From contig NZ_CP139713.1 of assembly GCF_034377145.1 (NCBI RefSeq), positions 1 through 48,252 on the forward strand: a stretch of 48,252 nucleotides of DNA. The letters are read 5' to 3'. Below are positions 1-48,252 of this stretch, one piece after another (the stretch's first letter is position 1; each line of letters begins with the position of its first letter). Position numbers and translations under genes: made by a program. This DNA comes from Sulfitobacter sp. OXR-159. GTDB lineage: Bacteria > Pseudomonadota > Alphaproteobacteria > Rhodobacterales > Rhodobacteraceae. A model generated the notes under the pieces. It ran no database searches. It saw nothing but the letters and a program-made list of their open reading frames with translations, and was not told where the DNA came from.

Positions 1-1158
1 GGACAGGATTTCGTCCGTATGCTCGCCCAGCATTGGCGGCGGCAGGCGAACACCAAACTCATGGCCTTCCATGCGGATCGGTGTGCGCATTACCTTTGCT
101 TTCACATTTGGCGCAGCGCTGTGGTTAATCTCTTGAACTATACCCCGCGCCTGGATGTGGGGGTCGTCGAACACTTCGGGGATGGTGTTGATCGGTCCGC
201 AAGGTATCCCGGCCGCCTGCAAATCTGTAAGCCATTGGGCTGAAGGTTTTTTGGCCAATTCTGCACGAATCTCGATCAAAGCGGCGTCACGATTGGTTAG
301 CCGAAGGGTGTTGGTGACAAAGCGCGGATCATCGGCCAGATTGGGCCGTCCGATGGCCTGACAAAGGCGTCGGTACTGACCATCGTTACCCACGGCTAGA
401 TTTATGTGGCCGTCAGCGGTGGCGAAGGTCTCATACGGAACGATGTTTGGATGGGCATTGCCCAAACGCCCCGGATGAACACCACCGACAAGGTAGTTGG
501 ACGCCTGATTGTATAACCACGCAGCCTGACAATCGAGCAACGAAATGTCAATGTGCCGCCCGACACCGGTTTGGTCGCGTTCACGGAGCGCGGCCAAGAT
601 AGATACTGCCGCATACATCCCTGACATGATGTCCGAGATCGGCACCCCTACCTTCATAGGCTGTCCCGCGGCCTCTCCGGTAATGCTCATCAGGCCACCC
701 ATGCCCTGAACGACGAAATCGTAGCCGGGCCGCTCGGCATAGGGACCAGTCTGTCCAAAACCCGTGATCGAGCAATAAACAAGACGTGGGTTGCGTGCGT
801 GGACCGACCCCCAATCCAGTCCACGACGCTTGAGATCACCAACCTTGAAATTCTCGACCAGAACATCGCTTTTATCGATAAGATCATGGATGATTTCAAG
901 GCCATCGTCTGATCCTATATCAACTGTCAAAGACCGCTTGTTACGGTTTGTGGACATGAAATAAGCACTTTCGCGGGTGTCGTTTCCATCCCGATCCTTC
1001 AGGAAGGGTGGGCCCCATCCGCGAATGTCATCACCGATGCCTGGCCTTTCAATTTTGACGACATCCGCCCCCAAATCGCCCAAGGTCTGCGTGCAACTTG
1101 GCCCTGCAAGAATGCGCGAGAGATCAAGAACCCGCAGGCCGTCAAGCGGCAAAGTCAT
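1..1158 (-). CDS. CaiB/BaiF-family CoA-transferase (3' end outside window)
   Basis: Class III CoA-transferase, which moves CoA between carboxylic acids or acyl-CoA donors in the cytoplasm. The reading frame stays open from the ATG at 1158 to base 1 (386 codons), so the C-terminus lies outside the window. The N-terminus has the family pattern (LDLSRILAGP near residue 11, ADVVKIERPG near 31, FMSTNRNKRSL near 67). The segment PISDIMSGMYA holds the expected catalytic Asp at about residue 176. The start codon overlaps the stop of the upstream FAD oxidase by 4 bases (ATGA), so the two are translationally coupled and probably serve one pathway. The substrate cannot be told from sequence; formyl-, crotonobetaine- and succinyl-CoA users all share this fold. 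Confidence 0.9.
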   Translation of the reverse strand, partial: MTLPLDGLRVLDLSRILAGPSCTQTLGDLGADVVKIERPGIGDDIRGWGPPFLKDRDGNDTRESAYFMSTNRNKRSLTVDIGSDDGLEIIHDLIDKSDVLVENFKVGDLKRRGLDWGSVHARNPRLVYCSITGFGQTGPYAERPGYDFVVQGMGGLMSITGEAAGQPMKVGVPISDIMSGMYAAVSILAALRERDQTGVGRHIDISLLDCQAAWLYNQASNYLVGGVHPGRLGNAHPNIVPYETFATADGHINLAVGNDGQYRRLCQAIGRPNLADDPRFVTNTLRLTNRDAALIEIRAELAKKPSAQWLTDLQAAGIPCGPINTIPEVFDDPHIQARGIVQEINHSAAPNVKAKVMRTPIRMEGHEFGVRLPPPMLGEHTDEILS

Positions 1159-2762
1159 GGGTTTCCCCTCTGTTCAGAGATGATCACCCCGGGGTTCATA
1201 ATTGACTTGGGATCAAGTGATTTCTTTGCCGCAGTGAATGCAGCGCCGATTGGCGCCGGGCGCTGTTTTTCATACCAAGGCATGTGCAGTCTGCCAACGG
1301 CATGGTGGTGGGTGATCGTGCCCCCTGCCTTCATCACAGCATCATAGGCGGCGATTTTAATTTCCATACACTGCTCGCCCATTCGCTCACGGTCTGGAAG
1401 GCAATGGAACGTGAAGTACGGCGCGGGGCCATTGGGATAGACGTGGGTAAAGCGACAAGTGACGGTGCCCGCCCGACCGGTCACCCGCTTGATCGCTGCA
1501 TTCACTGTCTCGATGACCGAGCTGTGCAGTTCTTTGAAATTGTTCCAGCACACAGCCGTTTCAAAGGTCTCACGACATATTCCGCGCGAAGTCATATGCT
1601 CACGATAATATGGGCCGCGAATGAAGGCATTGCGCCATTGACCAGCCACGCTGTTGCGTCCCTGTTCTGTCTCATCCACTGGAGTTCCCCCAAATTCTCG
1701 GCACAGATCAACAGTTAAGTCCATCAGCTGATCCACCGGGTAATGTGAGCTTTCATATCCCAAGACTAGGATGGGACGGCTACCATCGAAAGCTCCGGTC
1801 AATTTAGCTTCAAGCGCATCGATGAGGCGGCAGTTCGCTGGGTAAAGTCCAGATTGTGAGATCGCACGGACAGCTTCGACGCCCTGATCGTATTCAGCGA
1901 AGGTAACTGTCTTGCTTGCCTTGTGCTTGATACGGGACAAGACTCTGATCCAAGCTTCGGTGATGATTCCAACGGATCCTTCTGTGCCCATCACATAACG
2001 GTCGGGTGACGGACCAGCGCCAGAGGCGGGCAAACGGCGGCTTTCGCTGATGCCGCTTGGCGAAACCATGCGGATATTTTCGACATAATCGTCGATGTAG
2101 GTGCCGTGTGTCGCATAGTGACCGGCAGCCCTGGTTGCGATCCAGCCGCCCAGAGTCGAAAGCTCAAAGCTTTGGGGATAGTGACGCAAAGTGACGTTAT
2201 GGGTTTTTAGCTGTGTTTCTAGGTCGGGTCCATACACCCCCGCCTGCACACGCGCAGAACGCGACACTGGGTCGAATTCCAAAATCTTGTTCAAGTACCA
2301 CATGTCGATGGTCACCACACCGGCATAGGTTCCGTTGATTTCAGGATTCACACCGCCGACGACACTCGATCCGCCGCCAAAAGGAATAACCGCCGCACCA
2401 ATGTCACCCGCCCAATCGATAAGCGCGCGTACATCCTCTTCATTACGCGGATAAGCAACCACATCTGGGGCATTGCGGAAATCACCGCGAAACATCTTGG
2501 CGCTGTCAAGAAATGACCGACCGTAGCTATGCAACGCACGCTCATACCGATCTGTGCGGCAAATATCTTTGATTGCCTCTGGAAAATTGGCAATTCTGCT
2601 CTCTGGCATATCGATGGTATCAAGCGTTGGTGCGGCCTTTACGTCGAATGCATCAACCGCGAAGGTACGGTGCCAAGTATCCAGAACCGGCTTCATCTCT
2701 TCGGGTGTGGCACTTTGATCCTCAAAGCCCCAAGCATAGAATTTTCTACGTCTCTCGGACAT
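1155..2762 (-). CDS. FAD-linked oxidase, alkyl-DHAP synthase (AGPS)-like
   Basis: A 535-residue flavoprotein of the FAD-linked oxidase (PCMH/VAO) superfamily. The FAD-binding loop PFGGGSSVVGGV lies near residues 126-137, and a C-terminal HHHAVGRLH near 485-493 matches the His cluster of alkyldihydroxyacetonephosphate synthase and its bacterial relatives. Length fits that branch. Real AGPS makes ether lipids, but bacterial homologues in catabolic operons usually oxidise hydroxy acids or aryl alcohols, so function stays open. The start ATG at 2762 has a good ribosome site (AAGGGGA). The gene is divergent from the LysR regulator across 139 bp and overlaps the CoA-transferase downstream. I infer that LysR controls this pair. 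Confidence 0.85.
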   Translation of the reverse strand: MSERRRKFYAWGFEDQSATPEEMKPVLDTWHRTFAVDAFDVKAAPTLDTIDMPESRIANFPEAIKDICRTDRYERALHSYGRSFLDSAKMFRGDFRNAPDVVAYPRNEEDVRALIDWAGDIGAAVIPFGGGSSVVGGVNPEINGTYAGVVTIDMWYLNKILEFDPVSRSARVQAGVYGPDLETQLKTHNVTLRHYPQSFELSTLGGWIATRAAGHYATHGTYIDDYVENIRMVSPSGISESRRLPASGAGPSPDRYVMGTEGSVGIITEAWIRVLSRIKHKASKTVTFAEYDQGVEAVRAISQSGLYPANCRLIDALEAKLTGAFDGSRPILVLGYESSHYPVDQLMDLTVDLCREFGGTPVDETEQGRNSVAGQWRNAFIRGPYYREHMTSRGICRETFETAVCWNNFKELHSSVIETVNAAIKRVTGRAGTVTCRFTHVYPNGPAPYFTFHCLPDRERMGEQCMEIKIAAYDAVMKAGGTITHHHAVGRLHMPWYEKQRPAPIGAAFTAAKKSLDPKSIMNPGVIISEQRGNP

Positions 2763-2850
2763 AGCTGTCCCCTTAAGGATTTTTTGACATATAATTCGTC
2801 AATTAATGCTGTACTGAATTTACTATTTACCTTAATGTATTGACTTACAA

Positions 2851-2865
2851 CTAAGTTATTCTTAG
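2851..2865. promoter_or_regulatory. candidate LysR operator (T-N11-A dyad)
   Basis: CTAAGTTATTCTTAG is an interrupted palindrome with the T-N11-A shape typical of LysR boxes. It sits 36 bp before the LysR start and 88 bp before the divergent FAD oxidase start. The surrounding intergenic stretch is AT-rich, so a chance match is possible. Confidence 0.4.
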
Positions 2866-2901
2866 TCTTTGGCTGAGTTTTTGTTACCTTAGGTTGCGTC
2901 G

Positions 2902-3780
2902 ATGGATCCTAAATTTCCACCACTAAATGCACTGCGTACTTTCGTCATGGCAGCGCAAACAGGAAGTTTTGTCAGCGCTGCTAATGAGCTGAGTGTGACG
3001 CCCGCAGCGGTGAGTCGTTCGATTAAATCGCTTGAGGATTATTTGGGGTGCAGCCTTTTTCGCCGGATGCACCGACAGATATCCTTAACCCGCGAAGGAC
3101 GGATTTACGCTGATAGTCTAGCCGACGTCTTTGATAAAATTAGTTTGGCCACACATAATCTTGTCGGAAAAAATGCCGATCGACCCCTTGTTATATGCGC
3201 CTACCCCAGCTTCATCGTTAGCTGGCTAGTCCCCCGCTGGTCACGGTATTTGCAATCTCATCCAGACGCGCAACTTCGGATTGTCACCACTCTTAGTCAT
3301 GAGATTCATTTCGAACAGAAGGGCATCGACCTTGCAATACTTTCAGATAGTTTAGAGGATCAAAGATATATTTCGTCGCGGTTGTTTGAGACGAATTTGG
3401 TTCCGGTATGTCGGCCGGATTATCTCCCGCCTAATACGTTGATCAGCGATGTTGCCGATTGGCAAAATGCACTTTTACATTGCGAAACCCGGCCCAAAGA
3501 TTGGGAAAGATGGTCAAATGCAAATGGCATTCATGTTGATACAAAGCGTGGTCAATGGTTTGAAAACGCGTCGATGATGTACGAAGCAGCCATGAGCGGG
3601 CTTGGAATAGCTATCGGAATCGAAGCCCTTCTGGACCGTGAATTCTCGTCAAACCGCCTTGCCCATGCATTCAGTGATAACAAAGCAATCGTTTGCCCCT
3701 TTTCGGTAATCCGACCGAAAGCGACTGAAACCCATCCGTTATTCCCTACCTTCATGTCTTGGCTACAACAGGAGATTTAG
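2902..3780 (+). CDS. LysR-family transcriptional regulator
   Basis: A 292-residue LysR-type regulator. The N-terminal winged helix-turn-helix covers about residues 8-65 (LNALRTFVMAAQTGSFVSAA, then TPAAVSRSIKSLEDYLG), followed by a periplasmic-binding-like effector domain. The overall pattern is closest to the GcvA/AmpR-like branch. It is transcribed away from the FAD oxidase/CoA-transferase pair and converges on the GMC oxidoreductase gene (46 bp between ends), so by the usual LysR arrangement it should regulate the divergent pair. Control of the larger operon to its right is also possible. The effector is unknown. Confidence 0.9.
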   Translation: MDPKFPPLNALRTFVMAAQTGSFVSAANELSVTPAAVSRSIKSLEDYLGCSLFRRMHRQISLTREGRIYADSLADVFDKISLATHNLVGKNADRPLVICAYPSFIVSWLVPRWSRYLQSHPDAQLRIVTTLSHEIHFEQKGIDLAILSDSLEDQRYISSRLFETNLVPVCRPDYLPPNTLISDVADWQNALLHCETRPKDWERWSNANGIHVDTKRGQWFENASMMYEAAMSGLGIAIGIEALLDREFSSNRLAHAFSDNKAIVCPFSVIRPKATETHPLFPTFMSWLQQEI

Positions 3781-3825
3781 AGTGCCCTACCTGTTGTAGG
3801 CGGTCAAAATCCGGGGAGCTTCCTG

Positions 3826-5442
3826 TTAACTACTGGCCTGAATTGTCTCGCCAGCAATCAAACCAATAGCCATGCAGCTCAGATTGGTATTTCCGCTCAG
3901 GATTGTTGGCATGATCGACGCATCCACGACACGCAGGTTTTCTACGCCGCGTACCCGCAGGGCGCTATCAACCACAGAGCTATCATCGTTACCCATGCGA
4001 CATGTGCCAACGGGGTGATAGACGGTTTCCGCGGTTTTTCTGATCCAGCGACGCACCACCTCGGGATCGGTGCTTAATGCATCTTTATCAATCGCCTTAT
4101 CTAGATATGTCCGCATGGCTCCACTTTCGACGACATCCACCATACGGGTAACGCCATCAGCCAGCATATCAAGATCCTTCGAATGGGACAAAAACCGCGG
4201 ATCGATAAACGGAGCATCATTCGGATCGGCGGAGGCTAGCCTGATTTCGCCAACACTTTGTGGGTTGAGCTGGCAAACACGCAAAGCAAAACCGTTCTTT
4301 GGATGTTGTTCTCCTTTCGGCGGCCACTTTAACGCCAAGACAAGATGAGTTTGAAATTCAGCTTGGTCAGGACGATCGGTCCCCCAAAAGGCACCCGCCT
4401 CAATCCCTTGTGTCGCAGCACTTCCCGTACCTTTGAGAAGATATTGCGCGCCGGCTAGGGCGCTGTGGCAAAGGCCCTCGTAGGGTCGAAAATATTTGGT
4501 ATAAGTGTCAACGCCCTGCGTCGCCCAACGTATTGAACAATCCAGATGGTCACGCAGGTTCTGACCAACCTCAGGAGCATCAATGATGGGGGTTATCCCC
4601 GTTTCGCGCAAATGCGTCGAAGGCCCAATTCCGGACAACATCAAAAGCTGCGGTGTGCCAATTGACCCCGCGCTTAAGATTACTTCGCTATCGGCACGGA
4701 GCAGTACTTCATCAGAGCCTTTTTTAACTACAACACCACAAGCTGCACCATTCTCTAGGTGGACCCGCCGTACTGGCAATCCGGACAGAACGGTCAAGTT
4801 GCTCCGACCACTCGCTTTCTTAAGGAACATTGACGCGCCATGGCGTTTGCCATACGCGATGTTCACATCAAAGTAACCAGCACCCGCCTGATTTTCGCCG
4901 TTGAACCCTTCATCGTTTTGCCCAATGCCCGCTTGCTCACAAGCCTCAATATAGGCCTCGGACAAGGTATGGCCGGTCAATCGCCGCGATAGCTTTATTG
5001 GCCCATCCTGTCCGCGCCCGTTACGGCTCACTAGGGGTAGAGCGCTACAATCTTCGATTTCACGCAAAACCCGATACATGTTTTCGGGCCCCCACTCAGG
5101 AGAGGAAACAGCCGCCCATTTTTCGTAATCGCTACGGGCACCCTTGATAGCAACCATAGAATTGATGGAAGACGATCCTCCGATCACCTTGCCACGCGGT
5201 ATATAAATTTTGCGTGCCTCAAGCTCAGGCTGGGCCGTGGTCGAGAATTTCCAGTTATAGGCCGCGCCATTATAGAGCAGTCGTACCCCGGCAGGCATCC
5301 TGATGAGCAAGGATTTATCACTCTTTCCCGCTTCGATCAGCGCCACACGTGCTGTCGCATCTCGACTTAGGCGTTCCGCCAAAGCGCATCCGGAAGAGCC
5401 CGCGCCGACGATTATATAATCGTAAATTGCACTTTCTTTCAT
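3826..5442 (-). CDS. GMC-family FAD alcohol dehydrogenase (choline dehydrogenase-like)
   Basis: Glucose-methanol-choline oxidoreductase of 538 residues that oxidises a primary alcohol to an aldehyde. The FAD-binding GAGSSG motif is at the extreme N-terminus (about residue 12), the GMC signature GKVIGGSSSINSMVAIKG is near residue 83, and the C-terminal active-site pair is visible as the His in YHPVGTCRMG and the Asn in SGNTNLSCMA. I chose the ATG at 5442 because AGGAGAC lies just upstream; a longer reading to 5475 would run into dctM. It is the last gene of the operon, 10 bp after dctM. The neighbouring aldehyde dehydrogenase would take the aldehyde onward. Choline, polyethylene glycol and other alcohols are all possible substrates. 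Confidence 0.9.
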   Translation of the reverse strand: MKESAIYDYIIVGAGSSGCALAERLSRDATARVALIEAGKSDKSLLIRMPAGVRLLYNGAAYNWKFSTTAQPELEARKIYIPRGKVIGGSSSINSMVAIKGARSDYEKWAAVSSPEWGPENMYRVLREIEDCSALPLVSRNGRGQDGPIKLSRRLTGHTLSEAYIEACEQAGIGQNDEGFNGENQAGAGYFDVNIAYGKRHGASMFLKKASGRSNLTVLSGLPVRRVHLENGAACGVVVKKGSDEVLLRADSEVILSAGSIGTPQLLMLSGIGPSTHLRETGITPIIDAPEVGQNLRDHLDCSIRWATQGVDTYTKYFRPYEGLCHSALAGAQYLLKGTGSAATQGIEAGAFWGTDRPDQAEFQTHLVLALKWPPKGEQHPKNGFALRVCQLNPQSVGEIRLASADPNDAPFIDPRFLSHSKDLDMLADGVTRMVDVVESGAMRTYLDKAIDKDALSTDPEVVRRWIRKTAETVYHPVGTCRMGNDDSSVVDSALRVRGVENLRVVDASIMPTILSGNTNLSCMAIGLIAGETIQASS

Positions 5443-5452
5443 TCGTTGTCTC

Positions 5453-6760
5453 CTAGTTAATGATCCAAAGAACAATTCCAGGCATCGTAAAACACGCCGC
5501 GACGGTCACCAGTTGCATCAAAACGAAAGCCGGCGCTGCGGCGTAAATTGTTCGCAAACTAATGGACGGCGGTGCCACTGACTTCAGGAAAAATATGTTA
5601 TATCCGAATGGTGGCGTCAGATACGCGGTTTCCAAAACCAGAATGACGAGGGCACCGATCCAAACCAGATTAACATCAAGCGCAGTCAGTACGGGCAAAA
5701 ACACCGGCATGACCAAAAACAGAATACCGATAGGGTCGACGAAAAATCCCAATACAAAGATTGTGGCAAGCATAACCCCAATCACGACCCCCGGTGAAAC
5801 TCCCAAGCTATCTATCAAGGCACGCACAACCTCATCACCACCAATACCTGAATAAACAGAGACCAGAAGCAATGAATTGAGGGCAATCCACAACACCATT
5901 GTCGTTTGCTTGGCGGCCTCGACCGCCGCTTCAAAAATACGCTTCAGATCGATGGTGCCCAAAATCAATGCGATGATCATACTTGCTGCGGCCCCGATCG
6001 CAGCCGCTTCTGTCGGTGTGGCAATGCCTGCGAACAAGGATCCCAAAACTGCAAAAACGACCAAAACGGATGGCACAGTCCGCAAATAGATACGCACACG
6101 TTCTTTTGGTTCGATATGTCCCATCATACTGTCATCAGCCGCAGGGCACAGATTTTTATCCAACCAGCAGCGAACGACTATATAGGCAACGAGAAAGAAT
6201 ACCATCACGGCACCGGTCGATAAGCCTACCGCAAACATTTTACCCACTGAAACGCCTGATAACCCGCTAAAGACGATTGCAAGAATGCTTGGAGGAAAAA
6301 GCTGGCCAAGTGCCCCACCAGCCATAATGACACCCAACGCGATTTTCTCATCATAGTTCCGGCTTAACATCGCAGGCAAAGCTATCTTGGTTGAAGTAAT
6401 CACACCAACCGCGCTGACGCCTGACATGCAGCCGATTCCAGCGCAGACGAAAATTGTCCCGATTGCCAACCCGCCTCGGACTTTGCCGATTATCAAATAC
6501 ATTGCGCTATAAAGGTCGTCGGCAATACCACTTCGAACAAGTATCGATGCCATGAACATAAAGAACGGCAATGAAACCAAAGAGGTATTCTGCATCCCCG
6601 AGTAAACTTGACTGCCCAGAATAAAGATCGAAGCAGGACCCCAGACAAAATAGCCGAAAGCCAGTGAGACAATGCCAACTCCAAAGGCAATTGGCACGCT
6701 GAAAAACAACACGATGATTATCGATAGGAAAAGCAGAACGGTAAGGAGCGCAGGGTCCAT
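5453..6760 (-). CDS. TRAP transporter large permease, DctM type
   Basis: A 435-residue, very hydrophobic protein with about 11-12 membrane segments along its length, matching the large permease of tripartite ATP-independent periplasmic (TRAP) transporters in size and pattern. It forms the sodium-coupled translocation channel in the inner membrane with the small DctQ subunit and receives substrate from the DctP binding protein. All three TRAP genes are adjacent and in the same direction (dctP, dctQ, dctM), and the GMC dehydrogenase follows after 10 bp. This suggests the transporter imports the dehydrogenase substrate. Confidence 0.93.
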   Translation of the reverse strand: MDPALLTVLLFLSIIIVLFFSVPIAFGVGIVSLAFGYFVWGPASIFILGSQVYSGMQNTSLVSLPFFMFMASILVRSGIADDLYSAMYLIIGKVRGGLAIGTIFVCAGIGCMSGVSAVGVITSTKIALPAMLSRNYDEKIALGVIMAGGALGQLFPPSILAIVFSGLSGVSVGKMFAVGLSTGAVMVFFLVAYIVVRCWLDKNLCPAADDSMMGHIEPKERVRIYLRTVPSVLVVFAVLGSLFAGIATPTEAAAIGAAASMIIALILGTIDLKRIFEAAVEAAKQTTMVLWIALNSLLLVSVYSGIGGDEVVRALIDSLGVSPGVVIGVMLATIFVLGFFVDPIGILFLVMPVFLPVLTALDVNLVWIGALVILVLETAYLTPPFGYNIFFLKSVAPPSISLRTIYAAAPAFVLMQLVTVAACFTMPGIVLWIIN

Positions 6761-6790
6761 AATTGGTTTTTTCTTTTTAGTTAATAAGAG

Positions 6791-7294
6791 TTATTTTTGT
6801 GGCAGAGAGGGATCGTTACCCTGTGTGGTTCGGATAAACGACGCTAACGCCTGCAAGAACATCGTTCCGACCGCCACGATCAAGAGAAACGACAAAGGCC
6901 ATACAGGTGGATCCCAGGGCGTATTCGAAGTCTCCAACATCAAAACGGAGTCAGTGGCACGCTTCCAAATAACTTTAAGAAAGATAGCCGAGTATATGCA
7001 GATAACCAGACTAACAGTTCCGGCAAGGATCAAATTCATCCGGCGCGATAAACGGCTGTTGATAAAGTCGATGGCAACATGTCCACCCGTGCGCAGGTTG
7101 TCAGCCGCACATAGTAGAAAAATGGAGCCGAACAAGATCTGCACAAGTTCTCCCGTCCATATCGTAGGTTGGGACAGTACATAACGCGCAAAAACTTCGT
7201 AACATGCGGCTATCATCCCCGCGATCAGCGCAAGTGCCGCCAAATACGACAGGTATTTTGATGTTCCATCCACTAATGAAAGTAATTTCTGCAC
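6791..7294 (-). CDS. TRAP transporter small permease, DctQ type
   Basis: Small membrane subunit of the TRAP transporter, with four predicted hydrophobic segments starting at about residues 15, 50, 90 and 130. I place the start at the GTG at 7294, because GGGAGGCGGGAGC stands directly before it at ideal spacing and the protein then begins VQKLLSLVDG like other DctQ proteins. In-frame upstream starts (ATG at 7333, TTG at 7366) would add an unusual basic, glycine- and lysine-rich leader and lack a clear ribosome site. The gene lies between dctP and dctM, with about 85 bp after dctP. Confidence 0.88.
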   Translation of the reverse strand: MQKLLSLVDGTSKYLSYLAALALIAGMIAACYEVFARYVLSQPTIWTGELVQILFGSIFLLCAADNLRTGGHVAIDFINSRLSRRMNLILAGTVSLVICIYSAIFLKVIWKRATDSVLMLETSNTPWDPPVWPLSFLLIVAVGTMFLQALASFIRTTQGNDPSLPQK

Positions 7295-7379
7295 GCTCCC
7301 GCCTCCCTTTTTTTTATTGTTGGGAACGGGCATTACTGCCCGGGCCCTTTTTCTTAGTTCAGACAATAATATTCAGGCT

Positions 7380-8414
7380 TCAGGGCGCTTCGACAGCGTA
7401 GCCAAGCTTGGTCAAAAAATCCATGCGCGACTGCTGGATCACACGAAAGTCCTCTGAGTTGGGCGAATACTGTTCGCGAACGACTTCATAACGGGCTTTC
7501 TCGAATTTTTCGATATCGCCCTCTGGCCACGTAAGAAACTCAACTCCCGCTTCCTCCAGCTTCTTCACAATCTCGCCCTCTTCAAGACGTGACTGCACAA
7601 AGAAATCATCGCTTGCGGCCCGCAAAGAGTTGTCCACAATCTCTTTCAGGTCGTCAGGCAATGCGTTCCATGAATCCAGGTTCACAATCCAATCCGAAGC
7701 CCCGCCCACCGTGAATTTTGGGTTAATGACATATTTGGTAACTTCATGCCAACCAAAGCCGTAATGAACTGGTGTGGATACAAATTCGAACGCATCAATC
7801 GTTCCGCGTTGCATGCCGGTATAGATGTCTTCAGATGCCATGCTAACCGGAGAAGCGCCAAATTTGGAAAGGGATTCAGCGGTCAAACCTGCAGTGCGAA
7901 TTTTGAGACCTTTAAAATCTTCAAGAGACTCAATCTTCTTGTTGGACCAGATGTTTTCGCCAAGCAGTGTCGAAACGCCTAGGTAGTAAAAGTTGTTCCG
8001 CTCACCAACTGGCCGAAGCAATTCTTTACCGCCGCCGGAATAGAACCATTCTAAGGCTTGCTGATCATAGAGACCTGCGGGCCATTCGTTAATCCCCTGC
8101 AAGGCAGGTTCCTTACCAGCGTAATACATTAAGAAAGTGCTGCCGAGATCTAGCGCACCAGCGCGCACAGCCTCTGTTACTTCTGGCGAAGCAACCACTT
8201 GCCCTGCTGGAAAGACCTGGATTTTCATACGCCCAGCAGAGGCTTTCTCGACCCGATTGGCGAAGTTTACGACGAGCGAGTTGTATTCTGACATCCCCGT
8301 GCTCGCGTAAGTCTGCATGCGCCATTCAACATCGGCTGCTGACGCCTGTAAGGGGCCAAAAGTCAACGCAGCTGCAAAGGCTGACAGCGCTAATGATTTC
8401 AACTTGGTTTTCAT
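7380..8414 (-). CDS. TRAP transporter substrate-binding protein, DctP type
   Basis: Periplasmic solute-binding protein of a TRAP transporter, 344 residues. It begins with a clear Sec signal peptide (basic MKTKLKS, hydrophobic stretch, cleavage likely after QASA). The mature part carries family features such as VFPAGQVVASPEVTEAVRAG and LKIRTAGLT, the latter containing the Arg that usually pairs with a substrate carboxylate. The start at 8414 is supported by AGGGAGAG; the longer frame to 8459 lacks such a site. A conserved ligand Arg suggests an organic acid, or a substrate with a carboxylate, but which one cannot be read. Confidence 0.92.
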   Translation of the reverse strand: MKTKLKSLALSAFAAALTFGPLQASAADVEWRMQTYASTGMSEYNSLVVNFANRVEKASAGRMKIQVFPAGQVVASPEVTEAVRAGALDLGSTFLMYYAGKEPALQGINEWPAGLYDQQALEWFYSGGGKELLRPVGERNNFYYLGVSTLLGENIWSNKKIESLEDFKGLKIRTAGLTAESLSKFGASPVSMASEDIYTGMQRGTIDAFEFVSTPVHYGFGWHEVTKYVINPKFTVGGASDWIVNLDSWNALPDDLKEIVDNSLRAASDDFFVQSRLEEGEIVKKLEEAGVEFLTWPEGDIEKFEKARYEVVREQYSPNSEDFRVIQQSRMDFLTKLGYAVEAP

Positions 8415-8472
8415 TTTTCTCTCCCTGTTTGATTTTAGTCTTATTTTGATATGACGCACAACGCGTCAGATC

Positions 8473-9915
8473 CTATCCTCCGATCGTTTGTTGAGTGACA
8501 AATTTTGTTGCCAAAAACTGGGCGACGGCCTCCGCTCCGCCTTCTGTACCCACTCCGGAATCTCCGATCCCACCAAAGGGAACCTCGGGCAAAGCCAATC
8601 CTAGATGATTGATGCTCACCATACCGGCCGCAATCCCCTTGCCCAGCTTTGCAACTGTCGCGGCACTTCCGGCGAAAGCATACGATGCTAGCCCGAATTC
8701 AAGACGGTTTGCTTCCTCCAGCGCTTCATCCAGAGTGTTGAATGGATTGATCAAAGCAACTGGACCAAACGGTTCTTCATTCATAATACGCGCAGCAATC
8801 GGGACATTTGTGAGAACTGTTGGTGCATAGAAGAACCCTTTGTTGGCGATACGATTTCCACCTGTGCAAAGCTTGGCGCCTAGTGACACTGCCTCATCCA
8901 CCAACTCGGAAACTGAATCGACCCGCTTGCGATTGATAAGCGGCCCCATTTCTGTTGCGGGATCAAGCCCATCGCCAACGACCAACTCTGCGCATTGTTT
9001 GACAAACTTTTCAACAAAACGATCGAAGACCTTCTGTTGAACCAGGAAGCGCGTAGGCGACGTGCAGACCTGTCCGCCGTTCCGGAACTTTTGAAGCACC
9101 ATAAATTTCACAGCAGCCTCGATATCGGCATCTTCAGCAACAATAACGGGTGCGTGGCCTCCGAGCTCCAGCGTCATGCGTTTCATATGGCTTGCAGCCA
9201 TAGCCCCAATTTGCCGCCCGACCTGTGTCGATCCTGTAAAGCTGATTTTACGGATCACACGATGCGGTATCAGATGGCCAGAAATCATTGGTGGATCGCC
9301 ATAAACCAAATTGATTGTATTCCCCGGCACGCCTGCGTCAACAAAGGCACGCACAAGTTCAGCAGGTGAGCCGGGCGTATCTTCCGGCCCCTTCAGCACA
9401 AAGGAACAACCCGCCGCCAAACCCGCTGCCAGCTTGCGCACACATTGATTGATGGGAAAATTCCACGGCGCAAATGCCGCTACTGGCCCGACTGGCTCGC
9501 GTAACGTGAGCTGAAGCACTTCGGCATTGCGCGCAGGAATAACTAACCCGTATGTCCGGCGCGCCTCTTCAGCGCTCCATTCTATGAATTCGGCACCGGC
9601 TAGAACTTCGGCCTTGGCCTGCGCCAATGGTTTCCCTTGCTCTAGCGTTAATATCCCGGCGATCATGTCAGCGCGTTCACGCAGAATAATCGCGGCATTT
9701 CGCAATATATTCGAGCGGGTATAAGCTGACATAGCCCCCCACTCCTCAAACCCAAGCTGCGCGGATTCCAGAGCGGCATCCAAATCACTTTTAGTTGCGA
9801 CAGCTACTTTACCTATCATTTGTTCGGTAGCGGGATTCAAAACATCCATGGCCAAACCTTCGCCGCCCGGACCCCACTTGCCGCCAATAAAAAGCTGAAC
9901 GTCTGAATAGCTCAT
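8473..9915 (-). CDS. NAD(P)-dependent aldehyde dehydrogenase (succinate-semialdehyde dehydrogenase-like)
   Basis: A 480-residue aldehyde dehydrogenase that converts an aldehyde to a carboxylic acid. The catalytic residues are visible: Asn 152 in PWNFPINQ, general base Glu 250 in LELGGHAP and nucleophile Cys 284 in NGGQVCTSP. FTGSTQVGRQIG (226-237) is the cofactor-site signature. It is the first gene of the minus-strand operon with the TRAP transporter and the GMC dehydrogenase, so it should act on the aldehyde made by the GMC enzyme. The family includes GabD-like and betaine-aldehyde enzymes; the true substrate is unknown. The ribosome site before 9915 is weak. Confidence 0.9.
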   Translation of the reverse strand: MSYSDVQLFIGGKWGPGGEGLAMDVLNPATEQMIGKVAVATKSDLDAALESAQLGFEEWGAMSAYTRSNILRNAAIILRERADMIAGILTLEQGKPLAQAKAEVLAGAEFIEWSAEEARRTYGLVIPARNAEVLQLTLREPVGPVAAFAPWNFPINQCVRKLAAGLAAGCSFVLKGPEDTPGSPAELVRAFVDAGVPGNTINLVYGDPPMISGHLIPHRVIRKISFTGSTQVGRQIGAMAASHMKRMTLELGGHAPVIVAEDADIEAAVKFMVLQKFRNGGQVCTSPTRFLVQQKVFDRFVEKFVKQCAELVVGDGLDPATEMGPLINRKRVDSVSELVDEAVSLGAKLCTGGNRIANKGFFYAPTVLTNVPIAARIMNEEPFGPVALINPFNTLDEALEEANRLEFGLASYAFAGSAATVAKLGKGIAAGMVSINHLGLALPEVPFGGIGDSGVGTEGGAEAVAQFLATKFVTQQTIGG

Positions 9916-10283
9916 ATTTTACAAATTTCCAATTGAGGTTGCTTCAACAACAGTTTGTTTTTCTCAAGCATATTTTGCACTCCAACTTAGACCATCTGAT
10001 CGAATGGTAGGTCTATAGGACTGGTCTAAAAGGTGTTCTCCCATACAACTTCCAATCAGCTCGGCGATTACAACATCAGTCTCAAATGGCCCTCGTCCGA
10101 TCTTCGCCACTCATAAATTTTAAATGGTTATCTGGTGGTTTTAAAAATGTCGGACTCAGACTAACTGATGACTTCATATCACAGCGAAAAGCTGACTAAG
10201 TTTGCAGGCTCTCACTACTTCTTGCAGCTGACAAATGAGTAAATATTAACCCTTGAGCAACTTTATGTTACCTATGCTGCTCG
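9916..10283. other. intergenic region upstream of the aldehyde dehydrogenase operon
   Basis: About 370 bp without a credible gene. It must contain the promoter of the minus-strand operon that starts at 9915. I see several AT-rich runs but no convincing promoter boxes or long dyad. The right side ends at the broken edge of an IS5 remnant. Confidence 0.5.
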
Positions 10284-10856
10284 CTGACGATCTGGTTCGA
10301 CCCCGAGATGCGCTGGGATGCCGTGCCGACAGGCAGGCGTGGCCGCCAGCAGACCTATAGCGATGCAGCGATCCAAACGTGCCTTACGATGAAGGTCCTG
10401 TTCGGCATGGCCCTTCGACAGACGACTGGGTTCGTGGAGAGCCTGTTGCGGCTGGTCGGTCTCGACTGGTCGGTGCCCGACTTCAGCACCCTCTCTCGCC
10501 GTCAGAAGACGCTGGCTGTAAACATCCCGTATCGCGGGTCCAAGGGGCCTGTGCACCTGCTGATCGATAGCACCGGGATCAAGGTCGAAGGCGAAGGGGA
10601 ATGGAACGCTCGCAAACACGGCGGCCCGAAACGCCGGATATGGCGCAAGATCCACCTCGGCATCGACGAAGAAACGTTGGAGATCCGGGCCGTGGAGATC
10701 ACCGGGAGCCATATCGGCGATGCACCGGTGCTGCCTGATCTGCTCAGCCAGATTCCGGAGGACCAAGAGATTGGCAGCGTTACGGCAGACGGCGCGTACG
10801 ACACGCGCAAATGCCACAACGCCATCGCCGATCGCGGTGCTCATGCCATCATTAGC
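10284..10856 (+). pseudogene. IS5-family transposase remnant, both ends missing
   Basis: The frame reads LTIWFDPEMRWDAVPTGRRG and goes on to IDSTGIKVEGEGEWNARKHG and VTADGAYDTRKCHNAIADRG, typical of IS5-group DDE transposases. The first two catalytic Asp residues (IDSTG and ADGAYD) are present. The usual N-terminal start and the C-terminal third with the last acidic residue are absent. The reading frame is cut within the IADRGAHAII region, where sequence of an IS30 element running the other way begins. The remnant cannot make an active transposase. Confidence 0.85.
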
Positions 10857-11447
10857 CGCGCAACATCGTTCAGCCATGTCTGACTGGCATCGGAGAGGTC
10901 TGTGCCTTTGGGCATGAACTGGCGCAGGAGACCGTTGGTGTTCTCGTTCGATCCGCGCTGCCAGGGAGCGTGCGGGTCGCAGAACCAGATATCGATCTTG
11001 AGGCGGCGGGCCAGCTCAGGGTGGCAAGCCATTTCGGATCCACGGTCATAGGTCAAGCTTTTGCGCAGGGCAGATCGCCGCATAGATGGTTTCATGGCTC
11101 ACACGGGCAGAAGGGTCATCGGGCTTCATAAGCCGCAGTCTGTGCGCAATCTGCTCTGGAGACCAGCGGCGATACACGAGGTGATCGTGAACGAACTGAT
11201 AGGCCGCGCCGCCCTCGACCAGCTTTCGCGGGCGTCGGCATCGCGTGCGGCGGACATCATAGACAAGCCGCGCCGCGTGCGGGCAATAGGTGCCGTCCTC
11301 TTGTCGCCCACGTGCCAGTTCGCGGCAGATCGTGCTCGCAGGTCGCTGCAAAAGCTGCCCGATTGACCGCTGGCTCACGCCCCGATTATTCTCGGCGAAT
11401 ATCACGCCACGTTCCTCGCTGCTGAGGTGCTTGCTTCGTCTGTCCAT
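10857..11447 (-). pseudogene. IS30-family transposase remnant with internal deletion
   Basis: Two pieces of one IS30-type transposase. The N-terminal part begins at the ATG at 11447 (MDRRSKHLSSEERGVIFAEN) and includes the helix-turn-helix SQRSIGQLLQRPASTICREL. It runs to HETIYAAI near 11085. The C-terminal part (SLTYDRGSEMACHPELARRL, then WQRGSNENTNGLLRQ) continues in another frame from about 11065. The stretch between them, with the first catalytic Asp, has been deleted. The C-terminus is cut at 10857 where the IS5 remnant starts. The element's outer end probably reaches about 11487, as the bases after 11447 resemble an IS30 terminus. Confidence 0.85.
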
Positions 11448-11458
11448 CGCAACATCCT

Positions 11459-11803
11459 ATGCCCAACGGGCTCTGGGTGTTGCATTTGAAACTTGAGCCT
11501 AAGCTGTCCGGCGACTTTGCCTCGATGGAGATTGATATCTCTTACGCCATAGAGAGCACTCAATCCCAGCATGAAACTTCAAGAATATCTTTCATCTATC
11601 ATGATGTTCCCGCATCGCGATCTGCCAAAAACCAGCAGTATATCGAGTCGGTTGCCGCCCCAATCCTGCCGCTACTTCGTTCGTTAACGACAGCTATGCG
11701 CGAATGTCAGTATGAAAATTATATTTTGGCATCATCTGCACATTGGATGAAAGACCCGGAGCCTAAACCTTGCTCCTTCGATCTCGACGACGAGATCCCT
11801 TGA
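11459..11803 (+). CDS. hypothetical ORF starting in the IS30 end; doubtful gene
   Basis: An open frame of 114 codons. Its first 12 or so codons lie in the terminal sequence of the IS30 remnant, so the natural start was probably lost and this is at best the tail of a disrupted gene. The product looks soluble with no motif that I recognise, and no ribosome binding site stands at the proper distance. It could equally be non-coding. Confidence 0.25.
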   Translation: MPNGLWVLHLKLEPKLSGDFASMEIDISYAIESTQSQHETSRISFIYHDVPASRSAKNQQYIESVAAPILPLLRSLTTAMRECQYENYILASSAHWMKDPEPKPCSFDLDDEIP

Positions 11804-11851
11804 CGAGACCCCCTTACTACCCATCCATCGCTTGTAATGTCTAGCAAATGA

Positions 11852-12289
11852 TCACCCAAGGATACGCCTCCAAAAGCTTCGCTTAATTTGGGTCTCCGAT
11901 TTTTCCCTTTGATCGGTCAGAAGCGCGTTCAACCGAACCCGCTCACTCTCAGCTCCGTCCAGGCGAGCGCGCAAATCCTCGATCTGATCGACGAGCTGGC
12001 CGCGCTCCCTGTCGCGCTCGGCGGTCATGGCGTCGATCCGCTCTCTAAGCATCTTAACTTCGACGCCCAAGGCGCTGTTTTCATGCGTTTCCTCTGGGGT
12101 TTCCGATTGGTTTTCACGACCGTTCGGAAACGGGTTCGTAGACATCCACCTGGAAAGCTCTGATGGATCAATCTGCCAGCGCCCCTTGTCGTCTTTCTCC
12201 GCAGAGATACCCCCAGAATTAAGAGCTTTTGATAGCGTTCCCTTTGAACGCTTCGCGGTCTTTGCCGCCTGTCCAAGTGTCAGTTTCAT
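11852..12289 (-). CDS. HTH plus coiled-coil DNA-binding protein (KfrA-like)
   Basis: A 145-residue protein with an N-terminal helix-turn-helix (about residues 3-50, LTLGQAAKTAKRSKGTLSKA, then WQIDPSELSRWM) and a long charged coiled coil (about 75-130, rich in E, R, D and L heptads). The plan recalls KfrA and other plasmid-encoded DNA-binding accessory proteins that support partition or regulate backbone genes. In this window it sits apart from the replication modules, between mobile-element remnants. Specific function is unknown. Confidence 0.7.
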   Translation of the reverse strand: MKLTLGQAAKTAKRSKGTLSKALNSGGISAEKDDKGRWQIDPSELSRWMSTNPFPNGRENQSETPEETHENSALGVEVKMLRERIDAMTAERDRERGQLVDQIEDLRARLDGAESERVRLNALLTDQREKSETQIKRSFWRRILG

Positions 12290-12423
12290 GGTGTTTCCGC
12301 CTGTATTTCACGGGGGTTTCCCCTTGGTTTTCTTACCGTTCAGGATACACACATCGGAAACACCCGCCAATAGGCGGCTTGTATGTCTCTTGAAAAACCC
12401 ATCACGATAGGTTAAATACAGTT

Positions 12424-12663
12424 ATGGTCACCATATACCGAGCGCATGGTCTGCGCGTCATCATCTTCACAGACGATCATGAGCCGGCCCATGTGCATGT
12501 GTTCGGTGATGGGCAAGTCAAGATCAATCTGATCGGGCCTGACGGGACTCCAGCTCTTGTTTGGGCCCAGGGCATGAAGGGGAACGATGTGCGCCGGGCC
12601 GTGCAGATCGTCCAGGACCAGCAAGAGGCGTTTCTTGCCAGATGGAGGGAAATCCATGGCTGA
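12424..12663 (+). CDS. DUF4160-domain protein
   Basis: A 79-residue protein matching the DUF4160 pattern throughout (start VTIYRAHGLRVIIFTDDHEP, then AHVHVFGDGQVKINL). These small proteins typically carry the EPAHVHV segment seen here. No enzymatic activity is established that I know of. The gene overlaps the downstream DUF2442 gene by 8 bp, so the two are translationally coupled. DUF4160/DUF2442 neighbours recur in many bacteria and have been suspected of forming a toxin-antitoxin-like unit, which I treat as unproven. Confidence 0.8.
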   Translation: MVTIYRAHGLRVIIFTDDHEPAHVHVFGDGQVKINLIGPDGTPALVWAQGMKGNDVRRAVQIVQDQQEAFLARWREIHG

Positions 12664-13057
12664 ACTGACAGATTCTGAAATCAATGCCGCCATTGAGCGT
12701 GGCCACATCGCGCAGCAGACCGAACCGCGCGCGGATGCGGTGCGCTATGACAAGCGGAACAGCCGTATCATCGTCGATCTGACCAACGGTTGCACCTTCG
12801 CCTTTCCACCCCGTGTGGCGCAGGGATTGGAGACTGCAACGGATGAAGACCTCGCCGCAGTTGAAATCCTCGGTGCTGGTTACGGCCTGCATTGGGAAGC
12901 CCTCGATGTGGACCTGTCCATCCCCGGCTTGTTGGCGGGACTGTTCGGAACCAAGGCCTATATGGCTCGGCGGGCAGGGCAGACCAAATCGCCTGCGAAA
13001 GCCGCCGCCGCCCGTGAAAATGGCCGCAAGGGTGGCAGGCCGCGCAAGCAGGCATGA
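12656..13057 (+). CDS. DUF2442-domain protein with basic tail
   Basis: A 133-residue protein. The central part (YDKRNSRIIVDLTNGCTFAF, then GAGYGLHWEALDVDLSIPGL) matches DUF2442. The last 35 residues are rich in Lys, Arg and Ala (AAARENGRKGGRPRKQA), which suggests DNA or RNA contact. The start ATG at 12656 is preceded by GGAGGGAAATCC inside the DUF4160 gene; a longer frame to 12587 has no ribosome site. It is the partner of the upstream DUF4160 gene. If the pair is regulatory, this basic-tailed protein is the better candidate for nucleic-acid binding. Confidence 0.8.
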   Translation: MAELTDSEINAAIERGHIAQQTEPRADAVRYDKRNSRIIVDLTNGCTFAFPPRVAQGLETATDEDLAAVEILGAGYGLHWEALDVDLSIPGLLAGLFGTKAYMARRAGQTKSPAKAAAARENGRKGGRPRKQA

Positions 13058-13087
13058 TGTAGGAGAGTACCGTAAAGTGTGGGGCAA

Positions 13088-13534
13088 TCATGCAGCCATT
13101 TTGGTTTCTGACGAAGGTTTCAACGCCGGATGCCATTGCTCGAACTTGGCGCGCAGGGTGCCATCGAGGGCTCTGGTTCGGGTTTGCAGCATGAGATGCG
13201 CGCCTCGTTTTGACCAGCGCATTTGCTGCCGCTTGCCGAAGCGCTTTCCAACAACGGTGTTGACGGTGCTTTCGACAAAGCCGGTTGAAACGCGTTCACC
13301 GTACCGTCGTCTTTCCGCATAGTTCGGGATCATCAAGGCGTTGTTGGCGATGTAGGTCTCGAACTCGGACGCCGCCTTCCGAAGTGCTTTGATGCTGGCA
13401 TAGTCCGTCTCGACAACTTCCAGATCGATGACAAGGTCTTCGATCGCTGCCTGACCATCGTGAAGGTTGCCATTCCAAAGGAACCCTTTGATCTGGCGCA
13501 GCAGGCGGGCAATGGCTTCTGCCTCTGCGAGATT
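13088..13534 (-). pseudogene. ISKra4-like transposase, C-terminal remnant
   Basis: An open frame from 13534 to the stop at 13088 encodes the last 148 or so residues of a transposase: IKGFLWNGNLHDGQAAIEDL, then GFVESTVNTVVGKRFGKRQQ and RGAHLMLQTRTRALDGTL. This C-terminal pattern with GFVESTVN resembles ISKra4-family elements. The N-terminal part is missing because a Tn3-type inverted repeat starts at 13535. The family assignment rests on my recognition of the pattern only. Confidence 0.7.
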
Positions 13535-13567
13535 GGGGTAGATTCCGGCTGGGTGCAGAATAGTACG
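13535..13567. repeat. Tn3-family terminal inverted repeat (older element, tnpR side)
   Basis: Begins GGGGTAGATTCCGGCTGGGT and continues GCAGAAT. It resembles the 39-bp ends of the intact Tn3 element at 14118 and is a near-copy of the repeat at 13793 in the same orientation. It interrupts the ISKra4-like gene. Confidence 0.75.
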
Positions 13568-13789
13568 TTAGGCACCGAGGACGCGCTTGCCGTAGTCTCG
13601 CAGATTGCCGTTCGGGTCGACGTAGCGATAGAGGGTAACGGGCCTCACGCCTAATTCCTTGCAAAGCTCTGAAACAGACGTGTCGCGACTGGCCATGGCG
13701 GCCTGTGCCATGCGCACTTGTGATTTTGACAGCGCGAAATTTCGTCCGCCCTTCCTACCGCGCGCTCGGGCTGCCTGAAGACCGGCCAT
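13568..13789 (-). pseudogene. serine resolvase (tnpR) C-terminal fragment
   Basis: About 73 residues with the basic linker and C-terminal helix-turn-helix of a Tn3 resolvase (ARARGRKGGRNFALSKSQVR, then SELCKELGVRPVTLYRYV). The catalytic N-terminal domain with the active Ser is missing. The gene is cut 3 bp before a second Tn3-type end at 13793, while its 3' end sits beside the end at 13535. That is the normal place of tnpR at one end of such a transposon, and it marks the relic of an older Tn3-family element. Confidence 0.8.
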
Positions 13790-13792
13790 TGT

Positions 13793-13830
13793 GGGGTAGA
13801 TTCCGGCTGAGTGCAGAATGACACCCTAAG
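13793..13830. repeat. Tn3-family terminal inverted repeat (older element, tnpA side)
   Basis: Begins GGGGTAGATTCCGGCTGAGT and continues GCAGAATGACACCC. It precedes the 3' end of a truncated tnpA, as in complete Tn3 elements, and shares the core GCTGAGTGCAGAA with the ends of the intact transposon. Confidence 0.8.
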
Positions 13831-13838
13831 CCAGCCCT

Positions 13839-14112
13839 TCATCGTTTTTTCCACTTATACTCGCCTGTGAGGAGGATGTGTGCCCATCCGAGAGGCGAGA
13901 TGTGCCCCAGGAGATCGGATGGACTGTCTAATCCGACGTGTTGGCGCCGTGTGACAGCCTGCCCGAGGTGCTTGGTGTTCCAGTAGATGATGATGGCGGC
14001 CAGCAGGTTCAGCCCTGCCATACGGTAGTGCTGACCTTCGACGGTCCGATCGCGGATTTCGCCCTGCCGCCCGATGCGCAGGGCGTTTTTTAGGGCGTGA
14101 TGGGCCTCGCCC
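13839..14112 (-). pseudogene. Tn3-family transposase (tnpA) C-terminal fragment
   Basis: The last 90 residues of a second Tn3 transposase: EGEAHHALKNALRIGRQGEI, then HYRMAGLNLLAAIIIYWNTK and LGHISPLGWAHILLTGEYKW. It includes the region of the final catalytic Glu (GEAHHA). It is clearly related to, but not identical with, the C-terminus of the intact tnpA next to it. Everything upstream is gone, and the intact Tn3 element has landed 1 bp beyond this fragment. Confidence 0.85.
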
Positions 14113-14117
14113 TCCCA
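14113..14117. repeat. target site duplication TCCCA, left copy
   Basis: TCCCA lies just outside the left end of the Tn3 element and is repeated at 17802-17806 beyond the right end. Five base pairs is the standard duplication for the Tn3 family. Confidence 0.9.
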
Positions 14118-14150
14118 GGGGTCGAGTGGGGCTGAGTGCAGAAAACCCCT

Positions 14151-17051
14151 TTAAGGATTTTGCGCTTCTATTTTCCGCCAACGATATTCGCCTGTTAGGA
14201 TGATATGGGCCCACCCAAGCGGCGATATGTGGGCGAGGAGTTCGGGTGGGCAATCCAATCCTGCCCGCTGTCGCCTTGCCACAGCGTTTCCGAGCTGTTT
14301 GGAATTCCAATAAATGATGATGGCGGTCAGCAGATTGAGGCCAGCGATGCGGAAGTGTTGTCCTTCCGTGGTACGGTCGCGGATTTCTCCCTGACGCCCG
14401 ATCCGAAGAGCACCTTTCAGGGCGTGATGTGCCTCTCCCTTGTTCAAGCCGATATGGGCGCGGCGCTGCATGTCGGTGTCGAGCAGCCATTCGATGATGA
14501 ACAATGTGCGTTCGACCCGGCCGATCTCCCGCAAGGCCAACGCCAGATCATGTTGCCTCGGGCGCGCGGCCAATTTCTTGAGGAGGTGACTTGGCTGCAT
14601 CCGGCCCGACAGCATTGTTGCGATACAGCGCAAAACATCCGGCCAGTTTTCGACGATCTTCGCTTCCCGAATTTTGTCCCCGGTTAACCCTTTCAGCTCT
14701 TTGGGAACAGCGCGGAGGTCAAACACATGCAACCTCTTGGAGGACAGGTCGCGAATGCGGGGATGGAAGTGGTACCCGAGCAGGGACGTGGCGGCGAAGA
14801 CGAGATCGGTGAAGCCGCCGGTGTCGGCATACTGCTCTTTTATCTTCCGTCCCGCCTCGTTCATCAGCAAGCCGTCGAGGATATAAGGTGCCTCGCTCAC
14901 CGTGGCGGGAATGACCTGAGTGGCGAATGGCGCATACTGGTCAGAGACGTGGGTGTAGGCCTTTATGCCCGGCTCGTTGCCGTATTTTGCGTTGATGAGG
15001 TTCATTGCCTCGCCCTGCCGCGTCGTTGGGAAAAACTGCCCATCACTGGAAGCCGTTTTCCCTACACCCCAGAATTTGGTCATTGGCAGGTGGGTCTGCG
15101 CATCAATCACCATGGCCAGGGCGCGGGCCATTCCCTCGCTTTCGACATGCCACCGTGACAAACGGGAAAGCTGTATGAAGTCATGAGTGTTGGTGGCATT
15201 TGCCATTTTGCTCAGGCCTAGATTGAGACCCTCCGCCAGGAGCACGTTCAGCAAGCCAATCTTGTCACGGCATGGGGCACCGGTGTGCAGATGCGTGAAG
15301 GCTTCGGTGAAGCCGGTGTCTTTGTCGACCTCTGTGAGAATATCGGTGATCCGCGTCTCCGGCAGACGACGGTAAAGATCGAGGACGAGATCACCGGCCT
15401 CCTCCGGCACATCGGCGTCAAGACGGCTCACGCGCAAAACGCCGTCTTCAATGACTCCACTCGGCAAGGTTTTGGAGCGCACCGCCTTGGCCAGCCGTTT
15501 CAGCCCCTCTTCCAAGCGGCGCTTTCGATCAGCCATCCAGATCTCTGGTTCCAGTGGCATTGAAAGCCCCATGGCGCGGGCGGCATCGATGGACACAAGG
15601 GCTTGCTTCATGTCGGCATGACGCCGCGAATGCGGAAGCCAGATATCGCCAGAACGGAACGCATCGCGCAGGTGGCACAGGACGGCGACAACCCACAGCC
15701 GCTCTTGATCAATATCGGGCGCGCGGAATTGCGGTCGCCATTTCGAACGTGGTTGTAAAAAGGTCAGCGATGTGGCCGGGATATCCTGTTTGTCACGGAT
15801 AATCTGCGCTGCCGTGATCAATGGCTGGGCCACACTGGCGCATGTCATATCCAGAGCATTCAACATGCGCCGAGCATAGCGTTTGAACCGGTGGAAGCCC
15901 TTGGACACATGGGCCAGAGTATCTGCTTTCACCGTTGCCTGAAGCTGTGTTGCTTGCGCGACCAGACTTTCAAGGCCGCTCCAGCCGCAAGAACTATCGA
16001 CGGCATTGGCGAGGGCGGCATCGTCGCCTTTGGCCATCAATAGGTTTGATCCCAGGGTCTCAAATCCAGCCAGGGTCTTTGCGACGTCCGCCTGAGCTTC
16101 CGTGACCCGCGCGTCGCAGATCCGTTTCGCATCCCGCCAGACGCTGCCTACAATCCTGTCATGTGTTTCCACAACGGTATCTGCGATGGCAGCGCTCCAT
16201 TCCACGACGCAGACGGCCAGGATGGCAAGGCGGCGGTCACTGGTGATGTCACGTAGTCCTTTCGCAAAGTAGCGTTCTCCCTGACGGCGCAGCCGCGTGA
16301 CCCGATGTGCTGGGATGTCGTCCATAATTTCTGGTGCCAAGGCAATCGCCTTCAGAAACTCCAGCCGATCAAGCAGGCGGTTGATATCTGCGGAGTTCTT
16401 GCCTGGCTCAAACTGGCGCAACCACACGAACGTGGTGGTTTGGCCCTCCTCTTCCTCATTCAATAAGCCATCGAGACGAGCGCGCATCGCGCGGTCAAGG
16501 CGCGCCGTTATCCGAGTTTCGATCCGGCGTTCGGCAGCAACAAGCGCGTCGGCGCACATCCGTTCCATGACAGTCGTTCCCGGCAGGATGATATGCCGCC
16601 CACGACATTCTTGCACAAAGGCCCTCACCAGACCTTCGCTCGATTGCGCACCTTCGGCATTCTGATCAAGCCACGCACGCATCTGTTTGACCCGCTTGCC
16701 CTTGAACATCTCGTACCTATAAATCTTGCGCAGTACTTCCAGGTGCTCGTGCCGTGTGTTCTCTCGCTCGGCATAATGTAGAAGGTCATCGGGTTTGACG
16801 CCGAGCTGGGCGGCGATGAAGTCAGACATTTCTTTGGGGATGATCTCTCCGGGCCTCAGCAGCCGTCCCGGATATCGAAGGGCACAAAGCTGCAGCGCAA
16901 ATCCGATCAGGTTCTCAGGGCGGCGGCGGGTGCGGATAAAATCGATGTCTTCATCGGACAGGGCGTAATGCCGAAGGATCAACGCCTCATCCGTTGGAAG
17001 GTGGAAAAGGGCCGCGCGCTGTCGCGCGGTCAGAACCGCTCGGTGTGCCAT
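14151..17051 (-). CDS. tnpA: Tn3-family transposase TnpA
   Basis: A 966-residue transposase, close to full family length (about 980-1000). The DDE residues can be placed: Asp in KAYTHVSDQYAPF, Asp in YADTGGFTDLVF and Glu in GLNKGEAHHALKGAL near the C-terminus. The N-terminus (DFIRTRRRPENLIGFALQLC) is the usual DNA-binding domain. The stop codon lies inside the terminal inverted repeat, as is normal for Tn3 elements. It catalyses replicative transposition. The divergent start is separated from tnpR by about 120 bp, where the resolution site should lie. Confidence 0.95.
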   Translation of the reverse strand: MAHRAVLTARQRAALFHLPTDEALILRHYALSDEDIDFIRTRRRPENLIGFALQLCALRYPGRLLRPGEIIPKEMSDFIAAQLGVKPDDLLHYAERENTRHEHLEVLRKIYRYEMFKGKRVKQMRAWLDQNAEGAQSSEGLVRAFVQECRGRHIILPGTTVMERMCADALVAAERRIETRITARLDRAMRARLDGLLNEEEEGQTTTFVWLRQFEPGKNSADINRLLDRLEFLKAIALAPEIMDDIPAHRVTRLRRQGERYFAKGLRDITSDRRLAILAVCVVEWSAAIADTVVETHDRIVGSVWRDAKRICDARVTEAQADVAKTLAGFETLGSNLLMAKGDDAALANAVDSSCGWSGLESLVAQATQLQATVKADTLAHVSKGFHRFKRYARRMLNALDMTCASVAQPLITAAQIIRDKQDIPATSLTFLQPRSKWRPQFRAPDIDQERLWVVAVLCHLRDAFRSGDIWLPHSRRHADMKQALVSIDAARAMGLSMPLEPEIWMADRKRRLEEGLKRLAKAVRSKTLPSGVIEDGVLRVSRLDADVPEEAGDLVLDLYRRLPETRITDILTEVDKDTGFTEAFTHLHTGAPCRDKIGLLNVLLAEGLNLGLSKMANATNTHDFIQLSRLSRWHVESEGMARALAMVIDAQTHLPMTKFWGVGKTASSDGQFFPTTRQGEAMNLINAKYGNEPGIKAYTHVSDQYAPFATQVIPATVSEAPYILDGLLMNEAGRKIKEQYADTGGFTDLVFAATSLLGYHFHPRIRDLSSKRLHVFDLRAVPKELKGLTGDKIREAKIVENWPDVLRCIATMLSGRMQPSHLLKKLAARPRQHDLALALREIGRVERTLFIIEWLLDTDMQRRAHIGLNKGEAHHALKGALRIGRQGEIRDRTTEGQHFRIAGLNLLTAIIIYWNSKQLGNAVARRQRAGLDCPPELLAHISPLGWAHIILTGEYRWRKIEAQNP

Positions 17052-17175
17052 GAGGGTCGTCTTTCTATACGGAGAGGGTCTTCAAAACTGTAGAAATTGA
17101 GACCATTCGCTTGCCATGTCTTTTTCAATGTCTCAATATGACAGTCGCAAGACCTCTAAATTTATTCGAGACACT
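17052..17175. promoter_or_regulatory. probable res site and divergent promoters of tnpA/tnpR
   Basis: This short gap between divergent tnpA and tnpR contains an inverted pair ATTGAGAC (near 17096) and GTCTCAAT (near 17134), plus AT-rich runs. In Tn3-type elements this is where resolvase binds and resolves cointegrates while repressing both genes. I cannot define the three subsites with confidence. Confidence 0.55.
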
Positions 17176-17727
17176 ATGGCCAAAGTCGGATACGCCCGCG
17201 TCAGCTCAGTCGGACAATCTCTGGACGTGCAGCGCGAAAAGCTGGATGGCTGCGACAAGCTTTTCGAAGAGAAGCGCAGTGGTACGACGGACGCCCGCCC
17301 TCAGCTGAAAGAATGCCTGAATTACGTCCGCGACGGTGACCAGCTGATTGTCACACGTATCGACCGATTGGCGCGATCCACACTGCACCTTTGCCAGATC
17401 GCTGAAACACTGAAACAGAAAGGTGTCGATCTGGTCGTGCTCGATCAGAATATCGACACGTCCGACGCAACCGGGCGGCTGCTGTTCAACATGCTCGGAG
17501 CCATTGGCCAGTTCGAAACCGAAATCCGCGCCGAGCGACAGATGGATGGGATCAAGAAGGCCAAAGATCGCGGCGTACAGTTCGGCAAACGACCCGCGCT
17601 TTCAGAAGATCAGATCGTTGAGCTACGCAAAAAGCGTACCGCTGGAATGCTGATCAAAGATCTGATGGCACACTACAGCCTCTCAAAAGCGACAATCTAT
17701 CGGTATCTCGGAGCGAACGAACCGTGA
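17176..17727 (+). CDS. tnpR: Tn3-family serine resolvase TnpR
   Basis: A 183-residue serine recombinase. The N-terminus MAKVGYARVSSVGQSLDVQ carries the active-site Ser. TRIDRLARS and the long helix GAIGQFETEIRAERQMDGI are the usual catalytic-domain segments, and the C-terminal helix-turn-helix is KDLMAHYSLSKATIYRYLG. I start at the ATG at 17176 because the family begins there; the frame could be extended to 17116 but without homology. It resolves the cointegrates formed by TnpA at the adjacent res region. Confidence 0.92.
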   Translation: MAKVGYARVSSVGQSLDVQREKLDGCDKLFEEKRSGTTDARPQLKECLNYVRDGDQLIVTRIDRLARSTLHLCQIAETLKQKGVDLVVLDQNIDTSDATGRLLFNMLGAIGQFETEIRAERQMDGIKKAKDRGVQFGKRPALSEDQIVELRKKRTAGMLIKDLMAHYSLSKATIYRYLGANEP

Positions 17728-17879
17728 GCGTCAGTCTCAACGCGCAAACAACCCAACAGAAACCTTAAAGGGGTTTTCTGCACTCAGCCCCACTCGACCC
17801 CTCCCATGCAAATCTCCGCACAATGCGACATCGCAACTTACAGATTCAGCAGGAAGGTGGGGTCAGGACAGCGCTTACG

Positions 17880-18083
17880 AATTTTCCAAATCCGCGGATC
17901 GTGCTCGATCCGGTCGAAAACGTCTGGAAGTCCCTGCGCTGCAAACACTTCGGCTCGAGACTGCGACCGATCATCGAAGCCGCCTGCTGGGCATGGCAAA
18001 GCGGATCGCAGAGCCAAGACTATTCCCTCAATCGGATCCCGGAAATGGGTAATGGAAGTCAGAGATGGGGGCCGTTTGTGTGA
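17880..18083 (+). pseudogene. IS630-family transposase, C-terminal remnant
   Basis: LDPVENVWKSLRCKHFGSR and IIEAACWAWQ match the C-terminal catalytic segment of IS630-type transposases (N/D-PVE-x-VW, with the last Glu of the DDE triad). The typical end, IPSIGSRKWVMEV, follows in another reading frame, so a frameshift separates the parts. The upstream part of the gene is missing. It lies directly beyond the right flank of the Tn3 element. Confidence 0.7.
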
Positions 18084-18113
18084 TGGTGCACCCCCCACGC
18101 CAGCAGGTCAAAT

Positions 18114-18449
18114 TCAATCCAACGTGGCAAATCGGCACGGAACGGTGAGCGCCTTAAGGAGCGTATTTTCTTGAGCCAAAATGAGAGCTAAGTTCGTACT
18201 CTTCTTTCGGTAGGCAACCCACTTGGGGTCCTTTTCGAGTGCCGATCGCCTTTGTTCCCGATCCGCCATCGTTTCATAAGCCCACATATGAACAACTTGA
18301 TTGAGTGGCCCGGTTTCGGTGACGAAATAACCCAAAGGGCAGCCCAAGTAGGAGGCTTGGATGGGAAGTCCTTCATTTCTAAAGAACTCCACGTACTCGT
18401 TAACGCGCCCGGGGATGATTGAGTAACGCCTAAGATCGATAATATTCAT
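18114..18449 (-). CDS. NIPSNAP-like small protein
   Basis: A 111-residue protein beginning MNIIDLRRYSIIPGRVNEYV, with QVVHMWAYETMADREQRRSA in the middle. This is the dimeric alpha/beta-barrel pattern of NIPSNAP-type proteins, often found beside catabolic oxygenase genes. Start at 18449 chosen because NIPSNAP proteins begin just before the first strand; an in-frame ATG at 18467 adds six residues. Its role is unknown. It is the last gene of the five-gene operon and lies 28 bp after the reductase. Confidence 0.8.
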   Translation of the reverse strand: MNIIDLRRYSIIPGRVNEYVEFFRNEGLPIQASYLGCPLGYFVTETGPLNQVVHMWAYETMADREQRRSALEKDPKWVAYRKKSTNLALILAQENTLLKALTVPCRFATLD

Positions 18450-18477
18450 GGAATATGGCCTACGCATTTGAAATATA

Positions 18478-19680
18478 CTACAATAGGGTTTTCAATGGTA
18501 TCTGCATGTCCTCCAGCGTCTGTGGATCGGGTGTTGTGTTTGTAGAAAGCAGCTTTTCCGCAAAGCGTCCGTCGGCCCGGGCATTTGCTGCTGTATAGCC
18601 GACGAACTTCCCGCGTCTGAAGTGAAACAGAATGAAGCCCCCCTTGGGGGTTTCCCTGCGATAGGTCCGGTCAATTTGGTCCAGACTGCCGCCAACTTCA
18701 ATTCGGACGCCATGCTGATCTGTCCAAAACCACTGCAGATCGGAGTAGGGTTGCGCCATGCCGACCATGGCCGCCCCGACGGCAATACCGTGATTTTGCG
18801 CATGCCGCCAAGATTCACGGATCAGGTGCTTTTGCGCAGGCGGAAAATAGAACTCGGCGACGTCTCCGGCAGCGTAAATGTCGGGAGAAGAGGTGCGGCC
18901 ATATTCGTCTACAACGATGCCGGTTCTGACCTCCAGGCCGGCTGCTGACGCCAGTTCCGTATTTCTGACGATACCGATCCCGCCGATCACACACCCGGTG
19001 CGAACAGACGTGCCGTCGTCACAGGTGACCAGCAGGGCGTTGTCGTCAGGGCGAATGGCAACCGGCTTGACGCCCAGGCGCAAATCAACGCCTGCACTGC
19101 GATGAATGTTCTCGACAAAGGCCGTGCCTTCGCTCGTGAGACATCGGGACATAGGTTGCGCGGCCGGGTCAATGACCGTCACCTCGCACCCAAGCTCACG
19201 CGCCGTCGCCGCCGTTTCGAGCCCGATCACACCTGCACCAATACACGTGACGTGGGGCTGGCTATGAAGCTTTGCTCTCAGCGCACGCGCATCAGCGAGA
19301 GTCCTGAGACAATTGGCGTACTCAGCGCCCTCAATGGGGAGGGGGCGGGCCCGGCCACCGGTGCTCAGCAGCAGCGCATCGTAGTCAAGCAGTTGCCCGG
19401 ACGAGAGCGCAATCTGGTGTTTCTCCGGGCTGATCGATGTTACGACGGCACCGCCTTGGAATGTGATATGCCGGTCCTCGAGGATGTCGCGTCTACAGAC
19501 AAGGGGCACGTTCGGTTCGACGTCTGATTTGAGCCATTCTTTGGATAGGGGCGGGCGTTCGTACGGCAAAGTCTCTTCTTCGCCGACAATAACAATGCTG
19601 CCTTCAAAGTCGGATTGGCGCATCGACATGGCCGCATTCATAGCGGTTTGGCCTCCGCCAACAATTATTACCTTTTCCAT
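18478..19680 (-). CDS. FAD-dependent NAD(P)H:ferredoxin reductase (BphA4/rhodocoxin reductase-like)
   Basis: A 400-residue two-dinucleotide-fold flavoprotein. The FAD Rossmann motif VIIVGGGQTAMNAAMSM is at the N-terminus, PYERPPLSKEWL is the signature of oxygenase-coupled reductases, a second Rossmann motif for NAD(P)H sits near residue 145 (CIGAGVIGLETAATARELG), and DIYAAGDVAEF closes the FAD site. It passes electrons from NAD(P)H to a ferredoxin, most likely the Rieske ferredoxin encoded 33 bp upstream. Enzymes of this class serve Rieske dioxygenases or cytochromes P450; neither oxygenase is visible in the window. Confidence 0.92.
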   Translation of the reverse strand: MEKVIIVGGGQTAMNAAMSMRQSDFEGSIVIVGEEETLPYERPPLSKEWLKSDVEPNVPLVCRRDILEDRHITFQGGAVVTSISPEKHQIALSSGQLLDYDALLLSTGGRARPLPIEGAEYANCLRTLADARALRAKLHSQPHVTCIGAGVIGLETAATARELGCEVTVIDPAAQPMSRCLTSEGTAFVENIHRSAGVDLRLGVKPVAIRPDDNALLVTCDDGTSVRTGCVIGGIGIVRNTELASAAGLEVRTGIVVDEYGRTSSPDIYAAGDVAEFYFPPAQKHLIRESWRHAQNHGIAVGAAMVGMAQPYSDLQWFWTDQHGVRIEVGGSLDQIDRTYRRETPKGGFILFHFRRGKFVGYTAANARADGRFAEKLLSTNTTPDPQTLEDMQIPLKTLL

Positions 19681-19713
19681 ACGGTGTCTCTTTAATCTGT
19701 AGGTTGGAAGCTC

Positions 19714-20049
19714 CTAGATCGGTAGAGCGACCTCGACCGTTTCATCATCTGTGATCCGCACGCGGTAGGTAGCCAAAGCGTCTGTCACCGGGGCGCACAG
19801 GCCTTTTCCGGTTTTTACATCAAAGCATCCGCCATGGAGAGGGCACTCAATGGTGCTACCCTCGAGGAACCCGTCTGAAAGATAGGCCAGAGCATGAGTG
19901 CAGATATTGTCCGTGGCGAATAAATCTCCATCAGATAAGTGATAAAGCGCAATGTTGTAGTCACCGACTTCAAAGGCCTCCACTTCGCCCTCTGCAATAT
20001 CTGCGGTTTTGGTCAACGCGATCCATTGTGTGCTGGTGTTATCAGTCAA
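19714..20049 (-). CDS. Rieske-type [2Fe-2S] ferredoxin
   Basis: A 111-residue Rieske ferredoxin. The cluster ligands are Cys 50 and His 52 (ICTHA) and Cys 69 and His 72 (CPLHGGCFD), with the normal 16-residue gap. This matches the BphA3/NdoA type that carries electrons between a flavoprotein reductase and a terminal oxygenase. The reductase follows directly. ATG start at 20049; the upstream gap to the other Rieske gene is 60 bp. Confidence 0.93.
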   Translation of the reverse strand: MTDNTSTQWIALTKTADIAEGEVEAFEVGDYNIALYHLSDGDLFATDNICTHALAYLSDGFLEGSTIECPLHGGCFDVKTGKGLCAPVTDALATYRVRITDDETVEVALPI

Positions 20050-20109
20050 TTCATTTTCCCCAAGCCATCCCGTCGTCGATAATCTACAATGTATTGAATC
20101 AAGCCGAAG

Positions 20110-20523
20110 CTAAACGTTCACTACAACGTAGTTCTGCTCGACCGATACCTCAAATCGTTCTGCCACGTATGGGCCTTTGGCCAATGCTTCGCCTGATCCA
20201 ACTTCGACCTGGAACTGCTTGACCTTGATGTCATCGGGGCTGCAGTAGGACTGTCCCGTGCGGATGTCGTACTCCCACCCATGCCACGGGCATCTCACCA
20301 TTTCTCCCTGCCGGGAGTAGGTATAGTGCCCTGGTCGTTCGGACTCGAGCAGACCAACAGTTACGCCGCAAGAAAGACTGGCGCCCTCGTGAGGGCATTT
20401 GTCGAGCAACGCGAAGAACTCGCCGTCGAGATTGAAGATTACGATGTCTCTTCCTTTGATCGTGACGCGCTTGCGGCTCCCGGCGGGGATTTCGTCGACG
20501 GTTGCTGCGACATGCCTGGCCAT
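20110..20523 (-). CDS. stand-alone Rieske [2Fe-2S] protein
   Basis: A 137-residue protein with Rieske ligands Cys 43/His 45 (KCPHEG) and Cys 78/His 81 (CPWHGW). The gap between the two pairs is 32 residues, about twice that of the neighbouring ferredoxin. The insert is GLLESERPGHYTYS-like. The CPWHGWEYD form resembles the Rieske domain of oxygenase alpha subunits, but the catalytic iron domain is absent. Its ATG overlaps the amidohydrolase stop by one base (TGATG), so the two are translationally coupled. I infer an electron carrier or partner in the same pathway. Confidence 0.88.
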   Translation of the reverse strand: MARHVAATVDEIPAGSRKRVTIKGRDIVIFNLDGEFFALLDKCPHEGASLSCGVTVGLLESERPGHYTYSRQGEMVRCPWHGWEYDIRTGQSYCSPDDIKVKQFQVEVGSGEALAKGPYVAERFEVSVEQNYVVVNV

Positions 20524-21629
20524 CAAACCACCCCTCCAAATGCCTCTTGAGAATTCTGCCAGAAGATCTGCATCTTCTCGGTCGCGCTCAACTTTATGTT
20601 GAGGGCGTATTTCGGATCATCGAAATCCCAGTGCGGGTAGTCAGAAGCGAATAGGATGCGGTCCCATCCGATCCAATCGAAGACATCGCGCAGATATTGG
20701 GGCTTTTCTGGCTCGTCTGCCGGCTGGGTGGAAAACCAGAAGTGCTCCCGCAAGTACTCTGAGGGCTTTTTCTTGAGGTGAGGGACTTCCGAGTGCAGGC
20801 GTTTGAATGCTACGTCCATGCGCCATCCAAGAGATGGTGCCCACGCCAGACCCGCCTCAACGATGATCAATCGCAGTGTCGGGAATGCTTCGAATACGCC
20901 CTCGAATATCAGACTGGCGACAAGGGCCTGCATATTCTGAACGTGGGACTGGTGTTCCTCGGCATAGTAGGAAGGGTGGCCCGAGCCGGTCGCAGGACGC
21001 CCGTTCACGCCCCCGACATGCAATGTTACAGGAAGGTTGTGCGCAGCCGCGGCTTCGTAGATCGGCCAATATCGCTTTCGCCCGAGTGGCTCTTCACTTT
21101 TGGGACTGATCAAAATCTGCGCAAAGCCGCCATGGCCGCCTAGGCGCTCGATTTCGGCCACCGCCGCTTCGGCATCTTCCTGAGGAACGACGATGGACCC
21201 TTTGAGGCGCGGCTCCTTGCTGATCCACTCGTCGACCTGCCAGTCGTTCACCGCACTGCACATGGCCTTGGCAAAATCGGCATTGCGCTGCTTATTGCCC
21301 ACGGGCCACAGAACCTGAAGCACACCGAGTTTGATGTTATTGCCATCCAGATGCTGCTCGGCAAGAAAGCCAAGGTCAGATCCCGGCTCCCCACCTGCCG
21401 GCGGCCACGCATCACCGCGGGACAGGGCTCGCGTCGCTTTCGGATATCCCAGGGATGTGCTGAATGGCTGACGAACGAAGTCGCCGTAATTGTCAAAATA
21501 GTCCTGCCACTCTTTTGACAGATATTTTTTTATATCTGCGGCGCTCTTGAGTGTGGGGTGAATGTCGCAGTCAAATATTCCTGTCTTGAGCGGATCTTGA
21601 ATTTCAGGCTTGAGAATTGGCTTGTTCAC
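20523..21629 (-). CDS. amidohydrolase-family protein (Amidohydro_2, ACMSD-like)
   Basis: A 368-residue TIM-barrel metal-dependent hydrolase or decarboxylase. Visible features are the N-terminal metal site FDCDIHPTL (Asp-x-His in place of the more common His-x-His), a central His in PVTLHVGG and the C-terminal Asp in LFASDYPHWD. The ACMSD branch decarboxylates or hydrolyses aromatic ring-cleavage products. The start is a GTG at 21629 with ribosome site AAGGAG. It is the first gene of the Rieske operon. An IS427-type element ends 13 bp upstream of the coding start, and its target duplication forms part of the ribosome site region. Confidence 0.88.
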   Translation of the reverse strand: MNKPILKPEIQDPLKTGIFDCDIHPTLKSAADIKKYLSKEWQDYFDNYGDFVRQPFSTSLGYPKATRALSRGDAWPPAGGEPGSDLGFLAEQHLDGNNIKLGVLQVLWPVGNKQRNADFAKAMCSAVNDWQVDEWISKEPRLKGSIVVPQEDAEAAVAEIERLGGHGGFAQILISPKSEEPLGRKRYWPIYEAAAAHNLPVTLHVGGVNGRPATGSGHPSYYAEEHQSHVQNMQALVASLIFEGVFEAFPTLRLIIVEAGLAWAPSLGWRMDVAFKRLHSEVPHLKKKPSEYLREHFWFSTQPADEPEKPQYLRDVFDWIGWDRILFASDYPHWDFDDPKYALNIKLSATEKMQIFWQNSQEAFGGVV

Positions 21630-21644
21630 TGCGATTTCTCCTTA

Positions 21645-22476
21645 GGGTCAGGATTCATAACCAATAGATGACGAGAGCCGCGAGGGCGATGGCTGAGAGG
21701 AACACCTTGGGGCATCTGTCATAGCGGGTCGCGACGCGCCTCCAGTCCTTGAGCCTGCCGAACATGATCTCGATGCGGTTACGCCGCTTGTATCTCCGCT
21801 TATCGTATTTGATCGGCGTCTTGCGTTTCTTCCGGCCTGGGATGCAGGCGCGTATCCCCTTGTCCTGCAACGCTTCTCTGAACCAGTCAGCGTCATATCC
21901 ACGATCCCCAAGTAGCCATTTGACGTTTGGCAGGCCACTGAGCAGCGCCCGAGCGCCGATATAATCGCTGACCTGTCCAGCGGTGACGAACAGGTCGATC
22001 GGTCGCCCCTGACTGTCGCAGATGGCGTGCAGCTTGGTGTTCATACCGCCTTTGGTTCGACCGATCAGGCGACCACGCCCCCCTTTTTGGCGGCCATGCT
22101 GGTCGCCGTTCGATGGGCCTTGAGGTATGTTGCGTCGATCATCACGGTCGTTTTCTCGCCGTGTTCCGCCGCCAGCCCGGCCATCATCCGCGCGAAGATG
22201 CCCTTTTCGCTCCAACGCCTCCACCGGCTGTAGAGCGTCTTATGTGGGCCATACGCGACGGGCGCATCGCGCCAACGCAAGCCATTGCGATTGATGAAAA
22301 TAATCCCGCTCAGCACCCGTCTGTCATCAACCCGGGGCTTCCCGTGCGACCTGGGAAAGAAGGGAGCCAGGCGCGCCATCTGCGCGTCGGTCAGCCAGAA
22401 AAGATCGCTCATGTCACCGCTCCGTTTTCGGAGGCGTGAATCACGCAGCGCAACAGAAATCAATGCATCCTGACCC
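21645..22476. mobile_element. IS5-family (IS427-group) insertion sequence, complete
   Basis: An 832-bp element with matching ends: GGGTCAGGATTCAT at the left and its complement, rc GGGTCAGGATGCAT, at the right. TA on both sides (21643-21644 and 22477-22478) is the likely target duplication. It encodes one transposase in two frames. It separates the Rieske/amidohydrolase operon from whatever originally preceded it. Confidence 0.88.
21655..22412 (-). CDS. IS427-group transposase made by programmed frameshift
   Basis: OrfA runs from the ATG at 22412 (MSDLFWLTDAQMARLAPFFP) to a stop at 22065 and includes the first catalytic Asp in VMIDATYLKAHRT. OrfB continues in a different frame (KGGRGRLIGRTKGGMNTKLH, then the second Asp in LLGDRGYDADWF and the Glu in RNRIEIMFGRLKDW) to the stop at 21655. 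The frames meet at a slippery run of five A and six G (minus strand, 22078-22088), the usual frameshift arrangement of this group. Both halves look intact, so the element is probably active. Confidence 0.9.
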
Positions 22477-22565
22477 TAATCTCTGACATGGATGCCTCCC
22501 TCGCGTTGGTTCATACGAAACCGTTATGGCATATTCGATGCCATCAGGTGGGGGCATCCACCGCA

Positions 22566-23852
22566 TCAGTTCAGTCCTCTGGGTTTCGGCCCTCCGGTGG
22601 CCCAGTCCAGCAGCTCGACGGTGTGGGCGACGGGGATGCCGGTGCCGGAACCGATCTGCATCATGCAGCCGATATTTCCGGCGCTGATGACCTGCGGGCG
22701 GGTGGCCTCCAGCGTGGCGACCTTGCGGGTTTTCAGTTCCGCCGAGATCGCTGGCTGCATCAGGTTGTAGGTCCCGGCAGAGCCGCAGCAGATATGGGCG
22801 TCGCGCGGCTCCAGCACCTCGAACCCCGCCGCCTTCAGCAGGTCCTTGGGGGCCGAGCGGATCTGCTGGCCATGTTGCAGCGAACAGGCCGCGTGATAGG
22901 CCACGCGCAAGGGTTCGGCATGGGTCGCGCCGTCCAGGCCGATATCGCCCATCACTTCGGTGATGTCGCGGGCCAGCGCCGCCACCCGTGCCGCGTCCTG
23001 CGCCAAGGGATCGCCCGCGAACATATGGCCGTAATCCTTGACCGTGGTGCCGCAGCCCGAGGTGTTGATGACCACCGCGTCCAGCCCTTCACCATCCAGT
23101 TCCGCGACCAGCGCGCGGATATTGGCCGCCGCCGCCGCGTGACTTTCCGCCGCCTTGCCCATGTGATGGGTCAGCGCGCCGCAGCAGCCGATACCCTTCG
23201 GAATCACCACCTCGCAGCCGTGGCGGCGCAGCAGGCGGATGGTGGCGTCGTTGATATCGGTGTTCAGCGCCCGCTGCGCGCAACCGGTCAGCAGCGCCAC
23301 GCGCCTGCGGCGCGGGCTTTGGGCGGCGAAGGTCTGGGGCCGGTCATTGGGGCTGCGCCGGGGCAGCTGCGGCGGCGCCATTTCCAGCATCGCGCGCAGC
23401 CGTGCGTCGGGCATCAGCTTGCGGAAGGGCCGCGCCAGTTTCGCCCCGATCAGCGCCAGCCGGAACCGCCCCGGATAGGGCAGGATGCGCGCCAGCAGCC
23501 AGCGCAGGGCGCGATCGTCCCAGCGGCGCTTGTGGTGACGCTCGATATATTCCCGGGCGTGATCGACCAGATGCATGTAATGCACGCCCGAGGGGCAGGT
23601 GGTCATGCAGGACAGGCAGGACAGGCAGCGGTCGATATGCTGCACCGTCATTGCATCCGGCACCTTGCTGTTTTCCAGCATGTCCTTGATCAGATAGATG
23701 CGCCCGCGCGGGCTGTCCAATTCGTCGCCCAGCACCATATAGGTGGGACAGGTCGCTGTGCAGAAACCGCAATGGACGCAGGATCGCAGGATCTCGTTGC
23801 TGCGCGCGGTGGCGGGGTCGGTCAGCTGTTCGGGGATGAAATTCGTCTGCAT
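22566..23852 (-). CDS. glcF: glycolate oxidase iron-sulfur subunit GlcF
   Basis: A 428-residue protein with two [4Fe-4S] motifs, CVHCGFCTATCP (Cys 25, 28, 31, 35) and CLSCLSCMTTCP (Cys 76, 79, 82, 86), followed by two CCG domains (GIGCCGALTHHMG and ICCGSAGTY). This is the textbook GlcF arrangement. It passes electrons from the GlcD/GlcE flavin sites to the membrane quinone pool during oxidation of glycolate to glyoxylate. The start ATG at 23852 is 2 bp beyond the glcE stop; the open frame reaches further upstream only because of high GC. Confidence 0.95.
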   Translation of the reverse strand: MQTNFIPEQLTDPATARSNEILRSCVHCGFCTATCPTYMVLGDELDSPRGRIYLIKDMLENSKVPDAMTVQHIDRCLSCLSCMTTCPSGVHYMHLVDHAREYIERHHKRRWDDRALRWLLARILPYPGRFRLALIGAKLARPFRKLMPDARLRAMLEMAPPQLPRRSPNDRPQTFAAQSPRRRRVALLTGCAQRALNTDINDATIRLLRRHGCEVVIPKGIGCCGALTHHMGKAAESHAAAAANIRALVAELDGEGLDAVVINTSGCGTTVKDYGHMFAGDPLAQDAARVAALARDITEVMGDIGLDGATHAEPLRVAYHAACSLQHGQQIRSAPKDLLKAAGFEVLEPRDAHICCGSAGTYNLMQPAISAELKTRKVATLEATRPQVISAGNIGCMMQIGSGTGIPVAHTVELLDWATGGPKPRGLN

Positions 23853-23854
23853 GT

Positions 23855-24985
23855 TCAGCTGTCCATCAGGCCGGGATTGAGGATGCCCGCCGGATCGAAG
23901 GTCCGGCGCAGGGCGGCGGACAGGCGCGCGACGCCAGCCGCTTCGGGCGCAAAGCGGGGGCCGTCGGGCGATGGCCCGCCCCGCAGCAGCGTGGCCACGC
24001 CGCCCATTGCGGCCTTGCGGATCGCGGATGCCCCGGCATTGCCGCAATACCAGATCAGCCCGCCGCCCCAGTCCAGCGAGGTCCGGCCCCCCAGCACCTC
24101 CAGCGCGGCGACGATGGCGGGGGCGTCGGTCGGCTTGGCCAGAATGCGCCAGATTGCCTCGTTGCTGTCCGCGAAATGCCGGACATCGCGCAGGTCGCGC
24201 CACAGCGCCCGGCTGTCGCCGTCATCGGTGATGTCGATGCGGTGTTCGCTGAACTGCGCGGTCAGGCGTTCGCGACGATAGGCGACCTGACTGGCCAGCC
24301 CCTCGATCCGCAGCCATGCGGTGCCGGCGTGGAATGCCGCGCCCGAGACCTCGAACGGGGTGACCAGCGCGGCCGAGAAGATCCGCACCGCCTGCGCCGC
24401 CGAAACACCCGCGAAACCCAGCGTCTGTTGGGCTTCGGCCACGGGCAGCGTTTTCATCGCCACCTCGGTCAGCACCCCCAGCGTGCCAAATGATCCGCAC
24501 AGCAGCTTGCTCAGATCCATGCCGGTGACGTTCTTCATCACCCGCCCGCCATTCTTCAGCACGCGGCCCCGGCCATCGACGAAACGCACGCCCAGCAGGT
24601 GATCGCGGCAAGCCCCCGCCTGCACCCGGCGCGGACCCGAGACATTCGCCGCGACCATCCCGCCGATGGTGGGGGTGCCGTTGGTGCCCAGAAGGACGCG
24701 GTGATCCATCGGCTCGAAGGCCAGCGCCTGACCTTCGGCGGCCAGCACCTGCTCGATCTCGGGCAGGGGGGTGCCCGCGCGGGCGATCAGGGTCAGCTCT
24801 CCGGGTTCATAGGCCACGATGCCGCTGATTTTGCGCGTCGCCAGCAGGCTTGCCGCGCCATCGGTCCGGTCCAGCCGGGTGCCGCCACCGGCGATCCGCA
24901 GGGGCAGGCGGCTGTCGTGGCAATCGCGGATCAGCGCGGACAGTTCGGTCTCATCAGCGGGGCTGTCTGCGGTCTGGGTCAGCAT
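23855..24985 (-). CDS. glcE: glycolate oxidase FAD-binding subunit GlcE
   Basis: A 376-residue FAD-binding protein of the PCMH type. LRIAGGGTRLD near residue 29 is the N-terminal FAD loop; GTNGTPTIGGMVAANVSGPR and KNVTGMDLSKLLCGSFGTLG complete it. It is shorter than GlcD, as expected for GlcE. The ATG at 24985 overlaps the end of glcD by 7 bp and the stop is 2 bp before glcF, a tightly coupled operon. Confidence 0.94.
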   Translation of the reverse strand: MLTQTADSPADETELSALIRDCHDSRLPLRIAGGGTRLDRTDGAASLLATRKISGIVAYEPGELTLIARAGTPLPEIEQVLAAEGQALAFEPMDHRVLLGTNGTPTIGGMVAANVSGPRRVQAGACRDHLLGVRFVDGRGRVLKNGGRVMKNVTGMDLSKLLCGSFGTLGVLTEVAMKTLPVAEAQQTLGFAGVSAAQAVRIFSAALVTPFEVSGAAFHAGTAWLRIEGLASQVAYRRERLTAQFSEHRIDITDDGDSRALWRDLRDVRHFADSNEAIWRILAKPTDAPAIVAALEVLGGRTSLDWGGGLIWYCGNAGASAIRKAAMGGVATLLRGGPSPDGPRFAPEAAGVARLSAALRRTFDPAGILNPGLMDS

Positions 24986-26418
24986 GTCGCGGCCCTCTGC
25001 CGGTGGGGCTGGCTGGCCTCCAGCGGAAAGACCTTGGCCGGATTCAGCAGCCAGCAGGGGTCCAGCGCGTCCTTGATCTCCATCTGGATGGCCATGTCCT
25101 CGGGGGTGTATTGGCTGGTCATCAGGTCGCGCTTTTCGATGCCGACGCCGTGCTCGCCGGTCAGGCAGCCGCCGACATCGACGCAGACCCGCAGGATATC
25201 GGCGCCGAAAGCCTCGGCCCGTTCCAGATCGCCCGGCGTGTTGGCATCGAACAGGATCAGCGGGTGCATATTGCCGTCGCCCGCGTGAAATACATTGGCG
25301 ACCTCCAGCCCGTGTTCCTTCGACAATTCTCCGATCCGCTTCAGCGTGAAGGGCAGTTTCGACACCGGCACCGTCCCGTCGAGGCACAGGTAATCGCCCA
25401 GCCGCCCCATCGCGCCAAAGGCCGATTTGCGCCCCTTCCAGATCGCCAGCGATTCATCGGCATTGCGGCTTTCGCGGAACTCGACCGGGTTCAGCTGATC
25501 GGCGATGGCGCGGATGCGGGCGGTCTGGTCGGCGATTTCGGGTTCCGAACCCTCGACCTCGACGATCAGCACGGCGGCGCAGTCTGGATAGCCCGCGCGG
25601 GCGAAATCCTCGACCGCGCGCAGACAGACGTCGTCCATATATTCGATCGCCACCGGCAGCAGGCCCGAGCGGATGATCCGCGCCACGCATTCGCCCGCAA
25701 CTTCGGCGGAATCGAAGCCGATCAGCATCGGCCGCGCGCCTTCGGGCTTGGGCAGGATACGCAGGGTGGCCTCGGTGACGATGCCCAGCTGCCCCTCAGA
25801 GCCGCAGATCAGGCCAAGGATATCCAGCCCCCCACCCGCCAGATCGACGATCTCTCCATCCGCCAGCACCATCCGCGCGCCCAGCAGGTTGTTCGTCGTC
25901 ACCCCGTATTTCAGGCAATGCGCGCCGCCCGAATTCATCCCGATATTGCCCGCGATGGTGCAGGCCAGCTGCGACGAGGGGTCGGGCGCGTAAAAGAACC
26001 CCTGCGCTTCCAGCTCGTCACTGACCGACAGGTTGGTGACGCCGGTCTGCACGCGAATGAAACGGTTGTCGGTGTCGATTTCCAGCATCTCGCGCAGGCG
26101 CATGGTGCCGATCACGACGCTGTCAGCGGTGGGCAGCGCGCCGCCCGCCAGCGATGTGCCCGCCCCGCGCGGGATCACCGGCACCCGCATACGGTGGCAG
26201 ACCCGCATGGCCGCCGCGACCTCTTCGGTGGTGCGCGGCAGCACAACCGCCAAAGGCGCGCAGCGATAGGCGGTCAGCGCGTCGCATTCATAGGCGCGGG
26301 TTTCCTCGGGGTCCGAAATCACCGCATCAGGCGGCAGAACGGCCCGCAGCGCGGCAACGATCTCGGACTTGCGGGAAATGAGCCCCGCATCGGGCGCTGG
26401 CATCGCAATCGTGGACAC
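24979..26418 (-). CDS. glcD: glycolate oxidase subunit GlcD
   Basis: A 479-residue FAD-linked oxidase and catalytic subunit of glycolate dehydrogenase. VPVIPRGAGTSLAGGALP is the FAD-binding loop, ICGSEGQLGIVTEATLRI follows, and the C-terminal domain holds VFHAGDGNMHPLIL and GEHGVGIEKRD, whose His residues belong to the active and metal site. I chose the GTG at 26418 because AAGGAG precedes it at 7 bp; the longer ATG frame to 26565 covers the divergent promoter. First gene of glcDEF, divergent from the GntR regulator. Confidence 0.94.
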   Translation of the reverse strand: MSTIAMPAPDAGLISRKSEIVAALRAVLPPDAVISDPEETRAYECDALTAYRCAPLAVVLPRTTEEVAAAMRVCHRMRVPVIPRGAGTSLAGGALPTADSVVIGTMRLREMLEIDTDNRFIRVQTGVTNLSVSDELEAQGFFYAPDPSSQLACTIAGNIGMNSGGAHCLKYGVTTNNLLGARMVLADGEIVDLAGGGLDILGLICGSEGQLGIVTEATLRILPKPEGARPMLIGFDSAEVAGECVARIIRSGLLPVAIEYMDDVCLRAVEDFARAGYPDCAAVLIVEVEGSEPEIADQTARIRAIADQLNPVEFRESRNADESLAIWKGRKSAFGAMGRLGDYLCLDGTVPVSKLPFTLKRIGELSKEHGLEVANVFHAGDGNMHPLILFDANTPGDLERAEAFGADILRVCVDVGGCLTGEHGVGIEKRDLMTSQYTPEDMAIQMEIKDALDPCWLLNPAKVFPLEASQPHRQRAATC

Positions 26419-26487
26419 GGGCTGGCTCCTTGGATCAAACCTCTGTCGGCGGCCAGAGCGAAATCGGTAACGGTCATGACGCGCATT

Positions 26488-26510
26488 TGTGGTATATTTT
26501 TCATACCACA
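26488..26510. promoter_or_regulatory. operator-like perfect dyad between glcD and the GntR regulator
   Basis: Arms TGTGGTAT and ATACCACA form a perfect 8-bp inverted repeat around a 7-bp AT-rich centre. TGGT/ACCA half-sites are typical of FadR-type GntR regulators, although the spacing here is wider than the classic one. It sits 70 bp before the glcD start and 84 bp before the regulator start. Confidence 0.65.
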
Positions 26511-26593
26511 GATAGTCAATGATATAATTATCAGTCCACCGCGATGCGGTTGTTAGATTTTTCAAAACATCCTAGATTCGACACAACAATCAA

Positions 26594-27385
26594 ATGAGCA
26601 TCATATTCGCCATGTCCGTAAAAACCGAACGCGCCGCCGAAGCCGTAGCCGAACACATCGAATCGCTGATCTTAGAAGGTTCATTGCGCGCAGATGAACG
26701 TTTGCTACCAGAACGGGAACTCGCCGAGCGGTTGAATATCTCGCGCTCGACCTTGCGCGATGGGCTGAAGATTTTGGAAGAGCGTGGATTACTTTCCAGC
26801 ATCGAAGGGCGCGGCACCAACGTTGCGCAGTTGGGTACCACCGCGATTGCGGACCCCCTGATCGCTTTGCTCGTCCGCCACGCCGAAGCTGCCGATGATT
26901 ATCTGGAGTTTCGCGGTATCGTCGAAAGCTCAGCTGCAGCCTTGGCTGCCATCCGCGCCACCGATGTTGAACTAGACCGCATCCGAGTATGTCTGGATCG
27001 TATGGACCGCGCCCATACCGATGCCGATGCCAACGAGGAGACCGAAGCGGATGCCGAACTGCATCTGGTGATCTATGAAGCCAGCCACAACCTGACACTG
27101 CTACAGATCATGCAGGCACTCTCAGGGGTTTTACGCTCGGACGTTATCCACAACCGCGATCGCCTTTACGCAGTGCCCGCCATCAGAGAATTGCTACGCG
27201 AACAGCACCATGCGATCGCCAATGCCATCATCGCACGCGATTCCAACGCCGCTCGGCAGGCTGCGGACGAACACATCAGCTATCTGCGACAAGCCAGCCA
27301 TGAAATCCGGAAGGCGCAAGCCCGGCTCGACTTGTCACTGCGCCGTCTGAACGGAGGTAGTACAAAAGGACGCATCGTCCGATAG
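26594..27385 (+). CDS. GntR/FadR-family regulator (GlcC-like)
   Basis: A 263-residue regulator with an N-terminal winged helix-turn-helix (about 15-80, ERELAERLNISRSTLRDGLK, then LEERGLLSSIEGRGTNV) and an all-helical FCD effector domain (about 95-240, with Asp, His and Arg residues that bind metal and ligand). It is divergent from glcDEF, so it most likely senses glycolate or a related acid and controls that operon. A second start (MSVKTERAAE at 26612) is equally possible. The gene is less GC-rich than glcDEF. Its last 110 bp are overlapped on the other strand by the broken end of a DUF262 gene. Confidence 0.88.
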   Translation: MSIIFAMSVKTERAAEAVAEHIESLILEGSLRADERLLPERELAERLNISRSTLRDGLKILEERGLLSSIEGRGTNVAQLGTTAIADPLIALLVRHAEAADDYLEFRGIVESSAAALAAIRATDVELDRIRVCLDRMDRAHTDADANEETEADAELHLVIYEASHNLTLLQIMQALSGVLRSDVIHNRDRLYAVPAIRELLREQHHAIANAIIARDSNAARQAADEHISYLRQASHEIRKAQARLDLSLRRLNGGSTKGRIVR

Positions 27386-28838
27386 GAGAAAAATAAAGCC
27401 TATCAGGTCGCTGAAATAATCGCGCCGCCGGTATGTTTTCCTCTTCAGGGCGTATGTTGACAATGTTGTTGGCCTCCTCTTCAGAGACCCCTGCCTTTCT
27501 CAGGAAGGCACGGGGGAAAAAATGATGATAGTTTTTGCTATTTGCCTGCTTCAACCAGTAATTGCTGATATTGACGATCCCATTGTCATTGAATGACAGA
27601 GGCTGCTGGTAAGCCATGACGCACAAAATCGCCTTGGTGAAGCTTCGACCTGCGTTGAACCAACCATTCTCCACCAAAAATTCGGGGGAAACGTCGATAC
27701 CCCAATCGTAATCCGCCGACCCACCGTTCAGGATGAGCTCGATCCGATTGACGTCCTGTGCGAGCTTGCTCTCGACGGACGACGAATAGCGACCACCCAG
27801 AGAACAGCGCCAGAAGAAATCTTCGAGTTCTAGCTTCTGATCAAGGGATGGTTTCTTGTTGCCGTTGTGATAGAAAAAATAAGCGAAGGGCACGATCAAG
27901 GTCAGATACGGCAACATCTGTGAAACAGGTATTCGCATGACGTTGCGAAAGTATTCGACCGCCTTCTCCACGCTATCAATAGCCGCTGGCCAAATCTCGA
28001 TGAAGGCATCTTTCTCAAGCTTCAGGATCGCCTGCCGCTTGCAATCCTTCTTCATGATAAGAGCTATGAGCTGAAGGATCGTTTGATCTGAGATTGTTTC
28101 ATAGTCTATTGGGGCGAGGCGTTCGATCAACTCCGAGTATTTCTCGGACAGATCGAAGCCTTGTTTTTCATCATAAGTCTTGGCAACCATGATCTCGAAC
28201 ACCGTCAGAGGCTTGCCGCCAACATTGATCCGCGTGAAAATTTCGGTTGCTACGTCGATCGGCACATTGCGCACTTCGATGATCGAGAAGTCGTAGGCTT
28301 CAATCCGGCGCTTGTATTCATCAAGCCTAGCGTGGTGTTCTTGGGGGAACGCCGCAAGAGTTGTCAAACTACCGTAGAGCAGATCGGTGAGGCGAATGAA
28401 CGTGTTTGCGGGCAGATCGGTGATGTCAGTAGTGACGATTGTATCCGACTCGCCAGCACTGAGGTCGATGTAGATCTCCGAAAAATCCGTACATTGCCCG
28501 CTTTCGCGGACAATCTCTAAGCCCTTCATAGCGGCAAAAAGGCTTGTCAGCCGTTGCTGGCCATCCAGCACGAAGGAGACGGTTTCTCCCTTCTTGGCGG
28601 CGGGAAGTTTGGTGTTTCCAAGTTCCTTCACACTGCGCAGACGCTCCCGCGTCAACCAGAATATGAAGGTGCCGATCGGATACCCTTTGACCACACTATC
28701 AAGCAGTTCGGCAGAACGTTGAAGCGTCCAGACAAAATCCCTCTGAAATTGAGGAATTTTAATCTCTCCGTTTTCAATGTTGCTAATAAGTGTTGTATAA
28801 TTCTTGTGCGTAGGTTGGGGTAGTTCCATGCCACTCAT
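27276..28838 (-). pseudogene. DUF262 (GmrS-like) protein, C-terminus lost
   Basis: The N-terminal DUF262 domain is clear: IPQFQRDFVWT near residue 28 and FVLDGQQRLTSLFAA near 90, the nucleotide-binding DGQQR motif of GmrSD-type modification-dependent nucleases. The C-terminal part reaches KNYHHFFPRAFLRKAGVSEE (HNH-like) and then NNIVNI near residue 462. Beyond about base 27450 the frame reads unrelated sequence and finally the antisense of the glcC gene. The usual C-terminal tail of about 100 residues is missing, so the gene has been cut by whatever joined it to the glc cassette. Relatives act in phage defence; this copy is probably non-functional. The start could also be the ATG at 28829. 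Confidence 0.78.
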
Positions 28839-28852
28839 GCCTTAACTTAAAC

Positions 28853-28869
28853 GCATGCAAGCATGCTTA
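28853..28869. repeat. GCATGC-type repeat flanking parAB, copy 1
   Basis: GCATGCAAGCATGCTTA, a near-palindrome made of two GCATGC hexamers, lies just after the stop of the small parB-like gene. A nearly identical copy, differing at one base, lies at 29869-29885 on the other side of parA. Paired sites of this kind may be centromere or partition sites. Confidence 0.6.
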
Positions 28870-29115
28870 CGTGTTTTGCGCTTTGTAAGCTTTCCACATC
28901 TTCAGGAAAAGCCGCTTCTTTGCGCCATGGCTAAAGCCATACTCCCTGCCCGCTTGTTCGCTGAATTCTTCGAACACAGTGACAGGCACACGGACTTGAA
29001 TCGGCCGCTGTGGCTCCTTTTCGCCGCGTGTGTCTTCGTTAATTACATCAGGCGCTGCATCGGGCTTAGGTGGCGCGCCCTTACTGCTTTTGAGCTTGGT
29101 GATATTCGTGGTCAT
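28867..29115 (-). CDS. small partition partner protein (ParB-like)
   Basis: An 82-residue basic protein. The first 35 residues are polar and proline-rich, and the rest (IQVRVPVTVFEEFSEQAGRE) reads like a ribbon-helix-helix or similar DNA-binding unit. Its start overlaps the parA stop by one base (TAATG), the standard arrangement for ParA with a small unrelated centromere-binding partner. I infer that it binds the partition site of replicon 1. Confidence 0.75.
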   Translation of the reverse strand: MTTNITKLKSSKGAPPKPDAAPDVINEDTRGEKEPQRPIQVRVPVTVFEEFSEQAGREYGFSHGAKKRLFLKMWKAYKAQNT

Positions 29116-29768
29116 TACGCCACCTGCCTTTCTTGAAGTTCGACCATCTTGTCGATCATGCTCTGCGCCAGCTTAGAGGCCCGCTGGTTCAAGGTGCGAA
29201 ATGAGGTTTCCGTAATGGCCTTACCCGCGTCCGAGGCTGATCCATATGCCGTTGAGACACCTACGTCCCCGTCAAGTACCATATAGCCTGCTTCAGTAAG
29301 ATACTGCCGTGCGGCGGCATTCTCGCGCTCGCTTCCCGTGGTCTTAAACATGGCAAAGGCGATCTTCTCAGATGAGACGCCTTTTTTGCGCAATGCATGC
29401 GCCAGCACGACGCCAGGATGCAGATCGTCAACTGTTTGCCCTGTTGGAATCACGACGAGGTCAGCCGCCTCTGCAATCTCAGCGGTTTGATCCGACGCGT
29501 TCGGCTTACCATCAAGGATCAACGCATCGAAGCGCGGCGCTTCGGCAAGGGCGGTCTTTACCGTGGCAAAACTCTGCACCTGAAGTTCAGGAGTGACGCC
29601 GGCTTCGGCGCGGCGTCCTGCCCAATGGGTGCATGTTTGCTGCTGTGTGTCGAGGTCTGCTATCTTAGTGGTAAGGCCACCGGCGACGAATTCTCTCGCC
29701 ATCATGCGCGCGAGGGTGGACTTCCCCACACCGCCTTTCTGGGACACCATCCCGATAATGTAAGTCAT
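29115..29768 (-). CDS. parA: ParA-family partition ATPase (replicon 1)
   Basis: A 217-residue small ParA without an N-terminal helix-turn-helix (type Ib). The deviant Walker A motif KGGVGKST is at residues 11-18, ALILDGKPN is the Walker B region and LVVIPTGQTVDDL follows. It segregates plasmid copies together with the small downstream partner. The module sits between repA and the truncated DUF262 gene. Confidence 0.93.
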   Translation of the reverse strand: MTYIIGMVSQKGGVGKSTLARMMAREFVAGGLTTKIADLDTQQQTCTHWAGRRAEAGVTPELQVQSFATVKTALAEAPRFDALILDGKPNASDQTAEIAEAADLVVIPTGQTVDDLHPGVVLAHALRKKGVSSEKIAFAMFKTTGSERENAAARQYLTEAGYMVLDGDVGVSTAYGSASDAGKAITETSFRTLNQRASKLAQSMIDKMVELQERQVA

Positions 29769-29868
29769 ATCTGCTGCTCCGATCTGCCAAATCGCTATTT
29801 TTTCTCATGTTAACACGCTTAATTCAATCGCGCCAAGCATGTTAGCGACTTTTCCACAAAGGCATAAT

Positions 29869-29885
29869 GCATGCCAGCATGCTTA
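29869..29885. repeat. GCATGC-type repeat flanking parAB, copy 2
   Basis: GCATGCCAGCATGCTTA, the partner of the repeat at 28853, in the same orientation. A third partial copy (AAGCATGTTAG) lies at about 29835-29845. It sits between parA and the 3' end of repA and overlaps the repA stop region. Confidence 0.6.
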
Positions 29886-30932
29886 GCGCTTGTGCGCGCC
29901 GCGCCTTTTGCAGAAGGCAAGGAAGTGCTTGTCGGGATTTTTAACTGAAATCACTTTTTTGAGGACCCACGCGCGCCATTCCTCTTCGAGGTAGTGGATG
30001 TCCCACCCAGGGGCGAGGCGGCGCGCACCTTCATGCGTGTCGGGCGCAAGGCACAAGGACGAGAGCTGCAAGGGCACGCCATTCTGGCGTGTTGACTTCT
30101 TCGGTCGAACAATCACAATGTCTTCTGCCATCGTGAAGGTATAGTCAGGCATGTGATCATGCTGACCATCATCGTCGATGATCTTGCCGAGTAATCGACG
30201 AAATTCCTTCACCCTTGAGCTCGACCCGCATTTGTCGCGCAAGAGCTCAAGGCCGATCTTCCACACGGGTTGCGCCCCGCAATGCTTACGCGCGATTTCA
30301 TAAAGGCGTCGCTCCAAGGGCTTTCGCAGGAAGAAATACTGCCTGTTGAGGGTCAGAACATTGTTGTTTTCGATGGCGTCGAATACCCAATCAGCAAGTG
30401 TGATCTCGACATCAAGCATGCGTCCATCGCGTGTCTCACGGACAATTTCAAAGGCGCTGATGAGCCCGAAAGCACTTAAGTGTTCTTTGCCGCCTTGGCG
30501 GATACTCGTCTCGATTTCGGTGCCTTTTAGGCGGCGCAAGGCATCGCGTAGGAGCTCGTAACCACGCCCCGAAGTCTGACGGTTGGTCGCAACCAGCAAG
30601 TCATGCGCCTTGAATCGCACATGGCGGCTGACCTTTCGGCCTTCATTGAGCGCCCCGATACATTGGCTAATACAGTAAATCAGAATGTCCCGATCATGCA
30701 CGGTTGCGAGCCCCTGTCGGGACGGCGCAATCTGAATCCAGTTCTCGCCACGCTCATAGCGGCGGGTGCGCATATCAGGCTTGGTCGAGAGCGAGAATAC
30801 AGGGTTTTCCATAGACGCCATGTCAGCCTTTGGCACGGCATCCAAGATATCGCAAACGAACAGATCTCGCTGCGGATGTCGGTCCGGCAGGAGCGGCGAA
30901 CGGGCAGGAAGTACAGCGCTTTCATTCGACAT
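29883..30932 (-). CDS. repA: replication initiator protein RepA, RPA family (replicon 1)
   Basis: A 349-residue plasmid replication initiator of the RPA (replication initiator protein A) family found on alphaproteobacterial plasmids. Segments shared with the second, broken repA in this window include MASMENPVFSLSTKPD, HDRDILIYCISQ, RFKAHDLL, REPLERRLYEIARKHCG-like text and RRLAPGWDIHYLEEEWRAW. Winged-helix pairs that bind iterons are expected. ATG at 30932 chosen; a GTG nine bases upstream lies in iteron-like sequence. Six iterons stand directly upstream. Confidence 0.93.
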   Translation of the reverse strand: MSNESAVLPARSPLLPDRHPQRDLFVCDILDAVPKADMASMENPVFSLSTKPDMRTRRYERGENWIQIAPSRQGLATVHDRDILIYCISQCIGALNEGRKVSRHVRFKAHDLLVATNRQTSGRGYELLRDALRRLKGTEIETSIRQGGKEHLSAFGLISAFEIVRETRDGRMLDVEITLADWVFDAIENNNVLTLNRQYFFLRKPLERRLYEIARKHCGAQPVWKIGLELLRDKCGSSSRVKEFRRLLGKIIDDDGQHDHMPDYTFTMAEDIVIVRPKKSTRQNGVPLQLSSLCLAPDTHEGARRLAPGWDIHYLEEEWRAWVLKKVISVKNPDKHFLAFCKRRGAHKR

Positions 30933-30958
30933 TTTACACACCAGCTTTCGACTAAGAA

Positions 30959-31126
30959 TTCGTCACTTCACACACCTTGGCGTCACTTTCGTCATTTCAC
31001 ACACCTGTCGTCAAGATTCGTCACTTCACACACCCTCTCAGCCTGTGGGTAACTTTGCAAGCTCTTCGTCACTTCACACACCACGATTCGTCACTTCACA
31101 CACCACGATTCGTCACTTCACACACC
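30959..31126. promoter_or_regulatory. replication origin, replicon 1: six iterons
   Basis: Six copies of an 18-bp iteron TTCGTCACTTCACACACC, one with a single change, start at 30959, 30988, 31017, 31065, 31087 and 31109. The last two are 22 bp apart, a two-turn phase. TGTGGGTAA at 31044-31052 is a near-match to a DnaA box in reverse. A partial copy (TTTTACACACC) lies at the repA start, which suggests autoregulation. An AT-rich stretch at 31127-31260 is the likely unwinding region. Confidence 0.9.
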
Positions 31127-31347
31127 TTTTTTACAAAAGAGACTCTATTCCTCCTGTTTTTTCAACACGTTATCATCGTCCCTGAATAGTGTAACTCTAT
31201 ATTAACTTAATTTAACTCTCTCACTGCTCTTCAAAATAACCTCAACATTATGGTTCCCACCAAGACCCACATAGGGACACGTTAGCAAACAAGGGCGGGC
31301 AAGGGGCGGCTCTCAAAGCCGCAACCACAGCACACCCGCTGGACGCG
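31127..31347. other. AT-rich region next to the iterons
   Basis: No gene. Runs such as CTATATTAACTTAATTTAAC make this a plausible DNA unwinding element for the iteron origin. The part from 31262 on is less AT-rich and may hold the promoter of the following plus-strand gene. Confidence 0.5.
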
Positions 31348-32100
31348 GTGGCCGATAAGATCGCCAAAACGATCCAGCCGCCAGAAAAACGCACGGACGG
31401 TTTGCCGGTCGGGTCTCAGGCCAAATTCATAGAAGCGGCAAAGTGCGCGGCCATTCTAGGTTTTCCGATCAACACGCTTCTCACTGTTCGCTGGTCGTCG
31501 CTCTACCATCACGACAACGCCAATCCCCTTTTTGCACAATCACCCGTCGAGCGAATTGCCTACCTGGTCGAGTTGCTGAGAAAATGGATCGGCGCACGGT
31601 GTCGCGGCGGCTTCCAGTATCTTTGGGTGCGCGAAGCAACCTCAGAGCTGGGCGAGCACTGGCATCTCGCCTTTCATTTGCCGCATGGGAAGCGAAAAGC
31701 CATCGCATCCTACCTCTCCGATCTTCTTGGCGAACCCTTAGATCACACGCCCCGCACCAAGGCGCAGGGGCGAACAGAAGGTGAGTTCGCATGTAGCGTC
31801 TGGGGATCATGGCACCTTGCGAAGGACACACACCCGGAACGATCCGGCTTTTACCTCGCAGCCTATCTCGGGAAGGGCGAACCGTCTGAACGCATGTTTC
31901 GCGGCAAACTCGTTCCCAACACCCGCAAGCTGGTCATGGGGCAGGCATTCGGTGGCCGCGAAAGGTCTGGCCGATACGACACGCCGCAGGGGCAAATCAG
32001 GGGCACAAATGCACTCAAGAAACGGTTCGACATTGCCCGCCCGCTCAAACAGGCCGTGAAAGCGCGCCAGAGCGGCGATTTAAGCGGCATGAGGGGCTGA
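31348..32100 (+). CDS. HUH-like replication or inovirus Gp2-like protein
   Basis: A 250-residue protein of uncertain family. FQYLWVREATSELGEHWHLAFHLPHG has the HUH shape: a strand, then His-x-His in the next strand. A possible catalytic Tyr lies in GFYLAAYLGKGEPSE. This resembles the YagK/YfjJ or inovirus Gp2 group and some rolling-circle initiators (recognition, not search). The start is likely the GTG at 31348, without a strong ribosome site, so the true N-terminus may differ. It stands just beyond the origin of replicon 1, so an auxiliary replication role is possible. Confidence 0.6.
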   Translation: MADKIAKTIQPPEKRTDGLPVGSQAKFIEAAKCAAILGFPINTLLTVRWSSLYHHDNANPLFAQSPVERIAYLVELLRKWIGARCRGGFQYLWVREATSELGEHWHLAFHLPHGKRKAIASYLSDLLGEPLDHTPRTKAQGRTEGEFACSVWGSWHLAKDTHPERSGFYLAAYLGKGEPSERMFRGKLVPNTRKLVMGQAFGGRERSGRYDTPQGQIRGTNALKKRFDIARPLKQAVKARQSGDLSGMRG

Positions 32101-32257
32101 GGTATGGGTCAAGGGTGCCAAAAGCAAGAAAGGCGCTCAGCGGCGCTATCTGTGCCTCTCAGGGCCATATCCAAAATTACCCGTTTCTAAGTATTGGCAG
32201 CGTGGAACCGATACCGGGCAAGTTTCCAAATGATTTCGGCAAAATCTGAGGTGAGGC

Positions 32258-32869
32258 ATGGGCGGCGTAGGTAGCGGGCGACACTGGCAGTTTGGGGCAG
32301 ACACAACGGACGATTATCGCTCGATCGACATTCGGTGGCTGAAACGTGAGGGGCTTCTGGATTCCGGGATCAGCCGCCGCATCACCTGGTCGCGCGGTGG
32401 CGAGGTGACAGGCTCGATCAATGTCCAGTCAGAGCCGGGGCGGGTGATCCTGGACTATCGCCACCGGGATCGAGGCGGGGAATGGCAACCCGAACGCTAT
32501 CCCGTCTATCTCGACACCACGCCCTGTCACATGGGCGGCGAGCGGCATTGGTTCCTCTGCCCTGCCCGTGGGTGCGGTCGCCGTGTCGCCATTCTCTACG
32601 GCGGGGCAATCTTCGCGTGCCGTCATTGCTACCGGCTGGCCTACCCTTCTCAGCGGGAAAAGCCGGGGGATCGAGCTGCACGGCAGGCGAATCGCATCCG
32701 GGACAAAATGGGCTGGCCTGGTGGCATCCTTGAAGGTGGTGATTGGGGCAAGCCCAGGGGAATGCACTGGCGCACCTATGAGCAGCTTTGCCAGGAACAC
32801 GACGCCCTGTCAGATCGCGCCCTCGTCGGGATCATGGATCACCTGAACCTCTTGTCTGGTCGTTTCTAA
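32258..32869 (+). CDS. zinc-ribbon protein of unknown function
   Basis: A 203-residue protein starting MGGVGSGRHWQFGADTT. Four Cys in CPARGCGRR and FACRHCYRLAYPSQR form a zinc-ribbon pair at about residues 107-133. Proteins with this exact opening recur on phage and plasmid segments of proteobacteria, without known function. The C-terminus converges on and overlaps the end of abiEii by 38 bp. AGGTGAGGC lies before the ATG. Confidence 0.75.
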   Translation: MGGVGSGRHWQFGADTTDDYRSIDIRWLKREGLLDSGISRRITWSRGGEVTGSINVQSEPGRVILDYRHRDRGGEWQPERYPVYLDTTPCHMGGERHWFLCPARGCGRRVAILYGGAIFACRHCYRLAYPSQREKPGDRAARQANRIRDKMGWPGGILEGGDWGKPRGMHWRTYEQLCQEHDALSDRALVGIMDHLNLLSGRF

Positions 32870-33653
32870 AGTAGGCGGATTTATAGGTGATGAAGGTGGC
32901 AGTGTCACGGCTACGGCATTTCTCGATCAGCGTGGTCAGAATGGCCGTTTTGTCAGCCCCGCTGAAATCGTGCTCACCAATCAGAAAGGCGATATCGTAG
33001 ACGTCTTGTCGCCGGTTGCGCTTGCGTACGGGTTGCTGAAGCAGCGCCCGGAACTTTTCGGCGATAAGCTCGTGGATGGTGAACGCGCGCACCGCCACAC
33101 CAGCGCCGTGCAGGTTCAACTCCTGGAAGGCGTAAACCTGATCGCGGAAGCTGATCTCCACATCCAGTACTCGGCTTGCCTTGCCATCCGCCAGCCGGGC
33201 CTCTTCACCTGTGCCGCGCTTGGCCGAGCCAATTCGGACCCGGAGTGCGGGAAAGTCGTGGTCCTCAAAATTCTCTGCGCGAGGTATCTTCTTCACCGAT
33301 TGCACCTGGCAGAGAAGATCGAGATAGCCAAGCTTGATTGCTGTTTGCGGCAGAAGCTCGTTCAGCTCGGTGGTGATCTTTTCCATCAGGTCGGCAGGTT
33401 CTGCCATCGACGTGAAATCCACATCCCCGGTGACCCGGTTGCTTTTGAAAGCCAGTGCCATGACCGCCCCGCCCTTCAAGACGAGCGTTTTCGAGAGTGA
33501 CGGAGCCAACCCGATTGCCCCTAGGACAATCTCGGTAACCTGACGATCTCTATAGAGTGACGGGTTCGCGCGGGCGGCTTCGACCCATGCACGGACATCG
33601 ACATCGACAATGTCGAATTTGCTATCTTGAACATGGGGGTCGGCATCAGACAT
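32832..33653 (-). CDS. abiEii: AbiEii-type nucleotidyltransferase toxin
   Basis: A 273-residue protein of the AbiEii/AbiGii family. The nucleotidyltransferase signature LVLKGGAVMALAFKSNRVTG is followed by GDVDFT, providing the metal-binding Asp pair at about residues 78-83. ELIAEKFRALLQQPVRKRNR, then RQDVYDIAFLI, is the typical family C-terminal motif. It is the toxin half of a type IV toxin-antitoxin and phage-abortive system. Its start overlaps the antitoxin gene by 8 bp. Confidence 0.9.
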   Translation of the reverse strand: MSDADPHVQDSKFDIVDVDVRAWVEAARANPSLYRDRQVTEIVLGAIGLAPSLSKTLVLKGGAVMALAFKSNRVTGDVDFTSMAEPADLMEKITTELNELLPQTAIKLGYLDLLCQVQSVKKIPRAENFEDHDFPALRVRIGSAKRGTGEEARLADGKASRVLDVEISFRDQVYAFQELNLHGAGVAVRAFTIHELIAEKFRALLQQPVRKRNRRQDVYDIAFLIGEHDFSGADKTAILTTLIEKCRSRDTATFITYKSAYFRNDQTRGSGDP

Positions 33654-34527
33654 TTATTGAAATCATCCAGCGTTCTGAGAATTCAGGGGCATATTCGGCA
33701 TCAGGGTCGAGTTTTCGCGACCCACCCCGTTGAGCAAACTGCTCCCACTTGTGCAGCGCCGGGTTATCTATGTCCATGACTTCAGATAGAATATAGCCCG
33801 CCCGGACTTTGGCGATCTTGCTGTCCAGTTGATCAATTGCGGCAATAATTTCCGGCACCCACTGGACCGCCTCGTTTTCCCAGACATCGAGAACATGCTG
33901 CATGCCACCACAAAGTTGCGGCTCGTCCACCATGTCTGCGAAGGTTTGACCGATCGAGGTTATCCGCGTTTCCTCACCGCTGACGGGGGACGGTGTCGAT
34001 GGGTGGCTTGACACATGCACCACGATTGGGCGGCGACGAATCGTGTCTTTGAAGCCAGGCTTGTTTAGAACAGGTCTTTCGATCTCGTCCAGATCGGGCA
34101 AGTCTTTTTGGAGGCGCTCATCCCGGAGTGCATTCCAGAGCGGGCGCTTTGGGGTTGTCAGGTGCAGCGCCTGTGGGCTGCGATCAGTGAGACCATAGCG
34201 CTGCATGGCAGACAGATGAGAGACGTAGGCGAAGGGATCAGCGATGCAGGCGACCTCTTCTGCCGAACCAGCTCTCGTTGATTGCGTGACACGCCAAACG
34301 CCCGAGCGGAAGTCAGAGTCCATGACAAGCGCCTTCCGCGCTTCCAAGCGGCGCAGCGCATTTTTGGCGCGCGTCTGATCCCAGCCCTGCGGAAGGCGCT
34401 TCAAAGGTTCGTCGCTCAGCGCCTTCTTTAGGAACAGATTGTAACCTAAAACGAAAAAATCGTAGAAGGTTACAATCGGTAAGTCCTTGTCAGTAATGAA
34501 TTTCTCAAGACCTTCCGTAAAGTTCAT
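33646..34527 (-). CDS. abiEi: AbiEi-type antitoxin and autorepressor
   Basis: A 293-residue protein directly upstream of and overlapping abiEii. The body pattern (AFVYVSHLSAMQRYGLTDRS-like text, ALHLTTPKRP, RITSIGQTFADMVDEPQLCG, HVLDVWENEA) matches AbiEi. The N-terminal part should bind DNA. AbiEi proteins repress their own promoter through inverted repeats; a 43-bp perfect palindrome lies 61 bp upstream. In the AbiE system the antitoxin blocks the nucleotidyltransferase without stable complex formation. Confidence 0.88.
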   Translation of the reverse strand: MNFTEGLEKFITDKDLPIVTFYDFFVLGYNLFLKKALSDEPLKRLPQGWDQTRAKNALRRLEARKALVMDSDFRSGVWRVTQSTRAGSAEEVACIADPFAYVSHLSAMQRYGLTDRSPQALHLTTPKRPLWNALRDERLQKDLPDLDEIERPVLNKPGFKDTIRRRPIVVHVSSHPSTPSPVSGEETRITSIGQTFADMVDEPQLCGGMQHVLDVWENEAVQWVPEIIAAIDQLDSKIAKVRAGYILSEVMDIDNPALHKWEQFAQRGGSRKLDPDAEYAPEFSERWMISINV

Positions 34528-34587
34528 CAGATGTCCTTACATGCCAAGAACAGCTATCACATAATGACAGCAAGGCGCATTAATGCA

Positions 34588-34630
34588 AGCGGGGTAGCTA
34601 TATGTCCTTAGGACATATAGCTACCCCGCT
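34588..34630. promoter_or_regulatory. 43-bp perfect palindrome upstream of abiEi
   Basis: Arms of 21 bases (AGCGGGGTAGCTATATGTCC plus T, and the exact complement) around a single central base. ATGTCCTTA recurs at about 34533, next to the abiEi start, which fits two binding sites for one repressor. It is the probable AbiEi operator and could fold as a cruciform. It could also terminate the WGR operon, since both operons read leftward through it. Confidence 0.8.
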
Positions 34631-34653
34631 AAGATGTAAACAATAATCTCACT

Positions 34654-34911
34654 TCACCCAAACATCCTTAATTGCTGAGGCTCCACCCAGTAGCCGCGCC
34701 GACGCTTCGAGGCTTCCAACATGATCAGAGCCGCGACGGCCTGGTTCTCGTCCGCAAACCACTCCATGCGGACCTGACCGCCCTGCCCTATCCGTCCCCA
34801 TTCTCGGTAGAGCGTCCACTCACCGAACAGGTTGGGCATGACGGCCATCCGGTAGAACCGGGCGACGTTCTTCGCAGGCTGGCGCTTTTCGAGATAGGTC
34901 TGCATGGTCAT
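34654..34911 (-). CDS. WGR-domain protein
   Basis: An 85-residue protein consisting of little more than one WGR domain: FYRMAVMPNLFGEWTLYREW followed by GRIGQGGQVRMEWF, with the Trp-Gly-Arg triad itself. WGR domains bind nucleic acids in PARPs and bacterial proteins. It overlaps the recombinase gene by one base, so both are made together. It could assist the recombinase on DNA (inference). Confidence 0.88.
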   Translation of the reverse strand: MTMQTYLEKRQPAKNVARFYRMAVMPNLFGEWTLYREWGRIGQGGQVRMEWFADENQAVAALIMLEASKRRRGYWVEPQQLRMFG

Positions 34912-35546
34912 CAGAGATGATACTTACGGGCGATTTCCAGAGCTTCGGCCTGTTCGGTGCCGATGTATTCCTTGGTGCTCTCAATACTGGCATGGCCGAG
35001 CAGCAGCTGGGCTGCGCGCAGATTGCCGGTTTGCTGATAGATATGGGTCGGAAAGGTCCGGCGTAATGAGTGCAGGCCATAGAGGCTGGAATCGAGGCGG
35101 GCCTTTTCCAGCCAGGATTTGAACAGACGCCAGAGCTGGCTTTCGCTGAGATGGGTGTGCGCCCACCTTGCCCCCTGCCCGGTGAACAGCCAGCCATGCA
35201 GCGGCTTTTCAGAGGCGGCGAGGTAGGCGCGCAGGCTATCGCGTGTGCCCGAGGACAGCCGCGCCTGGACCGGGCGCGCATTGCGCGTCTCGGTTTTCTT
35301 CTGGCGGATTTCCACGATCTCCCGAACCCCGGCAGGAGTGGCCACATCCGAGACCCGCAACCGGACGAGGTCCGAGCCCCGGAAGCTGGTATCAAGTGCG
35401 GTGTTGAACAGCGCCAGATCGCGCAAGGCGCGCTCCTGGCGCAACAGCAGCCGGATCAGCACGACCTGGTCGGGCGTGAGCGGGGGTTTCTTGCCCACCA
35501 CGCGGCCCTTGTTCCAGGTGGTCTGTGAGGCAGCAAGCATGCGCAA
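34911..35546 (-). CDS. tyrosine recombinase (integrase), short form
   Basis: A 211-residue catalytic-domain recombinase. The active-site residues are visible: Arg in TSFRGSDLVRL, His-x-x-Arg in GLHSLRRTF, His in LLGHASIESTKEYIG and the nucleophile Tyr in KEYIG. The separate N-terminal arm or SAM-like domain of phage integrases is almost absent, so this belongs to the short plasmid type that may resolve dimers or promote integration. It is translationally coupled to the WGR gene downstream. ATG start could be at 35546 or 35540. Confidence 0.9.
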   Translation of the reverse strand: MRMLAASQTTWNKGRVVGKKPPLTPDQVVLIRLLLRQERALRDLALFNTALDTSFRGSDLVRLRVSDVATPAGVREIVEIRQKKTETRNARPVQARLSSGTRDSLRAYLAASEKPLHGWLFTGQGARWAHTHLSESQLWRLFKSWLEKARLDSSLYGLHSLRRTFPTHIYQQTGNLRAAQLLLGHASIESTKEYIGTEQAEALEIARKYHL

Positions 35547-35793
35547 ATCCTTGCAGGGTTCTTAGGAAGGATAATCATAAACCTTGCATAAAGGAAGGGG
35601 TCGATCACGGAAGGCGCAGCTTTCTCCATGTTTTATTGACCCTTCAGTCATCGTGATCATGCAAGCTTCTAATCAAAAGCTCGCATGAAGGGTCGCAGAG
35701 AAGAAAGTGGTTCGGACAGCGTTCGGGTTGCGTTCGTGGACGCTCATGATTGTGCCTAGGATAATCTTCCCATCAGCAACATGGAGTGATCTG

Positions 35794-36480
35794 ATGGAAG
35801 TTATGGAACGAAATGCCGAGTATATCGCTGCCCAGTGTAAGTATCTTCGTAAGATGCTTGGGCTGACCCAAGAGAACCTTGCAGATGCTGCCGGGCTAAC
35901 TGTCCGCACGATCCAAAAGGTGGAGAGCGGACGGCATGTGCCTGACGTTCAGACTTTGCGGAGTATTGCTCGCGGCATTGGGTTCGACGTGACTGTGTTC
36001 GCCAAGCCTACACCCGAGCAGGAGAAGCGTCAGCAAGAAGAGATTGAGCGTGCGCTGAAAAAAACTGCCCTCGTGCCCACATCGCCCATTAAGAAGGCGA
36101 ATGACTTCTACTCCCGTAACCGTGAGTGGCACGCGCTCATGATTAATGCCGAGGCAGTGGAGGCGGACGACGCGCTCGAATTGACAGCGGCAATCTCAGA
36201 ATGGATGAACGACCTTGACGGGATATGGGGGATCAGCACAGCCAGCCAGCGGCTGGGGTATGCGACCAGCATTTCCCAGTTGTGCCAGGAATTGGAAGGG
36301 CTTGGGTATCTCACCCACTTTGGCCATTTTCGTCAGCAGCACATGCGGGACAAAAATCTGGCCTGGGACGTGGCGTTGATCACTTTTTTGCCAAAGGCTG
36401 ACCATGATGGGCACCGTTACGGCCTCGTCACCCTCGACGATCCCTGGGAGGTTCCCGAACAGGACCGTCCTAAACTGTGA
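35794..36480 (+). CDS. XRE-family HTH regulator with unknown C-terminal domain
   Basis: A 228-residue protein. The N-terminal HTH (residues 9-62, YLRKMLGLTQENLADAAGLT, then VRTIQKVESGRHVPDVQTLR) is standard Cro/CI type. The remaining 160 residues are helical and charged with an ISEWMNDLDGIWGISTASQR segment; I recognise no domain. The start at 35794 is backed by GGAG 7 bp upstream; the open frame to 35707 has no ribosome site. Single gene, reading toward the YefM/YoeB pair. Confidence 0.85.
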   Translation: MEVMERNAEYIAAQCKYLRKMLGLTQENLADAAGLTVRTIQKVESGRHVPDVQTLRSIARGIGFDVTVFAKPTPEQEKRQQEEIERALKKTALVPTSPIKKANDFYSRNREWHALMINAEAVEADDALELTAAISEWMNDLDGIWGISTASQRLGYATSISQLCQELEGLGYLTHFGHFRQQHMRDKNLAWDVALITFLPKADHDGHRYGLVTLDDPWEVPEQDRPKL

Positions 36481-36540
36481 TCAACGCGTGGGGGCAGTCT
36501 GTCATTCAATTAGGCCACCCATGTCGCGCGACCTCTTTAC

Positions 36541-36561
36541 TTGTACTTAATATTGTACATA
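36541..36561. promoter_or_regulatory. YefM-type operator
   Basis: TTGTACTTAATATTGTACAT carries two TGTAC half-sites, close to the TGTACA core bound by YefM/YoeB. It sits 26 bp before the antitoxin start, overlapping the likely promoter. AAAGGAG at about 36574 is the ribosome site. Confidence 0.65.
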
Positions 36562-36586
36562 TAGAGGGAAGCAAAGGAGAGTTGAC

Positions 36587-36838
36587 ATGGATGTTATGAC
36601 CTACTCAGACGCACGAGCTCAACTGAAGGGCGTCATGGATCGAGCGATCCACGACAAGCAGGAAGTTGTCGTGACGCGCAAGAAGGGCGAGTCCGTTGTG
36701 GTCGTGTCCTTGGACACTTGGAACGCCGTCAACGAGACGTTGCACCTCTTGTCCACACCGAAAAACGCATCCCGCTTGCGCGCGTCGATCGCGCAACTCG
36801 ATGCTGGAACTGGCGAAGAGCGTGAGCTGACCGAGTGA
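36587..36838 (+). CDS. yefM: YefM/Phd-family antitoxin
   Basis: An 83-residue antitoxin. The N-terminus MDVMTYSDARAQLKGVMDR and VVVSLDTWNAVNETLHLL are the classical YefM pattern: Phd fold plus flexible toxin-binding tail. It binds the YoeB toxin and represses the operon at the TGTAC-containing operator. Its stop overlaps the toxin start by four bases (GTGA). Confidence 0.93.
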   Translation: MDVMTYSDARAQLKGVMDRAIHDKQEVVVTRKKGESVVVVSLDTWNAVNETLHLLSTPKNASRLRASIAQLDAGTGEERELTE

Positions 36839-37101
36839 AGCTGGTTTTTTCCGATCAGGCCTGGGAAGACTATCAATACTGGGTCAACACCAACGACAAG
36901 GTACGCGACCGGATCAACGATCTGATCAAGCAGTGCAAGCGGACCCCCTTCAAGGGAACCGGCAAGCCGGAACCTTTGAAGGGCGATTTGACCGGCTGGT
37001 GGTCACGGCGGATTTCTAAGGAAGATCGAATGGTCTACCGGGTCAGGGGAGCTGGCGATGGCCAAAGCCTAGAGATTGCGCAACTGCGGTTCCATTACTG
37101 A
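36835..37101 (+). CDS. yoeB: YoeB-family mRNA interferase toxin
   Basis: An 88-residue RelE-fold toxin that cleaves translated mRNA at the ribosome. Catalytic residues can be seen: Glu in KPEPLKGDLTGWWSRRI, Arg in the same stretch, and the C-terminal His-Tyr pair (FHY). The GTG start overlaps the antitoxin stop. It maintains the plasmid by killing or stalling segregants that lose the antitoxin supply. Confidence 0.94.
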   Translation: MKLVFSDQAWEDYQYWVNTNDKVRDRINDLIKQCKRTPFKGTGKPEPLKGDLTGWWSRRISKEDRMVYRVRGAGDGQSLEIAQLRFHY

Positions 37102-37159
37102 AAACCCTTAGGGTTGAAAGACTTAGATGTGATGTCGAACAGCTCAAAGCACTCCCGAA

Positions 37160-37231
37160 TTTAACTCTAACTATGTCGTTAAAGTTAACTCTATAATTAG
37201 TGTTAACGACATAGTTGACGTTAGAGTTAAA
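37160..37231. promoter_or_regulatory. partition-site/operator dyad upstream of the second parA
   Basis: Two nested inverted repeats: TTTAACTCTAAC (37160-37171) with its complement at 37220-37231, and AACTATGTCGTTAA (37169-37182) with its complement at 37203-37216. A further GTTAACTCTATAA lies between them. It is AT-rich and sits 18 bp before the parA start. It is a good candidate for parS and autoregulatory operator. Confidence 0.75.
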
Positions 37232-37249
37232 CGAAGGCAATCTACCGCC

Positions 37250-37978
37250 ATGTATGTAATCACCTTCGCAAACCCGAAAGGCGGCTCGGGGAAAACTACG
37301 TCCGCCATGCTCTTGGCTGAACAGATCGCTATTTCTGGCGGTCGCGTAGCGATTCTCGATCTGGACCCAAACGCCAACATCCTTGCATGGGCCCAGACGC
37401 GCGAAGCCGAGGGTAGAGACGTTCCTTTCACAGTTCATGCGCGACCGCAGGCCGAAGAGACGGTCGAGCTCATCGACAACCTATCCGACGAGGCTGACTA
37501 TCTCATTATCGACCTTGAAGGGTCGAAGGATCAGATCGTCACTTTCGCGCTATCGCGGACAGATTTGTGCATCATCCCGCTCGATGGCTCGCCTATGGAA
37601 GCCCGGCAAGCCGCGCAAGCGGTTCGCTTGGTACAAACCACAGCAAACATGATCCGCGCGCAAATCAACTACGCTCTCTTGTTCACTCGCACCAACGCCG
37701 CGTTCCAGACCACGGATGAGCGCGACGTGCGGCAAGAAATGGAGCTCAACAACATCCCGACGCTACCCGTTCGGATCGCCAAGCGCGCGCCTTACACCCG
37801 CATCTTCCGGGACGGTGTGCTCTTGTCAGAGCTGCCTGACATCGTGACGCAAGAAATGCAGGGCAAAACCGCGTCTGTATCCGACAAGGCCATGAAGCAG
37901 GTGACCGGAGCCATCGAGAATGCCCGCGACTACGCACAAACCGTCATTGCAACCCTTACCAAGGAGCAAGTGGCATGA
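37250..37978 (+). CDS. parA: ParA-family partition ATPase (replicon 2)
   Basis: A 242-residue ParA of the short type. Walker A NPKGGSGKTTSAM is at residues 7-19, the Walker B region is DYLIIDLEG near 85 and LCIIPLDGSPMEARQA follows. It differs clearly from the ParA at 29115. It belongs to the second replicon, whose repA is broken by IS21. Downstream parB-like gene overlaps by four bases. Confidence 0.93.
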   Translation: MYVITFANPKGGSGKTTSAMLLAEQIAISGGRVAILDLDPNANILAWAQTREAEGRDVPFTVHARPQAEETVELIDNLSDEADYLIIDLEGSKDQIVTFALSRTDLCIIPLDGSPMEARQAAQAVRLVQTTANMIRAQINYALLFTRTNAAFQTTDERDVRQEMELNNIPTLPVRIAKRAPYTRIFRDGVLLSELPDIVTQEMQGKTASVSDKAMKQVTGAIENARDYAQTVIATLTKEQVA

Positions 37979-38289
37979 TTGGGAAATACGGCTTCTCAGG
38001 CGGGATCGACCTGCCCAAGACAACACCAGCACCCAAGCCTCGGCCAAAGGTCGATGGCAACTCATTAAGCGAGGCCGTCAGGGCCGGTGCCGATCTTGGC
38101 TTCGTCAACAGGGAGCCAACGACGCGCCTCAAACCTGGCCCCAAACGCAAAGAGCCGCAGGACAAAGTTTCGATACCTGGCCCGAAGCGCGTGGTGGATG
38201 ATTTCCGGGCTTTTTGTTCAACGCGCGATCTTACCCTTTGGCAGGGCTTGGAGTTGTTGCTTGAAGAGCAGAAGGGTAGAAGCGGCTAA
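37975..38289 (+). CDS. small partition partner protein (ParB-like, replicon 2)
   Basis: A 104-residue basic, proline-rich protein starting within the parA stop (ATGA). The C-terminal part VSIPGPKRVVDDFRAFCSTR with DLTLWQGLELLLEEQ looks like a short DNA-binding unit of the RHH kind. It should bind the dyad before parA. It ends 4 bp into the convergent repA fragment. Confidence 0.75.
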   Translation: MIGKYGFSGGIDLPKTTPAPKPRPKVDGNSLSEAVRAGADLGFVNREPTTRLKPGPKRKEPQDKVSIPGPKRVVDDFRAFCSTRDLTLWQGLELLLEEQKGRSG

Positions 38290-39010
38290 GGGTTGCCGCG
38301 TTTCTCAAAGATTTTCCGGCAGAACCCTAAGAATGCCCTGTCCGGGTTGGCCGGTGCATCGAGGCCACCGTCGGACATCCATTCGCGCCATTCTTGCTCT
38401 AGCGTGTAGATATCCCATCCCGGCGCAACCTTACGGGCTTCCTGATAAACGTCAGGGCTCAAACGGATCGCCCCGGATGGAACCGCCAGAGCTTGCGGCT
38501 TTTCCGCGTGACGGTTTACAAATACGACCATGTTTTCGTCTAACCGGACTGAATAGTCCGGCATATGATTGTACGCCTCATCTTGAGCGACAATGTTGCC
38601 GACCAGCCGCTTAAACTCGCGAGAGGTCGAAGCCGATCCGCACTTGTCTTGCAAAGCAGAAAGACTGATTTTCCACTCTTTCTTCGAGCCACAGTGCTTG
38701 CGAGCGATCTCATAGATGCGCCGCTCTAATGGCTTACGCAGCCGGAAATAGTTCCGGTGGAGGGTCAAAACTTCATGCGCTTGGATCGCGTTGAACACCC
38801 AATCTGAGAGCTGCACCTCGATCTCCTGCATCCGACCATCGCGGGTTTCACGTACGATGCGAGCGCGGTCGATGATGCTGAAAATATCCAATTGCTCGAC
38901 ATCGCCGGTCACGATGTTCGTCTCAACCTGTGTCCCTTGCAGCCGGGCGAGGGCGCTTCGAAGGCCGCTATATCCACGCCCATCCGATGGCCGGTTCGTT
39001 GCTTTCAGAA
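38286..39010 (-). pseudogene. repA: RPA-family repA (replicon 2), C-terminal part, split by IS21
   Basis: About 240 residues corresponding to the C-terminal two thirds of an RPA replication initiator: LKATNRPSDGRGYSGLRSAL, then PLERRIYEIARKHCG and PGWDIYTLEQEWREW. The N-terminal third is found at 41482-41830 on the same strand, and the two parts join exactly once the IS21 element and one 9-bp repeat are removed (DLLK then ATNRPSDGRG). The gene is therefore a disrupted repA, and this replicon should be unable to initiate by itself. Confidence 0.92.
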
Positions 39011-39117
39011 TGTGAATCGGCATGCGAAATTGACCCACTTGGGTGGGTTATGAGCGTGCAAAATTGACCCACCTGCCACGTTAGCATCCGCGCTGGATAG
39101 CGCGGAGGAATGAGCAG

Positions 39118-40626
39118 GTGATATTGATGGAAAGTGTATCGAAGATCCGTCGTTGGATATTGGTTGAGGGTCGCAGCATCCGATCTGTGGCGCGGGCAAC
39201 CGGTTTGTCGCGGAACACGGTGAAGAAGTATCTGAAGGACGACAGTCCACCGAGCTATCAGCGGCAAGCGCCACCGACCCGGCATAAGCTGTGCGATGGA
39301 TTTGATGCGCGGCTCCAAGAGCTTTTCGAGCAGGATCACAAGCGCCCGCGCCGGGAGCGGCGGACGGCCACGAAGCTTTACGAACAGCTCGTCTCGGAAG
39401 GGTATACTGGGTCCTATTCTCCGGTTCAGCGATTTATCCGAGACCTCAAACGTGCCGATGCTGGATCGGGAGAGGCGTTTATCCCCCTGCATTTTGCTGC
39501 CGGTGATGCGCTCCAGTTTGACTGGAGCGAAGAGCGCGTTGTTCTCGGTGGTGTCGAGCAGAAGGTAAAGGTTGCCCACTTCCGCCTGTGCCATAGTCGC
39601 AAACCTTTTGTCGTAGCCTATCCCGGCGAGAGCCAAGAAATGGTGTTGGATGCCTTTGTACGGGCGCTGTCCTTCTACGGCGGGGTTCCGCGACGGGTGA
39701 TCATCGACAATCCCAAAACGATGGTGACCTATGTCTCCCGCTCGAAGGACCGAGTGTTCCATCCCCGGTTCCTGGCATTGATGAACCACTATGTAATGGA
39801 GCCGGTTGCCTGCACCCCCGCGTCGGGTTGGGAGAAAGGTCAGGTGGAGAACCAGGTCCATTTTTTACGAGGCCGATTGTTTGTTCCCATGCCAGCTTTT
39901 GATGATCTGGATGGGCTGAACAACTGGTTGCGTCTGCGCTGCGAGGAATTGGCAAGCCGCGCCCACCCTGAACAATCGTCCCGCACGATTGCGGAGGTTT
40001 TTGAAGATGAGCGCGCCGAGCTGCGCCCCCTGGGGCGGGCTTTTGATGGCTACGTGGAAAAGACGGTGCGGGTCCGTTCCACCTGCCTGGTTCAATATGC
40101 CAGCAATCGCTATAGCGTGCCTTCCCGGTTTGCAGGCCAGCATGTCTCCTTGCGCGCCTATGCGAGCCGGATCGTGCTGGTGTCAGGCCAGGACGTTATT
40201 GCCGAGCACAAGCGTCGCTTCACCCGCAACGTCAGCTACTTTGAACCTTGGCATTATGTTCCTCTACTGGATCGCAAGCCCGGCGCTCTGCGCGACGGCG
40301 CCCCTTTTGTGGACTGGCAACTGCCTGAGGCCATGCATCGGATCAGGGAGCATTACATGGCTGGCAAAGGCGGGGACCGGGAGTTCGTCGATCTGCTTCT
40401 ACTGGCCCAGGACCACGGGATCGAGGTGGTGGAGACGGCCTGCGAACTGGCAGTTGAACAAAACACGTTGCGCCTTCCTGCCATCACCAATCTGATCAAC
40501 CAGTTGGTGGAGCCAATCATCACGCCGTTGAATGAGGGCAATGTCTATCCGCAGCTGACCGTGCGGCCCGAGGCCGACTGCAAGCGCTATGAGGCGCTCT
40601 GCTCGGCCGAGGAGGCTGCCGCATGA
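39118..40626 (+). CDS. istA: IS21-family transposase IstA
   Basis: A 502-residue transposase. The N-terminal helix-turn-helix is [20 protein letters not shown], the first catalytic Asp is in [12 protein letters not shown], the second in [11 protein letters not shown] and the Glu in [15 protein letters not shown]. Start is GTG 39118 (or ATG 39127); GGAGG lies upstream. It overlaps istB by four bases, as usual. Confidence 0.95.
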
Positions 40627-41354
40627 ACGCTCTCATCGACCAACTGACCGCCTTGAGGCTGCATGGAATGGCAGCTTGCGCCCATGATTTGCTGTCCGCG
40701 CGCAAGCCACCAAGTCTGACCACAGCGATAAAGCAACTGATCGACGCGGAAACTGTAGAGCGGCGGGTGCGTTCCATCCAGTATCAAATGCGCATCGCGA
40801 AGTTCCCCCATCATAAGGACTTCGCCACCTTCGATTACGGCGCGGCCGCGGTGAGTAAGGCCCAGATCGAACCCTTCTGCTCGGGTCAGTTCACCGAAGA
40901 GGCGCACAACCTCATCTTGGTCGGCGGAACCGGGACAGGCAAAACGCACATCGCCATCGCGCTTGGAACCACATTGATCAACAACGGCAAGAAGGTCCGC
41001 TTCTTCAACGCGGTCGATCTGATCAATGCCCTGATCAAGGAACAGGCCGACGGCAATGCCGGGAAGATCATCCGGCAGCTGTCGGCTCTGAATTGCGTCA
41101 TCATCGACGAGTTGGGCTACATTCCGTTCCCGAAATCCGGCGGCGCGTTGCTGTTCCACCTGATCAGCAAGCTCTACGAGAAAACCAGCGTCATCATCAC
41201 CACCAACTTGGAGTTCGGGGAATGGGTCGCTGTCTTCGGTGATGCCAAGATGACAACTGCGCTCTTGGATCGCGTCACGCACCACTGTGCCATCATCGAA
41301 ACGGGCAACACGTCATATCGCTTCGCTCAGAGCAAAAGTCGCAGAGAAAAATAG
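40623..41354 (+). CDS. istB: IS21-family ATP-binding helper IstB
   Basis: A 243-residue AAA+ ATPase related to DnaC. Walker [15 protein letters not shown] is near residue 101 and Walker [13 protein letters not shown] near 158. It selects target DNA and activates IstA. Start ATGA overlap with istA. Complete. Confidence 0.95.
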
Positions 41355-41369
41355 CCGCGTCGCAAGCAA

Positions 41370-41415
41370 AGCCCCCAGACGGACTCGCTATATGAGGGCG
41401 GTCCGCCTGGGGGCT
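41370..41415. terminator. hairpin after istB
   Basis: AGCCCCCAGACGGAC pairs with GTCCGCCTGGGGGCT across 16 bases, a 15-bp stem with one G-T pair. It lies 16 bp after istB. There is no long T-run on the plus strand, so it may slow outward transcription instead of acting as a classic terminator. Confidence 0.45.
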
Positions 41416-41481
41416 TTGGCACCCAATAGGCGGGTCAAAATCAAACGCTGAAACCGGGTCACTTTTAAACGCTCATTGACA

Positions 41482-41830
41482 CTTTCAGAAGGTCGAACGC
41501 CTTCAGGCGAACGATTTTTGAAACCTTCTGACCTTTGTTGATAGCTGCCATAATTTGACTGATGCAGTAGATCAGCACATCGCGATCGTGGATCGTGGCC
41601 AGACCATCGGACGAAGGTTTCACTTCGAGATAGTTTCGCCCCGTCCCATCTTCGTATCGCCGCACTCGGTAATCTGGTTTTGTAGAAAGCGAGAAAATCG
41701 GATGCGCCATCGAAGCCATGTCGCCCTTGGGTGCGGCATCAAAGATATCGCATACAAAAAAGTCGCCTTGTTCCTGCCGATCTGGCAGCAAGGGAGAGCG
41801 GTCGCCGTCTTTCGTGATTTCACACACCAT
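41482..41830 (-). pseudogene. repA: RPA-family repA (replicon 2), N-terminal part
   Basis: About 115 residues matching the start of RepA: SPLLPDRQEQGDFFVCDIF, APKGDMASMAHPIFSLSTKP, HDRDVLIYCISQ. It parallels the intact RepA of replicon 1 line by line. The frame runs a few codons into IS21 and stops at 41465. The start codon lies within the first iteron of the origin. A short peptide may still be made; it lacks both winged-helix domains. Confidence 0.9.
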
Positions 41831-41960
41831 GACCTATGTTTCGTGATTTCACACACACGGTCAAGCCCTTTCGTGATTTCACACACATGCACAGAGCTTT
41901 CGTGTCTTTACACACGTTCTTTCGTGTCTTTACACACGCTTTATCGTGACTCTACACACA
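41811..41960. promoter_or_regulatory. replication origin, replicon 2: six iterons
   Basis: Six iteron copies, the first three close to TTTCGTGATTTCACACAC and the last three diverged (TTTCGTGTCTTTACACAC and TTATCGTGACTCTACACAC), spaced about 22-30 bp. They begin at approximately 41811, 41840, 41870, 41899, 41921 and 41943. The 3' half is shared with the iterons of replicon 1 (TTCACACAC) while the 5' half differs. The first copy overlaps the repA start, which suggests autoregulation. Coordinates may be off by one base. Confidence 0.88.
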
Positions 41961-42004
41961 GGCCACTTCTAAAAGCCTAATGAATTCATAGGACTATGAA
42001 CACT

Positions 42005-42013
42005 TATCCACAG
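42005..42013 (+). promoter_or_regulatory. DnaA box
   Basis: TTATCCACA is a perfect consensus DnaA box, 45 bp beyond the last iteron. The next 45 bp (CATTATATAACACATATTTA and onward) are strongly AT-rich and suit an unwinding element. This supports a complete origin of replicon 2 even though its repA is broken. Confidence 0.85.
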
Positions 42014-42168
42014 CGTAACACATTATATAACACATATTTAACACTACAAAATTACTCCGCATTTCGCATGCAAGTTCCAAGCTAAGTAGTACGGACGAAC
42101 ACATCTAGAGAGCATGGAGCACCACGCAATTTCACACAGAAACCCGATCAACTGACGATTCTAGCTGC

Positions 42169-42717
42169 TTACCGTCGATAGAACACGCACGCATCGACAC
42201 CCGTGGTTGTCGTGGTCCAGGAAGCCCCGAGGACAGCGCATGTGGACGCGTTGCTGGCCAAGAAACGAGGAAGCGTCACCGTCAGCACCAGGGCCAAAAC
42301 CAATGCACCCAGCCCAAACCAAGGCAGGCGGCTTTTGAGGCGATCTGCTTTCTGTTCCCGTTCGAACACCGCTCGATAGGCTGTGGACCTGTCATCTTCC
42401 GATTTGGCCAAGGCCCCGATGGTCTTGTCCGTCTGGACGCCAAGGCGTCTGACAATCTCTGTCATTGCGTCTGCGGTTGCGCCCAGATGGCTGTCGAAGG
42501 TCTGGCCCAGAAGATCCCCGTATTTTTTCGGATTGGTTTGGTCCCGTGCGGCGAAGGCTGCGATCCGCGCTTCTGTCGTGATCTTTATCTGCTTGTCCGC
42601 CACGGCGGTCAGATCGTCGATCCTGTCGGACATGCTGGCGACAGCCGTGGCCATGAGATCGAGCGTTTCGCGCAGATCATCGTCGGAGAGGGCAGGGAGG
42701 TCGGGTTGGTCTGGCAT
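42169..42717 (-). CDS. DUF6118-like membrane protein of the mobilisation cluster
   Basis: A 182-residue protein. A helical, charged N-terminal two thirds (LRETLDLMATAVASMSDRID) is followed by one membrane segment (WFGLGALVLALVLTVTLP, about residues 133-153) and a short Cys-containing tail. Proteins of this type lie beside traG/virD4 in many Rhodobacterales plasmids (DUF6118, from memory). It starts 18 bp after the virD4 stop. Function unknown; an accessory of coupling or transfer is possible. Confidence 0.7.
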   Translation of the reverse strand: MPDQPDLPALSDDDLRETLDLMATAVASMSDRIDDLTAVADKQIKITTEARIAAFAARDQTNPKKYGDLLGQTFDSHLGATADAMTEIVRRLGVQTDKTIGALAKSEDDRSTAYRAVFEREQKADRLKSRLPWFGLGALVLALVLTVTLPRFLASNASTCAVLGASWTTTTTGVDACVFYRR

Positions 42718-42735
42718 CGGGAGGCGTCCTTCGGA

Positions 42736-44409
42736 TTACTGGTCCTGCGGGACAAACAGTCCCTTGAACTCGGGATCGGCGTAATAGCGCAGCTTCTGCG
42801 CCACGGCGGTGGCTTGACCCTGCACGCGCAGGAGCTGGTTTTCCGGGCGGAGCTGCATGATTTCATCTGGGGTGAGCAGATCGCGGCCCGTGAGGTTGTT
42901 GCTGAAGCTGGGGCCGTCACCGGGTTTGAAGCTGTCAGTTTGGAACCCGGCAGTTTCCTGGCCGATCATCTGGCTCAGCCACTTCGCGGTTTCAAAATCA
43001 TTCACCCCGAAGACCTGTTGCACCCCGGCATTGGCAATGAACGTCCCCGCGCGCTCGCCGTAGAGGTCCTTGAGCTGGCTCATGTCCTGCAGGATCGGCC
43101 AGAGTTGCAACCCATAGCCCGCCATCAGCCCCATGGCGCGCTCCACGGCCTCCAGACGGCCCAGAGCGGCAAACTCGTCCAGCAGGAACAGCGTGGGCGT
43201 CTTGAGGCGCTGTGTGCTCCCCTGAGCGCCTGCGGGGCCGCTCTGGGGCCTCACGGACGCCTCAGCGTCCCGTGCAATGTCCTGAAGGGCCTGAGACACC
43301 AGAAGGCGCAGCCAGCGGCTGTAGGCGTCCATCCGGTTCGGGGGCAGCACCAGAAACACCGAAGCGATCCGGTGGCGCAGATCGGAGAAATGGAAATCCG
43401 ACCGCGACAGCACTTTGGCAATGCGCGGGCTGTCCAAAAAATGGGTGTGGCGCTGTGCATTCGACAGCACCGAGGCGGCTTCGCGATCCGCTTTGCCCAG
43501 AAACCGGTTGGCGGCGCGGGCAATCAGCCCGCCCGCCGCATCGCTGTCCTGCATCAGCTCCAGCAGCGCCCGCAGCTTTTCCGGGGGCAGGGTGAGATAT
43601 TCCCGGACGGTGGCAAGTGTGCGGCGGTCACGGTCCTCGTGGCAGACGCAGAACATGATCAGCCCGCCGAGGATGGCCTTGGCCTCCTCGTTCCAATGCG
43701 CTTCCGTGACCTGTCCCGGCGGGTCCATGACCAGCGCCTCTGTCAGGGAAGCGGCATCCTCGCCCAGATCAAGGCTGTCCGGTCTCAGCCGGTCGAGCGG
43801 ATTGTAGGCGGCAGAGGGCATCCCGGAGACCTCAAACGGATCGAGGACGTGGACCGTTCCGAACCGCCGCCGGGCTTCCCCGGCGATCCGGGCATTCTCG
43901 CCCTTTGGGTCGATGACCAGGACCGAGCGTTCCGCCGCCAACAGGTTCGGGATGACGGTGCCGACGCCTTTCCCGGCTCGTGTCGGCGCAAGCGTGATCA
44001 GATGGGCCGGGCCGTCATAGCGCAGCAGCCGTCCGGTGTGCGGGTTGCGCCCGATCAGAAGGCCGTCTTCCCGCTGGAGTTTCTTCAGCTCCTTGCGGTT
44101 GGCGAAGCGGGCGGAGCCGTGGCTGTCGCCGGTCAGCCCGAAGAAGGCGTCCGCGCCAGAGGCCATGCGCCAATACTGGAACCCGAAGACAGCACCGACA
44201 AAAATGAACGGGCCGAAGACCAGCCACTGCCACGCGCTTTCGCCGGGCGGCTGTTCAAAGAAGGCAAAGATGAACGGTGTGGCCACGAGCGCCCCGATCA
44301 TCGCGCCGAACAGGACAGCGCCGATCATCCAGCCCAATAGGATGGGCGTGAAGATCAATCGACCGAAGAACCGGAACAGCCCTCCGAAGACGAGCATCAC
44401 GCCCCGCAT
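42736..44409 (-). CDS. type IV coupling protein VirD4/TraG
   Basis: A 557-residue coupling protein. Three N-terminal membrane segments (about 5-25, 28-50, 62-80) are followed by Walker A LAPTRAGKGVGTVIPN near residue 140, Walker B LFLLDEFAALGRLE and a TraG-like C-terminal domain. It links the relaxase-DNA complex to a type IV secretion channel. No channel genes (virB) are present in the window, so conjugation needs them elsewhere. Overlaps traD by one base. Confidence 0.93.
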   Translation of the reverse strand: MRGVMLVFGGLFRFFGRLIFTPILLGWMIGAVLFGAMIGALVATPFIFAFFEQPPGESAWQWLVFGPFIFVGAVFGFQYWRMASGADAFFGLTGDSHGSARFANRKELKKLQREDGLLIGRNPHTGRLLRYDGPAHLITLAPTRAGKGVGTVIPNLLAAERSVLVIDPKGENARIAGEARRRFGTVHVLDPFEVSGMPSAAYNPLDRLRPDSLDLGEDAASLTEALVMDPPGQVTEAHWNEEAKAILGGLIMFCVCHEDRDRRTLATVREYLTLPPEKLRALLELMQDSDAAGGLIARAANRFLGKADREAASVLSNAQRHTHFLDSPRIAKVLSRSDFHFSDLRHRIASVFLVLPPNRMDAYSRWLRLLVSQALQDIARDAEASVRPQSGPAGAQGSTQRLKTPTLFLLDEFAALGRLEAVERAMGLMAGYGLQLWPILQDMSQLKDLYGERAGTFIANAGVQQVFGVNDFETAKWLSQMIGQETAGFQTDSFKPGDGPSFSNNLTGRDLLTPDEIMQLRPENQLLRVQGQATAVAQKLRYYADPEFKGLFVPQDQ

Positions 44410-44696
44410 CAGGACGGCGTTTCCGGATCAGAGCTGGACGAGGCAGGGGAGGGCGTCCCCCAGTCAGCGAAGGCCTTGCGATCCTGTTCGCGGGGCAGGT
44501 TGCGGATCAGCCGGTCGAGCATCGCGGCGGCCCCGGAATCCCGTTCCGCCAGATCGAGGAGCGCACCGCCCAGGATCACCTTGCGCCGGGTATCCAACTT
44601 GCGCTGTCTGGTGGCTTCCCGGTTCTTCAGTGCCTGAAGACGTGCCTTGGCCTGGGCATATCGTTTCTCGGCCCGTTCGAGTTCGGTATCTGCCAA
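44409..44696 (-). CDS. traD: conjugal transfer protein TraD (small, MobC-like)
   Basis: A 95-residue basic protein with a helical N-terminus (ELERAEKRYAQAKARLQALK) and the TraD signature RKLDTRRKVILGGALLDLA. The start is read as TTG at 44696, with GGAG seven bases upstream, since the longer frame to 44993 runs through the oriT region. TraD/MobC proteins help the relaxase at oriT. It overlaps virD4 by TGATG. Confidence 0.8.
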   Translation of the reverse strand: MADTELERAEKRYAQAKARLQALKNREATRQRKLDTRRKVILGGALLDLAERDSGAAAMLDRLIRNLPREQDRKAFADWGTPSPASSSSDPETPS

Positions 44697-44779
44697 TGTG
44701 CGTCTCCATCTTTGAAAAGAGCAGGTGGACAGGTTGGTCTTGTCAGATCGAGCGATAGCGCTTACCCGTAGGCCTGTAA

Positions 44780-44835
44780 AGGACAAGGGCGCACTTATGC
44801 AAACTCTCCACCTGCGGTTCCGAGATTTGCGTGCG
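44780..44835. other. probable origin of transfer (oriT)
   Basis: AAGGGCGCACTTA (44785-44797), in reverse TAAGTGCGCCCTT, is the nick-region core of RSF1010/pTi-type (MobQ) plasmids. GCAAACTCTC (44799-44808) and CGAGATTTGC (44821-44830) form an imperfect inverted repeat on its upstream side, as in known MobQ origins. It lies between divergent traD and the MobQ relaxase, the expected position. Confidence 0.75.
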
Positions 44836-44889
44836 ATCTCTCTGGGGCCACGCCCCGACCGATGGTCATCCCCTTCGATCCGTGCCGTA

Positions 44890-45338
44890 TCGACATGGAA
44901 GGGCGCGCTGCCCCTTCCAAACCATCCCAGCCCAACCTTGGCGGTTGGATCGCCCCCCGCAAGGTCGCGCCAGCGTCTCGCCCGATGCCCCACGGTGGGG
45001 GCCGGTCTGGCGCTGGCGTCTCCCTTGCAGGGGGCGTGGATCGTCGGACCTTCCGGTGCCGATCCACGCCGGGTTTGCCCTCGGCAAACCGCCAGTGATC
45101 TGCCCCCATATCCCGCCCCCCATGAGGCTGGGGATCTGGGGGCAGATCACTGGCAAGCCCGCGCCTCAGAGAGCCGGAGGCTCGCTTCGGGCGGGCTGTC
45201 TTTTCCCCATGGACCACGCCGGTTCCGGGCGCGGTCTTGCGGAGAAAAGACGGCTGACCCGACGGCCCATGTCGGGGCATTGGCCGGTGTCAGCCGCGGC
45301 GCTCGGGCTTGTCCGCATCACTGGCGAGGGGAGGGCGC
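44890..45338. other. hairpin-rich leader between oriT and the relaxase
   Basis: No gene is supported here, although open frames cross it. It contains successive perfect or near-perfect inverted repeats: TGGAAGGG/CCCCTTCCA near 44896, CCCCAC/GTGGGG near 44990, GGCGTGGATCG with its complement (45033-45043/45060-45070), GGTTTGCC/GGCAAACC (45072-45079/45083-45090), and a 24-bp stem beginning GCCAGTGATCTGCCCCCA (45091) and ending at 45154. Confidence 0.75.
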
Positions 45339-46685
45339 ATGGCCAGCTACCACCTCTCCGTGAAGACGATCAAACGCAGCGCCGGGCGCTCCGCCACGGC
45401 GGCGGCAGCCTACCGTGTCGGAGAGCGCATCGAGTGTCAGCGCGAAGGCCGTGTCCACGATTACACCCGCAAGCAGGGCATCGAGGAGACCTTCATCCTG
45501 GCACCGAAGGACGCGCCGGACTGGGCCTCGGACCGGTCCCGCCTCTGGAACGAGGTCGAGGCCAGCGAGACCCGCCGCAACTCCGTCACCGCCCGCGAGT
45601 GGGAGCTGGCCCTGCCGTCCGAGATCAGCGCCGAGGACCGCTCTCAGATTACCCGCGACTTCGCCCAAGAGCTGGTGAGCCGCTACGGCGTGGCCGTCGA
45701 TGTGGCGATCCATGCGCCGCACCGCGAAGGCGATCAGCGCAACCACCATGCTCACGTCCTGACCTCCACCCGCAAGCTCGAAGCCGGGGGCTTCACCACC
45801 AAAACCCGCGTGCTCGATTCCGCGAAGACCGGCGGCGTCGAGATCGAGCAGATGCGCGGCCTTTGGGCCGAGTTGCAGAACCGCGCGCTGGAGCGTGTCG
45901 GGGAAGTTGAGCGCGTCGATCACCGGTCGCTTGAGAAGCAGCGCGAGGCCGCGCTGAATCGAGGCGACAAGCTGACGGCCGAGGAGCTGGACCGCGACCC
46001 CGAGCTGAAGCTGGGGCCAGCGGCCAATTCCATGGAGCGGCGCGCCAAGGTGATGGCCGAGCGTCAGGGCCGGGAATACGTCCCCGTCACCGAGCGCGGG
46101 GCCGTGGTCCATGCCGCCCGCCAGGCCCGCGCCGCCTTCCGCGAAATGCGTGAGCGGCTGGATATCGCGCGGGAGACCTACGGCATCGAGCGCGAGGCGG
46201 GGCAGGGCCGCGTCTCTGCCGGTCTGGCGGCCCTGAGGGCCGCGACCGCGAAAGACCGCGACGGGCGCACGTCAGATGATATCCGGGAGCGGTTGTCGCA
46301 GGTTGTGGGCCGGTCCCGGGACCAGGACGACACGCCGAAGCCGGAAGGTCGCAATTACGCGCGCGAGCGGCTGAAGGAGATCATGGAGAAGGACGCCGGG
46401 CGCGACGGCCAGGCTGCGGTTCACAAGCTGGACGGGTACAGCGAAAATGACCTCGGCGAGGAGGCCGCGAGACCGTCGCGGACCCCGGCCCAGCGTCAAA
46501 GGCAGGGCCGTTCCGAGGACATCGAGCGCGAGCATCGCAAGCCGTCCGTCAATGAACGGCTAAAGGACGTTTTGAACAAGCCGCGCGAGCGGCTGGAACC
46601 GGACAACGACCGCGAGCAGGAGCGCGATGATGACGAAAACGAAAACACGCGGGACAGGGATCGTGGCGAAGGCCACAGCCTGTGA
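45339..46685 (+). CDS. MobQ-family relaxase (MobA/TraA N-terminal type)
   Basis: A 448-residue relaxase. The start MASYHLSVKTIKRSAGRSA includes the nick-attacking Tyr region; AAAAYRVGERI follows, and the metal-binding three-His motif is NHHAHVLTSTR near residue 143. The C-terminal half is highly charged (R, E, D) and helical, without a helicase or primase domain. GAGGGGAGGGCGC precedes the ATG at 45339. It nicks oriT on the left and stays covalently bound to the transferred strand. Confidence 0.93.
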   Translation: MASYHLSVKTIKRSAGRSATAAAAYRVGERIECQREGRVHDYTRKQGIEETFILAPKDAPDWASDRSRLWNEVEASETRRNSVTAREWELALPSEISAEDRSQITRDFAQELVSRYGVAVDVAIHAPHREGDQRNHHAHVLTSTRKLEAGGFTTKTRVLDSAKTGGVEIEQMRGLWAELQNRALERVGEVERVDHRSLEKQREAALNRGDKLTAEELDRDPELKLGPAANSMERRAKVMAERQGREYVPVTERGAVVHAARQARAAFREMRERLDIARETYGIEREAGQGRVSAGLAALRAATAKDRDGRTSDDIRERLSQVVGRSRDQDDTPKPEGRNYARERLKEIMEKDAGRDGQAAVHKLDGYSENDLGEEAARPSRTPAQRQRQGRSEDIEREHRKPSVNERLKDVLNKPRERLEPDNDREQERDDDENENTRDRDRGEGHSL

Positions 46686-46720
46686 CGCGATATGACAGGA
46701 CAAACAGAGGAGACCGAAAG

Positions 46721-47002
46721 ATGGATGAAGTATTCAACGTGGGGAAAACGTTGCTGTTGGATGGGCAGCCCATGTCCTTGGTGACGCCCGCAGGCGTCGA
46801 GGCCTGGATCGACCAAGGGATCAAGTACAGCTATCGCTACGACCAGGTGCGCGATCCGCTCGACGGCCAGATGAAGTACCGCTGCATCTATGAGAAAGAT
46901 GGGGCGGATGTGCCGTTTGTGCTGGTCAACAGTCCAAGCAGCGGCGACGGGCGGGTGATCCTGTTTGACGAGCTTCCGGATCAGATTGATCGAGATTTTT
47001 AG
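46721..47002 (+). CDS. small conserved-looking protein after the relaxase
   Basis: A 93-residue protein (MDEVFNVGKTLLLDGQPMSL) with an AGGAGA ribosome site 8 bp before the ATG. It starts 35 bp after the relaxase and probably is in its operon. No domain recognised; it looks soluble and acidic. It could be an accessory of mobilisation. Confidence 0.65.
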   Translation: MDEVFNVGKTLLLDGQPMSLVTPAGVEAWIDQGIKYSYRYDQVRDPLDGQMKYRCIYEKDGADVPFVLVNSPSSGDGRVILFDELPDQIDRDF

Positions 47003-47473
47003 GTAGACCTGCAGTCTTTTGCTTGATAGGGGTAGGGCGCATAAAGCCCGCGGAATCGAATTGGACCCGATCAGCGAACGAACCATCTTGGCCCGCGGCG
47101 TGCGAAAAGCTGCAACTTGAGGCCTGACACACGACCGCAATCAATCTTGTCCAGACAGATCAGAAAATCCTTGCAAAACCGGGGGCATCCACACACTACC
47201 CCTGCAACTCGCGTAAGGTAATTGTTGTCGGGACCATCACACGACGCCAGATCATCGGACTGATCCCCAAAAGCCGAACCTTCAGCTGAACAATATTACA
47301 GACAGTGTCCATATCCTGAACGTGCCATCAATAGCCGCACGCGGCACCGGCCCCGCACTTTGCTGTACTCTCTATGAATACCGCAGCATCGCCATCGCCG
47401 AGACCCAGGCGCAGATTGCTGCCGTCGAGGAAAAGATTGCTGCCAGCGCGACCGATCAAGCCTCGCAACCAGA
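47003..47473. other. non-coding or degenerate region
   Basis: About 470 bp without a convincing gene. A plus-strand frame from 47322 contains a helical segment (ETQAQIAAVEEKIAAS) that could be a scrap of a broken gene, but it lacks a ribosome site and runs into the end of the carbonic anhydrase gene. The boundary of the plasmid mobilisation block probably lies here. Confidence 0.5.
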
Positions 47474-48043
47474 TCAAAGACCTTTCAAGGTGGTGATGCC
47501 GACGGGCAGGGTGGCGGATTGGAGCCCCCCAGCAAAGCGGCGCCAGCGGAGACGATAAAGTTCCGCAGCTTTTTCCAAATCAGCCACACCATCTGCATCG
47601 ATCTTACGAACCGCGCGGCCAGGGCTTCCAACGACCAGAGTGTTGTCGGGGATCTCTTTGCCTTCGGTGACCAGCGCGCCTGCGCCAATTAGGCAGTTTT
47701 TGCCAATCTTGGCACCATTGAGGATGGTCGCGCCCATGCCTATCAACGTGCCGTCACCGATGGTGCAGCCGTGGATCATCGCGCGATGCCCGATGGTGCA
47801 GTTGACACCAATATGGATGGGGAAGCCGGGATCGACATGCAGCACGCAGTTGTCCTGAACATTCGACCCTGTGCCCAAATAGATAGTGGCATCGTCGGCG
47901 CGCAGGATGGCACCAAACCAGATGCTAACGTCGGCCTCGATCTGCACATCGCCGATTAGCACAGCCGTGGGCGCGACGAAGGCTTCGCCCGTGGTGGGGC
48001 CACGCGGGCCGATGTTGTCCAAAGTGAATAAATGTGTGGTCAT
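47474..48043 (-). CDS. gamma-class carbonic anhydrase-like hexapeptide-repeat protein
   Basis: A 189-residue left-handed beta-helix protein. Zinc ligand positions are visible as His in CVLHVDPG and the two His of TIGHRAMIHGCTIGDG, and the hexapeptide repeats run through the middle (IGVNCTIGHR, IGDGTLIGMG, IGKNCLIGAG). The family includes gamma carbonic anhydrases, YrdA and PaaY-type thioesterases; proof of activity is not possible here. ATG at 48043 with GGAG upstream. Confidence 0.9.
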   Translation of the reverse strand: MTTHLFTLDNIGPRGPTTGEAFVAPTAVLIGDVQIEADVSIWFGAILRADDATIYLGTGSNVQDNCVLHVDPGFPIHIGVNCTIGHRAMIHGCTIGDGTLIGMGATILNGAKIGKNCLIGAGALVTEGKEIPDNTLVVGSPGRAVRKIDADGVADLEKAAELYRLRWRRFAGGLQSATLPVGITTLKGL

Positions 48044-48252
48044 TGTTGCATCTCCTACGCTGTACCGGATCGCCCATGGACTCAAACTGAGTTTTTCTGA
48101 TGACGTTTTCGCTTTGATGACACCAAACCCAACAATTAAAGCGATCGATCAAAGTATCCCAAAGCGTCCGGGAAGAGGTACAGCAGCGCCACTCATATAG
48201 TGCCTTTCTCACGCAGATCTGTAATTTTTTTGGGGTCATAGTTAAGCATTTT
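48044..48252. other. end of window, no gene supported
   Basis: About 210 bp upstream of the carbonic anhydrase-like gene. It should hold its promoter. The open frames on both strands look like chance; no repeats or terminator were seen. Confidence 0.4.

Follow-up and report, generated by a model that had tools for sequence, protein, structure and literature searches.

A composite plasmid can be expected to shed one of the replicons that it has brought together, and the first step of this loss is, in our judgement, seldom caught. The process is already known from other plasmids. In the F plasmid of E. coli, according to the part of PMC11983097 considered here, the FII replicon is inactive as a result of a transposon insertion. 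As is probably the case in the plasmid described below, one replicon of a multireplicon molecule has been killed by a mobile element and another maintains the plasmid, but the F replicons are of unlike families, whereas here both are RPA replicons and the element is of the IS21 family. The plasmid pMM259 of Martelella mediterranea is likewise a composite of two fused alphaproteobacterial plasmids, for which the authors foresee the decay of one module and note that a module can be lost again. Its modules are, however, of the RepABC kind, both were functional in the authors' tests, and no replicase insertion is described in the parts of the paper covered (PMC5613091). In the roseobacter composite pRosmuc_A123 of Roseovarius mucosus, too, a replicase of the RepA type lies close to a MobA-type relaxase and to a second VirD4, but the plasmid combines RepC-7 with RepA-III, which apparently do not form a pair of RPA replicons, and the sections considered report no break (PMC4511512). 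Two further plasmids resemble the present one in coding for two RPA initiators, the 42-kb plasmid of Pacificitalea manganoxidans (NZ_CP021410) and p6 of Paracoccus sp. SCSIO 75233, but in these both initiators are open and of full length. Against this background, the plasmid analyzed here provides a clean snapshot of the process.

Two RPA-family replicons on one circle

The window, i.e. the whole stretch of 48,252 bp that was analyzed, is an entire contig (C7) that closes as a circle, and the joint of its end to its start is exactly matched in Roseovarius pTHAF27_c (80/80 bases). Its host belongs to the Rhodobacterales and is probably a Sulfitobacter. The circle bears two RPA-family (PF10134) replicons side by side, replicon 1 being intact and replicon 2 having a split repA, in agreement with the initial annotation. 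The intact initiator gene, repA1 (29883..30941, minus strand), specifies an open 352-aa protein that matches PF10134 with 282.7 bits over profile positions 1-227 of 228 and is 92% identical to the RepA of Sulfitobacter pDSM110093_d; a comparison of its sequence with solved structures returned no match up to E = 10. It is followed on the same strand, in the order repA-parA-parB, by parA1 (29115..29768), which is recognized by the AAA_31, CbiA and MipZ profiles, with ParA_partition under its cut-off, and by a small parB-like ORF of 82 aa (28867..29115). The latter is named by its position, has an ORF at the equivalent place in pDSM110093_d and found no match in an NCBIfam search. The origin ori1 (30954..31126) comprises six iterons with the core TCGTCAYTTCACACACC and is adjoined by a match to the DnaA-box pattern, TTTTACACA, at 30932. 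The plasmid pDSM110093_d carries this replicon without replicon 2, at 86% over window positions 27454-30932.

Replicon 2 belongs to a backbone of a different provenance. The 23.7-kb pTHAF27_c, in which replicon 1 is absent and repA2 uninterrupted, runs colinear with the half of the circle that holds replicon 2 (window 1-10853 and 34673-48252 with the IS subtracted), the long matches being 95.7-98.4% identical. Besides the replicon, this backbone includes a tyrosine recombinase (34911..35546, minus strand; PF00589) at the same position as in pTHAF27_c, an addiction pair formed by a YefM-like antitoxin (36587..36838, plus; PF02604) and a YoeB-like toxin (36835..37101, plus; PF06769), a TraG/VirD4-type coupling protein (42736..44409, minus; PF02534) and a MobQ relaxase (45309..46685, plus; PF03389, with NF041496 above cut-off). 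The partition genes are arranged convergently with repA: parA2 (37250..37978, plus; AAA_31, VirC1 and MipZ) differs from its pTHAF27_c counterpart at 0/729 bases, and the small parB-like ORF of 104 aa (37975..38289, plus), again named by position and unmatched in Pfam and NCBIfam searches, differs at 2/315. Palindromic repeats upstream of parA2 (37160..37231), which recur slightly altered in pTHAF27_c and P. aminovorans p_III, are a candidate centromere or operator. The origin ori2 (41809..41962) has six iterons in the variants TCGTGATTTCACACAC and TCGTGTCTTTACACAC and is adjoined by a single exact DnaA box, TTATCCACA (42004..42012, plus). The iterons, DnaA box and parAB of replicon 2 are undamaged, as had been noted at the outset, and in sequence the partition genes of both replicons are intact.

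The description of the two as related repA/parA/parB/iteron sets holds in part. RepA1 and RepA2 are 53.6-55% identical and fall into separate clades in a tree built from 100 RPA matches, reduced to 73 by removing identical sequences and those of <300 aa, to which three rows from the window and contig C8 were added, two of them duplicating rows of the loci. ParA1 and ParA2 align over just 110 aa at 30% identity and the parB-like products do not align, and so the sets are related through repA and iterons only; the gene order differs as well. Similarly, the "parB" ORFs are present as annotated, but the name rests on position. In the 13 loci examined, seven of type 1 and six of type 2, the iteron cores are type-specific. 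The type-1 iterons were read in seven loci out of the window plus >30 type-1 loci at hand, and iterons were additionally read in SCSIO p6 and p7. The RPA gene on C8 of the same genome shows no comparable iteron pattern.

A recent IS21-family insertion in repA2

RepA2 is found as two RPA ORF pieces, both on the minus strand, 38286-39038 covering profile positions 76-228 and 41465-41830 covering 1-81, which score 185.1 and 89.1 bits against PF10134 (cut-off 27). Between them lies an IS21-family element of 2471 bp (39011..41481, plus strand), with istA at 39118-40626 and istB at 40623-41354. The istB product matches IstB_IS21 with 249 bits and that of istA matches Mu-transpos_C_2 with 65.4 bits, the rve domain of istA scoring slightly under its cut-off (31.9 against 32.6). 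The same 2471 bp recur letter for letter on contig C4 of the genome, which fixes the ends of the element. It is flanked by a 9-bp target duplication, CTTTCAGAA (left copy 39002..39010, right copy 41482..41490), 9 bp being the one length that fits among flank repeats of 4-14 bp; the split by an IS21 element with identical 9-bp sequences on both sides thus stands exactly as first reported. Three Paracoccus IS21 elements have duplications of 7-8 bp, so that the one here is a base pair longer than the longest of those in the part of that study considered (PMC3281130). The C4 copy shows no target duplication among lengths of 3-12 bp.

The 5' piece (41482..41830, minus strand; 116 codons) differs from pTHAF27_c at 0/348 bases and the 3' piece (38286..39010, minus; 241 codons) at 1/723. 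Translated apart they have zero internal stops and are in register, and their lengths less one 9-bp copy add up to 1065 bases or 354 aa, the length of the intact pTHAF27_c RepA. An uninterrupted insertion site occurs naturally in pTHAF27_c and in P. aminovorans p_III. The expectation of an open RPA frame once the element is removed is therefore borne out, and the stops that would have spoken against it are not seen in either piece. That the repA2 pieces, parA2 and parB2 have hardly diverged from pTHAF27_c, and that C4 has an identical copy of the IS, points to a very recent insertion on sequence grounds. The initiator gene is interrupted and the remainder of replicon 2 is conserved, the break being so fresh that this remainder has not started decaying. 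As intact relatives of both replicons exist alongside this fresh break, redundancy, origin conflict and cross-recognition become directly testable in marine bacteria.

Outward promoters have been reported for IS21-family elements assayed in the part of PMC3281130 considered here, raising the possibility that one may drive the 3' piece of repA2; at the left end of the element, 0 promoter-like sites were found in 38900-39200, against a mean of 0.2 in shuffles. The element as mediator of the fusion was also considered and rejected, given the simple 9-bp duplication and the replicon-2 flanks on both sides.

A probable acquired block and the proposed silencing of replicon 2

The source of replicon 1 is probably a block (10864..32905) that is unmatched in pTHAF27_c. 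Judging from a truncated IS5, its left edge would lie near 10863, and its right edge would lie at 32902/32906 or near 34673, where the match to pTHAF27_c ends. The block is a mosaic of a Tn3 (14118-17773, 99.8-99.9% to a copy on C8), IS5 copies, catabolic genes and a small-plasmid segment, and stepwise capture of modules is consequently possible. This segment (31249..32902), which lies between the replicons, also occurs in plasmids of a third kind (89% pP18_i, 87% SCSIO p9, 89% P. aerodenitrificans p3) and contains a G2P-like ORF (31348-32100) and a 203-aa ORF (32258-32869). Across its right end runs an abiEii-like gene (32832..33653, minus strand; PF08843), whose C-terminus changes at 32902/32906 and whose product has 273 aa as against 309 aa in a relative (comparison with S. 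alexandrii). Bearing on the placement of the right edge, type-1-like replicons have stretches of the form abiE-WGR-integrase or integrase-WGR in their vicinity in P. alcaliphilus, the L033 contig and SCSIO p7 as well. A plasmid in the exact pre-fusion state was not found among those compared.

Taken together, we consider it very likely that the starting circle was an RPA/MobQ plasmid of ~24 kb resembling pTHAF27_c, that it gained a ~22-24 kb block with a second, intact RPA replicon, and that the IS21-family element later inserted in repA2. Replication would now most likely proceed from ori1 with RepA1 alone, and replicon 2 would be left with the genes for partition and mobilization, the addiction pair and an origin that looks intact but lacks an initiator. 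With replicon 1 already sustaining the circle, the break would have been tolerated. The initial proposal of a plasmid fusion followed by initiator inactivation is thus supported, since pTHAF27_c has replicon 2 alone and pDSM110093_d replicon 1 alone. An origin of the two sets as a single ancient unit was rejected, as the replicons occur apart in pTHAF27_c, p_III and pDSM110093_d.

That proposal also held that inactivation removed a conflict between the origins, i.e. that related iteron origins interfered by handcuffing or cross-titration and that the silencing insertion was selected. Three of the six ori2 iterons do differ from the type-1 consensus at just 1-2 positions, and the sites in the window with <=2 mismatches from it, ten in number, all sit in or beside the two origins. 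The type-specific cores of the seven type-1 and six type-2 loci and the ~54% identity of the RepAs speak against it, as does the co-residence of such replicons: Paracoccus sp. SCSIO 75233 has a type-1 and a type-2-like replicon (66% to RepA2) on separate complete plasmids. The drafts G225, G378 and G406 have both types on different contigs. Moreover, two different intact RPA genes share a contig in G209:C7, G058:C13, G059:C22 and SCSIO p6, though none of these is the exact type-1 plus type-2 pair. Three contigs were set aside in this survey: G083:C166, as one copy that is broken, and G013:C11 (pieces at both ends, 22,016 bp) and G245:C28 (pieces at base 1 and near 46.2 kb), both of which are probably circles that were cut. 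Also within the genus, contig G013:C7, with an intact RPA gene and a short RPA remnant, fits conflict relief and redundancy equally, and a single insertion event carries no statistical weight. Hence, conflict relief is not needed and we regard it as unlikely; redundancy is the simpler cause and is favored by the contigs on which two different RPA genes are intact.

Doubtful to a greater degree is the reverse order, in which repA2 was disrupted first and the replicon-2 plasmid survived through its union with one bearing replicon 1. In its favor, the database comparisons turned up no fused form in which repA2 is uninterrupted. However, a plasmid with no initiator would not persist without help in trans from an intact copy, the pieces of repA2 have diverged too little to leave much time, and the IS21 element did not itself make the fusion. 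Fusion before insertion accordingly remains the order that we would favor. Separately, as three ori2 iterons are so close to the type-1 consensus, cross-control between the origins is possible: RepA1 could conceivably act on both, firing ori2 in trans or being lowered in activity by ori2 iterons serving as a sink. We deem such an action of RepA1 quite improbable; were it true, the IS21 hit would have made the second replicon an element of copy-number control. Finally, the Tn3 and IS21 (100% to C4) copies are repeats able to mislead assemblers, but an assembly error as the source of the two-replicon structure is hardly credible, given that 31240-34700, within which the right edge of the block would fall, is single-copy in the genome barring a 43-bp palindrome of its own and 46 bp matched on C4, so that misassembly through repeats is unlikely there, that 34700-38286 is colinear with pTHAF27_c, and that the assembly consists of 8 contigs with 100% estimated completeness.

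The composite circle and its probable acquired block

The genome amounts to 4.42 Mb in 8 contigs, one of which (C7) is the window in its entirety, 48,252 bp. It is a circle opened at an arbitrary point, because its end-to-start joint occurs exactly (80 of 80 bases) in the complete plasmid pTHAF27_c of another strain, a Roseovarius. This plasmid (23,734 bp, one annotated RepA) is colinear with positions 1-10853 and 34673-48252 of the window except for the IS21-family element and short gaps, the long matches being at 95.7-98.4%, and has no match to the window's middle. The plasmid fusion proposed in the initial annotation is supported: pTHAF27_c is colinear with the replicon-2 half only, and the replicon-1 module is matched by pDSM110093_d of Sulfitobacter sp. 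DSM 110093 (86% over 27454-30932; RepA 92% identical to RepA1), a circular plasmid of 21,520 bp with no second RPA gene among its annotated genes. Three draft contigs (L032, L033 and L034) also match this module (28853 to about 31.2 kb), at 83-87%. The module contains repA1 (29883-30941, minus strand), which specifies an open RPA protein of 352 aa and is followed downstream on its strand by parA1 and then a small ORF placed where parB would be expected, and ori1 (30954-31126), with six iterons of core TCGTCAYTTCACACACC.

The probable acquired block spans about 22-24 kb and includes a Tn3-family transposon, catabolic genes, replicon 1 and a segment at 31249-32902. On the left side, an ISPko1-like IS5 copy ends near 10863-10878, of which 588 bp match a Paracoccus copy of ISPko1, an element with a listed length of 1050 bp (PMC3281130). 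One candidate for the right edge lies near 34673, where the pTHAF27_c match breaks off. We prefer 32902/32906 as the probable edge, because the abiEii sequence switches there (273 aa here versus 309 aa in Sulfitobacter alexandrii) and because the abiE-WGR-integrase genes look like one old unit, being colinear in plasmids of S. alexandrii (window 32906-35687, 81.5%) and Paracoccus alcaliphilus (32983-35690, 82%). Speaking against this choice, the P. alcaliphilus unit is located near a replicon resembling replicon 1 (type 1-like), and integrase-WGR genes occur near type-1 replicons in L033 and in plasmid p7 of Paracoccus sp. SCSIO 75233; hence, abiE could have arrived together with replicon 1. 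A misassembly is disfavored, since 31240-34700 is single-copy in the genome except for two short matches, one to a 43-bp palindrome within it and one of 46 bp to contig C4. This near-perfect palindrome, at 34588-34630, separates the WGR gene from the abiE genes and may be a terminator or a recombination site; the plasmid of S. alexandrii has an equivalent.

The Tn3-family transposon (14118-17773) is 99.8-99.9% identical to a copy on contig C8, which suggests that it moved recently between plasmids of this cell. The segment 31249-32902 is 87-89% identical to small plasmids of another kind, namely pP18_i, SCSIO p9 and P. aerodenitrificans p3. In pP18_i and P. aerodenitrificans p3, separate genes annotated as "replication initiation protein" lie outside the shared segment; the gene table of SCSIO p9, which is incomplete, lists none. 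The segment contains a G2P-like ORF scoring just below the PF23343 cut-off (26.5 versus 27.8 bits) and a neighboring ORF of 203 aa; the pair could represent a mobile unit or the relic of a rolling-circle element. Elsewhere on the plasmid, an imperfect 64-bp palindrome (84%) at 45091-45154 adjoins mobQ and is a candidate oriT.

The break in repA2

An IS21-family element of 2471 bp (39011-41481) splits repA2 into two pieces. The initial annotation had described the same 9 bp on either side and had proposed checking that the frame is otherwise open; both points hold. Both flanks bear CTTTCAGAA, with 9 bp alone fitting among the repeat lengths of 4-14 bp tried. The pieces, of 116 and 241 codons with zero internal stops, come to 354 residues when the 9 bp are counted once, as many as in the uninterrupted RepA of pTHAF27_c. 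The insertion site is uninterrupted in pTHAF27_c and in P. aminovorans p_III. Contig C4 holds the same 2471-bp element letter for letter, with no flank duplication among lengths of 3-12 bp.

The break is very recent, with decay of the remainder of replicon 2 not yet begun, because this replicon matches pTHAF27_c at near zero divergence: differing bases number 0/348 and 1/723 in the 5' and 3' pieces of repA2, 0/729 in parA2, 2/315 in parB2, and 1/267 and 0/252 in the addiction genes yoeB and yefM, and the five ori2 iterons read are the same in sequence. By comparison, 109 of 1674 bases differ in the coupling-protein gene close by. The window plasmid is an unusually fresh example of an already known process. 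Like it, the alphaproteobacterial plasmid pMM259 is a composite formed by fusion, one module of which is expected to decay (PMC5613091). The composite plasmid of Roseovarius mucosus, in contrast, combines RepC-7 with RepA-III (PMC4511512) rather than two RPA replicons.

Relatedness of the two replicons and the loss of repA2

Identity between RepA1 and the unbroken RepA2 of pTHAF27_c is 53.6-55%, varying with the alignment used. A 76-row tree, for which the tool issued a long-branch warning, places type 1 in a 37-row group (support 100/100) and type 2, comprising replicons resembling replicon 2, in a 17-row group (100/96); the genome's third RPA protein, on C8, belongs to another group again. 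The partition proteins are not closely related: ParA1 and ParA2 share 30% identity over 110 aa, and comparison of the small parB-position proteins gave no meaningful match. The iteron cores are type-specific in the examined loci, with TCGTCA in 7/7 type-1 loci (a single copy in one locus is TTGTCA) and TCGTG in 6/6 type-2 loci, where the exceptions are one extra type-1-like site in S. pontiacus and one copy not found in P. gallaeciensis. In related Paracoccus replicons, non-identical iterons have been taken to hint that the incompatibility groups differ (PMC3832669).

SCSIO 75233 carries type 1 on p7 (73% to RepA1, type-1 iterons) and, separately, a replicon with the replicon-2 gene order on p6 (66% to RepA2, 60% to RepA1, two TCGTG repeats), together with an additional intact RPA gene 54% identical to the first on p6. 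Three drafts have both types on different contigs (identity to RepA1/RepA2 piece: G225, 79%/95%; G378, 75%/76%; G406, 92%/69%). These are likely separate plasmids, and the contigs show no end overlap indicative of circles. Four plasmids of S. dubius DSM 109990 are tabulated as RepA-type (PMC9025767).

Redundancy is the simplest account of the insertion: once replicon 1 had joined the circle, replicon 2 would have become dispensable for replication, and disruption of repA2 would then have been harmless. That the insertion was instead favored by silencing one of two interfering origins is unlikely but keeps some probability, since three ori2 iterons are 1 or 2 bases off the type-1 consensus. Within 2 mismatches of this consensus the window has ten sites: the six ori1 iterons, one beside ori1 at the repA1 start and those three in ori2. 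Because of the latter, the bolder reading that RepA1 might act on ori2 retains a slight chance.

Contigs with two RPA genes

RPA matches were found in 37/62 genomes of the genus and 77/198 of the family, the latter count including this genome. Two open RPA genes per contig do occur, as do broken second copies; the numbers are too few for a rate. Besides the window, four genus contigs have a pair of RPA copies or remnants. Both copies are intact in G058:C13 and G059:C22 (45.5% and 47.2% identical, respectively), G046:C5 has an identical pair, and G013:C7 combines an intact gene with a short remnant at 38506-38715 (L109), which is another decayed second replicon. The family survey adds G209:C7, whose two copies are intact and 52.6% identical, and G083:C166, with one broken copy. 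The exact combination of types 1 and 2 was absent from the intact pairs of the surveyed contigs.

Plasmid p5 of Sulfitobacter pontiacus (L030, AP027377.1) consists of two nearly identical copies of a replicon-2 plasmid joined head to tail, with halves of ~19.45 kb each at 99.7%; this dimer may be natural or an artifact of assembly. In the genome studied here, contig C5 has two RepC-family (PF03428) matches (L119 and L120, at 45423 and 115329) and may be a second composite plasmid.
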